Of a stretch of DNA of 64,000 nucleotides, positions 1 through 64,000 are shown one piece after another. The DNA lies in NCBI GenBank assembly GCA_021397835.1, contig JAJFZO010000407.1, positions 1,922,001-1,986,000 of the forward strand, read 5' to 3'. The translations under genes and the position numbers were made by a program. The stretch comes from Moringa oleifera. Lineage: Eukaryota; Streptophyta; Magnoliopsida; Brassicales; Moringaceae. Below the pieces are notes generated by a model that saw nothing but the letters and a program-made list of their open reading frames with translations, was not told the DNA's origin and did not search any database. Numbering within the stretch: the first letter of the stretch is position 1; the number at the start of each line of letters is the position of its first letter.

Positions 1-1449
1 TATATATATATATATTGCATTAAACTTGTTAAAAAAATTAAAATTTTAGTTTTTTTATAATATTTCATAGTTTCACTAATCATACACAGACAACTTGATT
101 TATGAACATGGTAATTCTTGAAATTCTTCCATGATCTAAGGAACCAAACACTGCCTTATTAGTTACTTGTAACATGAGTTTATTTTAGATCTAATATTCC
201 CCCAGTCGGTTAAACAATAGTTTTTAAATAAAATTATAGTAAATATTATTTTAATATTTAAAAAATATTATTTATTTTAATTTACTCCAAATTTTAAATA
301 TTTTAAACAAATATTATTTGACAAAAATAATCAAATCAAACTTTAATTCAAGTTATTATAAAAAAAAGTAAGTATGTTTTCATTGTTAAAATATTTAAAT
401 ATAACTCGAATAAATTCTTTACTTTATCTCAAGTCAAATTTTTAATTTTAAATAAGTTTTGACTAATGAATTATTTATTATAAATTTTTGAAAATTTTAA
501 CAATAATTTTTTTAAAAAATATTTTTAGCATTTAAAATTTTTTTAAATTTTTGTTATAATAATTTGAATATTTTTTATTTATAAAAATTTTAAATCAAAA
601 TTTATAATACAAAATTATTAATTTAAACATATTTTATTTTAAAATTTTTGATAAAATTTAATTCAATTATTTTTCATCAATCAAAATCTATTTTGAAACA
701 TTTGAAATTCGGAGTAAAAATTAAATGAAAAGGTATTTTTTAAAATTTTAAAAAATATTTACTTATAAAATTAACATTGATATTATTTTTTTACCATTAT
801 ATATTAGATAAAAAATACTAAAATAAAATAATAAATATATCTTCATTGTGGATATTAAAATAATAAATATAAAATCTTAAAATGAATATATATATAACCT
901 ATTGCACGACCATCTAATGTTAATTAAATAGATTAGAGCATCTAATGTCACCATAAGATGCAAGCATCTAGCGCATGATGTCTTGCGTCAGGAGAGCTCC
1001 TCCATTGTTTATCACTTTAGCATGTGGCGTGATTAATACCTCAAGGACCTTTCAGCTTACTGAAGACTTACACATGAGATTGTCTTTCTCATGAACTAAG
1101 CTCAGATTTCTTTTAATCAAAATTTTTTATTAATTTTAAATATATTAAATTTTTAACAAAATTTTGACATGAATAATTTAATAAAATTATTGATTATATA
1201 AAAAATAGAATAAATTATAAAAATATTTTTATTTAAAAAATTATTATCAACTTAAATATTAAAAAAAATCTATAGGAAAGAGTTTTTTTTTTTAAAGAAA
1301 GATTTGACTTTATGTCCCGACTAAAGGAAGAAAAGAGAGAGGGAGAGAGAGAGAGGGTAGGCATGCTGCATGACAGACGCAGGACAACTTTTTTGGTATG
1401 GCTCAAGCATATTCCTTTGGCATTTTCGGTGCTATCGTCAACCCAACCT
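1..1449. other. A+T-rich intergenic DNA
   Basis: Mostly A/T runs with a short TA microsatellite at the first 15 bases. A less A+T-rich island at about 900–1090 and another at about 1310–1449 (GA-rich, then mixed sequence) stand out, but I find no credible coding frame: the 69-codon frame at 1312 runs through a GA microsatellite and into a MITE. No gene is supported. Confidence 0.7.
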
Positions 1450-1900
1450 CACCTGAGCAGTGGTGAGCATAATTCGGTTAAAACCAAAAAAATTGAATTA
1501 ATTTCACTTAATTTAATTTAATTTTTAAAATTTTTTATTTTAAATAAGTTTATAAATCAGTTTTTTTTTTACTTTTTCGATCGGTTTTCGGTTTTTTTTT
1601 TTAAAAATCAAAACCGATGGAAAAACCGATTTTAATTTAATAATTAATTAATTTTATTAATATTATTAATAATAATTTATTTTTTTCAAATATAAAATTT
1701 AAATTTAAATAAATTTTTGGTTAATTCGATTATCGATTAAATCGATGAAAAAATTTTAGTTCGATTTAATCGATTATTTTTTTATATTCTTTTGTATTCA
1801 GTTTGGTTTCGACTTTTTTAAAAAAAATTAATTAATTCGATTTTTCAAAATTTTAAATCAAATTAACCATAATAACTGAATGCTCACCCCTACACCTGAG
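1450..1900. mobile_element. hAT-type MITE with 8-bp target-site duplication
   Basis: The element body is 1458–1892 (435 bp). It begins CAGTGGTGAGCATAATTCGG and its other end, read on the minus strand, begins TAGGGGTGAGCATTCAGTT, so the ends form an imperfect inverted repeat sharing GGTGAGCAT and a following TTCGGTT/TTCAGTT block. Both sides are flanked by the same 8 bases, CACCTGAG (1450–1457 and 1893–1900), the duplication length made by hAT transposases. The inside is A+T-rich with no coding frame, as expected of a non-autonomous element. The flanking DNA (…CCAACCT / TAAGCCACG…) is markedly less A+T-rich, so the empty site can be read directly. Confidence 0.85.
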
Positions 1901-3425
1901 TAAGCCACGTCCCAATTTCCCCAAACCTGTTTTGCCGTTTAGTCCAGTCAACGCTGTCTACAGTTCCCAAAGTTAAGTTTTGTTTGATAGGCAAGCTATA
2001 TGCGATATTATTAAAATTACAGTAATAATGTCATAAAATTTTAATATTTATTTTATATTATTAATTATTTTTATATATTTAAAAATAATAAATTAAATTT
2101 TAATTTATTAATTAAATGTTAATTTAAATAATTATAATAAATTAAAAATACTTTTATTATTAAAACATCTCAAAAATAATTCCAACAAACTTTTCATTTT
2201 ATTTTAAGTTTATTATCTAAATTTAAAAATATTTTAATATAAAATTTATTTTTTATAAATTTTTAATTATGTAAATTTTAAATATATATATATATATATT
2301 TTACAGTTGAAAATTTTGAAACTTTTTTAAAGATAGTTTGAATATGTTTTTATATTTAAAAAATTTTTTAAATCAAAATTCATTATAGAAGATTTTTAAT
2401 TTCAATATTTTTAATTTTTAAATTTTTGATAAAATTTAATTTAAATTAAATTGATAGATCACAGTTCAATTTATCACTTTTTAAACATAAAAATTTGATT
2501 GATAATACAAAATAAACATCAAATTTTTATGAGATATTTATTTTTAAAATTATAATAATTTAAAAAATATCTCATAAAATTATAAATTTTATTTATTTTC
2601 AAATAAAATTTATAATCATAATTTTAGTTTAATCTAAAATATACTTAAATAATTAAATATATCTTTATTATTGAATGTATAAAAAAATAATTTAAATAAA
2701 TTTATACTTAATTTTGAATTTATAACTAAAAATTAAAAAATTAAATCATTAGTTATTTTTTTATAAAATTTTTAAAATTTTAATAATGTTTATTTAAAAA
2801 ATTAAATTTTTTATTATAATAATTTAAATATTTTTATTAAAAATTTTAAGTCAAAATTTATTTAAAATTTATTTAATTTTTAGATTTTTTAATAAAATTC
2901 ATTTTGATTCACATGATAAATAAGTGTTTATAAAAAATTTTAAAAACTAAAATTTTTTTAAAAAAATGATAAATGTTGTAATTTATATAATATTTAATCT
3001 AAATTTTAAATTTATAATAATAAATTATAAATGTAACAATAATTTTTAATAAAAAACTTGAAAACATTAGTAACTTTTGTTTTAGTTTTTAATTTTGAAA
3101 AAAAAAAAAAAGGTTCTATGCGGTAAAACAGAAAGCCACAGTTGTACCGATGGCTTGGTAGAGGGAGATGTGACAAATTTTATTATTTCTACTTTATTTT
3201 TCTCCTTCCATCAAAATAACAAAAAATGTGGCAAGTTTTAAAATGAATCTTTAAAGAATAATAAGGTAATTTTTTTTACATTTTTTTAAAATTCATTTAA
3301 TGTGTTTTGAGAAACAGAAAGTGAAAAACTCATGCAAAATATTTTTTATTTTTTGATTTTTGGGTAATTTTTCATGTTCGTAATACTAAAACATGTTATA
3401 AATATGCAAAATATGTTCCATTTAA

Positions 3426-3467
<42 letters not shown>

Positions 3468-5061
3468 TATTACATTACTACATCATGTATGGGTATATTT
3501 GTTGTCTTACTTATGCATGATAGTTGTTTATGGGCCTAAGCATGAAAATTCCCACTTTTTTTTTTTTATGAATTTTCAATATTTTGATTGTATTTTTATT
3601 TTACATATTATGTAATATTTATATTTTTTATATTATTTTAAGTATCATATATTATTTAAAATTTTATACATTATTTTTCATCGTATATTATTTTATACAT
3701 CATATAATATTTTATCGTTTTCATGCATTATTCGCTTATTTAAATCTATCAATCATTTATTAAATGAAAATGATGAAAACAAGATTTTACAAAGCTTTAT
3801 ATAAAAAAAAAGTGTGAATTGCACAATAAGTTGAGCATATATGATATCTTTAAAAAATAAATAACTCAAATTATAAAATTTTTATTTTAGGCATCATATA
3901 TTATTTTATCGATTCCATGCATTATTTACTCATTCAAAGTTATTATTATTTACTAAATAAAGATGGTGAATAGAAAATTTTACAAAGCTCTAAAAAAAAT
4001 GTGAATTGCACTATTGATTAAAGCATATATGTTATTTTAAAGAACAAACAACTCACCTTGTAGAATTTTTAACATATCCAAAACTGCCTTTAGATTGCAC
4101 TCAGTGAACACACCACTATTTCACATTATCAAACATAACATTTAATATCAAAAAGATCTCGTGTAACATCTTCTGAATTTATGTATTTAATAATTTAAAT
4201 ATTTTAATCATATATAATTATATACATTAAATTTTATTATAAATAACATGTAAGTAATCAATTATTTGTTGCATCCCATATAAATATTAATTTGAATGAT
4301 TATTATTATAAATAATCATCATTGTAAATAATAATTATTATATAAATAGCGTATCAAATAAATATATGTATATTGATATTTTTATGAGAATAAAAATAAA
4401 AAATTAAAAGATAAAAAATTAATATCTATTGACTTTTTTAGATATTTATAAAGGTAAATATAAAAAATTCTAAATTATTCTCATTTTTTAATTTAAATCT
4501 CAAACTTCAATTTGATTTAATTTTATAACTTTTAAGTTTAATTTAATTTAAATTTTATTAAAAATTAAAAATTAAAAATACTTATTAAAAATTTTTTAAT
4601 TATTATCATAAAAGATTTTAAAATTTTTTAAGTTTTGAAAATATTTTTTGAAAAAACTATTAAAAAAGAGCTTGCATTCAAAATTATTCAAAATGGAATA
4701 TAAAATTTATTTGATTCAATTTTTAGGTATTTCAATTATTAATAATATTTTTAATTTTTTATGATTAATTTGAATCAAAATTTAATTCATCAAATTGATA
4801 TTTTCAAATTAAAATTAAATTAAAAAACATGTTAAGTTCATAATTTTTATTTTTTATTTAATTCATTTAAAATTAAGTAATAAAATCAATAGTTTAACAA
4901 AAAAATTAAATCAACACTTGTTAAGTTTAAAACATTACATAAACTATGTACAATATTAAACACATTTTAATATAACATACACACTTTACATGTCACCATA
5001 AATTCGAATGAATTGAATTTTATGTTCATTTAACGAATAAAAAATATTATATATCATCTAT
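1901..5061. other. A+T-rich intergenic DNA
   Basis: No gene is visible. Contents are long A/T runs, a TA microsatellite at 3429–3459, and an imperfect tandem duplication at about 3699–4065 listed separately. Scattered stops in all frames; no RNA gene recognised. Confidence 0.7.
3699..4065. repeat. 193-bp imperfect tandem duplication
   Basis: Two copies, starting near 3699 and 3892, share in the same order: a CATCATATA.TATTTTATCG block, a CATGCATTATT block, a TTTTACAAAGCT block, GTGAATTGCAC, and an AGCATATAT block followed by a run ending near CAACTCA. Divergence is high enough that this is an old local duplication; no coding content. Confidence 0.75.
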
Positions 5062-5404
5062 TACAGAATTTATAGTAATTCACCATCAATCAATTGAGAG
5101 TTATATCTACTTTACAATTAGTACCAGAAACCTTTTACTATAAAAATAGATTACAAAAGAGATAACAGTTTTTCCTTAACCTTCACTTTATTAGAATAAA
5201 ACCAAAGGACTCTAACCTACTCCCTGTTGTGTTTTCATACGTAAGAATTTCTCTTTTATATAATAAAGCTCAAAGCTAAAATATATGTGTAAAATCCCCA
5301 AAATACTCTTTTAGATAAGTATACACCTTTTTAAATAAATAAATAGGACTATGAAAACTCCAAAATATCGTTTTAGTTAAATTTATCTCCACACATATTC
5401 AACG
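5062..5404 (-). repeat. LTR of copia fragment A (truncated)
   Basis: Aligns by eye with the LTRs at 8574–8928 and 8930–9369: shared blocks include the ATTGAGAGTTA block, a TTTATTAGAATAAA-like block and the TTATATAATAAA poly(A)-signal-like block. On the minus strand it starts CGTTGAATATGTG where the other copies start TGTTGAGT or TATTGAAT. The far end is missing compared with copy C. Confidence 0.75.
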
Positions 5405-6790
5405 ATCTCCCATTTGGAGACTGATTCACTATCTTAATTGTTTTTTCCACCTGCAATGACCATGACTTCTTAATCAGTAGTTGAAAACTCCCACTGAAGT
5501 TGTGCACAACTTCAATTTATCGATTGTAATAACCTTGGTCAACATTTTAGCTGGATTTTGACTTTTCTATCTTTTCAAGTGATAAGACATCATCTGTCAA
5601 AGTTGATTTTATGAAGTGATGCTTGATTTGTATATGCTTTGTTCTAGCATGACACACAGGGTTCTTTTTCACTATGGCCTTCTTTCGTGCACATATCACT
5701 TTCTCCAAATAAATGGCACTTGGCTATCACAATGCAACATACATTTTTCAAACATGTGTTCTAATTCATTCAGGAAAGATAATAACCATATCATCTCCTT
5801 GTTTGCTTTTGTAAGAGCAACTTGTTCAGTCTCTGTGGTAGAAAAGTGCGACTATCTTTTGTAATTTAGACATCCAACTGATTTCAGTACCACCCAATGT
5901 GTAAACATACCTTATTGTACTTTTTTTGCTATCTATATCACCAGCTATGTCAGCATCAACATAACCATACAACCTCATATCTGTTTTTCTAAAGTATAAA
6001 GCTAAATTTGCAATACCTTTCAAATATTTGAAAATTTATTTAACTACTTCTCAATATTTTTATCTTGGACTGCTCATGTACCTGCTAACAACTTCTACTG
6101 TATGTGCTATGTCTGGTCTTGTACAAACTGTAGCATACATTAAACTTCCAATAGTAGAAGCATAAAGCACCCTGCCCATATATGCAATCTCATCATTAAT
6201 TGAAGGAGACTGACTCTTGGATAGCCTGAAATGATTAGCCAAAGGTGTACTCATTGGTTTGGCACTATCCGTTCTGAATCTAGCAAGCACCTTGTTGATG
6301 TATTTCTCTTAAGATAGCTGAAAAATCCCTTTTTGCTTGGTAATTCTCATCCCAAGGATTTGTTTAGTAGAACCCAAATCCTTCATAGCAAACTTCTTTG
6401 AAAGCTTACTCTTTAATTTCTCTATCTCAAATAAATTGGCTCCAATAATTAATATGTCATCAACATATAACAATAATATGATTTAAGAGTTATCACATCT
6501 CTTGACATATCAATAATGGTCTGCTTGGCATCTTAAGAAATCATTGTCACCCATGAAGTTGTCAAACTTCTTGTCACTGTCTAGGAGCTTATTTTAACCT
6601 ATACAAACTTTTAATAAGTTTGTATATCATTTTCTCCTTACATTTGACTTGAAATCTATGTGGTTGATTCATGTAAATTTATTCCTCCAGATCACCATAA
6701 AAAAATATTGTTTTTACATCCATTTATTGTAGATGCAAATCTTCCTGAGCCACTAACCCAAGCACTATTCTAATTATAGGCAACAAAATA
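5062..6790 (-). mobile_element. Ty1/copia retrotransposon fragment A (RT–RNase H–LTR)
   Basis: Read on the minus strand, this holds the 3' end of a copia element. It runs from reverse transcriptase (catalytic YVDD encoded near 6456–6467) through the RT/RNase H connection (6060–6290: RFRTDSAKPMSTPLA) and RNase H (5826–6023: YGYVDADIAGD, ISWMSKLQ) to an LTR at about 5404–5062. The frame is broken by stops and frameshifts throughout, so it is dead. gag, protease and integrase are absent. At about 6.8 kb it abuts fragment B, which runs the opposite way, so two RT regions lie head to head. Sequence similarity to fragments B and C shows one family. Confidence 0.85.
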
Positions 6791-6799
6791 CTTAGAAAG

Positions 6800-8928
6800 T
6801 TGAAGATAACATTGCTGAGAAAAATTAGGAAAGTATGGCTTTAGAGGTAAATTTAACTACTCCTGTGATAGAAGTGAGAAGATCTTCCAAGACTGTGAAA
6901 CCACCACAGAGATTTTTGCCATCTCTAAACCACATCTTATTGACTGATAGGGGTGAACCAGAGAGTTTTGATAAAGTTTTGCAAGGTGATGAATCAATCA
7001 AGTAAGAGTTAGCCATGAAAAGGAAATATATTTCTTAATGAGTAATCAAACATGAGAGTTAGTAGAACTACCACAAGGAAAAAGGGCCTTATAGAATAAA
7101 TGGGTTTACCAGATAAAAGAAGAACATGATGACAATAAGCGGTATAAAGCAAGGTTAGTAATTAAAGGGTTTCAATAAAAAAAAGGTATTGACTACACAA
7201 AGATTTTCTCCCCAGTGGTTAAGTTCACTAAAATCAGAATAGTGCTTGAGTTAGTGGCTCAAGAAGATTTGCATTTACAGCAAATGAATGTAAAAATAGC
7301 TTTTCTCCATGGTAATTTGAAGGAAAAAATTGACATGAATCAGTCACATGGATTTGAAGTCAAAGATAAGGAGAAAATGTTATGCAAACTTATAAAAAGT
7401 TTGTATGGGTTAAAACAAGCTCCTAGACAGTGGTACAAAAAGTTTAACAATTTCATGAGTGATAATGGTTGCTTAAGATGCCAAGCAGACCATTGTTGTT
7501 ATGTGAAGAGGTATGATAACTCTTACATTATATTGTTATTATATGTTGATGACATGTTAATTGATGGAGCTAATTTGTATGAGATATAAAAATTAAAGGG
7601 TAAGCTTTCAAAGAAGTTTGCTGTGAAGGATTTGGGTTCTGTTAAACAAATCCTTGGGATGAGACTTACCGGGGAGAAGGAGATTCTTAAACTATCTCAG
7701 GAAAAATACATCAACAAAATGCTTGCTAGATTCAAAATGGATGGTACCAAACCAGAGAGTATACTTTTGGCTAGTCACTTCAAGCTATCCAACAGTCAGT
7801 CTCTTTCAACTAATAATGAGATTGCATGTATGGGCAGGGTGCTTTATGCTTTTACTATTGAGAGTTTAATGTATGTCATAATATGTACAAGACCAGATAT
7901 AACACATGCAGTGGGAGTTGTTAGCAGATACATTAGCAATTCAAGAAAACAACACTATGAAGCTGTTACATGGATTTTTAGATATTTGAAAAGCACTGTA
8001 GATTTAGCTTTGTACTTTAAGAACATATATGAGACTGCATGGTTATGTTGACACTGACATGGCTAGTGATATAGATAGCAGAAAAAATATTACATGATAT
8101 ATTTACACATTGGGTGGTACTGTAATGAGTTGGATTTCTGAATTATAAAAAATAGTTGCACTTCTTACTGCAGAGACTGAATATGTTGCTCTTATAGAAG
8201 CAAGCAAGGAGATGATATGGTTGTTTTCTTTCCTAAATGAACTGAGGCGCAAGTTTGAAAAAAGTATGTTACATTGTGACAGTTAGAGTGTCATTTATTT
8301 AGAAAAGAATCCTGTGTATCATGCTAGAATAAAGCATATATAAGTCAGGTATCATTTCATAAGATTAGCTTTGAAAGATGGTGTCTTATCTTATCACATG
8401 AAAATATGCAAGAAAGTCAGAATTTAGCTGATATGTTGACTAAAGTTGTTATAATCGAGAAACTAAAATTGTGTACAACTTCATTGGGACTTTTTACCTG
8501 CTGATTGAGAAGTTATGGTCATTGCATGTGGAAGAAACAATTGAGATAATGAATTAATCTCCAAGTAGGAGATTGTTGAGTGTATGTGGAGATAAATTTA
8601 TCTAAAAAGGTATTTCAGGTTTTCACAATCTTGTATACTTATCTAAAAAAGTATTTTGGGATTTTCACACATGCATTTTTAGTTTTGGGCTTTATTATAT
8701 AAAAAAAGTTTCATACCCATGTAAACAATAATAGAGGGAGTGGGTTAGAGTCTTAAGGCTTTATTCTAATAAAGTGAGAGCTATGAAAAAATAGTTATCT
8801 CTTTTTAATCTATTTTCATAGTGAAAAGGTTTTCAGTAGTGGCTGCAAAATAGATGTAACTCTCAATTTATGGTGAACCACTATAAATCTTGTGTTCTTG
8901 TGGTTGTTTAATTTCTTCGTGTTGAGAA
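6800..8928 (+). mobile_element. Ty1/copia retrotransposon fragment B (linker–RT–RNase H–LTR)
   Basis: Plus-strand copia remnant. A degraded integrase–RT linker lies at about 6840–7200. Reverse transcriptase is at 7215–7589 (AFLHGNLKEKIDM, LIKSLYGLKQAPRQW, catalytic LLLYVDDML), continuing at 7623–8051 (KDLGSVKQILGMRL, TRPDITHAVGVVSRY). A frame-broken RNase H follows to about 8440 with the DMLTKVV tail typical of copia. A purine-rich tract precedes the LTR at 8574. The 5' half of the element is missing and several stops interrupt the frame, so it is not functional. Its LTR is cut short by insertion of element C. Confidence 0.87.
8574..8928 (+). repeat. 3' LTR of copia fragment B (interrupted)
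   Basis: Starts TGTTGAGTGTATGTGG after a GGAGAT purine tract. It matches the inverted LTR of element C for most of its length but stops at CTTCG (8924–8928), exactly where the terminal TGTTGAGAATTTG of element C begins. The remaining roughly 90 bp expected from copy C is not here, as if C inserted into it. Confidence 0.75.
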
Positions 8929-8929
8929 T

Positions 8930-9369
8930 TTGACAATCAAATCTCTAATTAATGGATCAAATATCAAATCCTTAAAATCTAAAAGCAATAATAATACAAG
9001 TAAGAAGAAAGTAATCAATCACAAAAACACAGTATTTATAGTGGTTCACCCTCAATTGAGAGTTACATTCACTTTGCAGTCACTGCAGGAAACTTTTTCA
9101 CTATGAAAATAAATTACAAGAGAGATAACTATTTTTTCTTAGCCTTTACTTTATTAAATTGAGCCCCTCGGACTCTAACCTATTCCATCTGTTGTGTTTT
9201 TATACGTAAGAATATCCTTTTATATAATAAAGGCCAAAGCTAAAAATACATGAGTGAAAACCCTAAAATACTTTTTTAGATAAGTATACACCGTTTTAGA
9301 TATGTATATAGAACTATGAAAACTTCAAAATACCTTTTTAGATAAATTTGTTTTCACACATATTCAATA
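8930..9369 (-). repeat. 3' LTR of copia element C
   Basis: About 440 bp, the longest LTR copy in the window. On the minus strand it starts TATTGAATATGTGTG and ends TTCTCAACA, giving near TG…CA ends. It is the reference for the truncated copies at 5062–5404, 8574–8928 and 12262–12345. Confidence 0.75.
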
Positions 9370-12261
9370 ATCTCACTTGTTTCTTCCACCTGCAATGACC
9401 ATGGCTTCTTAATCAGTAGTTGAGAAGTCCCACTAATGTTGTACACAATTTTAATTTCTCGATTGTAATAACCTTGGTCAACATATCAACTGGATTTTGA
9501 CTTCCTTGTATCTTTTCAAGTGATAAGACACCATCTTCTAAAGTTGACTTGATGTGTATATACTTTTTTCTAGCATGATACACAGGATTTTTTACCAAAT
9601 AAATGATACTCTAGCTGTCATAATGCAACATACCTTTTTTAGACTTGTGCCCCAGTTAATTCAAGAAAGATAATAATCATATTATCTCTTTGCTTGCTTC
9701 TGTAAAAGCAATATATTCAGCCTCTGTGGTAGAAAATGCAACTATCTTTTATAGTTTAGACATCCAACTGATTGTAGTACCATCCAATATGTAAACATAC
9801 CCTGTAATACTTTTTATACTATCTATATCACCAGCCATGTCAGCATCTACAAAATCATACAACCTCATATCTGTTTTTTTGAAGTACAAAGCTAAATCTG
9901 CAGTACTTTTTAAATACATGAAAATCCACTTAACTACTTTCCAATGTTGTTTTCTTAGCTTGCTCATGTACCTACTAACAACTCCTACTGCATATGCTAT
10001 GTCTAGTCTTATACATATTGTGACATACATTAAACTCTTAATAGCAGAAGCATAAGGCACCCTACCCATATATGCAATCTCATCATCAGTTGAAGAAGAC
10101 TGACTTTTGGATAGCTTGAAATGACTAGCCAAAGGTGTACTCACTGGTTTGGCACTATTTATTCTGAATTTAGCAAGCACCTTGTTGATGTATTTCTCTC
10201 GAGATAGCTGAAAATCCCTTTTTCCTTGGTAATTCTCATCCCAAGGGTTTGTTTAGTAGAATTCAAATCCTTTATAGCAAACTTCTTTGAAAGCTTACTC
10301 TTTAATTTCTCTATCTCATATAAATTAGCTCCAACAATTAAAATATCATCAACATATAATAATAATATGATGTAAGAGTTATCACACCTCTTGACATAAC
10401 AATAATGGTCTATTTGGCATCTTAAGAAATCATTGTCACCAATGAAGTTGTCAAACTTCTTGTACCACTGTCTAGAAGCTTGTTTTAACCCATACAAACT
10501 TCTCATAAGTTTGCATATCATTTTCTCTTTACCTTTGACTTTAAATCCATCTGGCTGATTCATGTAAATTTATTCCTCTAAATCACCATAAAGAAATGTT
10601 GTTTTTACATCCATTAGCTGCAGATGCAAATTTTCCTGAGCCACTAACCCAAAGCATTGTTCTGATTGTAATCAACTTAACTACTGGAAAAAAAAATTTC
10701 TGTGTAGTTAATACTTTCTTTTCGTTGAAAGCTTTTAATTACTAACCTTACTTTATATAACTTGTTGCCATCATGCTCCTTTTTTATGTGGTAAATTCAT
10801 TTATTTTGCAAGGCTTTTTTTCTTTTAGTAGTTCTGGTAACTTCCATGTTTGATTACTCATTAAAAAATTCATCTCCTCTTTCATAGCTAACTACCACTT
10901 GATTGATTTATCACCCTACAAAGCTTCATTATAACTCTTTAGTTCACCTTTATCAGTCAACAAGATGTAGTTTAGAAAAGGTAAAAATTTTTATGGTGAT
11001 CTCACAGTCTTGGAAGATCTTTTCACTTCTTTTACAGGAATGATTGGATTTACCTCTAAATTCATACTTTCTTGATTTTCCTCAGCAGTGTCATCTTTAA
11101 AATCTTAAGTATTCTATTGCAACCGATTCACTGGAATGTCTCTCAAGTGGATTACTTCAAGCCTTTTTACCTTAGAATCTGTTACTTTTGAACTTTTGCC
11201 CAAACTATCCTTGTATAAAACTTGATCATTGAAGATTACATCTCTATTTCTAATGATCTTCTTGTTTTGGCTATCCTAAAAATAATAACCAAACTCATTG
11301 TCACCATATCCAATGAAAAAATATTTTTTTGATTTAGGATCAAGTTTACCTCTAGCAGCAACATCAATATGGATATATTATAGGCAACCAAATATTCTTA
11401 GAAAATGCAAGTTTACCTTTTTACCACTCTAAATCTCCTTAGGTATTCTGCAATCCAAAGAAATTAAAAGACCCTTATTGATCAAATAGGTTCTAGTATT
11501 AACTGCATATGCCTAAAATACCTTGGGCAACCCTACATGCATTCTCATGCTCCTTGCACGCTCATTTAATGTCCTGTTCATCCATTCTGCAACACTATTA
11601 TGTTAAGGTATCCCTGAAATAGTCTTCTCCATCTTGATCTCGTTATTAGCACAATACTGTTTGAAATCCCCATCAATGTATTCTTTACTATTATCAAATC
11701 TTAAATACTTAACCTTAAGATTGATTTTATTCTCAACCATAACTTTTTATCTCCTGAAATTTTCAAACACATCAGATTTATTCTTCAAAAAATAAATCCA
11801 TACCTTTCTAGTTAAGTCATAAATGAAAGTTACATAGTAGATAGATCCCTCAAGAGATGTCACAGTTGAAGACCCCCACACATCTATACGAACTAACTTT
11901 AGTTTTTCCTGCTTCAACTGCTTTCCTTCTTTGAAGAAATTGACCCTTTTCTGTTTACCAAAAATACAGCTTTCACACAACTTGTGCTCTACAGATTTTA
12001 AATTTGGCAAATTACCATTTACTACCATGACCTTCATTCCTTTTTCACTTATATGCCTAAGTTTGCAATGCCATAACTCAGAGTTTATACTAATGTCAAC
12101 AGTAGTTACTGTATCCTTGCAACTTGAGGTCATATAGAGAGTTGAGAGTTTGCATTCTCTAAAAGGCATAATTTGTATCATCAAACTTGATGATCCTAAG
12201 TGATGAGACTTCTTCGTTACCCATTGCTTTCAATCTTAAAACTTAAAACTTTGATACCAGT

Positions 12262-12345
12262 TGTTAAAAATTTGACAACCAAATCTCTAGTTAATGGATT
12301 AAATATCAAATCTCTAAATCTCAAAAGTAATAATAGTAAAAGTAA
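12262..12345 (-). repeat. 5' LTR remnant of copia element C
   Basis: About 84 bp matching, in order, the first bases of the plus-strand reading of the LTR at 8930 (TGTTAAAAATTTGACAACC versus TGTTGAGAATTTGACAATC, then AAATCTCTA.TTAATGGAT and AAGTAAGAAGAAA). It sits beside the primer-binding site and is cut off where plus-strand integrase sequence begins. Confidence 0.75.
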
Positions 12346-12600
12346 GAAGAAACTAATATTAGTTTATACAGATGTATGGGGGCCTTCAACTATGACATCT
12401 CTTGGGGGATCTAGCTGCTATGTGACTTTCATTGATGATTCAACTAAAAAGGTATGGATTTATTTTCCGAAGAATAAATCTGATATGTTTGATACTTTGA
12501 GGAAATAAAAATCTATGGTTGAGAATAAACCAATCTTAAGGTTAAGTGTTTGAGATCTGATAATGGTAGAGAATATATTGATGGAGATTTCAAAATGTTT
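12346..12600 (+). mobile_element. copia integrase scrap (plus strand)
   Basis: A piece of copia integrase joined directly to the LTR remnant of element C. It reads VYTDVWGPSTMTSLGGSS, then YVTFIDDSTKKVWIYF and a frame-shifted LRSDNGREYIDGDF region. It breaks off near 12.6 kb, after which gag sequence of element D starts. The junction implies rearrangement rather than a single insertion. Confidence 0.75.
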
Positions 12601-12639
12601 TGTGCTAGCAAATCAAGGATTATCTATATGGAAAAAATT

Positions 12640-14467
12640 TGCATGATTTTAGGTCAAAAACCTGAAAAGATTTTAGAAAGCGATTGGGATCTTCTTGATA
12701 GATAGGTATCGGGGGTTATTCGACTAACACGATCAAAGAATGTTGCTCATAATGTGATAAAGAATAAAATAACTACAAGTCTGATTAAGGTGTTATCCGA
12801 CATGTATGAAAAACCTTTAGCAAACAACAAGAGTTTTCTCATAAAAAAGCTATTTCATTTGAAAATAGGTGAAGATAATTCTGTTGCAACTCATCTTAAT
12901 GAGTTTAATACCATTATTAATCAATTATCACCTATTGAGATTGACTTTAATGATGAGGTACGTGCCTTAATACTTTTGGCATCACTGCCAAATAGTTGGG
13001 AGCTCATGAAAGCAGCAATTAGCAATTTTATTGGGAGTTCAAAATTGAACTTTAATGATGTTCGTGATCGAGTTCTTGCAAAAAAGATTTAAAGAATTGA
13101 TTCACATGAAACATCAGTTGCAAATTCTGCCCTAAATGGTGAAAATAAGGGAAAAGAAAGTGACAAAAATTCTAATTGCAATAAGGGCAAATCTAAGTCA
13201 AGGAATGAAATAAGTAAATCTAGATCTGGAAGAAATCTAGAATGCTAAAACTACAAGAAAAAGGCCACATGAAGAAAGACTATCGATCACTGAATAAAAA
13301 TGGTGAGAATAAAGATGATACAGCAAATGTTATCATAGATGAGGTAAATGATGCATTACTTTTTGCTATTGATAATCCTCTTGAGTCTTGGATTTTAGAT
13401 TTTAGAGTGTCTTTTCATACCACTGTATATAGCCAAATAATGGAGAATTATGTTGCCGATAATTTTGGGAAGGTTTATCTTCCTGATGGAGAACCTTTGA
13501 ATATTATTGGTATGGGTGATATTAAATTGAAGATGCCAAATGAGAATATCATGAAGATTTAAAAGGTGAGACATGTGCCAAAGTTAATGAGAAATCTGAT
13601 TTCTATTGGACAGCTTGATAATAAAGGGCACAAGGTGATTTTCAATGATAATGGTTAAAAATTTACCAAAAGTGCCATGGTTGTTGCTCAGGGGAGTAAA
13701 ACTGAAACTTTCTATAATATCTCAAGTTGCAAAGATACAGTAGCTACTGTTGACACTGGTATAAACTTTGATTTATGGCATTGCAAATTGAGCATATGAG
13801 TGAAAAATGAATGATAGTCATGGTGGTAAATGATAATTTGCTAGATTTAAAATCTGTAGAGCATAAGTTATGTGAAAGTTGCATCTTTGGCAAACAAAAA
13901 AAAGTCAACTTCTTCAAAGCAGAAAAGCAATTGAAATAGGAAAAACTAGAGTTAGTTCATACAGATGTATGGGAGCCTTCAATTGTGACATTTCTTGAGA
14001 GATCTAGCTACTATGTGACTTTCATTGATGACTCAACTAGAAAGGTTTGGATTTATTTTTTAATGAATAAATCTGATGTGTTTGATACTTTCAGGAAATG
14101 GAAAGTTATGGTTGAGAATGAAACTAATCTTAAGATTAAGTGTTTGAGATCTGATAATTGTGGAGAATATATTGATGATGATTTCAAATAGTTTTGTGCT
14201 AACAATGGGATCAAGATGGCAAAGACTATTTTAAGGACACTTCAGCAAAATAATGTTGTAGAAAGGATGAACAAGACATTGAATGAGCATGCAATGAGTA
14301 TGAAAATGCATGCAGGGTTGCTCAAGGTATTTTATGCAAATGCAATTAACACTGCAGCCTATTTGATCAATAAGGGTCCTTTAGTTTTACTTAAGAGACA
14401 TTCCAGTGATCCAAAAGTAACTGTTTTTCACCAATCTAACAAAATATATGGTTTAGATAATATATAA
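12640..14467 (+). mobile_element. Ty1/copia fragment D (gag–protease–integrase)
   Basis: Plus-strand 5' half of a copia element. UBN2-type gag lies at 12754–13092 (LSDMYEKPLANNKSFLIKKL, FNTIINQLSPIEIDF, ALILLASLPNSWE). A degraded CCHC knuckle follows near 13245 (Cys replaced by a stop, GHMKKDYR). Protease-like sequence is at 13380–13560, where the expected D-S/T-G reads DFR (WILDFRVSFHT). Then pre-integrase (LWHCKL, near 13770) and integrase (13985–14191 YVTFIDDSTRKVW, RSDNCGEYIDDD; 14216–14467 QQNNVVERMNKTLNEHA). RT, RNase H and LTRs are absent. Several stops; not functional. Confidence 0.85.
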
Positions 14468-16040
14468 AAATATAAAATAATATTACATAAAATTTATACA
14501 TACATAAAAAGTAATGCATAAATAAATATTATACAAAAATATAATATGAACAAATATTGCATCAAACTACCATATAATAAATATTACATAAAAACTAAAG
14601 CATTAACAAATATTGCATGAAGCCTTGAAATATTATATGAAAACATAATTGTAAAATATTATATTTAGCCATAAATATTATATCTAAAAATAAAATATGA
14701 CATTGAGCATTAACGGAATTCTCACACATAAAAGACAACCTAAAATCTAGTATATTAAAAAAAAATGAAACTTAATGTTCACAACCAATAATTTTTATGC
14801 TTGAAGCCATCAATATTCAAGATATCCAAACAAAATCGGATGTATAATGCAAATAAATCATTTAAATGAAACACATGTGACATATTAACTCCATATTTTT
14901 GTATTCACAACTCAAAAAATACTCAAAAAAATAAAAACATGTTTCGCATAAGTTTTTCATTCACTCACAAAATGCATTAATTGTAGATTTATGAATAATA
15001 TTAAAATCTCAATAATACTAATTCCACAAAAAAAAAATATTTTTTTGCAAAAAATAAAATATATTTGATTAAAGGTGTCAGAAAAAACTTAAAATAAAAG
15101 AAATGGATATTTTGATCAGCTTAAAGTAAAATGAAGCAAACTTATCCATGAAATCATACATCCAAAGTTGAAATCTCATCTCAAAATCAAAATATTTCTC
15201 TTGCACACAAAGAAAGCTATATCCGAACAAAAAAAAAACTAGAGAAGAGAGAAAAAAAAAATACATAAGTTTGCCAATTTTTAGGGACATTTTGAACAGA
15301 ATCAACATTTTATGCTAAAAAAACTCAAAACAATAATTTACGTTATTGATATGGAGAGACCAAAAAAAGCTAAGCCAGGTAATTACCTCATATAAGAAAA
15401 CTGTCATATTTATAATATGACGTTGATGAAAATAACATTAAATCTAACTCATTTAAAAAAAGCAACATTAATTTATATATAAAAGTGTAAAACTTTATAG
15501 ATTAATCAATAATACTTATAGTTAAAAAATCTGAAATATGGGAGTACAATATGTGATAGATAATGCTAGTAATGTTACCGAATTGGAAAAGAAATCATTT
15601 TCTTGGGCCAATGCTTGAGTGTGGCATCCACTGTGCCAACCTTTTTAATTGAGGATAATTTATGACTGCAGTCGCCTTTGCAGAGGATCAGTAAATGAAT
15701 GTTAACTTAATTGGGCAGGTGGGTTTGTTGGACAGATAGACATGGGGAGTGGGGACAATTAACTTGTCTTCTTTTAGGAAAAGCAGAACCTGAGAGAAAA
15801 AAGGGGCAAAACTTTGACAAAATAGAAACAAGTCTTAGGTGAAGTGGAGCAGTCACCAAGAATGAAAACATATAAAGAATGCCATAAGAATCGAGCTATC
15901 AAGAACTGTCAAGCAGCCACAAAATGGTGGCTCTAATATGTGCAGCACGCCTATCCAAGCAAAACAAGGAAGCATGATAACACATCGACCAAAAACCAAA
16001 GAACAAGGGCAAGACGCAAGAGGATAAGATAGATTAATTA
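14468..16040. other. A+T-rich intergenic DNA with short degenerate repeats
   Basis: From about 14470 to 14720 the sequence is built from degenerate copies of an AAATATTRCATAAA-like unit. The rest is A+T-rich with a poorly supported 76-codon minus-strand frame (15078–15308, low-complexity hydrophobic). From about 15,590 to 16,040 composition is more even and may be the 3' region of the minus-strand gene next to it. No other gene is supported. Confidence 0.6.
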
Positions 16041-16041
16041 C

Positions 16042-16353
16042 TTAAGGTGCTGGATCCTCCACTTTCCTCCTAGCCTCCTCGAGCTTCTCAATGATCTTGG
16101 CTTCAGTGTAACCCTGGTCAATTAGTTCGTCTCCAAGTATGACAAGCTTGAGTTGAATCCGACGCTTGCGGTCATGCTCAAGAATGTCCTTGTTGGGCTT
16201 CTTGGAGAGACCAGCAGTTCCCTCGCCAGGCTCCAAACCCTTGGTGGTATCAACGACCTTACTGGTTTTACGCTTGACGAAGAACTTGTTGCTGTGAATG
16301 TAACCATTGCTCCCAGACCCTCTGGGGGTTTGTGATCCTACTCCGTTGTACAT
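16042..16353 (-). CDS. truncated CWC21/SRRM2-type (cwf21 domain) protein
   Basis: Encodes 103 residues. The N-terminus MYNGVGSQTPRGSGSNGYI is the near-invariant start of the CWC21/Cwf21/SRRM2 family, spliceosome proteins that contact Prp8 and Snu114. Residues about 55–95 (KPNKDILEHDRKRRIQLKL, DQGYTEAKIIEKLEEARRK) are the cwf21 helix pair. The frame then stops at VEDPAP, whereas plant homologues continue into a long Arg/Ser-rich tail. The coding part has no intron. Upstream, minus-strand sequence at about 16,740–16,800 (AAGATCGGAAACCCTAA type) looks like a plant 5' leader, so it could be expressed. Substitutions at well-kept places (LVILGDELIDQ) suggest relaxed selection. It may be a retrocopy or partial duplicate, or a short functional paralogue. 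Confidence 0.65.
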   Translation of the reverse strand: MYNGVGSQTPRGSGSNGYIHSNKFFVKRKTSKVVDTTKGLEPGEGTAGLSKKPNKDILEHDRKRRIQLKLVILGDELIDQGYTEAKIIEKLEEARRKVEDPAP

Positions 16354-16859
16354 TCCTTTCTTCTCTTTGTGCTCTTATTCCACTCACCCGCAAGGCCTAT
16401 TCGATAGACAAGAACAGAAATACCCAAGCCACCTATATAAGGCGATTTACTTTGAAAATAGATCGCGTGAAGCAGAGTATTCTAGTATACAAAAAGCTAA
16501 ACGAGGACACAAGCGCAACAAAAACAACAAATAGAATTCGGATCTTTGTTGGATGAAATTAAATTAGAATAAGATCAGATTGCTTCCGCAATAGAATCGA
16601 TTCTAAATCTGGAGTATAAGATCCTTAATCGAAACAAAATTATCATATGACAAAGATAAGATCAAAAAGACAGGTAGTAATCGAATAAGATAAAGATAAA
16701 GGAATCCTAAAATCAAAGCACGGGATCAATATATAAGATTCATACTAGGTTAGGGTTTCCGATCTTCTTCGCTCACTTCTCTCTCGGTGTTGTTTTGAAT
16801 ATCTGAGGATAAGCGCGAAATTGATGCCTACCTGATCACGCAAAGCATTGATATTTATC

Positions 16860-19800
16860 ATAAATCAGTTATCAACTCTGCACGAAATTATTTTATCTTA
16901 TTAAATATATTAATAAATATAATAACAGTATCAATAAATTATTTAAAATTTTATTCTTATAATGTAAATTAAAATTAACTAATTTCTAATTAATTATAAA
17001 ATTTATAATACACAAATATAAAAATAATTTAAAATTTTTAAATAAGTTATTAATTCAATAATTATTAATAATAATGACACAAATGATAAAATAAATATAA
17101 TAAACAAATTTGATGAATTTATAGTATGTTAAATTTAAATATTTTAAAATAAATATTACCAGATTAATAAATTTTAAATTAACATTTTAAAATGAATCAT
17201 GCTTTAATTAAAAAATTACAATTGGTAAGACTGTTAAAAGTGTATCATAAGTTTACTCTTTTATATTTTATTTATAATTAAAAAATAATTATTTATTTTA
17301 AAAGATATATTAAAATTTGATTACATATATTAATGTTAAAAATATCAAACTCTCATAAAATTTTAATATTTATCCAAAATTACTAATCAACTCTATGATT
17401 AAAAAGTGACAAATCAAATTTTAATTTAGCAATTTAGATTAAATTAAACTTTATTAAAAATATACAAATTAAAAATTTTACACAATAAATTTTGACTTAA
17501 AACTTTTCATATATGTAAAAAAATATTTAAGTTACTATCACAAAGATTTTAGAATTTTTTGTAAGAAATACATATATTTTAAAATATATATTTTAAATTT
17601 TTAAAAATTTCATAAAAATAAACAAAAAATTATTCAAATTGAGAGAAAAATTCAAAATAAATTAAAAATTTTATTTAAATTATTTTTAGTATTTTAATAA
17701 TAAAAATATTTTAAATTTTAATAATTATTTAAATTAAGATTTAATTTAAATCAAATTAATAAATCAAGATTTAATTTATTATTTTTTAAATATGAGAGTT
17801 TGATTAATAATATAAGATAAATATTAAAATTTTATATAATTTTTACTCAAAAAATAATTTTTATGTACACATTAATGTTAAATTTAAAGATCCACTTATT
17901 GATAATTTATGTAACAGAAACCTATAATATTCATATGATATTCAATTTAATTAAATATTTTAAATAAAATATATTAATATCATAATATTTTGAAAAATAT
18001 GAAATATTTTTATATTTTAAAAATATTATGATATTAGATAAACTAATATTTACCAATATTTTAAAAATATATTTATCATTCCAAGAATTATAAACTGTTA
18101 TAAATTTAAATTTTTATTATTTTAAAATTAAATTTAGGATAAATTTTTTATAAATTTTAATATTTATTTTATATTATCAATTAAAATCTCATATTTAAAA
18201 ATAATAAATTAAATTTTAATCTATCAATTTGATTTAAATTGAAACCTATAAAAATTTTAAAAATTAGAGATACTAAAATTAAAGATCTTTATAATGAATT
18301 TTACTTTAATTTTTTTATAAATGTAAAAAAATTTTTGAAGTTACCATTACAAAAATTTTTAAATATATTAAATATTTTTTAAAATTTATAATATTAAAAA
18401 TGGTAAATACCATTTAAAACTTTGAGTTTTATCCTCTCTCTCTCCAATCAAACACTAACTTTTAAAATATATCCAAACAAAATCTGATTTATTGATTGTA
18501 TCTAAATTAAACATTGACTCAAAATAATTATAAAAAATTAGTGGTTTTTTCATTGTTAAAAATAACTAAAGACATTTCAAATATATTTTATACTTTATTT
18601 TAATTTTATTCTCAATTTTGAAATTTTTTTAACTAGTCAACTATTTTTTATGAAATTTTCAAAATTTTTATAGTATATTTTTTAAGAAAAGTATTTTTAG
18701 TACTTAAAAAATTTTGAATTTTTTTGTCATGATAGTTTAAATATTTTATTACATTCTTGAAAAATTATTATTCAAAATTTGTGATAAAATATTTTTAATT
18801 TGAATATTCTTAATATTTAAATTTTTAATAGGATTCAATTTTAATAAAATTAAAATGCTAAGGTTTATTTGGATACGTTTTGAAAGTAAAAGTTTGACTG
18901 AAGAGAGAAGATAAAACTTAAAGTTTTAAATGATATTTACTTTATTAAAAATTTATAAAAAATAAATTTTACATCAAAAAATGTTCAAATTTAAAAGATT
19001 GACCTACAATAAAATAAATAATTCATTTAAATTATTTTTGAAACATTTTAAAAATAAAAATATTTTAAAATTTTTATAATCATTTAAAATAAAATTTAAT
19101 TTGAATTAAATTATAAGATTAATATTTGATTTATCACTTTTTAAATATTGATAATAGGAAATAATATTTCATATTAATAATTATTAAAACATATAGATAA
19201 AATAACAAATATTGATATCACATGACCTTATTATATATATATATGATTAGCTTAAAATCGGTGTAATTTATAAGAAATAATTTTGAAAATTATATTTTTA
19301 TTATTATAAAATAAATTTATATTTTAATATTAATATTAGTTATAATATATAAAGCTAGTTTTTTAATTATTATCAAACTATAAAATTATAAATTTTAGTA
19401 GTTGTAATATCAGATTTTTTGAGTATCATTGTTTAGAATAAGTTCTTATAACAAATAAAATTATATTTTAATTTTAAATTATGAATGATTATCAACATAA
19501 AACATGGTACTCATTTTTTAATCTTGAACATTTCAAAGTGAATTAAATATTACAGATACATCGATAACATGTAATAATAAGTTGATCATATATTAATTAC
19601 AAATTACCATTAATAAAAAATATATTATTAAAATAAAAAATTAACCTATCAAATTGAGGAATAAATCCTTAATTCAAGAAAATATATATGTATATGTTTT
19701 TATAACTTAATAGTTGATAAATTTTAGTATTAAGAAAGTTTTAATATGAAGATTCAAATTTAAAATTTTTAAGAGAAATTTATTATTAAATTAAAATTTA

Positions 19801-20690
19801 CAAAATTATTTATATATAAAATTCGCACCTATGTGGTGATAATGTGAATGCAAAGTGATTCTATTTTTTATGTATATATATATATATTACATTATATTTC
19901 AATAATACCATAATTAAATATTATAATCATTTAACAATTTTAATATTTTTTAAAAAATTTAATTATATTTAATATATTTACATTCTATACTTATAGTCGT
20001 CTCAATTTTTAATTACCATTTTAAAATTTCATAACGTTGGATTAAAAATAACATGGCATCATGCTACGTCAGCCTGCCCAGCTTAATTGAGAATTCAAAT
20101 GAAAGCACTCCATTATTATCTTGCTTTTCTCCCTATTTTTGCTCTTACAAGTTGGCAATATAGTGCAAAATAATTTAGAAATAGTGCAAAATGGGCTATA
20201 TTTTATGCATTGTGTCCTCGGCCAACTTCCTAAGCCCATTGAATTCGTTCCTTAGGTTAATTTGATTTAAAAAGTTAAGCCCGAATCGACCTATTTAAAA
20301 CAAATTATCTAAGTTTAATCTATTTATCAAATGGGTCGGACCAATTGCTAGATCGGATTAAAAACGAGATCTCCAATTGCCATTTGTCATAACTTTATAA
20401 TTTTTTTAAATGACAATTATGTTTTTAAAAATATTTTCTGGAAAAAAAAGTGAAATTACAATCTTACCACATTTTAACTTCCAATCTCTTATTATAATTT
20501 AATCATTTTACAATTTATTTTTCTAAGTCTCATTATGAGAATAAACTTATAATATTGAAAATTTGTTTTATAAGAGAAAAAATTGTATAAATTTTGAAAT
20601 ATAGTCTCTTTTCCCAAACATATTATAAAAAATTTTCAATTATAATTTGATTAAACAAGTTGGTCGGATTATAAATTAAGAATTAATGAG
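16860..20690. other. A+T-rich intergenic DNA
   Basis: Almost 4 kb of A/T-run sequence with no coding frame and no recognisable mobile-element protein. A less A+T-rich stretch occurs at about 20,040–20,350, just before the promoter region of the peroxiredoxin gene. No RNA gene recognised. Confidence 0.7.
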
Positions 20691-20692
20691 AT

Positions 20693-20858
20693 CTATATAA
20701 AGAAAAGTTTCTAGAACATACTATTGAGAAAATCTGGTAGTTAGTGGCACGTATGAGGCCAAAATTACATTAATGTACATGCCTGTCCAGTGGGTCCAAC
20801 GGCCAACAAGCTTCCAAAATAAAAGAAAGAAGAAGAAATGTTGCCTGTGTCACGTGAC
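20693..20858 (+). promoter_or_regulatory. candidate promoter elements of the peroxiredoxin IIE gene
   Basis: A TATA-like CTATATAAAG lies at 20,693–20,702. A perfect palindromic G-box, GTCACGTGAC, is at 20,849–20,858, about 110 bp before the start codon. G-boxes bind bZIP/bHLH factors in light, ABA and oxidative-stress responses. The G-box would lie in the leader if the TATA-like site is used, so the true start site is uncertain. Confidence 0.45.
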
Positions 20859-20970
20859 CGGTCACTTCCCAGGCCACATGGTTACCTCCGCCTGGATATG
20901 CACTATCTCCTTTCTTAACCATCCAAAACTCACTTTCTCTGTGTCTGTGACGAGTGATAGCTGACTAACA

Positions 20971-21660
20971 ATGGCAGCTTCTCTCTCCATTTCCAGGCTC
21001 GTCTTCTCTCCCACCACCTCCCTCGGTTTTTCCTCAACAGCTGCCTCATTTATTTCCTCCTCGAAATTCCTCTCTTCTAGGGTTTCTTATTCCCCCGTCT
21101 CATTGAAGCTCCACCACCGTCGCTACCTGAAGCCCCTCTCTATCTCCACCAAGGCTGCAACCGTTTCCGCAAGCATTTCTGTGGGTGAGAAACTCCCTGA
21201 TTCCACCCTTTCCTACTTTGACGCTTCCGGGGAGCTCCAGACAACCACCATCTCCGACCTCACGTCCGGGAAGAAGGCTATCCTATTCGCTGTGCCGGGC
21301 GCCTTCACCCCCACCTGCTCTCAGAAGCACCTCCCAGGATTCGTGGAGAAATCTGCGGAGCTCAAGTCGAAGGGCGTGGACACCATCGCGTGCATTTCCG
21401 TGAACGACGCGTTCGTGATGCGGGAGTGGAAACAGAGCCTCGGAATCAATGATGAGGTGCTTCTGTTGTCTGACGGGAACGGCGAGTTCACGAGGAAGAT
21501 TGGGTGCGAGCTGGACCTTAGTGATAAGCCCGTGGGATTGGGGATCAGGTCCAGGAGGTACGCGCTCTTGGCGGAGGACGGGGTTGTGAAGGTCCTCAAT
21601 CTGGAGGAAGGTGGTGCTTTTACCTTTAGTGGCGCAGAGGATATGCTCAAGGTGGCTTGA
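20971..21660 (+). CDS. PRXIIE: peroxiredoxin-2E, chloroplastic (type II thioredoxin-dependent peroxidase)
   Basis: A single-exon gene of 229 residues. Residues 1 to about 68 are Ser/Thr-rich with scattered Arg and few acids, a typical chloroplast transit peptide. The mature part starts near [13 protein letters not shown]. The active-site block [10 protein letters not shown] places the peroxidatic Cys at residue 116; the second Cys of type II enzymes is Cys141 (IACISVND), 25 residues later as in the family. DAFVMREW and [12 protein letters not shown] are further family signatures. The enzyme reduces H2O2 and alkyl hydroperoxides in the stroma using glutaredoxin or thioredoxin. The first ATG of the frame is used because it begins the transit peptide. 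Coding G+C is far above the surroundings. An extra Cys179 (KIGCELDL) is present. Identification is firm. Confidence 0.96.
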
Positions 21661-23700
21661 TTCTATGCGTTATCTTTTTCTTTTGGGTTTCTCTTTTTGG
21701 GTTCTCAGGTCTTTGCATCTTGACTGAGAGAACAGGCTAGTTTTGTTAATTAATCTGAAGGAACCTCGAGCATCTTTTTCATGGAATAGAAAGTATTGGC
21801 TCTTCAGATTTGGTGCTGCAACATTTTTCTTTTAGAAGTAAATTTCTTCTTTCATGGTGGACATATTTTGTGAATTGCAGATTGAAGTTGAAAATTGTTC
21901 CAATTCCAACCTATTTGTTTCATCCTTAGATGTATAGACCATAGCTGTTTCATGTGGTGAGACAGGGCTATCCTTGGTTGGGTTCTTGGTTCTCTGTTTC
22001 CACTTTGAGGTTGTGCCTAGTGTTGTGAAAGATAGGTTTTCTTCTTTTTATCCTCTTTTGTTTACTTGGACAAAACTGTGATTGGCTTTTGTGATTTTGG
22101 AGAAGTTAAAAGCACTTCTAGGAATGAAACAGTACTTATGTTGTTCTGTTATGAGTATAAAGGCATCGCTTTTCATGGATTTGCATGAATTAAGGGTAGC
22201 TATACAGTTCAGGAATGCTGTTAAGAGTATTTTCTTGCAATGTGTATGATTACTTAATTTAAATTCTATGATTCTTGAGCTTTTTGGGTGGAGTTGATAT
22301 TTTTACTATTTGTGGCAGACACCCTGACTTTGAGCTTAACATGTCGCTATTTCTTTAGAAAAATCACTATTGTATGCTGAGTAGAGCAAAAACAACTTTC
22401 GAATTTGTTTCATATTCGATTGAATGTGCTTCAGGAACACTACTAACAATTTGGGATTCCATGCCATTTGTTGCCTAAGAAGTTAAAAGAAAGAAATTGA
22501 TTGAGGTTGGAAACAAGAATGAGGATATATACTTAGAGAAATTAAAGAAATGATGGTATTATTCTGAACTCGAACTTTGACTTACAATTCATAATCACAG
22601 CATAAAATTGTTATTTTATTTAGCATAGACTTGAGTTTATGTTTACCCGAAACTCCCACCAACAAAAAACTTCACCGTATATCATATGAATAGTTAGTAC
22701 CTTGAGGTGTGACCTGGCTTCACTTCTCTGGTGCTGTCTTGATGTAAGTGTCCTGAACAACCTCTTCTTTTTAGGTCTATGTTAAGAAATGATCCTAAGG
22801 AGAGAAACTTTTTGGACATTGTTCTCGTGGTGTGGCCATGATGTTAAGCAAAATGCTTGACACTGAAGCTATGTGGCGATACTTGTGATGTCTCAGTTGT
22901 ATTATCTCATCATTCATAGGTCCAATTTAATAGTGTAAGATTCAGCGAATGCAATCTTCAATCAACTATGATGGAACAGCACATTTGTTTCATGTGGGTT
23001 ATGTTGTTCATGTTTAGACTTGGGAGCATTATTTGCAACTTTTACTTTGGCAGTGCATATGGTAGCTTTTTGCTCTGCTACATTTGCGGCGGAGTATTTT
23101 ATAGTTTTCTTTTGGAATCTGCTATTCTGGAAATTTATTTACTGGTAGTGCTACTTTTTGTGATAGGAGGCTACTAATTTGCATTGGCAGACCTGCATGA
23201 ATTAGTCTTTGATATTGTCTTCAGAACGTCTACATTTGTTCTGTTCTTATGGAAATGTAATATCAGCTTCTTTTAAGGAGGCAACAGTATCTCTGTTACC
23301 CCAATCTTGCAGTGTAGAGATGACAGTGAAATAAAATAAAGTATGGGCAAAAACTGAGCAAAGTTCACATTTGAACTAAAGCTGGGTGTTTCAGATTTGC
23401 AAAAAACTAATTACAACAAGTGCAGTACTCACAAGTAAACAAGTTAAACAAAACCAGGAAAGCAGTACTATGACATTCCACTTATATTGCTGCACTTAGG
23501 ACAAGTTCAGAGCATAGATAGTCACTGGTATAACATTCCTTGTCTTAACATACAGAATTTTACCAAATGTGAATGATAAGAATCTAAAAGAATTAGATCT
23601 CAAAAGTTAGCTTTTTGGGTGAGAGAGTCTAAAATTTTATAACTCACAAGACACACATGTTTTCAATACAAGATCAGTTTCCATGCCTTTCGGTTAAGAC
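21661..23700. other. 3' region of peroxiredoxin gene and spacer
   Basis: The first few hundred bases are T-rich, as in a plant 3' UTR. The rest is mixed-composition spacer without a credible coding frame; the 69-codon plus frame at 22,968 is hydrophobic low-complexity with no recognisable motif. No RNA gene was recognised. Confidence 0.55.
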
Positions 23701-23712
23701 CCAACACTCACC

Positions 23713-24135
23713 TTAAGAAACAGTCTGATTCACCCTCAGAGCAGCAGCATCACCAGAGATCAGTTTGTATTCTTCTGCTTGCCAGTATCATCTGTTTCCC
23801 CAGGAGCTTTGGTGGGGACCATAGATATGATGTGCTTCAGTGGACACCATAGACCTGAATCTTGCAGTCCGGTTTCTATCCTTGACTGCTTGCCGATATC
23901 AGCTAAATTTCACCAAATGCCACATTAAGAAACAGTCTGATTCACCCCCCGTATAGTGGCATCACCAGAGACTGGCTCAGGCCTTGCTTGCATGCCAGCA
24001 TCATCAGTTTCACTATGTGCTTCAGTGAACATCATACATGCATATCTTTCAAACTTGTTTCCATCCTTGGCTGCTTCTCAGTATCTTCTGTTTCATTATG
24101 TGTTTCAGTGGATATCATGCATGCATACCTTTCAA
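23713..24135. repeat. 211-bp imperfect tandem duplication downstream of the PPR gene
   Basis: Two copies start at 23,713 and 23,924, both TTAAGAAACAGTCTGATTCA. They share in order a GCATCACCAGAGA block, a TGCCAG.ATCATC block, ATGTGCTTCAGTG and TATCCTTG/CATCCTTG.CTGCTT. The second unit has a further internal echo (ATGTGTTTCAGTGGATATCAT near 24,100). They lie within 110–530 bp of the PPR stop codon, so probably in or beside its 3' UTR. Confidence 0.7.
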
Positions 24136-24244
24136 ACATTTAAATACCTGAATATAGTTTCTCAGATAGATTAATTACCTTGCTCTTTCTTCAATAAACT
24201 CTTGCACATGTTGAAAATCCAACCACACTTAAAGGGTTTGTAAT

Positions 24245-26743
24245 TTACATTTTGGCAACAGCAGATTGATCCTCATTCAAGCTGCAATCATCCATACCTT
24301 TATCCCTCATTTCTGAGCAGATAATCTGGGCCTCTTGCAACCTCCCCTCCTGTCTAAGGCCAGCCGTAAGTTCATTGCAAATACGGACATTTAGAAGGAA
24401 ATTATTCTCAAACATTTCTCTGTACCAAACATAAGCTCCACTGAAATCCTTTAGCTCACAGTGTCCCTTAATCAGTATGTTATATGTATCAGCTTTAGGT
24501 ACCAATCCTTTAACTTTCATATCATCAACCAGACTCCTCACTTCTGACAACTTTCTTGCTCTAAATTGCCCCAAAATCAAGCTATTGTAGGTCGTCTTAT
24601 CTGGAACAATTCCTTGTTCCAACATCTGATGGTGCAAAGCAAATGCCTTCTCAACATCCCCATGTTCTGCATAACAATGAATGAGAGCATTATAGACAGC
24701 TCGATCAGGAGACAAATGCATTAGTGACATGTCATGAAATGATCTCTCCACTAGTTCAGTTCCTTCCTTGGTACATCCGCTAATAAGAGGATGATATGTT
24801 TTTAAATTAGGTTTGATACCCACAGTCTTCATGTTTTCATACAATTGAAGACATTTCTGCACATTTCCCGCATTGGAATAACCTGATATCAGGGTGTTAT
24901 ATGTTATCACATCAGGACTAAGACCTCGGCTTGTAATTTGGGTGAGTAAGTCTTCAGCTTCTAGTACCTTTCCTTTCTTACAGAGCCCATTAATGAGTGA
25001 ATTATATGTTACAAGGGTTGGATTGGATCCATTTGCCAGCATCTCATCAAAGAACCTGAAAGCATCTTTCAACTTTCCAACCATGCAACTACCATCAATG
25101 AGCATATTATATATCTGCGAATTGGGTGAAACCCCTCTTTCTGCCATATCTCTGAGGACTATTTCAGCTTCAAGAAGCTTACCATCTTTACATAAACAAT
25201 TTATGAGAGAACCATAGCTGACAACATTTAGCATTATCCCATTCCTTTCCATTTCTTCCAAAATCTCAAAACACCTATCGAATTGATATATTCGCCCATA
25301 GCCATCAATTAGGGTGTTATATGTCTCCACGTTTGGTGAAACCCCCTTCTCCGTCATCTTTTTTATCAACTCCTCTGCCTTGTCCATCTCTTTCATTTCA
25401 CAAAATTTGCCAATCAAAGAATTGAAAGTGATGTTGTTTGGCCTCAACCCCTGGTTTTCCATTTGTCTGATTGTAGACACAGCTGCATTCATGTCCCCCC
25501 TTTGACAGTATCCATTCAAAATGGTGTTGTATATAACCTCGTTTGGAACAAGCCCATTTTTCATTTCTTTCCTCAAAAGTTCTTCAGCCTTTTCAATATT
25601 CCCTTCTTTGCATAACCCATTCAACAAAATGCTAAAAGTATAACTGTTAATCTTAACCCCTTCACTCACTACTTTTTCATACAAACCCAGTGCAGCCTCA
25701 CCATCACCACTCCGGGAATACCCATCAAACAGTATACTATATGTAAACCTATCAGGCAGAAAACCATGAGCTTCCATCTCGTGTAACACAGTCTTCGCAT
25801 CTTCCATCCTTCTTGCTTTACAAAGCCCACTAAGCAACGAATTGAATGTAACAAGGTTCGGCTCCACATTTGCTTTTTTCATGCGCTCTCTTACATTGAA
25901 AGCTTCTTCCAGTTTTCCAACCTTACAATACCCATCAATCAGGGTATTATAGGTAACCTGAGTGGCCAGTAACTTTCTCTTAACCATTTCATCGAACAGC
26001 TTCTCTGCATCTTCCATTCTCTTCTCCTTGCACAATCCACCTATGATCACATTGTAAATAAATACAGTCGGTCTAACTCTATCCTTCTTCATAGAATCAA
26101 GCAGGTCACTAGCTCTCTTCAAGTCCCCTATTTTCACGGCCGCCTGTACTACTTTCCCGTACATAAACTTATTGGGCCTAAAACCCCACGCAACAATATT
26201 CGAGAATAAATCAAGGACCTTACCGAACTCATTGGAAGAAACCAACGAATCAACTAACAAATTCAGAGAATCTAAGGAAGGAAATATACCATCTGTCCTC
26301 ATAGAGTGACACAGTTCAGTTGCCTCACTGTGCATTTTGGAATGTGATAACACCGCCAAGAGCATGTCAGAAAAGATGGGCTTTAAGGAGGGTGACGCCA
26401 GAGAGAAGAGAGAGAAGAGTTCAGATGGTGAAGAGAACGTCTCTTTGGACAGAACCAGAGATTCGATGAGCCTTCGAGCCGTGTCCGTTCGTTCTTGTTG
26501 AAGAAGAACTCGAAGTTTCCGAACTTGTTCATGGCGTTCTTGGTCTTGGAGACTGGTGGGCTTACCATTGTCTTTTGATTCTTCCTCGATGAACCCGGTG
26601 CTCTCAATTTGGGAAGGTTTCCCCGGTAGCGAACCGTCCGTGCAGAGAGAGAGGGAGAAAGGTCCTGCAACCGGATTTCGTAGTTTGACAGGGGCAGCCA
26701 GAGAGAATTTCGGTAGAAGATAAAACCGCTTTGCCATCTTCAA
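24245..26743 (-). CDS. P-class pentatricopeptide repeat protein, apparent At5g12100 orthologue
   Basis: Encodes 832 residues in one exon, as is usual for plant PPR genes. After a basic N-terminus (MKMAKRFYLLPKFSLAAPVKL) that looks like a mitochondrial presequence comes a helical lead-in (about 70–140), then nearly back-to-back 35-residue PPR motifs from about 150 to 810, e.g. VTYNTLIDGYCKVGKLEEA. The motifs are uniform P-type; no E, DYW or SMR tail follows, so it is expected to bind organelle RNA for stability, splicing or translation, not to edit. Order, length and several non-repeat stretches (SPSELFSLFSLASPSLK; YVWYREMFENNFLLNV) match what I recall of Arabidopsis At5g12100 (about 816 aa). 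A second ATG two codons in is equally possible. Its RNA target is unknown. Confidence 0.92.
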   Translation of the reverse strand: MKMAKRFYLLPKFSLAAPVKLRNPVAGPFSLSLCTDGSLPGKPSQIESTGFIEEESKDNGKPTSLQDQERHEQVRKLRVLLQQERTDTARRLIESLVLSKETFSSPSELFSLFSLASPSLKPIFSDMLLAVLSHSKMHSEATELCHSMRTDGIFPSLDSLNLLVDSLVSSNEFGKVLDLFSNIVAWGFRPNKFMYGKVVQAAVKIGDLKRASDLLDSMKKDRVRPTVFIYNVIIGGLCKEKRMEDAEKLFDEMVKRKLLATQVTYNTLIDGYCKVGKLEEAFNVRERMKKANVEPNLVTFNSLLSGLCKARRMEDAKTVLHEMEAHGFLPDRFTYSILFDGYSRSGDGEAALGLYEKVVSEGVKINSYTFSILLNGLCKEGNIEKAEELLRKEMKNGLVPNEVIYNTILNGYCQRGDMNAAVSTIRQMENQGLRPNNITFNSLIGKFCEMKEMDKAEELIKKMTEKGVSPNVETYNTLIDGYGRIYQFDRCFEILEEMERNGIMLNVVSYGSLINCLCKDGKLLEAEIVLRDMAERGVSPNSQIYNMLIDGSCMVGKLKDAFRFFDEMLANGSNPTLVTYNSLINGLCKKGKVLEAEDLLTQITSRGLSPDVITYNTLISGYSNAGNVQKCLQLYENMKTVGIKPNLKTYHPLISGCTKEGTELVERSFHDMSLMHLSPDRAVYNALIHCYAEHGDVEKAFALHHQMLEQGIVPDKTTYNSLILGQFRARKLSEVRSLVDDMKVKGLVPKADTYNILIKGHCELKDFSGAYVWYREMFENNFLLNVRICNELTAGLRQEGRLQEAQIICSEMRDKGMDDCSLNEDQSAVAKM

Positions 26744-27402
26744 GGTTTGACATTGTCAGAGCTTCTGGTTACGTCACTCTTAAACCCTCATCGTTTCTAA
26801 GGCTTGGGCTTCTGAATTTGCAAAAACATGATGAACCACTGGGATCTACATACTGGGCCCAGTTTAATTTCCTGACTTCGTCGTCCTCTTCATGATAGGC
26901 CCAGATCCCTTAACTACAGGGATGTCCTATCCATAACAAAATCCCTACAACAGACAACACGGTCGAAGAAAGTCTGTGATTTGGATGATGAGCTTTGAAT
27001 TCCTTTACAAGGACTTGCAAGCAGAACAAGACAGCGATCTGTTAGCTCTGTTGTTTTGTCTGTTGGGTTGGGACGAGTCACGGCCGAGGCCATTCTCTGG
27101 TTTGTCTTTATGGACCCAACCGATCTCTGTATTTAGTTAGATTTGCTTCCCATCAATTAGAGAGAGAGAGAGAAAACGGGAAGTTCCTTCCTCACCAGCC
27201 AAAGCAACATTAAATGCTTGTTTTAAGACGGAAATAAAGTCTGGTTTATGTGAACAGAGACAGTAGGCCCTGCTGCCACCGACAGCACTGCTCAAGTAAT
27301 AGATGCCATGATCCAGTTCCATTTCTAACCTAACCCTGCCAATTTGTTGTAACCATTGATTGTGAATGGAACTGTTCATATCGTGATGGCTTAGTTCTTC
27401 AA
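26744..27402. other. spacer between PPR gene and Mutator-like element
   Basis: Presumed promoter/5' leader of the minus-strand PPR gene at its left, then mixed-composition DNA with a short GA tract near 27,160. An 80-codon minus frame (27,137–27,379) has no recognisable feature. Ends in an A-run that forms the left target-site duplication of the Mutator-like element. Confidence 0.5.
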
Positions 27403-27411
27403 AAAAAAAAA
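27403..27411. repeat. left 9-bp target-site duplication (A9) of the MULE
   Basis: The last nine A of an 11-A run immediately before the left terminus; the matching copy is a run of exactly nine A at 36,708–36,716. The homopolymer makes the exact edge uncertain by one or two bases. Confidence 0.65.
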
Positions 27412-27535
27412 GATGAAATTGCCAAAATTGGCAGTTAGATACCGGTCATTTGGGAAAAAAACATGTTTTATTAAGTTTGGTTTTTTTAGCATTTAAATGT
27501 CTTGGAAAGTCAAAGATACCCTTGCAAAAGACAAT
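27412..27535 (+). repeat. left terminal inverted repeat of the MULE
   Basis: Imperfect match to the reverse complement of 36,584–36,707. Weak over the first 67 bp (shared GRKGAAA start) and clearer after that, with the T-run/AGCATTTAAATG block and TACCCTT at the same distance from both ends. MULE termini are often diverged in this way. Confidence 0.65.
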
Positions 27536-27810
27536 GATACCCTTAAAAATTAAATGAACTCGAAAATTTATGAGATTTGTCCGAACACATTTCTTTTTTG
27601 GCGGAAAAATCTTTCCCTCTTTCGGCCACTCTCTTTCTTCGAGCTCTGTCTTTCTTCGCCCTTCCTTTGAGTTTTATTTCTTCCAATCTTTGTATCCAAG
27701 ATCTATCAAATCAAGATCCCAAGAAGAAATCGAAGGCTAGTTATCTTGCGCAGAGAAAGAAGCTCGTGTTTTTGACAATATATTCTTCTTCATAATCAGA
27801 CCGTGCTCGA

Positions 27811-30800
27811 ATGGGTAAAGAAGGTGACAGGTATACCGTTTAAAACTGTAATGTAGCTTAAAACCGTGAAGATTTCAGTTGTAACTATTTATATCGTGAT
27901 CTCCTCCTTTGTATTTCATAACATTGGTTGAGAATCGTGTCATGATCTTAGTTTCATGCATGTTTGAAAATCGTATCTTACTTTGTTTATCGTAACAAGT
28001 TTTCAATCGTGACTTATTTGATAACATCATTATGAGATTCGTAACATTCATAAAATCGTAACAAGTTTTCGTAACATGTTTTTCAATCGTGACTTATTTG
28101 ATGAAATCGTAACTTAAGTGATGAAATCGTAACATGCGAAATCATATATTCGTCTTTGTTATTTAAAATGTTTTTTTTTTCATTACAGAATCCGGATCAT
28201 TATAACTTGGAATGGTGAGTGGTCCGAGTGTAGAGGAAGTTTTGAGTATATTGGCAGAGCCATCAAAACTAAGGGGTATGTTATTCGGAGGGATTTGAAA
28301 TATGTACAGTTGTTGGATTTGGTTAAATGTTGCGTGGAGGCTGATTTCTCTAATATTGATATTGTACTGCATACCATAGTAAGATCTGAAAAAACTGCTG
28401 TCAAAATTGAGTTAAGGAATGATGAAGATGTTGAGTTTATGTTGTACGATGACAGTATAGTTCCACGTATAATTGTTGATTTGGTGCAGAGAAATTTTGT
28501 TGGAAATAGGTATGGTTTATGTGAAGGTGAAATTTCAGGAGGAGTTAATCCTTTTAACTCTTGTACGGGAAGTAATCCTACTGTGGAATTGGACGTTTAT
28601 GGCCCCGAACCATTCATCCATAGTGATACTCCTGTTGACACTCAGCACACCGATGAGATAAATTTGGATGAACAGGTGGACTATGATATTGGGTGTGAAT
28701 ACCCAATCATGGGAACTCAACCTACTCAGCCTACCAGTGAAGATCAATGTGAACTCACTGTAGAGGTAGAACTCGACAATGAAGCGGTGAATGAGAACTT
28801 ACGTACTGTCCCACCTTATATCCCAGTTGCATGCCCAGAAGTACATAATAATTCAAATAATGGTGTTGTCAGACGATACAATGTGTTGGGTGCTGAATTA
28901 TATAGTCTTACTCCGACTCCTACTATGAAATCAGTGACTCCGATTCATACCCTTACTAGAGGTCAGTTTTTCCCAAACAAGAAAGAGTTGAAGCGATTTT
29001 TGGGTATGCATGCATTAACTGAGAACTTTGAATTTAGAGTCACTAGGTCTAACAAATCAGTATTTGAGATTGCTTGTAGAGAAAGAAATTGTGCATGGAA
29101 GGTTCGTGCTGTGAGAGTTGCGCAAGGGCAATTCTTCCAAATTAGAAGGTGTGATTTGACGCATACTTGCACGGTTGAAGAGTTGCATCGACGACATCGA
29201 CAAGCAAGTTCTGCTGTTATTGGAGAAATTGTAGCTCAGAGGTTGTCTACCAATGCTAGAATCATTAAGCCGAAAGACATCATGGGAGATATGAAAGAAC
29301 TATATGGCATACAGATTTTATATAGTAAAGCTTGGAAGGCTAAAGAGTATGCATTGTCTCTTACTTATGGTGATCCAATTGAGTCATATCAACAATTGCC
29401 TTCATACTGCCACATGTTGCAAACTGTTAATCCGGGAACTAGGGCTCACATATGCATCGAGGATGGAACTAATCGATTTAAGTATTTATTTGTGGCTCTT
29501 GGACAATCATTGAGGGGATTTCATTCGGTAATTAGACCGGTCATTGCTATTGATGCTGCTCACCTAAAAGGGAGGTTCCACGGTGTAATGTTTGTAGCGG
29601 CATGTAAAGATGGGAATGAACAGATATATCCAATAGCATTCGGTTATGGTGACTCGGAGAACTATGAAGCATGGGAATGGTTCTTAGGGCAGCTAAAAGA
29701 AGCAATTGGTTCAGTTGAAGACTTGGTTATTATATCAGATCGTCATGCCAGTATTGCAAAGGCCACCGCAAAGGTCTTTCCTAATTCTTGTCATTGTTTA
29801 TGTTCCTGGCATATGGCTCAAAACATAAAGAATAAGTTTAAGAGAGAAGATGTATCTAAGATATTTTATAGTGCGGCTAGGGCATATCGAGAATCTGAAT
29901 TTAATAAATTAATGACTGAGTTACAGGCTAATCACCCTAAAGCTTTTGAATATATCATGAAGGAAGATCCAAAAAAATGGTCACGTGTGTATTGCCCCCG
30001 GAGACGTTATCAACTCATGACCACTAACATTGCCGAAAGTTTGAATTCATGTCTTCGATTTGCTCGTGAGTTGCCCGTTATGGCTTTATTGGAATTCATT
30101 CGAGATATGATGCAACGTTGGTTCTATGATCGATTGAAAAAAGCTAAGGCTTGGAGGTCACAACTCACAGAGTGGGTTCACTCATTGATGAATGAGAGAC
30201 AAAAAGTTTCATTACAAATGACGACTTCCAATGTTGATTGGAACGTTTTTTTAGTTAGGCACAAGGGTAAAGAGGCAGTTGTGAACCTTATCGACCGTAC
30301 TTGTACTTGTAGAGAGTTTCAAGCTGATCTTTTGCCATGTGCACATGCACTGGCAGCTTCCAGGTGATACTGATGGTTTTGTTAATTTCATTATTCATGT
30401 TATTTTTTTCATTAACTTCATATGTTGTGTACTTTTTGCAGGGAACGTAATATTGATTTCATAACTCTTTGCTCTAACTACTACAAACAGGATCAACTAG
30501 TAGCTGCATATGCTGAGCCGGTATATCCAGTTGGTGACAAGTCTGATTGGAATGTACCCGATGAAATCAAAAGAGTTGTGATATTACCACCGAATAATGG
30601 TAATTCAGTAGGGCGTCCAAAGAAGCAGAGAATACCCTCTGGTGGGGAGAGGGCGCGTAAAAAAAAATGCTCTAGATGCTTTCAATATGGGCACAATCGA
30701 TTAACATGCTCGAATCCACAATATTTTGATGGGGTAAGCCACTGGCAGTCGTCAAATGTCCCTGATCAATTTCGTCGTAAATGCCGTAACTGTGGTGGAG

Positions 30801-30874
30801 TTGGTCATAACGCACAAACTTGTCAAATGCCTCACAAATTAAATTCACAAGATGATTGCACCATTGACTTATGA
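27811..30874 (+). CDS. MULE transposase (mudrA type), 3 exons, intact
   Basis: Exons are 27,811–27,830, 28,189–30,363 and 30,442–30,874; both introns are GT–AG. The joined frame is 2,628 nt, 875 codons plus stop. The ATG at 27,811 is chosen because exon 1 (MGKEGD) joins in phase to RIRIIITWNGEW, a PB1-like N-terminal domain (to about residue 75). An acidic linker follows. The MuDR DNA-binding-like region starts near 267 (FFPNKKELKRFLGMHAL). The MULE transposase core spans about 440–560: Asp462 (AIDAAHLKG), Asp524 (IISDRHASI), CHCLCSWH, and a later conserved Glu623 (NIAESLN). A SWIM zinc finger has Cys712, Cys714, Cys724 and His726, with intron 2 just after it. Exon 3 adds two CCHC knuckles (CSRCFQYGHNRLTC, CRNCGGVGHNAQTC). 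It should bind the element ends and cut and paste. No stop or frameshift seen. Confidence 0.93.
27840..28145 (+). repeat. TCGTAAC repeat block 1 (intron 1 of transposase)
   Basis: At least six TCGTAAC and two TCGTGAC heptamers within intron 1, spaced irregularly and often followed by AAG or ATG or set in a GATGAAATCGTAAC context. The motif reads in the sense direction of the transposase gene. Confidence 0.85.
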
Positions 30875-31007
30875 TAAATCATAGTAATTTTTTATGATAT
30901 TGACGATTTTTAACTTCCACGGCTTCACATATTCGGATTTTAGGTTAGGTTTTTATATAGTTTCAATTGTTACATGCAGATGAGTGTACCTTATTTTTGT
31001 CCATTGA

Positions 31008-31745
31008 ATTCGTAACTTGATTAGAAAATCGATTAACATGTTCGTACCTTATTTATTTTACGATACTTGTATATGAAATCGATATTGAAATTCGTAAATC
31101 ATTATGAATTCTTAACTTGATTAGTTAATTATGAGTAACATTCGTTACTTGATTATGTATTCGTTAGTAAAATTCGTAACTTGATTATGAATTCGTAACT
31201 TCATTATGAATTCGTAACTTGATTATGTATTCGTTAGTAAAATTCGTAACTTGATTATGAATTCGTAACTTCATTATGAGTTCGTAACTTTATAAGGAAT
31301 TCGTACCTTGATTAGTAAATTATGAGTAATGTTCGTAACTTGATTATGTATTCGTTAGTAAAATTCGTAACTTTATTATGAGTTCGTAACTTTATTGTGA
31401 GTTCGTAACTTTATTATGAATTCGTACCTTGATTAGTAAATTATGAGTAATGTTCGTAACTTGATTATGTATCTGAGATAATTGTATATGAAATCGATAT
31501 TAAAATGAGGAAAATTCTTTATGAATTCTTATCTTGATTAGTTAATTATGAGTAACGTTCGTAACTTGATCATGTATTCGTTAGTAAAATTCGTAACTTT
31601 ATTATGAGTTCGTAACTTCATTATGTATTCGTTAGTAAAATTCGTAACTTGATTATGAAACAATTAGTAAAATTCGTAACTTAATTATGAATTCGTACAT
31701 TGATTAGTAAATTATGAGTAAACTTCCGTAACTTGATTGATGAGT
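31008..31745 (+). repeat. TTCGTAAC repeat block 2 (3' of transposase)
   Basis: About seventeen exact TTCGTAAC plus variants (TTCGTACC, TTCGTTAC) in a degenerate tandem array with a unit of about 20 bp (TTCGTAACTTGATTATGAA) and a higher-order unit of about 80 bp containing TATTCGTTAGTAAAATTCG. It starts about 130 bp after the transposase stop and ends about 200 bp before the protease stop, so it separates the two convergent genes. The motif is sense for the transposase. Confidence 0.9.
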
Positions 31746-31946
31746 TAGAATCATATGGAGACGTTACCAAAATTCATAACATTATTAGTACATCATACAT
31801 CTATTGACAAAAAAAAAAAACTGTTTCAATTGTAAAATTTGGCTTATATATACAAAATAATGTCATATACAATTGTAAAAATGTTATATACAATTCTCAA
31901 ATGTATATACAAAATGAATACATTGAATAAGAATAAAAAAATTTAA

Positions 31947-34900
31947 TCAATGACTATCATCTACAGTGGAGTTGGCAAATATATACATTGCCATGTGATT
32001 TCTAATAATTGACATATCCTTGTCAGTGTATTTTAAATGTCTCCTAAGTAGTAAATGTTCTATAATATACAGCATGTGAGGACCACAATTGCCACTGCAA
32101 AAAAAAAATAAAAAATAAGAATAAGGAAAGACATTCACCAGAAAAAAATTTTATAATAACACATACTGGTAAAAAGACTTACCTTCTTCGTTGCTGAGGG
32201 ACCTTGTTCTTTGGCTCCAAAGTGCATGAAAGTGGAAGATCCGGCATTTTGGCATCTGATTTCCGAATGAAATATCCGCCACTCGCCATATAGCTAGTTA
32301 GCATCCATCTGAAAGGATTTTGCTGCCGAATCCTCGCTTCAGTTGGTATCTCTTGACGGAATGAGTCAAAGACACGCAACGAGAATTTCCTCAGATCAAT
32401 GACAACTAGGAGCCAGTGAGATCCGCCAACGTGGCAAGGAACCATCAGCTACATTAAATAATGTTCAAATATCATTAAGTACTCATAATATGGAAAAAAA
32501 GTATAAGTATATAAATCATTACTAATGAAGATAACTAACCTTATTTACAGTGTCCCAAGCAGGACAATCCCTTGAAAATTTGCCTCGCACACGGTCTAGG
32601 AAATCTTCTTCCCATTTATGCGCTTCAAAGTTCGAGTGTGCCGGAGGACAATCAGCATCTGGATCCTTCTGATATTCGTTGTAAATGTAATAAAATGCTG
32701 TCTGTAAATTTGAACAATAAAACAAAGTCAACAAATAAATTGAATAGAAAATCAGATAAATAGTCTTAATGATCAAGGGACTTACATATAGCCAAGGATC
32801 ACAGATGCAGATATCTTGTGCATATTGCTCAGGTAGCTCCTTCTGCCTTCTCCGCAATATGTGCAAATATGCATCAATGTGCTGGTGTAGACATTAGAAA
32901 AGTGATATTATCAGTACTATGAATATACGGAATCAAGGTACGAATTCTAAATTTAGTTACGATAATATGAAACATGTTACGATACTATGAAACATGTTAC
33001 GATAATGTGAAACATGTTACGAAATAAAGTTACGAATTATAATTTTAGTTACGATACTATGAAACATGTTACGATACTATGAAACATGTTACGATACTAT
33101 GAAACATGTTACGATACTATGAAATATGTTACGAAACAAAAGCATGACATTTAAGCAAGGAATAATAATGTAGTGCAAAAAATTGAAAACTTACAGAGTC
33201 ATCGATCCACTCATCATTGTCGATAAGGGCTTTGAACCAGTCCACGCTCACTGAATGACCAATGCCTACGTTGCGGCTGAAGGAAATAAATAAAAAGAAA
33301 CTGTGAGAAAAGAATTCAAAAAAATTAAATTAAAAAAATTAGTATGCAACACATATGCTATGCAATACTTACTATGACTGGCCCTTCATGAAGTCGTTGA
33401 ATGCAGCGATGATCTTATCTGATATTTGCAACTTCGCGCTGACCATGTGAGTGGACTTGGCTTTCTTATGCCCAGTATGAAGCTCAACATATGGACTGCA
33501 CAGTTGTCTTGACCGTTTACGAGTCCTGACAACCGGCATCACATTGTCGGTGGCCTCAACTGGGACAAGGGCCAAGTCCCTCGCTGCCGTCCTCTTGGGT
33601 GACTCTGCAGATGGCAATTCTTTATCTACCACAGCAGGAGCCCCGAAGTTGTCACTGCATGGGAATGCAGTGACAACTTCTTCCATTGGCCCTGCAGTGG
33701 CTTCTGTTTCGTCGCATTGCCCTGCAGGAGCCAAACCCTCTCGGGCTGAGTCTGCCATACCACCCTGAAAAAAAAACAAACAATGTACTGAATTAGAAAG
33801 TCATATTTAATACATACATTTAATAATGTTCTAAAGAAACAAAAAATACAGTTGAAATAGATTAGAGAACTACCTCATTGGGAATTGGATTTGACATGGG
33901 TGGAGACGGGTCTCGGTCACCAAATCCATATCCTTGTAGAGATAATTGGATGGATTTCAGGATCGCCATTTGCTCCTGATGGCGTCTTTCGTTGTCTGAG
34001 TCCATACGATTTACCTTCGCCTCGAGAAGTTCCAATTTCGACTCCATAGCTACGAGACGACGGTAAACATCTGGATCCCGTTCAACCCTTTCAGCGCCAG
34101 GTGCCTCCCGCTCAACATCCTTTTCCCTCAGGTCCGGCTCTGACTCATCGACAATTCGTTCTTCTTCAGTAGGGATCCTCTCCCTTACCTTCAAAGTTTT
34201 GCGCAAAGAAGAAGACGAATTTGTAGCCCTGATCCGAATGGGAGACTCTACCATTTCGTCATCCCGAATCGATGGTTGGCCGGGCACAACACTGTCTTCA
34301 ACCCCAACATAGTATGGGGCTTGACGCTCGGCAGTAGTTGGCTTCAAATTAAGCTTAGCCCCCATCTGAAAATACAAATAAAGTTACGAAATTAAGAATG
34401 AATATACGAAAATGAAACGTTAAGGCACAACATAAAAATTAGAGAAAGAGGGCACGAAATTGAAAATGTAAGGCACGAAATGGCTGAATGAAGGCACGAA
34501 GTATAGAAAGAAGGTACGAAATTTAGAAGGAAGGCACGAAGTAGAGAAAGAAGGTACGAAATTTAGAATGAAGGCACGAAGTAGAGAAAGAAGGTACGAA
34601 ATTTAGAATGAAGGCACGAAGTAGAGAAAGAAGGTACGACATTTAGAATGAAGACACGAAGTATAGAAAGAAGGTACGACATTTAGAATGAAGACACGAA
34701 GTATAGAAAGAAGGTACGAAATTACTTACACTGTTTGTGAAGATTTTCTTGCAATCTCCATTATGGGGCCTGCGATGGAACCTCCATCGGCAAATTCTTG
34801 GCAATGGCAAGTCGGATCCTGACAACCTCATGCCATGCATGTTGGTAGCAGGAATCACTTCAAATGCAAAAACCTGTGAAAAAATGAAAATGAAGTTATA

Positions 34901-35672
34901 ATTGATTAATATAAAATTCAATGAAACTTTAAAAAATTAAAATAAAAAATTTCAAACAAAATCTTACGTGTAATGCCCACACAAAGCCGTAAGCATTATA
35001 GCTCACCCCATCAGCATCCCTGATTCGATTTGCAACTGCCTTCTTGAAATGCGATATGGAGTTGCAGTAGACCCAGATGCCCCATGGAAAGCCATTGAAC
35101 GCCTCTAAATTGTCGACTAAATTAAACTGCCATGTAGGGACCTGCTGCCGCTCGTCGTGGCCTTTGATGAACCCGTTCAGCAGATACAACAACCCCAGCT
35201 TTAGTTTATCATTTTCATCCTCAAACTCCCCTTGTAGTAACCTCGTCTTGATGCTACTACCAGTAACCTTATCCCTCCCCCCGAAATATTTGGCTAGGAT
35301 ACCAGATGGAGTAGCTTCAATATTCTCTGTATCCGGTAGCTCGCCAAACTTCAATCCGGTGATTAGGCAAAATTCCACTTTGCTGAAACGAACTTCATTC
35401 TGCCCAAGTCTGAACCACATTTCGTCCTCGCGGTTCTGCTGAATCTCCCGAAGTAGCAGATTATGGACAATAATCCCTGAGAAGTTAAAATCGGCGTGCA
35501 AATGTAGGAAATGCCCTAAGCAGGTCCCTCTGAATTTCTCCTTCTCAGAGTCATCCAAAATTGTCCTTAGAGTGGGGATGACATCATTGTCACAGTGCTT
35601 CAGTATCTTTCCAGTCTTCCACGACTCTTTGGGGGTCACATATGGCTTCTGAGAAACAGGGCTACTTGCCAT
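31947..35672 (-). CDS. DUF1985–ULP1 (C48) cysteine protease, 9 coding exons, intact
   Basis: Coding exons: 35672–34968, 34873–34730, 34365–33874, 33764–33373, 33276–33195, 32881–32786, 32701–32540, 32448–32183, 32094–31947, all GT–AG. The sum is 2,487 nt: 828 codons plus stop, in phase throughout. The ATG immediately follows a 3' splice site, so a 5'-UTR intron is likely (donor near 36,367). Exon 1 is a DUF1985 domain (FSGIIVHNLLLREI, EVRFSKVEFCLITGLKFGEL). Exons 3–4 are charged and probably disordered, with a short coiled coil (RLVAMESKLELLEAKVNRM). The C-terminal ULP1 domain carries His702 (GGSHWLL), Asp719 (VFDSF) and Cys783 (GNCGPHML), the catalytic triad of SUMO proteases. Such genes ride in KAONASHI MULEs; their substrate is not established. 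Deubiquitin-like or SUMO processing is inferred from fold only. Confidence 0.9.
32930..33140 (-). repeat. TCGTAAC repeat block 3 (intron 5 of ULP gene)
   Basis: About ten copies of GTTACGA (plus strand), most in a GTTACGATACTATGAAACAT unit of 20 bp repeated head to tail. Read on the minus strand, the sense of the protease gene, the core is TCGTAAC. Confidence 0.9.
34380..34720 (-). repeat. 40-bp tandem array, block 4 (intron 2 of ULP gene)
   Basis: From about 34,490 a regular 40-bp unit made of two half-units (AAGGCACGAAGTAGAGAAAG and AAGGTACGAAATTTAGAATG) is repeated about six times with a few substitutions; looser copies precede it. In the sense of the protease gene the cores read TTCGTACC and TTCGTGCC. 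Confidence 0.9.
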
Positions 35673-35727
35673 CTGCATTTGATCCAAAAAAAAAAGGGTC
35701 AAAAAATCGATTTTTCATTCAGTAATT

Positions 35728-35990
35728 ATGGTACGATTGTTTTAAACAAGGTACGATTTAATCAAATAAGTTACGATTTCAAACATATAAGGTACGATTT
35801 CAGAAAACAAGTCACGATTGAAAACAAAAAAGGTACGATTGAAGCAAACAAGTTACGATTTAAAACAAATACGATACGATTTCAACAAACAAGGTACGAT
35901 TTATGCAATCACAGTACGATTGCATAAAAAACAGTTCCATTAACAAAATAGGTTACGATTTCGTTAAATAGATACGATTATTAATATTAT
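35728..35990 (-). repeat. TCGTACC/TCGTAAC repeat block 5 (5'-UTR intron of ULP gene)
   Basis: About a dozen GGTACGATT or GTTACGATT cores (plus strand) at about 20-bp intervals separated by A-rich spacers such as TAAAACAAAC. On the minus, sense strand they read AATCGTACC or AATCGTAAC. Lies in the inferred 5'-UTR intron (36,367–35,673). Confidence 0.88.
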
Positions 35991-36583
35991 GAGGTCACGA
36001 ATGCGATGAACCGTTGCATATAGATGCACCTAAGCCAAGAAATTGGAGCCAACAAACCAGTAAATGAAGACTTAAGCATGCGATACCTATATACATATAC
36101 CCAGAGAAATTTTTGGGTTTCAATGTATCAAAAGAAAAATGAAAAATAATACACCGCGATATACCCAAACATCGCAGATTCCAAAACCAATACAAAATCA
36201 AAAGAAAATGATTTAAAAACTATTGGAGAAGTTTTCAAACCCATAGAGTAAACTCAAAAAAATTAAGAAATCGTTGAATCAAATATGAGGGAAGGATTTC
36301 ATCCGTGGGTATTCAATAAGCAAAAAACCCACAGAAATTTGAGTAGAATAGATGCTTGAAATCATACCTCTATTGTTTTTTTAGTGATTCAGTAGCTTGC
36401 GGATAGTATTGAGGAAAGGTTGGTTTACAACGAAAGCAAAGAAATCAACAGACACAGAATGAAGAGAGCTGAAGCTGAACGAGCTAAGTGGTAAAGCTTA
36501 GCGCCAGAATTAGGAGAGAGGGAAATAGAGACGTTTGAGATGTTTGACTTTTCATATTCTGCAGTTGGACAAGTAAGTAATTG

Positions 36584-36707
36584 TACATCTGCTGTGAAGG
36601 GTAATTTTGTCTCAAAGTATCTAAAAAGTGTTAAAAACAAATACATTAGTAATGTTAGTTATTTACGTAAATATCCTTATACGGGTGATTAAAATAGAAT
36701 TTTCCCC
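36584..36707 (-). repeat. right terminal inverted repeat of the MULE
   Basis: Reverse-complement partner of the left terminus. Read on the minus strand it starts GGGGAAAATTC, with the T-rich/ACACTTTTTAGAT block 67 bp in and TACCCTT near 100 bp. It doubles as the upstream region of the ULP gene. Confidence 0.65.
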
Positions 36708-36716
36708 AAAAAAAAA
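36708..36716. repeat. right 9-bp target-site duplication (A9) of the MULE
   Basis: Exactly nine A between the terminal CCCC of the element and the host sequence TGCTGGGTT. Matches the nine A ending at 27,411. Confidence 0.65.
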
Positions 36717-37197
36717 TGCTGGGTTATTTCACAAGAGAGATCTCAAATATAAAAGAAAAAGAGATTTCTCAAGAAAGAGAGATCTGAAATACAAGGTGTT
36801 TCTTATCATACATCCATTTATTATATCCCCTCAGACAAAATCCAAAGAAAAAATAAGACAGGAAAGATACGAAAATCTGTAAGACCTTACAAGCAAACCC
36901 AATTCAAAAATGTTTTCGTTCTATCTACTCAGGTTTAAAACCCATAAGCTGCCTTGACTGGCAGCTGCATCTCTTCTTTCTATACCGCAATGCAATTCTG
37001 CAATTGCCTCAACTTCTTGGATATTCACAAGAGAACTCCATTGTTTTATCCCCTCGAATTCTTTATGCCCTTTATCATCACAACATTAAAGAATGACTGT
37101 CTTCTTTCATTTTATACAAGCTAAAAATTGCAGAAAAATGTCTGTGAATGCCAAATCTTATGTCGCTGAAGCAGAAGAGGAGAATCAAACTGCTACA
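36717..37197. other. 3' flank of the CSLA gene
   Basis: Host sequence between the MULE and the CSLA stop codon; probably contains the CSLA 3' UTR on the minus strand. No other coding frame is convincing. Confidence 0.5.
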
Positions 37198-40100
37198 CTA
37201 AGCATGGGGAACAAACGTGCCTATGTAACCAAACCCCATGATGAAGAAGGCGATAGCTTGAACATAAAGGTATAGAAAGTAGTGGTTCTGGCCAAAGGCG
37301 ACATCATAGCAACCACAGAAGAAAAGGTAAGCTCCAACTCCAAGCTCCAGGAGATGAATTCTGTTCACATTTAGAATGCGAAATGAAAGGCATGCAGTTT
37401 GATGGGTTGGTTGCATAGCAAGGTCAAGTTAGGAATCATACCTTTCTCCAAATCTGAATCGCAGTTTCTTGGGTGCTTTCGTGGCTGCCTTAGCCTTGAG
37501 AGCATCCCCTAGTTTCTCAGTTACGATCCATTCGTTCACTCTACCAGCCTCTAGCAGGCCAACGAAGGTAGCCTTAGTTCGGTGCAGTGACATGACATTC
37601 TCGAAAAGGATCCAGAAAACCATTAGGTGGAGTGACCTGTGAGAACAACGAAGGAAGTGAATGAGGCTTAAGCAAGAACCTTTGACCCGCAAACAAAGCT
37701 GTGTATATAATATTCTTGTATAGTTCATCACAAATTGTCTTCTTGAACCATTGAATTGATATTTGCTTGAAAGCGTTCAAAGAAGATTATGCCAAAAAGA
37801 ATGAATTTAATCAGAACGGTTCAGTCCAGCAAATTGAACTTTATCACCGAGTATATTAAAGAAGGAGCGTGGACTAAAGACAGAATTACCAAACCTTGGG
37901 GTTCCAATTGCGTTGAGAAGAGTAATAACGGAAGGAATATAAACAGCTCCCCACTTTGGAACCTCAACTTCAGGCACCAGAACAGTTGCAGGCAACACAA
38001 TGCAGTAAAACATGAATGTAACAATGTGAGCTATGACCTTCCTAACCAAGAAGAAGCTGTATATCACATGTATTTTCTTCCACAACGATACTTTCTGCAG
38101 TAAAATTATACAGAACAAAAGATACAGTGAGCAAAACCAAGTTCATGTGAGGAAACTCCAGAAACAGTCATTCTAAGTTGGAGACCAAGAACAGGCTCAA
38201 GTAACCTTGTTTGTAATAATTTCCATCAACATCTTCCTGAAGAGGTTAGCAGGACCACAGGACCATCTGTGTTGTTGATAGCGGTAGGCCTTGAAAGTAC
38301 TGGGCAATTCATTTTTCACCTGAAGCAGACATAACTTCCATTAACACACATGGACAAATTTCCGGAACAAGGCACAGGATCAACAACAGCACCAGCAAAC
38401 GAAAGGGGCAGTTAACTTTGCATTTTATGCCACTTAAGGCCCATATCATTGGGTTGCGTTGAAATGAGATGATCAATGTTTGTTTTTGTATATTCTGAGA
38501 GATAATAATCTCATCATTGTGTTTCAATTTTATTCTATTGAAGAATATCTTGTGTTAATGGTAAAAGCATACCTGCAAGCTACCAAGATACAGAAATTTC
38601 CAGCCTTTAAGACTGGCTCGAACAGCCAAATCCATATCTTCCACCGTGGTCCTATCCTTCCACCCTCCGGCCTCACTCAGAGCTGCAAGTCTCCATACCC
38701 CAGCAGTCCCTATATTATTATACCAAATTAAAAAACTGAATAGTAATTTCTACTATCAATTTGCTCGTTTGGGTACCAAGTGATTTCAATAGTTCCCAGA
38801 GCAATTTTCAGAGAAAGGGTCGCTGTTGTTTACCGTTGAAGCCAAAGAACGAATAGGTGGAGGACCCAACTTCTTGTTCCACAGTGAAGTGGTAATCCAG
38901 GGACATTTCTTGCATTCTTGTCATCAAGCACTCATCAGCATTCACTGCAAAACAGACATGGAAACCCACTGCCAGGTCACCACCTTAGCTTGCAAGATTT
39001 TTCTCTCTTTTCCTTTTCTTTTCCCCAATTGGTTGGGACAATATAATGATGATATCAAAGAATTACAATAAAACGTGGAGTAGTAGAGAAGGACAGTGAC
39101 CAGAGGTCCACCATTAAAGAGTGCACATGCAGCTGCCTGGAATTTTACCAGACGGTCTTCATGCATAAGACAAGAATGCCCCTACAGATTTTCTCTCTTC
39201 CCAAACACATGCCTTGCCTACCAGTTAATGGGATACTGGGTTTCGAGCACTGCATGGCAGCTTTTACTAGCAGAAAGTGGATCTGCCATTTATTGGCACA
39301 GTAAATATTACCTGCTTCATCGGTCCTCTTCAGATCAAAGCTAGTCCTTGCCAGAAACTCATATGGACAGTTGATGTTTGGTGGATCAAGCTCAATTTCA
39401 TGCAAGTTTTCTTTAACCAGAAAGACAATACAATTTCATCAAAAACGACATGGATTTTCCCTTGATTCTCATTGTTCTGAAATTCAAGGTGACTGTAGCA
39501 GGTAAATTATCTTGAAAACTATTGGCATTCTTACGGCACTTTCACTTCTCCCAAAAGAATGAAGGACAAAGCCCAAAAGGTATAGGAACACAAAACAACA
39601 AAACATCTGGGAATGGCACATTCTGCATATTTTATTGGGTTTGTCTAGCCTCCCAAGAAACACAAGACACGATAAAAAAGCTTCCCACGTGTCAACACTT
39701 GAGTCAGCCAGCAAGGACTAGACCGTGGAAGATCCACGAGGTAGGACCCACTTCAAGACAGTCACCGACAGTTTTGAAACTAGTTTCTGTTCAGTTTTTT
39801 TCCTATAACCTTAAAAACCATTAAAATCAAACTGCAAAACTTGACCAGCCATGTTAAGGTTGATGGGTTTTTCTGTTAATGATGATGCTTAAGTGAAGAT
39901 TACCGAATTTCCAGCGAGCTTGAACCAGAGCCAGCTGAGGGTTGTGGACGAGGAAAGGGATGGCTCGCCAGAGGAAATTCGGCTCCGGCTGGAAATCAGC
40001 GTCGAATATCGCTACGTAATCGCACTGCTTCACGTAGCTGCGCTTCATGCCTTCTTTGAGCGCTCCTGCTTTGTATCCGTTTCTGTTGTCTCTTATCTCG

Positions 40101-40762
40101 TACTTTATGTTAATTCCTTTGCTTGCCCATCTTTGGCACTCCAGCTCCACCAAATCCTGCATTTCTCACCAAGAATCCAGACTCATTAAGTTATTTGTAT
40201 ACTATAAAATCGATGTGAATGGTGGACGCAGTACTAGGAATTGTTTTGCTGGGTACCTTGATCACTGGGTCCGTTGAATCGTCAAGGACTTGTATGATGA
40301 TCCGATCAGACGGCCATGATAGCCCACAAGCTGCTCCAATTGACAGTTGATAAACCTGCTTTAAAACGTAAACTAAGCATGAACTGAAACGGTAAGTAAA
40401 ACAGAAGGAGCCAGAAAGGGAAAGAGAAGGACCTCCTTTTCGTTGTACATTGGGATTTGAACAAGAACCATGGGGTAAGCTGAGTTACCGAGCTCGACGT
40501 CGTCCTTTATGGGTTCCCATTTGTAACGTTTCTCTGGTTTTCGACCGAAGAGCTTTACTAACAAAATGACTATCCCCATGTAAACCCTTTCGATGAAGAG
40601 CATTACGGACATGGTCAAGCAAATAACAACTGCGAGTCTGAGCAGAGGAACGATCAATGGGGCTTTAATCTGACCCCAAATCAGTCCCATTTGCATTGAA
40701 ATGTCGTCCCTGGCTCCCTGAAATGTCTCGGGGAGAAGAATTGTAGAGGAAAACCGATCCAT
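37198..40762 (-). CDS. CSLA9: glucomannan 4-beta-mannosyltransferase (cellulose synthase-like A9)
   Basis: Nine exons: 40762–40433, 40355–40257, 40156–39904, 38944–38834, 38709–38573, 38319–38206, 38094–37895, 37636–37442, 37360–37198, all GT–AG. Sum 1,602 nt, 533 residues; Arabidopsis CSLA9 is about the same length. A Golgi GT2 enzyme that polymerises GDP-mannose (and GDP-glucose) into (gluco)mannan. A membrane segment lies near residues 36–60 ([21 protein letters not shown]). Catalytic motifs follow in order: Asp135–136 (VLDDSTDP), Asp195/Asp197 ([10 protein letters not shown]), Asp289 (TTVEDMDL) and QQHRW at 325–329. Several C-terminal membrane helices follow ([38 protein letters not shown]). 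The N-terminus with [13 protein letters not shown] is typical of the CSLA9/CSLA2 branch. Intron 3 is about 960 bp. No defect seen. Confidence 0.95.
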
Positions 40763-41329
40763 TTATGGATATTTTTTACTTACAGAAGAGACTACAAAAA
40801 CAGAGCAAATGCAGAGAGCAAACAGCCGACAAGCTAAGAGGAAGCTAGGAAAAAGAGGAGAAGAAGATAACCCACTGGATCTAAATGGATTTGAATGACT
40901 TTCTTTGCTAAAAGAGCAAGAATGTTTCGTACTTTTCTTTCCTGTCTGAGTGATTTTGCTTCTGGTTCACCCAAAATGGAGGCAGAGCTGAAAACGTCAG
41001 TGGCTGCTCAGAAGCCCACTATCTTGCAGACAGCCACCACAAAGAAAAAAAGAAAGCAGAACAGAACAGAACCCTCTATAGATCTTAATCTATCAAACCA
41101 AACACAAAACTCGTACACATTACCCAGAAAACAAACTCGCAAACTGAATGGTTGATCGAGAAAAGCAGAAAACAGATTCAAAAACAAACTTTCCAGAATC
41201 TACACCCTTTTCTGCTTCTGTTAACAAAGCACAACGGAAGCAGAGGAATGCACATAAAAGCTCAACAGCAAGAGAGAAAACAGAAAACCATAAATGCAGA
41301 GCTAAGAGAGAAAAGAAGAGAATAATGTC

Positions 41330-41340
41330 CTTTATATAAG
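41330..41340 (-). promoter_or_regulatory. candidate TATA box of the CSLA gene
   Basis: The minus strand reads CTTATATAAAG here, about 570 bp before the start codon, in front of a GA/A-rich leader with CT/GA tracts. Would imply a leader of roughly 530 bp, possibly with an unrecognised 5'-UTR intron. Confidence 0.45.
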
Positions 41341-44300
41341 CTCTCTCTTTCTTTTCTTTTCCTCTGTAAATTTATTTTTCCCTTTGCTATTGTGAGAAAC
41401 CTCGAAACCCAAACTGTTTCAACTACAAAATGTGAGGCTTTGGTAAGAGATGTAACAAGTAACAACTATAAGTTTCAGGTAAAAAGTTGAGTGCGATTGA
41501 CGGCGGCGACTGTCCGGCAAGTGATGTCACTTTTCCGTCAATGTCTGTCGGTGCATCACTTTCCATTTTAGACACCCAACTCATAATTATTAAGTCTTAG
41601 AAGACCCACGTCTCCTCTTCAACCATACATTTCTCTTTCCCAACCAGCCCACTGATTTGTGCATTACATTAACAACTTTTTCTTCTCTTTTCTAATAACA
41701 ATGCACAAATATATATATATATATAAGCTTTTTATAACCGTACTCATTATTTAGCATTAGGTTTTTGGGTTTTATTAAGAGTTCGAAATTAAAATATCTT
41801 TTTTTTGAAAAAATAGATTTGAAAATTATAATTTTTAATTTTTTCTTTTAAATTTTAGAACTTAAGAGATTTTATTCATTCCAGCAATAAGAATCACAAG
41901 TTTATTGACTTTCCAAAGTTAATGTGGGTTGGAGTGATTATTGGCAGCATGACTCCTTTGAAGTTTGAAGTAGTAATTTTTTAAAAAATATATATATTCT
42001 TATTTATTTCAATCAGAACTCTATAATTTTAGTATTTTTTGATTTTTTTATCAAATGGGTCTTTACAAAAAATAAAAAAATTATAATTTATTATATTAAT
42101 AATAAATAAATAAATGACATTATGATTTCTTTTATTAAATAGCTATGTGTCAGCATACCATTAAAAATTCAGTATTTACATAAAATTTTATTTGTGTTGT
42201 ATAGAATTTAAATATTTTATGTTAATTACAAAAAAAAAATCTGCTATTAGACATTTTTGTGGATAAATAAATTATAAATATTTTTTTTGAAAATGTATCA
42301 AATAAATCTAAAAAATTGTAATGATACAGGGCTAAAAATATAACATCATTTCTAATTTATTTTATTAAATATTAAATAAACTGTTATAAGAAAATTTTGG
42401 ATTTTTCATCTACTTTAATTACGATTTAAAAGGGAAAAAATCGTTATTAAATCCTTTTCAAAACAAACAAATATTTTTAACCAACAAGACTCGAAACTCG
42501 AAACGACATATGCCGTTATCAAACGACATATGACATCACCATTTGGGTATAAACCCGTTTACTCTTTATTGTTAAAGGGCACTGAAAAATGCCGCGTGGC
42601 GTTGTGCGAATGTACGTTACAGCTCAGATGCTTCTCGTGGGTGATGCCTTTTGATTAACTTACAAGTCTGTTCCTCCTTCTTTACGGAAACCGGAGGGCT
42701 GTGAGGGCACCAAAAAGTGTACACTTGCTGTCACAATAGTGGGGAAGAACTGTACCGATCAGAAGGCGACCCTCTTTCTTTTTAAAAGGAAACAATACTA
42801 AGAAGTCTGGGTGTTTTTCACTGCCTGTTGTAGTTTCTGTCTGACCAATCTTATTACTTTTTACTTTTCCTTTTTACTTTGGTTAACAGTCAAACCTTCT
42901 TCTGTCTGCATATGAATGCCTGAAAGCTAATATGGCAAGCTGTGAACTTTCTGTCTTTGGAAAAAGATTAATAAAAATTAAAAAGTAAATATAAAAGGAC
43001 TTCTCATTATATTTATTTGTTATCTAATTATGATGTATCAATTAAATTAATTATATATTTAATTTTTTAATTTAATTTAATTTCAATTCAAACTATCTTA
43101 AAATATTAAAATATTTTAATTGTTAGTTTTAAAAATTATTTACATAAATTCTATTAATTCATCTCTCGAATTTAAACAATCTTCCACTCACACCCGCGAA
43201 CTATATTTTATATATTTTTAATTTTTTAATAATATAAAATAAAAATATATTCAAAATTTTGATTTTTTAATGATAATTTGAATAATTTTTATATTTAAAA
43301 AAATTAATAAAAAACTTAATATTTTTAAAAAATATAATATCAAAGGTATAAATAATCCCACCAACTCTTTAATTTCAACACAACTTTGCTATATTCTTAT
43401 AATCCAAACAAAGTTTAGGTTATATTACAACAGTATCTTATCTCTCTTTTTGTTGTGGTTGCGTCTTCTGATTTGGAGAAAATATAAAGATGAAGATGAT
43501 ACGAAACTCATTCTTTATGATAGAGAAATTAATTAGACGAAGAAACTTTAGCTCCCCCATAGTATTTAATGCTATTAATGTAGAAAAATCTGAATAGGAT
43601 GATAACTGAGTCATGCACGCAAAAAGAACTTAATTTTTTTTGTTATAATTATTTTTTAAAAAAATATTTAAAAAATGATGATAAGTTTTTATATTAAAAA
43701 TAAAATAAAATAAATAAAATGTATTTTAATTATTTATTATATTGATTTGACATGTTATAATCTTTTAAAAAAATTAATTCAAATAGAAAATATGTGGCTA
43801 AGCAGAAAGATAATATGATATATGAATGTCAATGGGATATTTAATTACATAGATAGCCTATAATTAGATTTTGATTAATGCGCATGCATGGTTGGTGAAG
43901 TAAAGAAGTAGGCGATCAATCTCGCTAACCTTAATTGCATAAATCAGTTCTCGGTGTTCTCATAAATAATATTAATCCCAGAGAATTTGTTTTTTCAAAA
44001 AATAATAAGTTGGAATCCGATTTCAATATGAGTATTGATCATAAGGATCAAATTTATTTTAACATTAAGAGTTTTTGTATTGTGATTTTATCATAGTATA
44101 TTTTATTGGTGATAATTCTCATGATTTTGGAAATATATGAATAATTTAATCCATAAATTAATGTTTTTAAATATTTTTTAAAGTAAAAATTATTTAAAAT
44201 CTTAAATTATACTCATTTGAAAAGTAGCAAAAGTAATAATTTATTAATTTAGATTTAAAATATTTCACATATGTGAAAGTTAACGAAGTTAATATTACTG

Positions 44301-47300
44301 TATATATAGTATTGAAAATATTTTAAAATTTTTTATATAATTAAACAATTTTAAAAATCATTAAAACATAACCCATTAGTGAAAATTTTTCAAAATTAAA
44401 AAATAAATTCAAAAAAATATATATTTAAATTATTTTTAAACAGATTTATCACGAAAAATATTTTTATTTTTATGACATTTGAGTCAGTACCCAATTTAAT
44501 TCAACTATGCATATTAGAATCCCATTTATGACTTTGTGAACATTAAATTTGATTTATTGTACAAAATATATATAATTGATGATTTTTAATGACAACTTTT
44601 ATCTTAATTTTTACAAAGAGATATGCTTTATTTTAAAATTATTTTATATTTAAATATTCATATAAAATCAACATAATTTATACCTAAAAAGGAAATTTTG
44701 ACCCAAAAAAAAAAAAATGCTCACTTTCTTTTGATAGGCGGCCATGAATTCACAAAAGGGAAGTGATCAAACCTTTGCACTAACAGAATTGGGTGGCTAA
44801 CAACTTTAAAAAAACAAACATGCATTTTGCTTTTGTTAAAAAATATTTAATTTTATTAACGTTGCATGCAACTTTTAGCATATAACAATCTGCTTTTCAT
44901 GATTTGTATTATGATAACAAAATGAAATCCTCGGCATGATTTGCTTGCTTTTCTCCGTTCAACTGAGACATAACAAGTAATTGTTGTGGTCCGTAAAGTT
45001 ACATTTAATTTATTAAATAATACTCCAATTCTAAATCGAATACTCTTGATAAGTCGGGTTGTTGCTATAAGAATAATTAACTTTTTGAAAGAAAATTTTA
45101 ACAAATTAAATACTTCCTAAGAATTTGTCAAAAGAACGTGTTCTTCCACCGGCACATTAATTTTTTTATTGAAATAATTTAAATAATAAAAGAGAATATT
45201 AAAATTAAATTATTTAATATTTTTTAATGCTTGGTAGCTCACAAGACACTTGAAAAAAATTTAAATTACAAAAAAGTATGTTTATTTAAATAAAAATTAT
45301 AAATAAGTTTTAAAAAATATTTAAATGAATATTAAAATTAAAAATGTATATATGTATATATCTTAAACTATAATAATTTTTTTAATTTAACTCCTATTAT
45401 TTTGGAATAATTATAAGTACATCTAATATTTCAATTTAATATAAAAATGAATTGAAGTACTAATTTAAATGAAGATCAAAGAGCTTACCTAAGTTAATAC
45501 AAATTTTTAAATCAAATTTAAAGAGAAAAATAGTGCAAATGACAAATTAGATTTTTATGACCAAAATATCTTAAAAATGACTCAAAATAAATTGTACAGA
45601 TGCCCATCCTTATTATTTAACTAATGCCATGTATTTTTTAATTTTTTTAATTTATGATAATATAAATTTAAAAATATATTTTTACTACATATAACATTTT
45701 AAAATATTTATAATGTTAAATTGAATATTTTTTTACATATATAAAATTTTAAGTTAAAATTAATTACATAGTATTTTTAATTTAAATGCCTCTAATTTTT
45801 ATAAAAAATTAAAATTTGAAATATAAAATTAATCGACACTTTAAATTTTTTTATACTTATTTTAAAATTTAAAATTTCAATGCGTGATATTAATATTCTT
45901 TGACTTGCTAAGGTTCAAGCAACATACCTTAGACTTTAAGAATATATAATATGATTATGGACCACCCGCTTTGAAAACCTTATTATTTTTTATCGGGCAC
46001 ATGCATACATTCTAAAGTCAGATACACCATTATATTTATAAAATAATATTAATAAATTAAAATATTCTAGAGACTCGCAAGTAGGAGAAAAAGAGAATGT
46101 GTGACAGACAGCTGGACGAATAGATAGAAAGATAGACTGCTCAACTGCTGCCATTAGTTCTTAAATGCCGGTGTCTGGTTAATTCAGTGATTATTACAAG
46201 ACTAAGGTCTTAATGCTGACAGTTGTATTAACTTATCGGTGATTTTAGCAATGACTAAATAATATTTATTTTATTTATATAATTTATAAAATTATTTTTA
46301 TAAACAATAAATAATTAATTAAAAAAAAATTAACGTAGGGTGTTAGGGATCTGGTTTTTTGTTTAATGAAAATCAGACAGGTAACCATAAGTTGTCTGAA
46401 ACTTCGAGCTGTGTGCGCATGACAGCCAGTGGCCTTTGACCAAAACACGTACTACTAAATTTTCTTTTTCTTTTTGCAGGGTAGATCCCTAAAGTTGTCA
46501 TAATTATAAACAGGCCCTCAAATTGAACATTCCAGTTCATATGGGAGACCAACCAAGAATGAATAAGTTCGAGGGTGGAAAAGCAAGGAATAGGGAGAAC
46601 TTATCTACTTCTTTTACTGTTTGGCTGCCTAGAAAAAGAAAAGGAAAATCGGGAGAGAGAGTGGCTCCATTGAGCATTCCAATTGATTCTGCTTTGTACA
46701 GGCAATCATATATGCTTTATTGTATCCTTTTTGGGTACTGTGATCCGGCAGTTTTGTTTTTTTCTCCCCTCGATCAGGTTAAAAACCCAAAGATTAGCTT
46801 CTCATTTATTTATTTATTTATTTAATTTTATGTTTTTTATTAAATATTACATAAAGTTTTAAAAATTTATCATTCATTTTAAATAAAATTTGATTTTAAA
46901 AAAAAACTTAATGGGTTGATTGTGTGTGAATTGAATGTCGATTTAAAGTAATTGTAAAAAAAATTAATTTAAAAATAATTTTAAATTACATATTTTATTT
47001 TAATTTATCTTTTAAATTAAAATAATTTTCGAATCACTAAATATTTTTATAAAATTTTAAAATTTTTCATATATAATTTTTTAAAACATTATTAATATCC
47101 AGAAGAATTAAAATTTTCATTTTCAATGGTGATAATTAAATATTTATTTATATTTATGAAAAAGTTCCAATCAAATTAATTATAAAAATTTGTAACCGAA
47201 TTTTTTAAAAATTTTAAATTTTTTCATAAAATTTGATGTCATGTAAATTAATAAATCAATTTTTTTCACAGAATTTTAAAAGTTGAAGATTTATTTGGAG

Positions 47301-49480
47301 TAAGGAGAGAAACTTTTTTTATATGATCTTTATTTTTTATTCAAAATTATAATATACAAACAAATTTATAAGATGATTAATATTTTATTATTAATTTTTA
47401 ATATTTCACAATCATCACCTAATATCTCGTATTAGTCCGTAACACAATCAAAAGCATCTTATCTAATTTAATATTATTTAATTGGGTTTCAAATTTTAAA
47501 TCATCTTTCACACTAAAATGCCCAAATCTAAATCATTATAACGGGAAAAAGATTGGAGTTAGGGTTACGGTTTGGATTTAAATTCAAGTTTGGGTTAGGG
47601 TTTGTAAAGTTTAAAACTAAAAAAAGAAAACATTAAGGAAAGTTAGGTGTCTTGTCCTGAGATGTCTATTTTGCTTTTATAATTTGTTGAATATATGCAA
47701 AAGAACCTAACCCGATCCTTTCTTAATCTAAAATTTTATATGGTGCACATTTACCTTATCTTATCTTCATAAATTTCTCCAACATTATTATTTTTTCTTT
47801 TCTTTTCCGCCAAACAGAGTTAATTGTTTGACAACAACATTTAGGGCAAAAGCTGGTGGTGGGCTCGCTCCAAGGCCCATATCCCACATGGATATGATTC
47901 CCCATCTTACTTTTCTTTTAATCTCTTTTTTTTTTTTTAATAATAATTTCCCATTAATTATTAAGAATAAATCCCTCATTTTGTTCTTTCAAATTCTAAT
48001 TTGAAGTATCCATCTCTCTACAACAAAGACATGATAACTTACCCTTCCCCTTCACTCACCCACTTTAAACTAAGTTTTACCATGCACTCTATGTTTTTTT
48101 ATAATTATTTTATTTAATTTTTAAGTGTTAATAAATATTTTTTTAAAAAATCTAATGAATAAAAAAATAACTGATTTGTTAAAATTAAAAAAATCATCAA
48201 AAATCAAGGTATGTCACACTTATTTCCAATTGAACTCAGACGTCTTGACTTTGGGATTTTTCTAACATTTTTCTTCATCGTTAAATGTTTTGTTGTTGGT
48301 AATAATCCCTACAATGATTTGATGTGAAACGGGAAAATTTTGGAACTCCAAAATCAAACTAATGTTAATGGTTTCGTTTCATTGCTGCAAATTTTAATGT
48401 CTCCCTTTGATTGATTAATGATGATTTTCTCTTTATTATCTGTCCAATGATTGATGTCAAAGCAAGATTAACTAGCCGTTAATTCATCTTAATCATCAAA
48501 ATGGTCCACATGATTCAAGAGTTAAAGCACTTGCTTAATTTATCCTTAGCTATTTGCATGAATTTAATTTTCCAGATATTTAATACAATATCGTAGTTTT
48601 TAATTAATATAAAATATTTTTATTTTAATATTTAAGTAAAATTCATATTCTATTTTTTAAATATAGTGTGATTTTTTACTCGTGTTTTCTACTATCACGT
48701 ACCAAACTAATTTGGTGAAGCATTGAGAATGCAATACTTAAAGATACTTTGTTTGGCTACTGAGATAGTCTTAGTCCAAACAAAAACATACGACATTCCA
48801 CCAGACACCAGGCATACAAGCAGATAGAAAAACGACGGCGAGGTGTTCGTTTTTTGTCCGTGTGGGGCTATCGTTGTAACCAAACACACTCTGTGCTGGC
48901 ATCCACCAATGTACGGTAAGCCTTTCTTGCTCCTTAAATAACAAGACTGGATGATTACATGCGTGCGCGTCCAGTGAAAGATCAACTTCCCAATTGACGC
49001 ACGTGTCAGATCCATCATCCAATGACAGCCAATCCGTCCTTCTGCCCTAAGTATCTCAAAATTTACCAAATTGTACTGAAATTTCCGGGATATCTTAGAC
49101 GTTTCCGTTACAAACAAACCGACCCACCCGAACCGACGGTGTCATAACCTGGGCCAAGCCGACGTCTAAGGCCATCTCCTACTTAGATTCGGTCCCTACG
49201 TTCAACAGGCTGTCAGATTGGGCTTGGATCGGTCATATTAGAGGCCCGCATTTCCCTTCGGTTTTAACCTGACCAGTTGGGCCATGAGACCCGAAAGGAA
49301 CAACTGAAGAATCAAAGTAAGATAAAAAAAAAAAGGGAAAAAGTTCTCATAGTACTTATTTAACTTTCTTACAGTCCATGTCCTTTGTTTCCTGTAACAC
49401 ATCCGAAACAGACAGAACATTCAAGAACAAGAAGAAAGAAGGTTGAAATCAGAAGGACAGGCTTTCAGTTTTTGAGGTTA
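41341..49480. other. 8-kb A+T-rich intergenic region
   Basis: No gene supported. More balanced islands occur at about 41,480–41,680, 42,480–42,960, 46,060–46,250, 46,370–46,800 and 48,680–49,300. The 46.5-kb island has a 100-codon plus frame starting MNIPVHMGDQPRMNKFEGG that I do not recognise. A TA microsatellite is at about 41,710. The 48.7–49.4 kb island includes a CACGTG core near 49,000 and may be the 3' region of the LEA-like gene or a relic. No tRNA or transposon protein was seen. Confidence 0.6.
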
Positions 49481-49939
49481 TCAGGTGATAATGTTTAAGC
49501 GAGGATCAACTTCAACCCTGGCGACGCCCTCTGCAGCCTCTTTCGCCACCTCAACCTCGCCAACAACCAAGCCCGCTACGTCACTCTTCTCACCGGGCAA
49601 GATCCTCTCCTCTTCCTCCTCGTCCACGTAGTTAGGGTCCCTTTTGTCGATCGCAACTGGAGCCACTTCCAGCTCATTCTCGATAGGGCCGCCGGGCCCC
49701 TCCCACGTGTACTTCCCGCCGTGGCCAGACTTCGGTGGAGGTCTTCCGATGCCGATTCCGTCAGCCGGGTGACGGTCCATGCGGTGCACCCCTTTGTCCA
49801 TGAGCTTCTTCTCTATGTATTTGATGGTGTCGACATTGTGAGTTTTCACTGCCACCTTCTCCACCCTCTTTCGACCCTCCTCGTCATGGGTCACTGCCCT
49901 GATCGTTACCGTATCTTTCGGGTCGTCAATGGGTTTCAT
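49481..49939 (-). CDS. small hydrophilic LEA-like protein
   Basis: Encodes 152 residues in one exon, rich in Glu, Asp, Lys, Gly and Val, with no Cys, no signal peptide and no membrane segment; probably largely unfolded. Notable stretches are DTIKYIEKKLMDKGVHRMDRH, GRPPPKSGHGGKYTWEGPGG (about 67–85), an acidic run DEEEEE, and a C-terminus LVVGEVEVAKEAAEGVARVEV. I recall plant-wide homologues with the same HGGKYTWEGP core, usually annotated as uncharacterised or late-embryogenesis-abundant-like, but cannot name the Arabidopsis gene. The promoter carries two ACGTG G-box/ABRE cores and a TATA box, in keeping with ABA, drought or seed expression. The biochemical role is unknown; a stress-protectant role is inferred from composition and promoter only. 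Confidence 0.75.
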   Translation of the reverse strand: MKPIDDPKDTVTIRAVTHDEEGRKRVEKVAVKTHNVDTIKYIEKKLMDKGVHRMDRHPADGIGIGRPPPKSGHGGKYTWEGPGGPIENELEVAPVAIDKRDPNYVDEEEEERILPGEKSDVAGLVVGEVEVAKEAAEGVARVEVDPRLNIIT

Positions 49940-50031
49940 CGTTCTTTCCTCCTCTTCGATTCTTTAACTCACTTTCAGCTTCTCTGTCTTGATTTTCGTC
50001 TGCAGGACGCCATTTCCCGGAGAGAGTAACC

Positions 50032-50124
50032 TGATTTATAGGCACGTGCACTATTTAAGATACTGAAACTGGAAGGTACTGGAAGGGGATGGACTAGGTG
50101 GTGCCAGAATGTTCTGCCACGTGG
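50032..50124 (-). promoter_or_regulatory. TATA box and two G-box/ABRE motifs of the LEA-like gene
   Basis: On the minus strand a TATA box (CCTATAAATC, 50,033–50,042) sits about 95 bp before the ATG. Immediately upstream is CACGTG (50,043–50,048), and a second, palindromic CCACGTGG lies at 50,117–50,124. Two ACGTG cores about 70 bp apart fit the coupled-ABRE pattern of ABA-responsive genes. Confidence 0.65.
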
Positions 50125-50550
50125 TCCCATGCACATGTTGCCAAGTTTCAATGTCAGCTTCTGGTCAAGCCGCTTGGGACCCACTCAGCCAGCTAAGCCT
50201 CACTAGTCACTATCATTTCTGGCCTCTGATCAAAATCTACCGCCATGCCCATTTCTTCATTAATTTCTTTTCTCTTTGCTTCCTTTGATAAATGAGTTTA
50301 CGAGGTTTGGTTTGTTCTCTGGGCTACAATTCCTGCGGTGAGCCCATTCAATTACAAGTCCTTTTTAGTGTCTCTTTAGTGCTCACTGCTCAGCAAGTCG
50401 AAGACCAATGATTCATTTTCCTTGACTCAGGAGACTTAACTCGCAAGTAGAGACCATGAACTTTGACCAAAAACACTTATTTACCCATCTACGAATAGCT
50501 CACTTTAATTGCACAAAGAAGTTGAGTCCTTATCCCTTTGTAAGGAAACG

Positions 50551-51924
50551 ATGGCAGAGGCAGTCGACTCTGGCTCGATTACTCACGAGAAGTCTGTCTC
50601 CGGCGGCAGCCAGACCGGCGAAGATCATGAAAATACAGAAATCGACTGTGGCCTTTCGCTGGAGAAGTTGAATCTTGGGCCGAAGAAGAAACTACTCGTT
50701 CTTAGCATAAATGGGTTGCTTGTCCACAGAGTTTACGTCTATGACAAGCATAAGCTGAGAATAAACCGCCGTGCTGATGCGAGATATGGAAACCATCTGG
50801 GTAATAGCGTCAGACACGAAGGATCCTGTTTACGGCATTGTTTTCATAATTCCCTGGGCAGCTTTTTCTGATGAATTCCTATTTGTTTATGCAGTTTTCA
50901 AGAGGCCTTTCTGTGATAAGTTCATGAGCTTCTGCTTTGAGAGATTCGAAGTGGGCATTTGGTCCTCTGCCCGAGAGTCAGTAGATTTCTCTTTCCTTCT
51001 TTCTTTTTTTTCTTAAAAAAAAGGAGTTTATTTTCGTTCATCTTATGATTTTGTTCTTGTTGATTGATAGACGAAACATTCATGGTGTCTTGGAAAGTGT
51101 AATGGGAGATTTAAGGAACAAGCTTCTGTTTGTTTGGGTAAGCAAAAGCAACATTTAAGTTAAAAAAAAAAAAAACAGGCCTTTCATGTATTCCATAACG
51201 ACTCTTCCTTTATTGAAGCAAAGTTCAAGAAACTGCAATAAATAATCGTGAAAAAGATCAAATAGATAATGGACTTAACTTGTGTATAGGATCAAGACGA
51301 ATGCACTGATTCTGGATTCAAGTCCCTGGAGAAGATAGGAAAGCCTCTGTATTTGAAGGAACTGAAGAAAGTATGGGAGACAATCAATGAACAAATTCCA
51401 GGAAGAAGCAGTCAGTTCTCTGAATCAGATACATTGTTGATAGATGATAAACCTTACAAAGCTCTACTCAACCCTGTAACTTCAATGGCCTAACTTTTCT
51501 TCTGGGTTTTGATTTACAGTGCAAAACATGCTAACTTATTGGTTTTATCTTGTGGGTTTTGTGGAACCCTTGTTGCAGCCTAACACAGGTATCTACCCTG
51601 AGCCATACAGTGCAGAGAACACTTATGATCAAGCCCTAGGTGAGCCTGAAGTAGCAAAGAAAAAGAGAGGGAAAGCACTATTGCCTGTTTGGTTCATATC
51701 CATGTTTTGCTAACTTTAATTAATTTGGTTGGTTTGATGACTTAGATCCTAAGGGGAAGCTGGGGTTGTTCTTGGATGGCCTGGCTGGTGCAGAAGATGT
51801 GCAGTCATATGTGGAGGAAAATTCATTTGGGCAGCCTGCGGTCACCTCTTCCCATCCTGAATGGTTCTATTACTCCAAGATTATTCGAAGACTTTCACAA
51901 AGGAAGAGCTCCATCAAGATATGA
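50551..51924 (+). CDS. FCP1/HAD-like protein without catalytic Asp (probable pseudophosphatase)
   Basis: Six exons: 50551–50800, 50895–50976, 51071–51137, 51290–51475, 51579–51639, 51746–51924, all GT–AG. The sum is 825 nt, 274 residues. A plant branch of the NLI-interacting/FCP1 homology HAD family: FKRPFCDKFMSFCFERFEVGIWSSA, then GDLRNKLLFVW and TLLIDDKPYKALLNP (Asp185–186), then a C-terminal region typical of the branch (LFLDGLAGAEDVQSYVEENSFGQP). FCP1/SCP phosphatases need D-x-D-x-T/V; here that position reads LLVLSINGLL (residues 48–57), so the nucleophile is Ser52 and the second acid is Asn54. Phosphatase activity is therefore unlikely. Residues 1–44 are variable and acidic. A broken tandem copy follows 1 kb downstream. 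Confidence 0.88.
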
Positions 51925-52939
51925 CTTTAGCACAAAATTTGGATATTGAAGTTACATGTTTGCATTTCACAATTTGTGAAGAAGAAGAGAATCACCATGC
52001 TTCGGAAATAAGGATACTCTTTTAAGTTTCTTCTGTTTACTGAGAAAACTTCAATTCCAAGCAAAGTGAACAATTCTCACTCTCTTGTCCTACCATTTTG
52101 TTTAATGTTAAGACTCTTTTTGAGACTTTCTTAGAGTTCCTGAGCTTCTAATCTTTCAAGACATAAATTCAAATTTGGTGAACAAATTACAGTAAATTTG
52201 GTACCATGTGATTGAACTCTTAACTATTCTTGAAAATTGAAATAAAAATGAACTGGCCCCTTTGAAATCTGATTACCCAGATATGAATACAAAATAAATG
52301 TTGTTTAATGATTGTGAACTTGCTAGTCCAATGGTCCTCTCGGTTCTTTATATAAACCCCACAGGGAGGGCTGGTTCAGGCTGAAACAAGCTGTGCATGG
52401 TAAAAATGGCAGAGCAGCAATAGGGCGCAAAAGAGCACATACGAAGGGGAGGAAGAAGATTCGAGCACATTAAATGTCTTTCTCCATTTAATGAGAATAT
52501 TCCACTAACAAATAACCATGTGAAAATTTTCAAATTTGATAAAGCAGAATATTTCATCCCACCCATCTCTTGTTGTGTATACATCTATTATTATATAAAT
52601 GGATACATAAAACAGAAACTGTAAGATGGCAAAATTAATCTGACAGTTAATCCATTCTTAATGGCAGTGTGCTATTACCCATGAAAGCATTCAAAGTGGC
52701 GTCGTGGGAAGTGATGCAAAGCCGATATCTTTCTTGCGACTCTGCAAATTCATCAAGTTGTATATTAAAGATAGCAGTCTCATGATTAAACGCTGCTCGT
52801 TATCCTCAATTTTTGTGGGTTCCAAGGAGTTCAGTGGCTCCATGTCTTCTCTGGGACAAATAATTGCATCTCCCCGAAAATTTTGGTTATATAAATCCAC
52901 GAATAACATCCTCTTTTGGCTAAACAGTAGCCACTGAAA
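51925..52939. other. spacer between tandem FCP1-like copies
   Basis: Contains the probable 3' UTR of the upstream gene and, around 52,347, a TTTATATAAACC TATA-like element about 590 bp before the start of the broken copy. No other gene is supported. Confidence 0.5.
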
Positions 52940-54290
52940 ATGGCAGGGAGCAACACGAATAAGAAGCATAAGTGCACCTACAAAGAAGAAGCTAAAGATT
53001 TGCAGAAAGAGCAAGCAAAAGCTGTACACCTGGAGGAATCAGCAGCTACTTCCAATGACAGTTTAACTCAACTCGGACCCACAAGACACAAGAAACTCCT
53101 AATACTTAGCTTAGGTGGTTTGCTATGCCACAGGGTCTGGAGTGATAAAAATCTCAAGAGCTCCATACAACGCAGCCCTGATTATGACAATTCGATCTTT
53201 AAGAGCCAGTACCTAATAATCTTCTTCTTGTTCCTTTTTCCCTGCTGAGTCTTTTTTTTATTCAGTATTTTCTGTGTCTCACGCATGCAGTGTACAAGAG
53301 GCCCTACTGTGAAGACTTCATTGAATTCTGCCTTGAGAATTTTCAAGTGGGAATTTGGTCAACTGCAAAGGTGCAGGAGTCAGGGTACTTCGTAATCTTT
53401 CTTCTCTCAGGTTTTCTATATGACTCAGGCAGTCTGGTCGAATGCCCTGTGTCAAAAACAGATGGCATGGGGACAGAACCCTTGATTGTGTCGCGGGGGG
53501 ACTGAAAAGAAAGTTTCTGTTAGCTTGGGTAAATTTTCAATTCTTTGGAAGCTCATTTTCATTCAATAACCTGTGTGAAAAACTTTAACATATCCTAACA
53601 TGTTCTTGTTTTTCTAGGACCAGAGTCAGTGTACTAATACTGGTTTCGGTACTTTGGCAAATGAAAAGAAACCTAATTTCTTGAAGGATTTTGACAGGTT
53701 GTGAGTGTGGAAGGGAAATAGCAGTCATCTGTTCTATCTCTCATGTTCCTCCAGTCCTTTTTCTGCATCGGACACTTTGATGATTGATGATGAACCCTAC
53801 AAGGCACTTCTGAATCCTGTAAGGTAGCTGCCCATTAAATTCATATAGTTCAATTAGTCTCTGGTCTTTACAGCCTCATTATTGCTATTTGCAGCCTCAC
53901 ACAGCAATATTCCCTAAAACATACAAAGCACACACACTGATGACAATGTTTTAGGTTAGAGAATCACTCTTCATTCATTCTTTATCCGTTCGTCTTCATA
54001 ATTATAGAAGATAGAAGATAGAATACATATGATGAGTTCTGACCACTTCAAGTCGATGATTCTAACATGTCTAAGTCATTCATAATTATAGAAGATAGAA
54101 TACCAATGAAAAGCTGTTTATCCTTGTTTATTAGGTCCATAAGGCAAGCTGCGGAGCTTCTTGGCTGGTCTGGTAGATGCATATGATGTTCCTTCATATG
54201 TCCAAGAAGACCCTTTTTGACAGCCTGCCATAACACCACAGCATCCCGATCGGGCATACTACTCTGAAATTAAAAGATTGGCTCTACTTC
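52940..54290 (+). pseudogene. broken tandem paralogue of the FCP1/HAD-like gene
   Basis: Exon order matches the gene at 50,551. Exon 1 (52,940–53,210) starts MAGSNTNKKHK and has KKLLILSLGGLLCHRVW. Exon 2 (53,291–53,370) reads YKRPYCEDFIEFCLENFQVGIWSTA. Exon 3 (about 53,480–53,530) reads RTLDCVAGGLKRKFLLAW in another frame. Exon 4 starts at about 53,618 (DQSQCTNTGFGTLANEKK), has an in-frame TGA, then DTLMIDDEPYKALLNP. Exon 5 (near 53,896) reads PHTAIFPKTYKAHT, where an AC-repeat two bases too long shifts the frame. Exon 6 (54,136–54,290) reads LRSFLAGLVDAYDVPSYVQ and has TGA where the intact copy has the Gly codon GGG (PF-stop-QP). The exon 1/2 junction is also out of phase. Two or more of these lesions cannot be spliced away, so it is a pseudogene. 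The catalytic Asp is missing here too (LSLGG). Confidence 0.85.
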
Positions 54291-54921
54291 TCTGAAATTA
54301 AAAGTCATTTTGATGAAAGTCAACTTCAGCTACCCAGTGGGTTAGGGGATTTGGTATGGGGTACTTTCTGATGGGATATTACACCTTGCCCTATTTTGTG
54401 TAATCATGCAATGGAATGTGTGTACTAACATCCAAAGTCTGTGTTTTCAGTTCCACCACATCCATTGTGTGGTGAGTATATTTGATAGCAGATACAGAAC
54501 AAGTTCTGATCTTCTAGATCCAAGATGTAATTAATTAAACAACAAGGCAAAAGATAGTTGGCAAGACGCAGCAACTTAAATGATTTTCAATGTCTAAAAG
54601 TAGCCATAGATCATTATCAGTATTTCGGTGAAACAAGAATGATCCTACCAGCAAAGCCAAAACTAAAAAAGAGGCCAAATTTCTTACCAATTCCTAACAA
54701 TCTGATAGAATTCTAAAAAAAATATTTGTTTGTCAACAAATCTAGTTGTCATAATAACACTGCAAATCAATTAGTTTAATTCAGAATAACCTGTCAGCCT
54801 CTGAGTCATTAAAGTACACCTGAAACAGAAGCGCAAGATAAGGAATTGGATCAGAGATAAAATCTCTTTGCTTTCTCTGAAAGGAGAAACAGACAGAACA
54901 AATGACTAACCTCGTATCATC

Positions 54922-57681
54922 CTATTCACTGGGCACAGATATGTTGATGTCAGGAGATGGCCGATGAATAGATGTGGGTTCTGAGACATTCCAACCAGCA
55001 GAATTTGAAGATGTAGCATTAAGTTGCATATCATTTGGGCGGTTATCTGTTTCTCCATGTTTTTGTTCATAAACCGGAGATATTGGAGTCAAACATGTTT
55101 CACCATCAGGTTTAGCTTGTGAGATTGGTCTTGCAGCTGTGACCGTATCTGGAGTAGCTGGGATCCCAGAGGGTGCAGTATGCTCCCGATAATGCTTCCT
55201 TTTGTGTGCTTTATAGCCATTGGGCATGAAGCTTCCTATCACAATCTAAGAAATGAAAAACAAAAGCAACTTCAATGGTAATAAAATTTGCAGAGTGGTG
55301 GTGTGATTTGCAATTGGCACTGGAGTGTCCTCATTCAGTACTAGAAACAAATCCATTTTTCTTTAGCAGATCAGATAGAGAAAAAGAGTAGAAAAGGTTC
55401 TTACTTGGATGGGGCTAGCAGCTGTTAACAAACCAGCAACAGCACCACCAATTACACGGCCATCAGGTCCAGCCAATGAAACACTTAATCCACCAGTTCT
55501 ACTTCTTACACCACCAGTATCACTGAGTGTAAATGACCCAGATAACGACAATATCTCAAATCGACCCTGCAGAGAGAAAGAAAGAAAATTAAAAAAGCAT
55601 GCATTCAATATCAATTACTAGCCTGTTAATTCCACAAGTACATAAACCATTATCAGATTATTGGAGGACACAACCAAGCACAAAAGAAAAATTGCATTCA
55701 AGCACACCGAGTGAACAATTCCTTCACAAAATGGTAAAAAGTGAATACTCTGAGAATCAATTGAAACAAGCAATCAGCAGGTAGTAGAAATCTCCACTTC
55801 AATTTATATAAAACATTAATCATGCAGGAAGACAAATATGTTGTTTACATTGTCACTGTGTTTAGCCAGGTGCTTTTCAGCACGTTGTGGCAAGTGAAAA
55901 CAAGATTAATGGACTATACAATGCCCTAGTTCTAGGAAACCTCTCTAGAATCAGCTTTGTTCAGCATCTTTAGTCTTTATGTTTTTTAGACTGCTGCAGA
56001 ATATATATAATCCAGAAATTAAACAGAAAAAGGGTAACTTCATCAGCTACAATGGGAGAGGGGAAGCAAGGAGGCAGGGTTTAAGCTGACATTCAAGCAA
56101 TTTGACAAAGAAATGAAGAACAAAATATCTAGAGCACTCCTATGAGCATAAGGTCATGCCTCATATGTCAAGATACCACCAGAAGAACCGGGTTGGCGGA
56201 TAGTAACATTAGAAACAGCACCATTGGCAGATAGAACACAAATTCCTCGAGGCCCCTTCTGAGAAAATAAAAGAATTTTCCCTGCAACATCCTGCAGAAA
56301 TGGAGTGTGTTCTCTATTACAGAAACTGCAGGCAATAAAAATACAATAATTTTAACTTGATCAATTTCATATTTTTGAGCATTACCTCCCCAGTATTAAC
56401 AGTAACTACATGAGGTGTGAAGTCCCCTCCGGCCGTATTTGCAAACAACTCACCTTCACAGATCAAAGTCCAAATTTGAGCTTTATACTGTCAAAATAAT
56501 CTCAAGCAAATTGCTAATTTGAAAAGAGCAGCCATGGAGCAATGCACTCAATCATCTGTATAATCTAATCCCATCATCAGCATGACAAATCTGCTCTAAG
56601 GAAATAAGCTTTCACCAGAAGAACTCAAAGAATTTGGTATTATGGTACCAAGTTTCTAATTTGAAAAGAGTAACCATGGAGCAATGCACTCAATCATCTG
56701 TACTATCTAATCCCATCATCAGTATGACAAATCTGCTCTAAGGAAATAAACTTTCACCAGAAGAACCCAAAGAATTTGGTATTATGGTACCAAGTTTATT
56801 TTCAAAGGAGGAGGAGGTACAATTAATAAAACCTTAATTCCACTAATCCAACCAGTTTCATGTACCAGTGCCATTCTTTGGTAAACTGAAATTAAGAACT
56901 CAAAACCCATAAAAATCAACCTTGTGTGAATTAACTAACCCTCCTATGGTTGGTGAGAAAATAGTTGAAAAATGAATTGGTAAAGGAAGTTTCAGTCCTC
57001 AATATCCTCTCTCTTGTTCCCCAGAGATTACATTTTCGTTTTTTGCCCCTTGCTATGAACTTTTGATACCAGTTATTCGGCGAAAAGAAAGCCCTAAGCC
57101 TCAATCCCCTTCACTAACTCCATTTTCGCAGCTACTTTAAAACAAAAAGAAACGAAGCAACCAACCAACTACTGCACTCTACCTTTCTTTCTGTAATTTC
57201 TTTTGAGTTGTTGTTGATGTGACTCACCTAGAGAAGCAAGGAGCTGCCAGTTACCAGAGCCAGGAGGCCTGCCTCTACCTCTCTTAGAAGAGAACTCAGG
57301 CGAAGGAGAGAGAGAGAAGCCAGGTGGTGATGACACCCCAACTGGATATGGAACCCTTAGGTTCCCATCAGCGTCATACTTTCTTGGCCTCCCTCTTTTC
57401 TTCTTCCCAAACAAATCCCCAACACTACTGCTCCCTAGTCCTCCTGATCCTGGTGTTATTGCTGTTGTCGTTGTCATCGTCATCGTTGTTGCTGTCCCTT
57501 CTGTTGTGGCTGCTGCACCACCACCAAGGCTTCTCTCGATGCCCATGCCCATGCTCATGCTCATGTTAATATCCATGTTCACTAGCGGTGATGGCACCAC
57601 TAGGTTGCTCATTACCGGTGGTGGTGAGTCACTCATCGAGTTTCCCGGTGACCCAGATACAGTGTTCTCCTTTTCCTCCAT
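54922..57681 (-). CDS. AT-hook motif nuclear-localised protein (AHL, two AT-hooks + PPC domain)
   Basis: Five exons: 57681–57228, 56453–56386, 56291–56160, 55566–55405, 55245–54922. The sum is 1,140 nt, 379 residues. Residues 1–90 are low-complexity with Met/Ser, Gly and Thr runs. AT-hook 1 is KKRGRPRKY (about 94–102); AT-hook 2 is RGRGRPPGSGN (about 134–144). The PPC/DUF296 domain runs from about 152 to 285 (FTPHVVTVNTGEDVAGKI, GICVLSANGAVSNVTIRQP, GRFEILSLSGSF at 219), with GRFEIL the motif needed for partner contact. The C-terminus is polar. Two AT-hooks place it in the intron-bearing type II AHL clade. These proteins bind the minor groove of A+T-rich DNA as homo- or heterotrimers and tune growth and flowering. 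Intron 3 uses a GC donor; intron 1 contains a 142-bp tandem duplication. Confidence 0.93.
56514..56797. repeat. 142-bp tandem duplication in AHL intron 1
   Basis: Two head-to-tail copies, 56,514–56,655 and 56,656–56,797, each starting CTAATTTGAAAAGAG and ending GGTATTATGGTACCAAGTT. Only about seven differences by eye, about 95% identical, so a recent event. Confidence 0.92.
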
Positions 57682-57848
57682 CGGAACAAGAGAGAAAGTA
57701 AGAGATATATAGATAGAGAAAGAGAACCAGAAAGAAAGAAAGAGAGAGAGAGGTTTGAACGAAGAGAGTGCAATGCAAATGGCGCCAGAAGTAGGAATAG
57801 TATTGAAGGTGGTGTTCCTTTTTTAACTTTGATGAGAGAGAGACAGTG

Positions 57849-57858
57849 ATTTTATAAA
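57849..57858 (-). promoter_or_regulatory. candidate TATA box of the AHL gene
   Basis: Minus strand TTTATAAAAT, about 170 bp before the start codon. Between it and the ATG lie GA-rich tracts (about 57,690–57,755), a common plant core-promoter/leader feature. Confidence 0.55.
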
Positions 57859-57899
57859 CTTCCCTCCATTAATGGTGGAGAAGAAAAAAAGGGAAGCTC

Positions 57900-59878
57900 T
57901 GGCGAAAACCGAGTCCCATTCCTTGTCCGGAATCCATAGTCTGATAAGAAGAATTACCAGTATACCAACTCCTCTCAAATACCCAAATTACCCTTTATCA
58001 CAGAGAACATCGGTTTTTTTTTTTAATCTTTTTTCCTCCTTTTTCAATTGATATTTTGCTTTGCTTGGCAACCAAGAAAATCCCAGATTTCTTATGTAAA
58101 AGTTTAAAAAGGAAAAAATAAAAAATAAATAAAAACAAAAAATTGGTTGCCTAATTTAAATTATATGATAGAGACGTGGCGGCATATAAGAAAATATTTA
58201 ACTTTCAGATTATAATAAAAATAAAAGGAAAAAGTATTATTTTGCTGGGTAATAAAAAAGTTTTAAAAAAATCAAAAGGCAATTTTCTTGGGTCTTCACA
58301 ACAAAGTGAAATATATTCTTATTAATTAAATTTGCTAAAAATCTGGTAATATAAAAACCCATTAAAACTCTTTCTAATAACAAAAATAAAATAAAATCAA
58401 CTAATAATTTAAAAATAATTATTTATGGATATTGAATTTAAAACAATTAATAAGAAAAAATCATTTTACTGTCCGACTGTGAATCTTCCAGACATATGAG
58501 GTGGTGGTAAATTAGTAAAATAAAAAAACAAGGTGAGGGTAGATTAGGAAAAAAAAAAGCAAGAGCTCCTTGGTCCACAGTAATTAGAAGGTGGGATTTA
58601 GGAGTCCGAAAAAAATAAATTTAAAAAGAGGAAAATTAATTTGGATTTAAAAATTAAAATGCAGTCAAACTGGTGCTGTGCTGTTAAAGCAATAAACCCG
58701 CCATAAAATAATGTTTTTTTTTTGTTTTATTTTATTAAACTTTTTTGAAAAAATTCAAATCCCTAACTTACGTTTCTGAATTTCACTGGAATCCTAAATT
58801 TTAATTTTGTTCTCATTATCTCTTTGAATTAATTATTGCAAGATCTCCTTCTGGGCACCCCCCCTTGTTTTGATTAATAGGGCACCCACCTAACCCAAAA
58901 GTTAATTATTATTTGTAATTAATTATAGAAAATCTGAATTATCAATATGCAAGAATTGAGTAAATGATTTAAATAATTTATTTAAGATATCATCCATAAT
59001 AAAAAATAATCAAAATTTTTATTAATCAATGCTAATTTTTTTCAAAAAACTAACATGTTGTAATTTAATAAATTATACTTTTTTCAAATTACAAATTTTT
59101 TAATTTTTATAAAAAAGCTCATTTTTTTCATTTAATTGATTCAATAAAATTTTATATTTTTTTAATTTTTTGGATGTGAGATTTTACAGTTGTTTTGTCT
59201 ATGCAAAAATAAATGAAAAAAGGTGAAAGGAAACCCAAATTAAGTCACTTTTGGTTTTTTAAAAAAAAAAGATAAAAGGAAAAGGGGCGCCCCGATCACT
59301 CGCTACAAAAATGGCAAAACAGAAAAATAAAAAAGACATTAAAAAAGAAGGAAGAAAAATCCAATTCTAGCTCTGCAAAAAGCAAACACTCTTATTAAAA
59401 GCTGTCGGTAAGACCGTTGACGGCCCGGACTAAACACGCAATCCTTTCTCACGTTAATTAAATAAAATAATAATCATATTTATATTTATATTATATTTCT
59501 GTTATCGTGATCCCGTGTGCGTCCCCTCACATCACCAGTGTCTGCTCAGTCATTTCTGTCCACACGATTCAAACCTCGAACTCACATCCTACGTTGGAAG
59601 ATCCAAAAAAATATACTTCCTAAGATCACGGGCGATACGTGGTGACGCGTCGTATCCAGAGCAGATGAGCGCCACGTCACAGAAGATCTGACTCCTGACG
59701 GCACCGTTTCGATCTCTCAGTTTGAGAAATATCCGGTTCCGAAAGTAAAGTTTTATAAAGTGACAGATCAGAGGACATGGGAAACAGAGGACACAGTAAT
59801 ATGCGTCGAGTTGCCTGAGTTATTGACCAACAAAAACCGCATGACTTTGCACCAAAGCGAAGGGATGTGCAAGAAAGT

Positions 59879-59916
<38 letters not shown>

Positions 59917-62900
59917 GGGGCCATTAAGCGTGGGCCCAGCCTTTTAACACTTTTTCTATCTTATATTATTACTATTTATCTCCATTAATTAATTTAAAAA
60001 ACATGTTTATATTATGACTAATAATAGTATTTTCTTTTCAAAATTTACATTCATGTTTTTTTAATAATTATGTAAATAAATTATCAATAAATGTTGATAT
60101 TATATATATAATTTATTTTAAATTTTTATTCTTTTTTTACAAAATTTTTTTCTTTTGAATATACTCTTTTATGTTTATTTTCTTGACATATTACTTAGCT
60201 TTGAAGTTATTGGACAACATAAAATTTATAATATTTATTTATCATAATAATATCTTATTAGTGTAGTTTCAATAATATATAAGTTTTTATTTTATATAAA
60301 TTAAAATTCAGAATGTAAACACAATTTTCATAATAAACATTTTTATGATTTTTTAAATAACAAAAATTAATTTAAAAATAAATTATCAAATTTTATTCCA
60401 TTTATTTTAGATGTGCATGTATTTCAGAAAAGGTAAAAGTTCTTAATCTTGAAATTAAGAGTCAAAGTTTGAAACATAATCATGGGAAATCAATGTGGGA
60501 TGGAGGATTACCCTAAGAGCTAGAGAGGGCTAATATTTTGGACCTTGATTTCTTATACATACTATCATTGAGATGCCCATGCCACATGGTAATAAGCCGC
60601 TTTTAATGGTTTGATGTAATAAATAAATAAATAAAATAATCAAAATATATAAAATATAAAAGCCACCTTAAAGATTTGGGACAATATGATGCCTACATTT
60701 TGTGTTCTTACAACTTACCATTGAAATAATTACAATTCACTCTTCTGTCCAAAAGAAAACTATATAGCAAACAATTATGTGTGCTATTTTATTTTATTAA
60801 ACAATAAATAATTAATTTAACATATTAAATAATAAATAATTAATCATATGTGATGTGAGTCCAATTGTTAAAGATTAAAATATTATGTTGATTTTATTTA
60901 TATATTAGAAAAATATTTACATAATTTATTATATTAATATAATAAAAATAAATAATATTTGACTATTTATTTTGTTAACTTAATCCGTGCAATCATATTA
61001 AACATTTAAAACAGTTACAAGATTTTTATTCAAATTTTAAACATTAATTATTAAAAAATATGTTAAATTTATTTTTTATATTTTTTTAAAATGATGTATA
61101 AAATTTAAACTGTTAAAAAATGTAGAGAATAATTTTATTGAATATAATCTGCAATAATTAAAATTTTAAATTGAATAACATCTACAATAAATACATAATT
61201 AATATCAAAACAACAAGTTGTATATTACTCAAACGAAATTGAAATTAAATCTTTTTTTTTGGTATATTGTTTTATTGTTTCCATAATAATCCTCTGAAAG
61301 AAATGTGTTGCGTAAAAATATTTTTGTTCGTATTATACCGTGAAAAATAGGAGTATCCATTTCGGTCCTTATCTTTTGTATTGGGTAAGTAAAAAATTAA
61401 GGAAATGGAAAGTTTATCACCGAAATTAGGAAGCCAGTGCAACAACGTTGAAAATTCAACTACAAAATCATAAATTAAATGAATAAATTTAATTAAATCA
61501 CGGTTGTTCAACGGGTTTGAATTTAATCAACCCTTTTCGAAATGGGCCTTACCTAATGCAACCACTATAGAGTAAATATATGACAAAATGTGGCCACCTA
61601 CAAAGTATGCAATTATAAGTTAAGGTAGGGAGAATAATTGGGTAAGAAAAAAAAAAACCCATAATTTATCAAAAGCAATATCATTTATTATGAAAAATAT
61701 TTACATCTTAAAAATATTTATAGTTTTTTAATAAAAAATATCGCATACATTTAAATTATCAACGATATGAAAATTAAGTAAACCATAAATTAGAAATATT
61801 TATTAATTTTTTAATATGAAAAATAAATCAATATCATTTATTAATTTCGGGTATTTAACATTTTAAAAAGATTATGGTACATATTAATTCAATGAAATGA
61901 TTGAGTAAAATATATTTTATTTATTTATTTTATTTTTATATAAATAAGTTTAGAACATATCTTTATATTTTATTTTAAAAAAATATGAGTACATCTATCT
62001 ACGAAATATTTAAATCCGTAAAAAAATATCTCATAATCTAAATATTTTCAATAATCTTAATATGAAAAGATTTCATGATTTAGAAATACCTAAAAATTTT
62101 ATTTTTTATTAAAAATACCATAATTTAATCAATCGGGGTTTCAATAAAACAGATAACATATTTTAGAAAGACCTATTATTTTATTTTATTTAAAAAATAA
62201 AGAAAAATCATAACTTTAAAAAGGGTATTGCTATTGCAAGCCCAAACAATACAAGAATAAGCAAAACCGGAAAAAAAATTATCCAATTATTATTTTCATC
62301 CTAAATAAAGAGAACTTGCGTTTTAATCTTTTTCTGCCCACAATCTAGCACGCTCTGGATCCCCATCATAGTGTGAAAAAAGCAAGATTTATTGCAAATT
62401 TTTATACTTTATTGATAAACCCGAAAGCTTAATTAACAATATCTTATGGGAGTTGAATCCTTGATCCGAAAGTTACTTCTTCTGCATTTAATTTTAAAAA
62501 TAAAAAAGAAAAAAGAAAAGAAAAGACATGAACCCAAATTCAAAGGTCTTGTTGTCATCATTTGTATCTTCTACTGTTTTCTTTTTCTTAACGTTTTCCT
62601 TTCTCCTTTCTCAAGCAGGCCTATTGATATTTTTTTAATTAATTCTAAAAATTTTAAATATTATATGTAGAAAAGGCAAAGTGGGTTCATAAAAGGGAGA
62701 TTCCCTAGTGATGAGCATGTGGGGTTTTAAGGGTTTTCAAGGCAACCCATTTAAAAAACAATTATTATTATTTTAATTTTAATTAAAATTAGAAATTTGG
62801 GTTTCCCATACATTGCTTTGGTAAAAGAGAAAATTGGTAATCCATACAGCTCTTTGAAAATTTCTTCTTGTCACCTAACGAAGAAAGAGAAAGAGAAAGA

Positions 62901-64000
62901 GGGGACCAGTCTAGATACTGTAAAGTTGTTAATAGCAGAGGGAAATAATAAATGAATAAGCATGAAATAAAGCTGCAAAGAAAAGATTAAATTAATTTTA
63001 CGGAACCGAAACCCTCTTCTCCATGTGGATTGATTCTGCTAACTCCATCTGCCTTCTGGGCTGAACCGGTTCTGCTGTTTCGTGCTCTTTTCTCAGCGTT
63101 TTCTTCCATTGATTTCTGGTTTCTGTTCTTGTTAATAGGGAAAGGAGAGGGTACCAGTGTTTGCTATGTTCCTGGGAGACGATTCTTCTTCCAGGGACTG
63201 AAGATGGGGAAATCTAAGAGTTGGGTTTTCTCGGGAATAGTGGAAATTTTCTTGGGTAAAGAAAATCTGTTCTGATTTTCGATTCAGCATGATTAATCAC
63301 ATCACATTCTCTGATTGGTAATGAACCTGGAAAGCAGGGGACATGAAGCAACAAGAAATGAACTTTGAACAGAAGACCCATGCATGAACTCTATTTCTTT
63401 ATCTCTGATTATTCAGATAATCAAGCCAATCCATAATTACATAAATATAAAACAAAGTAAAAATCTGGTGAATAAGCATTAAAGCTGCAGGGTTCTGAAC
63501 AGGAGGAGACAAATGTTCTCACATGGCTGCTGTGAGAATATCCCTGGATGTCAAACAGGTCGGTTTCTGCAGAGGAAAATTTCAAGTTCCAGGCTTTTAC
63601 TGCAGAAAGCCCTGTCATGGTGCCACTTAAAAGCAGGAAGAACAGCAATGGCAACTATGCTACAGGCCCTTTTGAATATAAAGTTTCAATGTGAGAATAA
63701 TTTCAGGTTCATATTTAATTCTTATGCTAACAAGTTAAATTAAAATGTTCACATTATTATATCAAATAGACTAATAAGTAAATAAAAAATTTTAGTAGAC
63801 TAATTATATATTCTACTACATATAATATAACCAAATTGAACATTATGTAGCTTAATATCATTTCAAGTACCCATAATATTAAAATATAACTCAATTTTTT
63901 AAATTGAATTAAATCGTGTCAAATTCAGATTAATTTAAGCTAAAAATATTTATTTTCAATTTTTTTCAATTTTTTTTTATTGTGTCACTTTTTGTCTCCT
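57900..64000. other. 6-kb intergenic region, no gene supported
   Basis: A+T-rich DNA dominates. A balanced island at about 59,400–59,940 ends in a CT microsatellite (59,883–59,912). Another balanced island at 62,830–63,700 contains GA-rich, leader-like sequence near 62,880 and an 81-codon plus frame with an internal ATG in good context near 63,204 (MGKSKSWVFSGIVEIFLG). It could be the 5' end of a gene that continues outside the window, but I recognise no family. Confidence 0.55.
59883..59912. repeat. (CT)n microsatellite
   Basis: About 15 uninterrupted CT dinucleotides, read as GA on the minus strand. Common in plant 5' leaders, but no attached gene was recognised. Confidence 0.9.

Follow-up and report, generated by a model that had tools for sequence, protein, structure and literature searches.

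The closest described systems are the VANDAL elements of Arabidopsis. According to the passages on target sites in PMC5735166, VANC21 localises to introns, intergenic regions and terminal non-coding regions and binds the motif YAGTATTAY, whereas two motif-free exon probes were bound much less; VANC6 targets use other motifs (AGTTGTCC/AGTTGTAC), and VANC proteins possess a DUF1985 domain. Orientation within VANDAL arrays is described in those passages just as "same orientation", and a flip from one half of the element to the other is not discussed there. VANCs are further stated to bind tandem-repeat non-coding regions (EMBO Rep 2023, PMC10398659), and the relevant part of a review reports that VANC genes with Ulp1 (KIU), i.e., those of KIU-VANDALs, also work via their own specific non-coding motifs (PMC13317346). 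KI MULEs are described as non-TIR elements in which a gene with an Ulp1 domain runs opposite to the transposase (PMC2528002, in its account of this group); for grapevine, melon and rice, the same source mentions both relative orientations of the two genes.

The stretch of DNA analysed here, referred to as the window, comprises 64,000 nucleotides of Moringa oleifera. Judged by its predicted features, the element within it belongs to the KI/VANDAL kind of non-TIR MULEs, with both genes open in predicted splice models. Its features are as follows:

27412..36707, strand not assigned: whole MULE, non-TIR type, 9.3 kb, with five arrays inside
27811..30874, plus strand: MURA-type transposase gene, predicted open splice model, exons 27811-27830, 28189-30363 and 30442-30874
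27935..28133, plus strand: array 1, transposase intron 1, 10 TCGTRHC cores, all plus
31010..31743, plus strand: array 2, in the stretch separating the stop codons, with 20 plus-strand cores at 31,010-31,680 and a tandem repeat that continues to 31,743
31947..35672, minus strand: KIU/VANC-like gene (ULP gene), predicted splice model, 9 coding exons, 828 aa
32937..33134, minus strand: array 3, ULP intron 5, 20-bp unit, 11 TCGTRHC cores, all minus
34383..34719, minus strand: array 4, ULP intron 2, 40-bp unit in which two cores alternate (mostly TCGTACC/TCGTGCC), 15 cores in total, all minus
35730..36000, minus strand: array 5, upstream of the ULP start codon, 12 TCGTRHC cores, all minus

The MULE terminates with GATGAAATTGCC on the left and, in inward reading, with GGGGAAAATTCT on the right; compared by eye, the two ends resemble each other only loosely, which fits weak or no TIRs. 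The presumed 9-bp target-site duplication consists of A9 (27403-27411 and 36708-36716) and is weak evidence, since the flanking A-run is 11 long at the left and A9 at the right, a low-complexity context compatible with a duplication of about 9 bp. The ULP-side end is matched by 41 other loci, 36 of which begin their similarity within a few bases of it; for the transposase-side end there are nine matching loci, with a boundary less clear than on the ULP side.

Concerning the two genes, Pfam matches of the transposase to MULE (PF10551, 6.3e-20), Transposase_mut (PF00872), DBD_Tnp_Mut (PF03108), SWIM and zf-CCHC_6 place it in the MURA type and the element among the MULEs. The second gene carries Ulp1 (C48) and lies reverse to the transposase, as in KI/KIU non-TIR MULEs; the two genes converge. 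Its single open 828-aa predicted model contains the DUF1985 domain of VANC proteins at aa 73-202 (Pfam E 1.7e-25) and Peptidase_C48/Ulp1 at aa 600-819 (E 3.2e-24). The structure prediction of the DUF1985 exon is poor (pLDDT 50, from 23 sequences) and thus uninformative on DNA binding. The closest proteins to the ULP protein stand at 28-45% and come mostly from Acer and Dipteronia; for the PPR gene neighbouring the MULE, the closest proteins stand at 61% (Dovyalis). These matches make a rosid host likely.

The five arrays share one core, whereas their spacers differ and the flanking A/T context is only loosely common. Written as TCGTAMC (M = A/C), 52 of the 53 cores of the window lie inside the MULE: all 26 plus-strand sites (27,990-31,674) are found left of 31.8 kb, and 26 of the 27 minus-strand sites (32,937-35,952) right of it. 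A stray minus-strand core is situated at 37,520, outside the MULE. In 500 dinucleotide shuffles of the element sequence (27,413-36,703), the mean number of cores was 0.54 on the plus and 0.70 on the minus strand, with a maximum of 4 per strand, such that the five arrays with a common TCGTAAC/TCGTACC core, as claimed in a sequence-only reading of this DNA, are real. The block coordinates given there agree well with the wider-core spans listed above, and the strand flip that it placed near 31.8 kb is found as well.

By region, as far as the predicted models of both genes go, six plus-strand TCGTAMC cores belong to transposase intron 1 and 20 to the stretch between the two stop codons; 11 minus-strand cores belong to ULP intron 5, seven to ULP intron 2 and eight to the sequence preceding the ULP start codon. 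Array 1 is intronic, as had been supposed, but the block at 31.0-31.7 kb lies between the stops of the two genes and not in an intron. Equally, two of the three ULP introns named in that reading are introns of the coding region, whereas the third block precedes the start codon and is probably located in a 5'UTR intron of the ULP gene, with a predicted donor near 36368. These arrays also contain, in unchanged orientation, the variants TCGTGCC, TCGTGAC, TCGTGTC and TCGTATC, so that TCGTRHC is a better notation for the core than the two words originally proposed, which are themselves present.

In accordance with the earlier impression, all 12 coding exons and all seven short introns of the predicted gene models are free of cores, be it TCGTAMC or the wider TCGTRHC. 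The observed/expected ratio of CpG amounts to 1.88-2.91 in the arrays vs 0.66 in exons, an enrichment that partly repeats what the motif itself contains, as every core holds a CpG; the short introns contain none over 640 bp. The locus exhibits a dense short motif in non-coding tandem repeats, of uniform orientation within each array, as is to be expected of VANC target arrays. As to whether such arrays are also abundant as a host satellite outside the element family, a three-core pattern yielded 860 forward and 843 reverse matches, compared to 56 and 55 for a control pattern; among the matches listed (contig C1), most three-core clusters are arranged like an element, the exceptions including two single rows that stand isolated.

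Eighteen elements of one genome and of shared ancestry were compared, i.e., the window element and 17 relatives (L039-L055). The relatives share the convergent genes and the core polarity with the window element; outside recognised coding matches, 662 TCGTRHC cores of the 18 elements run with gene sense and 3 against it. Among the relatives examined none lacks the core and none carries it in random orientation, in line with the expectation that motif and polarity would recur in related MULEs. Since the elements share genome and ancestry, this conserved polarity does not represent many independent events, and gene sense and element half are inseparable here, because every element examined is convergent (none of the 18 has tandem, non-convergent genes).

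Sister clade B (6 rows) is monophyletic with support of 100/100, and its core, mostly TCGTGCC/TCGTGTC/TCGTGAC, is shifted towards TCGTGNC in three separate arrays. The A:G ratio at base five changes from 58:32 in clade A to 2:43 in clade B in transposase intron 1, from 34:1 to 7:53 in ULP intron 5, and from 90:43 to 15:27 in ULP intron 2. The shift is partial: upstream of ULP, clade B possesses TCGTATC in 10/10 cases, its cores between the genes carry A in 12 cases and G in 7, and G is already found at this base in clade A (43/133 in ULP intron 2, 32/90 in transposase intron 1). Repeat number and motif both diverge among related elements, as they do in VANC target arrays.

These data bear on the notion that the arrays are passive tandem repeats, in which core-like sites present by chance in the ancestor were multiplied by slippage or unequal exchange, with orientation fixed by descent and no protein reading them. 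Tandem duplication does not invert units, core number differs between close copies, and the period of the ULP intron 5 array differs between the window element and L054, all of which would suit such an origin. However, local slippage alone would not coordinate a parallel shift of base five in three separate clade B arrays; nor does it sit well with one core shared by five arrays of different spacers and missing from coding exons, or with CpG-bearing cores that persist while the short introns are devoid of CpG. We consider this explanation improbable. In both clades, the distances from one core to the next concentrate at 13, 19-21 and 39-41 bp, with a further cluster at 32-33 bp in clade A; this spacing is partly due to inheritance and is not a clean helical repeat. 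Helical periodicity is reportedly stressed by Sasaki 2022 (EMBO J).

A signal at the RNA level, be it an intronic splicing element, a branch-point or 5'-splice-like decoy or a small-RNA source, would have its orientation set by transcription, and core polarity indeed agrees with gene sense, four of the five arrays being situated in introns or the probable 5'UTR intron. The biggest array nevertheless sits between the genes, and six of the eight ULP coding-region introns as well as transposase intron 2 are core-free. Branch-point signals are intronic and are defined by a URAY core with the branch A. The resemblance to such a core suggested in the sequence-only reading did not stand up, as many sites are TCGTACC and the TACC and TGCC forms, TCGTGCC being common in clade B, are without URAY; these forms and the non-intronic position of the largest array led to rejection of the branch-point signal. 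A 5'-splice-like role is possible, since the GT in the core is fixed by the search pattern. Altogether, an RNA-level signal appears extremely unlikely.

In Mutator/MuDR, the transposase-binding sites are terminal, and known MULE transposases in general bind in or near the termini. The element studied here has a transposase of the MULE superfamily in common with Mutator/MuDR, but its arrays are internal: no core lies within the terminal 398 bp of the transposase side, none is found on the ULP side from 36,000 to the terminus near 36,707 (the last core ends about 707 bp from it), and the largest array lies near the middle of the MULE. Terminal transposase sites were rejected on this array position. 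Subterminal repeats bound by the transposase are inverted between halves in many DNA transposons, and in the 18 elements the cores likewise read from each end to the centre; given the core-free ends, we still regard such repeats as highly improbable. Of the earlier proposal of a stranded transposase-binding site, the protein-bound DNA site fits best, whereas the likely binder would be the DUF1985-Ulp1 protein rather than the transposase, because the terminal regions of both sides are core-free.

Most likely, the five arrays are the target of the element's own KIU/VANC-type sequence-specific anti-silencing protein, in the manner demonstrated for the VANDALs of Arabidopsis (Hosaka 2017, PMC5735166). 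The arrays, their non-coding placement and polarity, the protein domains, the multi-copy family, the CpG enrichment and the clade shift are observed here in its support, while binding by the DUF1985-Ulp1 protein, demethylation and its benefit are suggested by homology. This protein would bind head-to-tail TCGTRMC sites in a loosely common A/T context, and confinement of the sites to non-coding DNA would leave the coding sequence free. Tandem duplication would multiply sites locally and produce different unit lengths, selection for recognition by one protein would keep the arrays alike, and binding would strip DNA methylation from this MULE family only, such that its genes could be expressed. 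Descent accounts for at least part of the contrast in polarity between the halves; a functional direction behind it is possible. Rather doubtful is the extended form of this idea, in which the protein would act directionally with each gene's transcription or the element ends, polarity would be selected and flip at the gene convergence, and the core CpG would form a methylation-sensitive, self-reinforcing switch. If the proposed targeting holds true, the family would constitute a multi-copy anti-silencing system of the KIU/VANC type whose motif can be read, as TCGTAMC with a drift to TCGTGNC in a sister clade from the same genome. It would offer a natural set for following how changes in a DUF1985-Ulp1 protein and in its DNA word go hand in hand; both the strict polarity and the CpG present in each core lend themselves to testing.

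Compared with VANDAL21/Hiun (VANC21 and YAGTATTAY) and VANDAL6 (VANC6 and AGTTGTMC) of Arabidopsis, as characterised in the passages of PMC5735166 cited above, the Moringa element is likewise a MULE with a DUF1985 gene and a short motif in intronic and intergenic tandem repeats, mainly non-coding and of the same orientation per array, and in both cases the motif varies between related families. Despite these similarities, TCGTRHC matches none of YAGTATTAY, AGTTGTCC and AGTTGTAC; AGTTGTAC and AATCGTAC agree at 6/8 bases, which may be chance. As the published systems also differ mutually, this mismatch counts against those two systems and not against the kind. Further differences are the two convergent genes in place of vanA/B/C, the Ulp1 domain, and the polarity that flips once between the halves, known here from sequence alone. 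With the KIU-carrying (Kaonashi, KI) MULEs, as described in the account of them in PMC2528002, the element shares the non-TIR structure and the Ulp1 gene reverse to the transposase; the Moringa family is set apart from them by its motif and polarity across many copies, and the rule that the core strand follows gene sense or element half may be new.

The arrays belong to a non-TIR MULE, both ends of which match other loci. It carries two convergent genes, known here as predicted gene models, on which the exon and intron assignments depend:

27,412-36,707: MULE carrying the arrays
27,811-30,874, plus strand: MURA-type transposase gene
35,672-31,947, minus strand: ULP gene, with GT-AG introns, open across 828 codons, with DUF1985 and Ulp1 C48 domain
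transposase intron 1 (array 1): 6 TCGTAMC cores (M = A or C), plus strand
between the two stop codons (array 2): 20 cores, plus strand
ULP intron 5 (array 3): 11 cores, minus strand
ULP intron 2 (array 4): 7 cores, minus strand
upstream of the ULP start (array 5): 8 cores, minus strand

The ULP-side end is matched by 41 other loci, in 36 of which the similarity starts no more than a few bases away from 36,707; the transposase-side end is matched at nine loci and more weakly. An A9 target-site duplication is compatible, at low weight since the left run is A11. An open 836-aa pentatricopeptide-repeat frame (24248-26755, minus strand; top database match 61%, Dovyalis caffra) adjoins the element. 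The genes are those of a plant, and this match points to a rosid host.

Both strands of the 64-kb window were scanned for TCGTAAC and TCGTACC, as were 500 dinucleotide shuffles of the element. There are 26 plus and 27 minus cores, 52 of the 53 within the 9.3-kb element, compared with shuffle means of 0.54 (plus) and 0.70 (minus) and a maximum of 4. The stranded core described by the sequence-only reading is borne out (26 plus and 26 minus in the element), as is the strand flip it placed near 31.8 kb: within the element, all plus cores lie to the left and all minus cores to the right. The predicted 12 coding exons and seven short introns, which to it had seemed free of the core, contain none, nor does the left 398 bp of the element. 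The wider core TCGTRHC has 10, 20, 11, 15 and 12 sites in arrays 1-5.

CpG observed/expected is 1.88, 2.91, 2.90, 2.04 and 2.62 in arrays 1-5, 0.66 in the coding exons and 0.52 in the window outside the element. Since every core contains a CpG, this enrichment is partly the motif itself. CpG is absent from all 640 bp of the seven short introns, as against 11-34 per array, a strong contrast within one transposon. That the core CpG is undecayed, unlike in the short introns, would fit a motif under selection and would equally fit arrays protected from methylation. Elsewhere in the window, blocks of very low G+C content (2001-4000, 13.7%; 18001-20000, 13.5%; 44001-46000, 19.5%; 60001-62000, 19.9%) lie between regions of about 40%, and 56507-56797 holds a 142-bp unit in two head-to-tail copies (93% matches).

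Relatives were sought in the genome (279.5 Mb, 669 contigs; window at C13:1922001-1986000). One 27-mer from array 2 is found 32 times, at 16 places including the window, and the Pfam DUF1985 search gave 417 candidate places and 150 scored matches, many with open frames, i.e., a large family. In thirty 3.4-kb loci around the best DUF1985 matches (L009-L038; L018 is the window itself), TCGTAMC stands exclusively in ULP sense (30/30). TCGTRHC has one opposite-strand site in each of three loci, beyond the element end in L014 and L035 and within the DUF1985 coding match in L021.

A ten-kilobase set (L039-L055) comprised 16 of 91 stretches (all but one stop-free, from the 150 matches), the first 11 (L039-L049) being the lowest-scoring of the 91, and L055, chosen from three-core genome pattern rows, not from DUF1985 matches. 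All 17 have the ULP and transposase genes in the same convergent order. Together with the window element, 692 TCGTRHC sites follow the polarity and 12 oppose it, nine of these inside tblastn coding matches. Outside such matches the count is 662 for and 3 against in the 18 elements (570 and 3 in the first 16); the core and polarity seen in the window are shared by the related MULEs examined. The three exceptions, one each in L042, L050 and L051, all read GATACGA and occupy similar positions within the middle part of the ULP gene, where conservation is poor.

Runs of three consecutive TCGTAMC cores, spaced by gaps of 6-36, number 860 on the forward and 843 on the reverse strand (reversed control pattern: 56 and 55). 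The rows listed are those of contig C1, which has eight DUF1985 matches. In these rows, seven of the matches (232707+, 361576-, 2253956+, 2414157-, 6566243+, 6796440-, 11559313-) have ULP-side arrays in ULP sense and transposase-side arrays reversed; three of the seven have listed rows on the ULP side alone, and at 11559313- the listed rows end short of the ULP side. The eighth, 1203182+ (L042, clade B), has no listed row. The plus-then-minus layout also appears, among the matches listed, at 2014734-2022207 (L055) and 2791990-2799547, and isolated single rows at 10521739 and 11222587.

Spacer and period differ from array to array (periods of about 20, 19/32/51/121, 20, 40 and 20/41 bp in arrays 1-5). 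Across 12 clade-A elements the sequence flanking the core is shared loosely, with A or T at the three preceding bases, T at +11 from the core's first base in four of five arrays, and T at +12, the second-outermost position checked, at 67-100% of the distinct sites of every array. Core-to-core distances up to 65 bp fall mostly into classes of 13, 19-21, 32-33, 39-41, 52-53 and 58-60 bp (289/329 in 10 clade-A and 110/121 in six clade-B elements, the copies sharing ancestry and so not being independent); 32-33 bp does not occur in the six clade-B elements. In clade-B elements L042 (8684-9968), L045 (2-1168) and L047 (2-1040), transposase-side cores lie within 146-bp tandem repeats, with 4-5 copies of 162-165-bp repeats outward of them; neither repeat is reported in the window element.

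Clade B (L042, L045, L047, L048, L050, L051) is supported at 100/100 in the DUF1985-exon tree, which has 46 rows from one genome, the window being present twice (itself and L018). The fifth core base differs between clade B (6 elements) and its sister clade A (12): A:G is 2:43 vs 58:32 in transposase intron 1, 7:53 vs 34:1 in ULP intron 5, and 15:27 vs 90:43 in ULP intron 2. The shift in clade B is incomplete, with 12:7 between the genes and 10:0 upstream of ULP (TCGTATC). Local slippage would not coordinate such a shift among separate arrays; judged from the sequences, a parallel change across arrays that lie kilobases from one another is the effect to be expected of a single DNA-binding protein as it changes. 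Cores in the ULP intron 5 region are present in 5/12 clade-A and 6/6 clade-B elements, so arrays are gained and lost while the direction is kept.

Descent together with tandem duplication explains the conserved polarity within the family, and by our estimate chance would bring five starting directions, taken by themselves, into agreement about once in 16 to 32 trials. Because every examined element (18) is convergent, gene sense and element half are inseparable. The literature searched, which excluded the key 2022 paper, yielded in its accessible text no discussion of an array-polarity flip between element halves, and priority is not claimed.

In Hosaka et al. (PMC5735166), VANC proteins carry DUF1985, and VANC21 localises to non-coding regions and binds YAGTATTAY; KIUs are VANC genes with an Ulp1 domain that likewise work via specific non-coding motifs (2026 review, PMC13317346). 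By analogy, the DUF1985-Ulp1 protein would bind the arrays, and demethylation, with its benefit, would follow. The parts of KIU/VANC systems are present in the window element, which is therefore read as most likely an anti-silencing system of this type, with TCGTRMC as its word.
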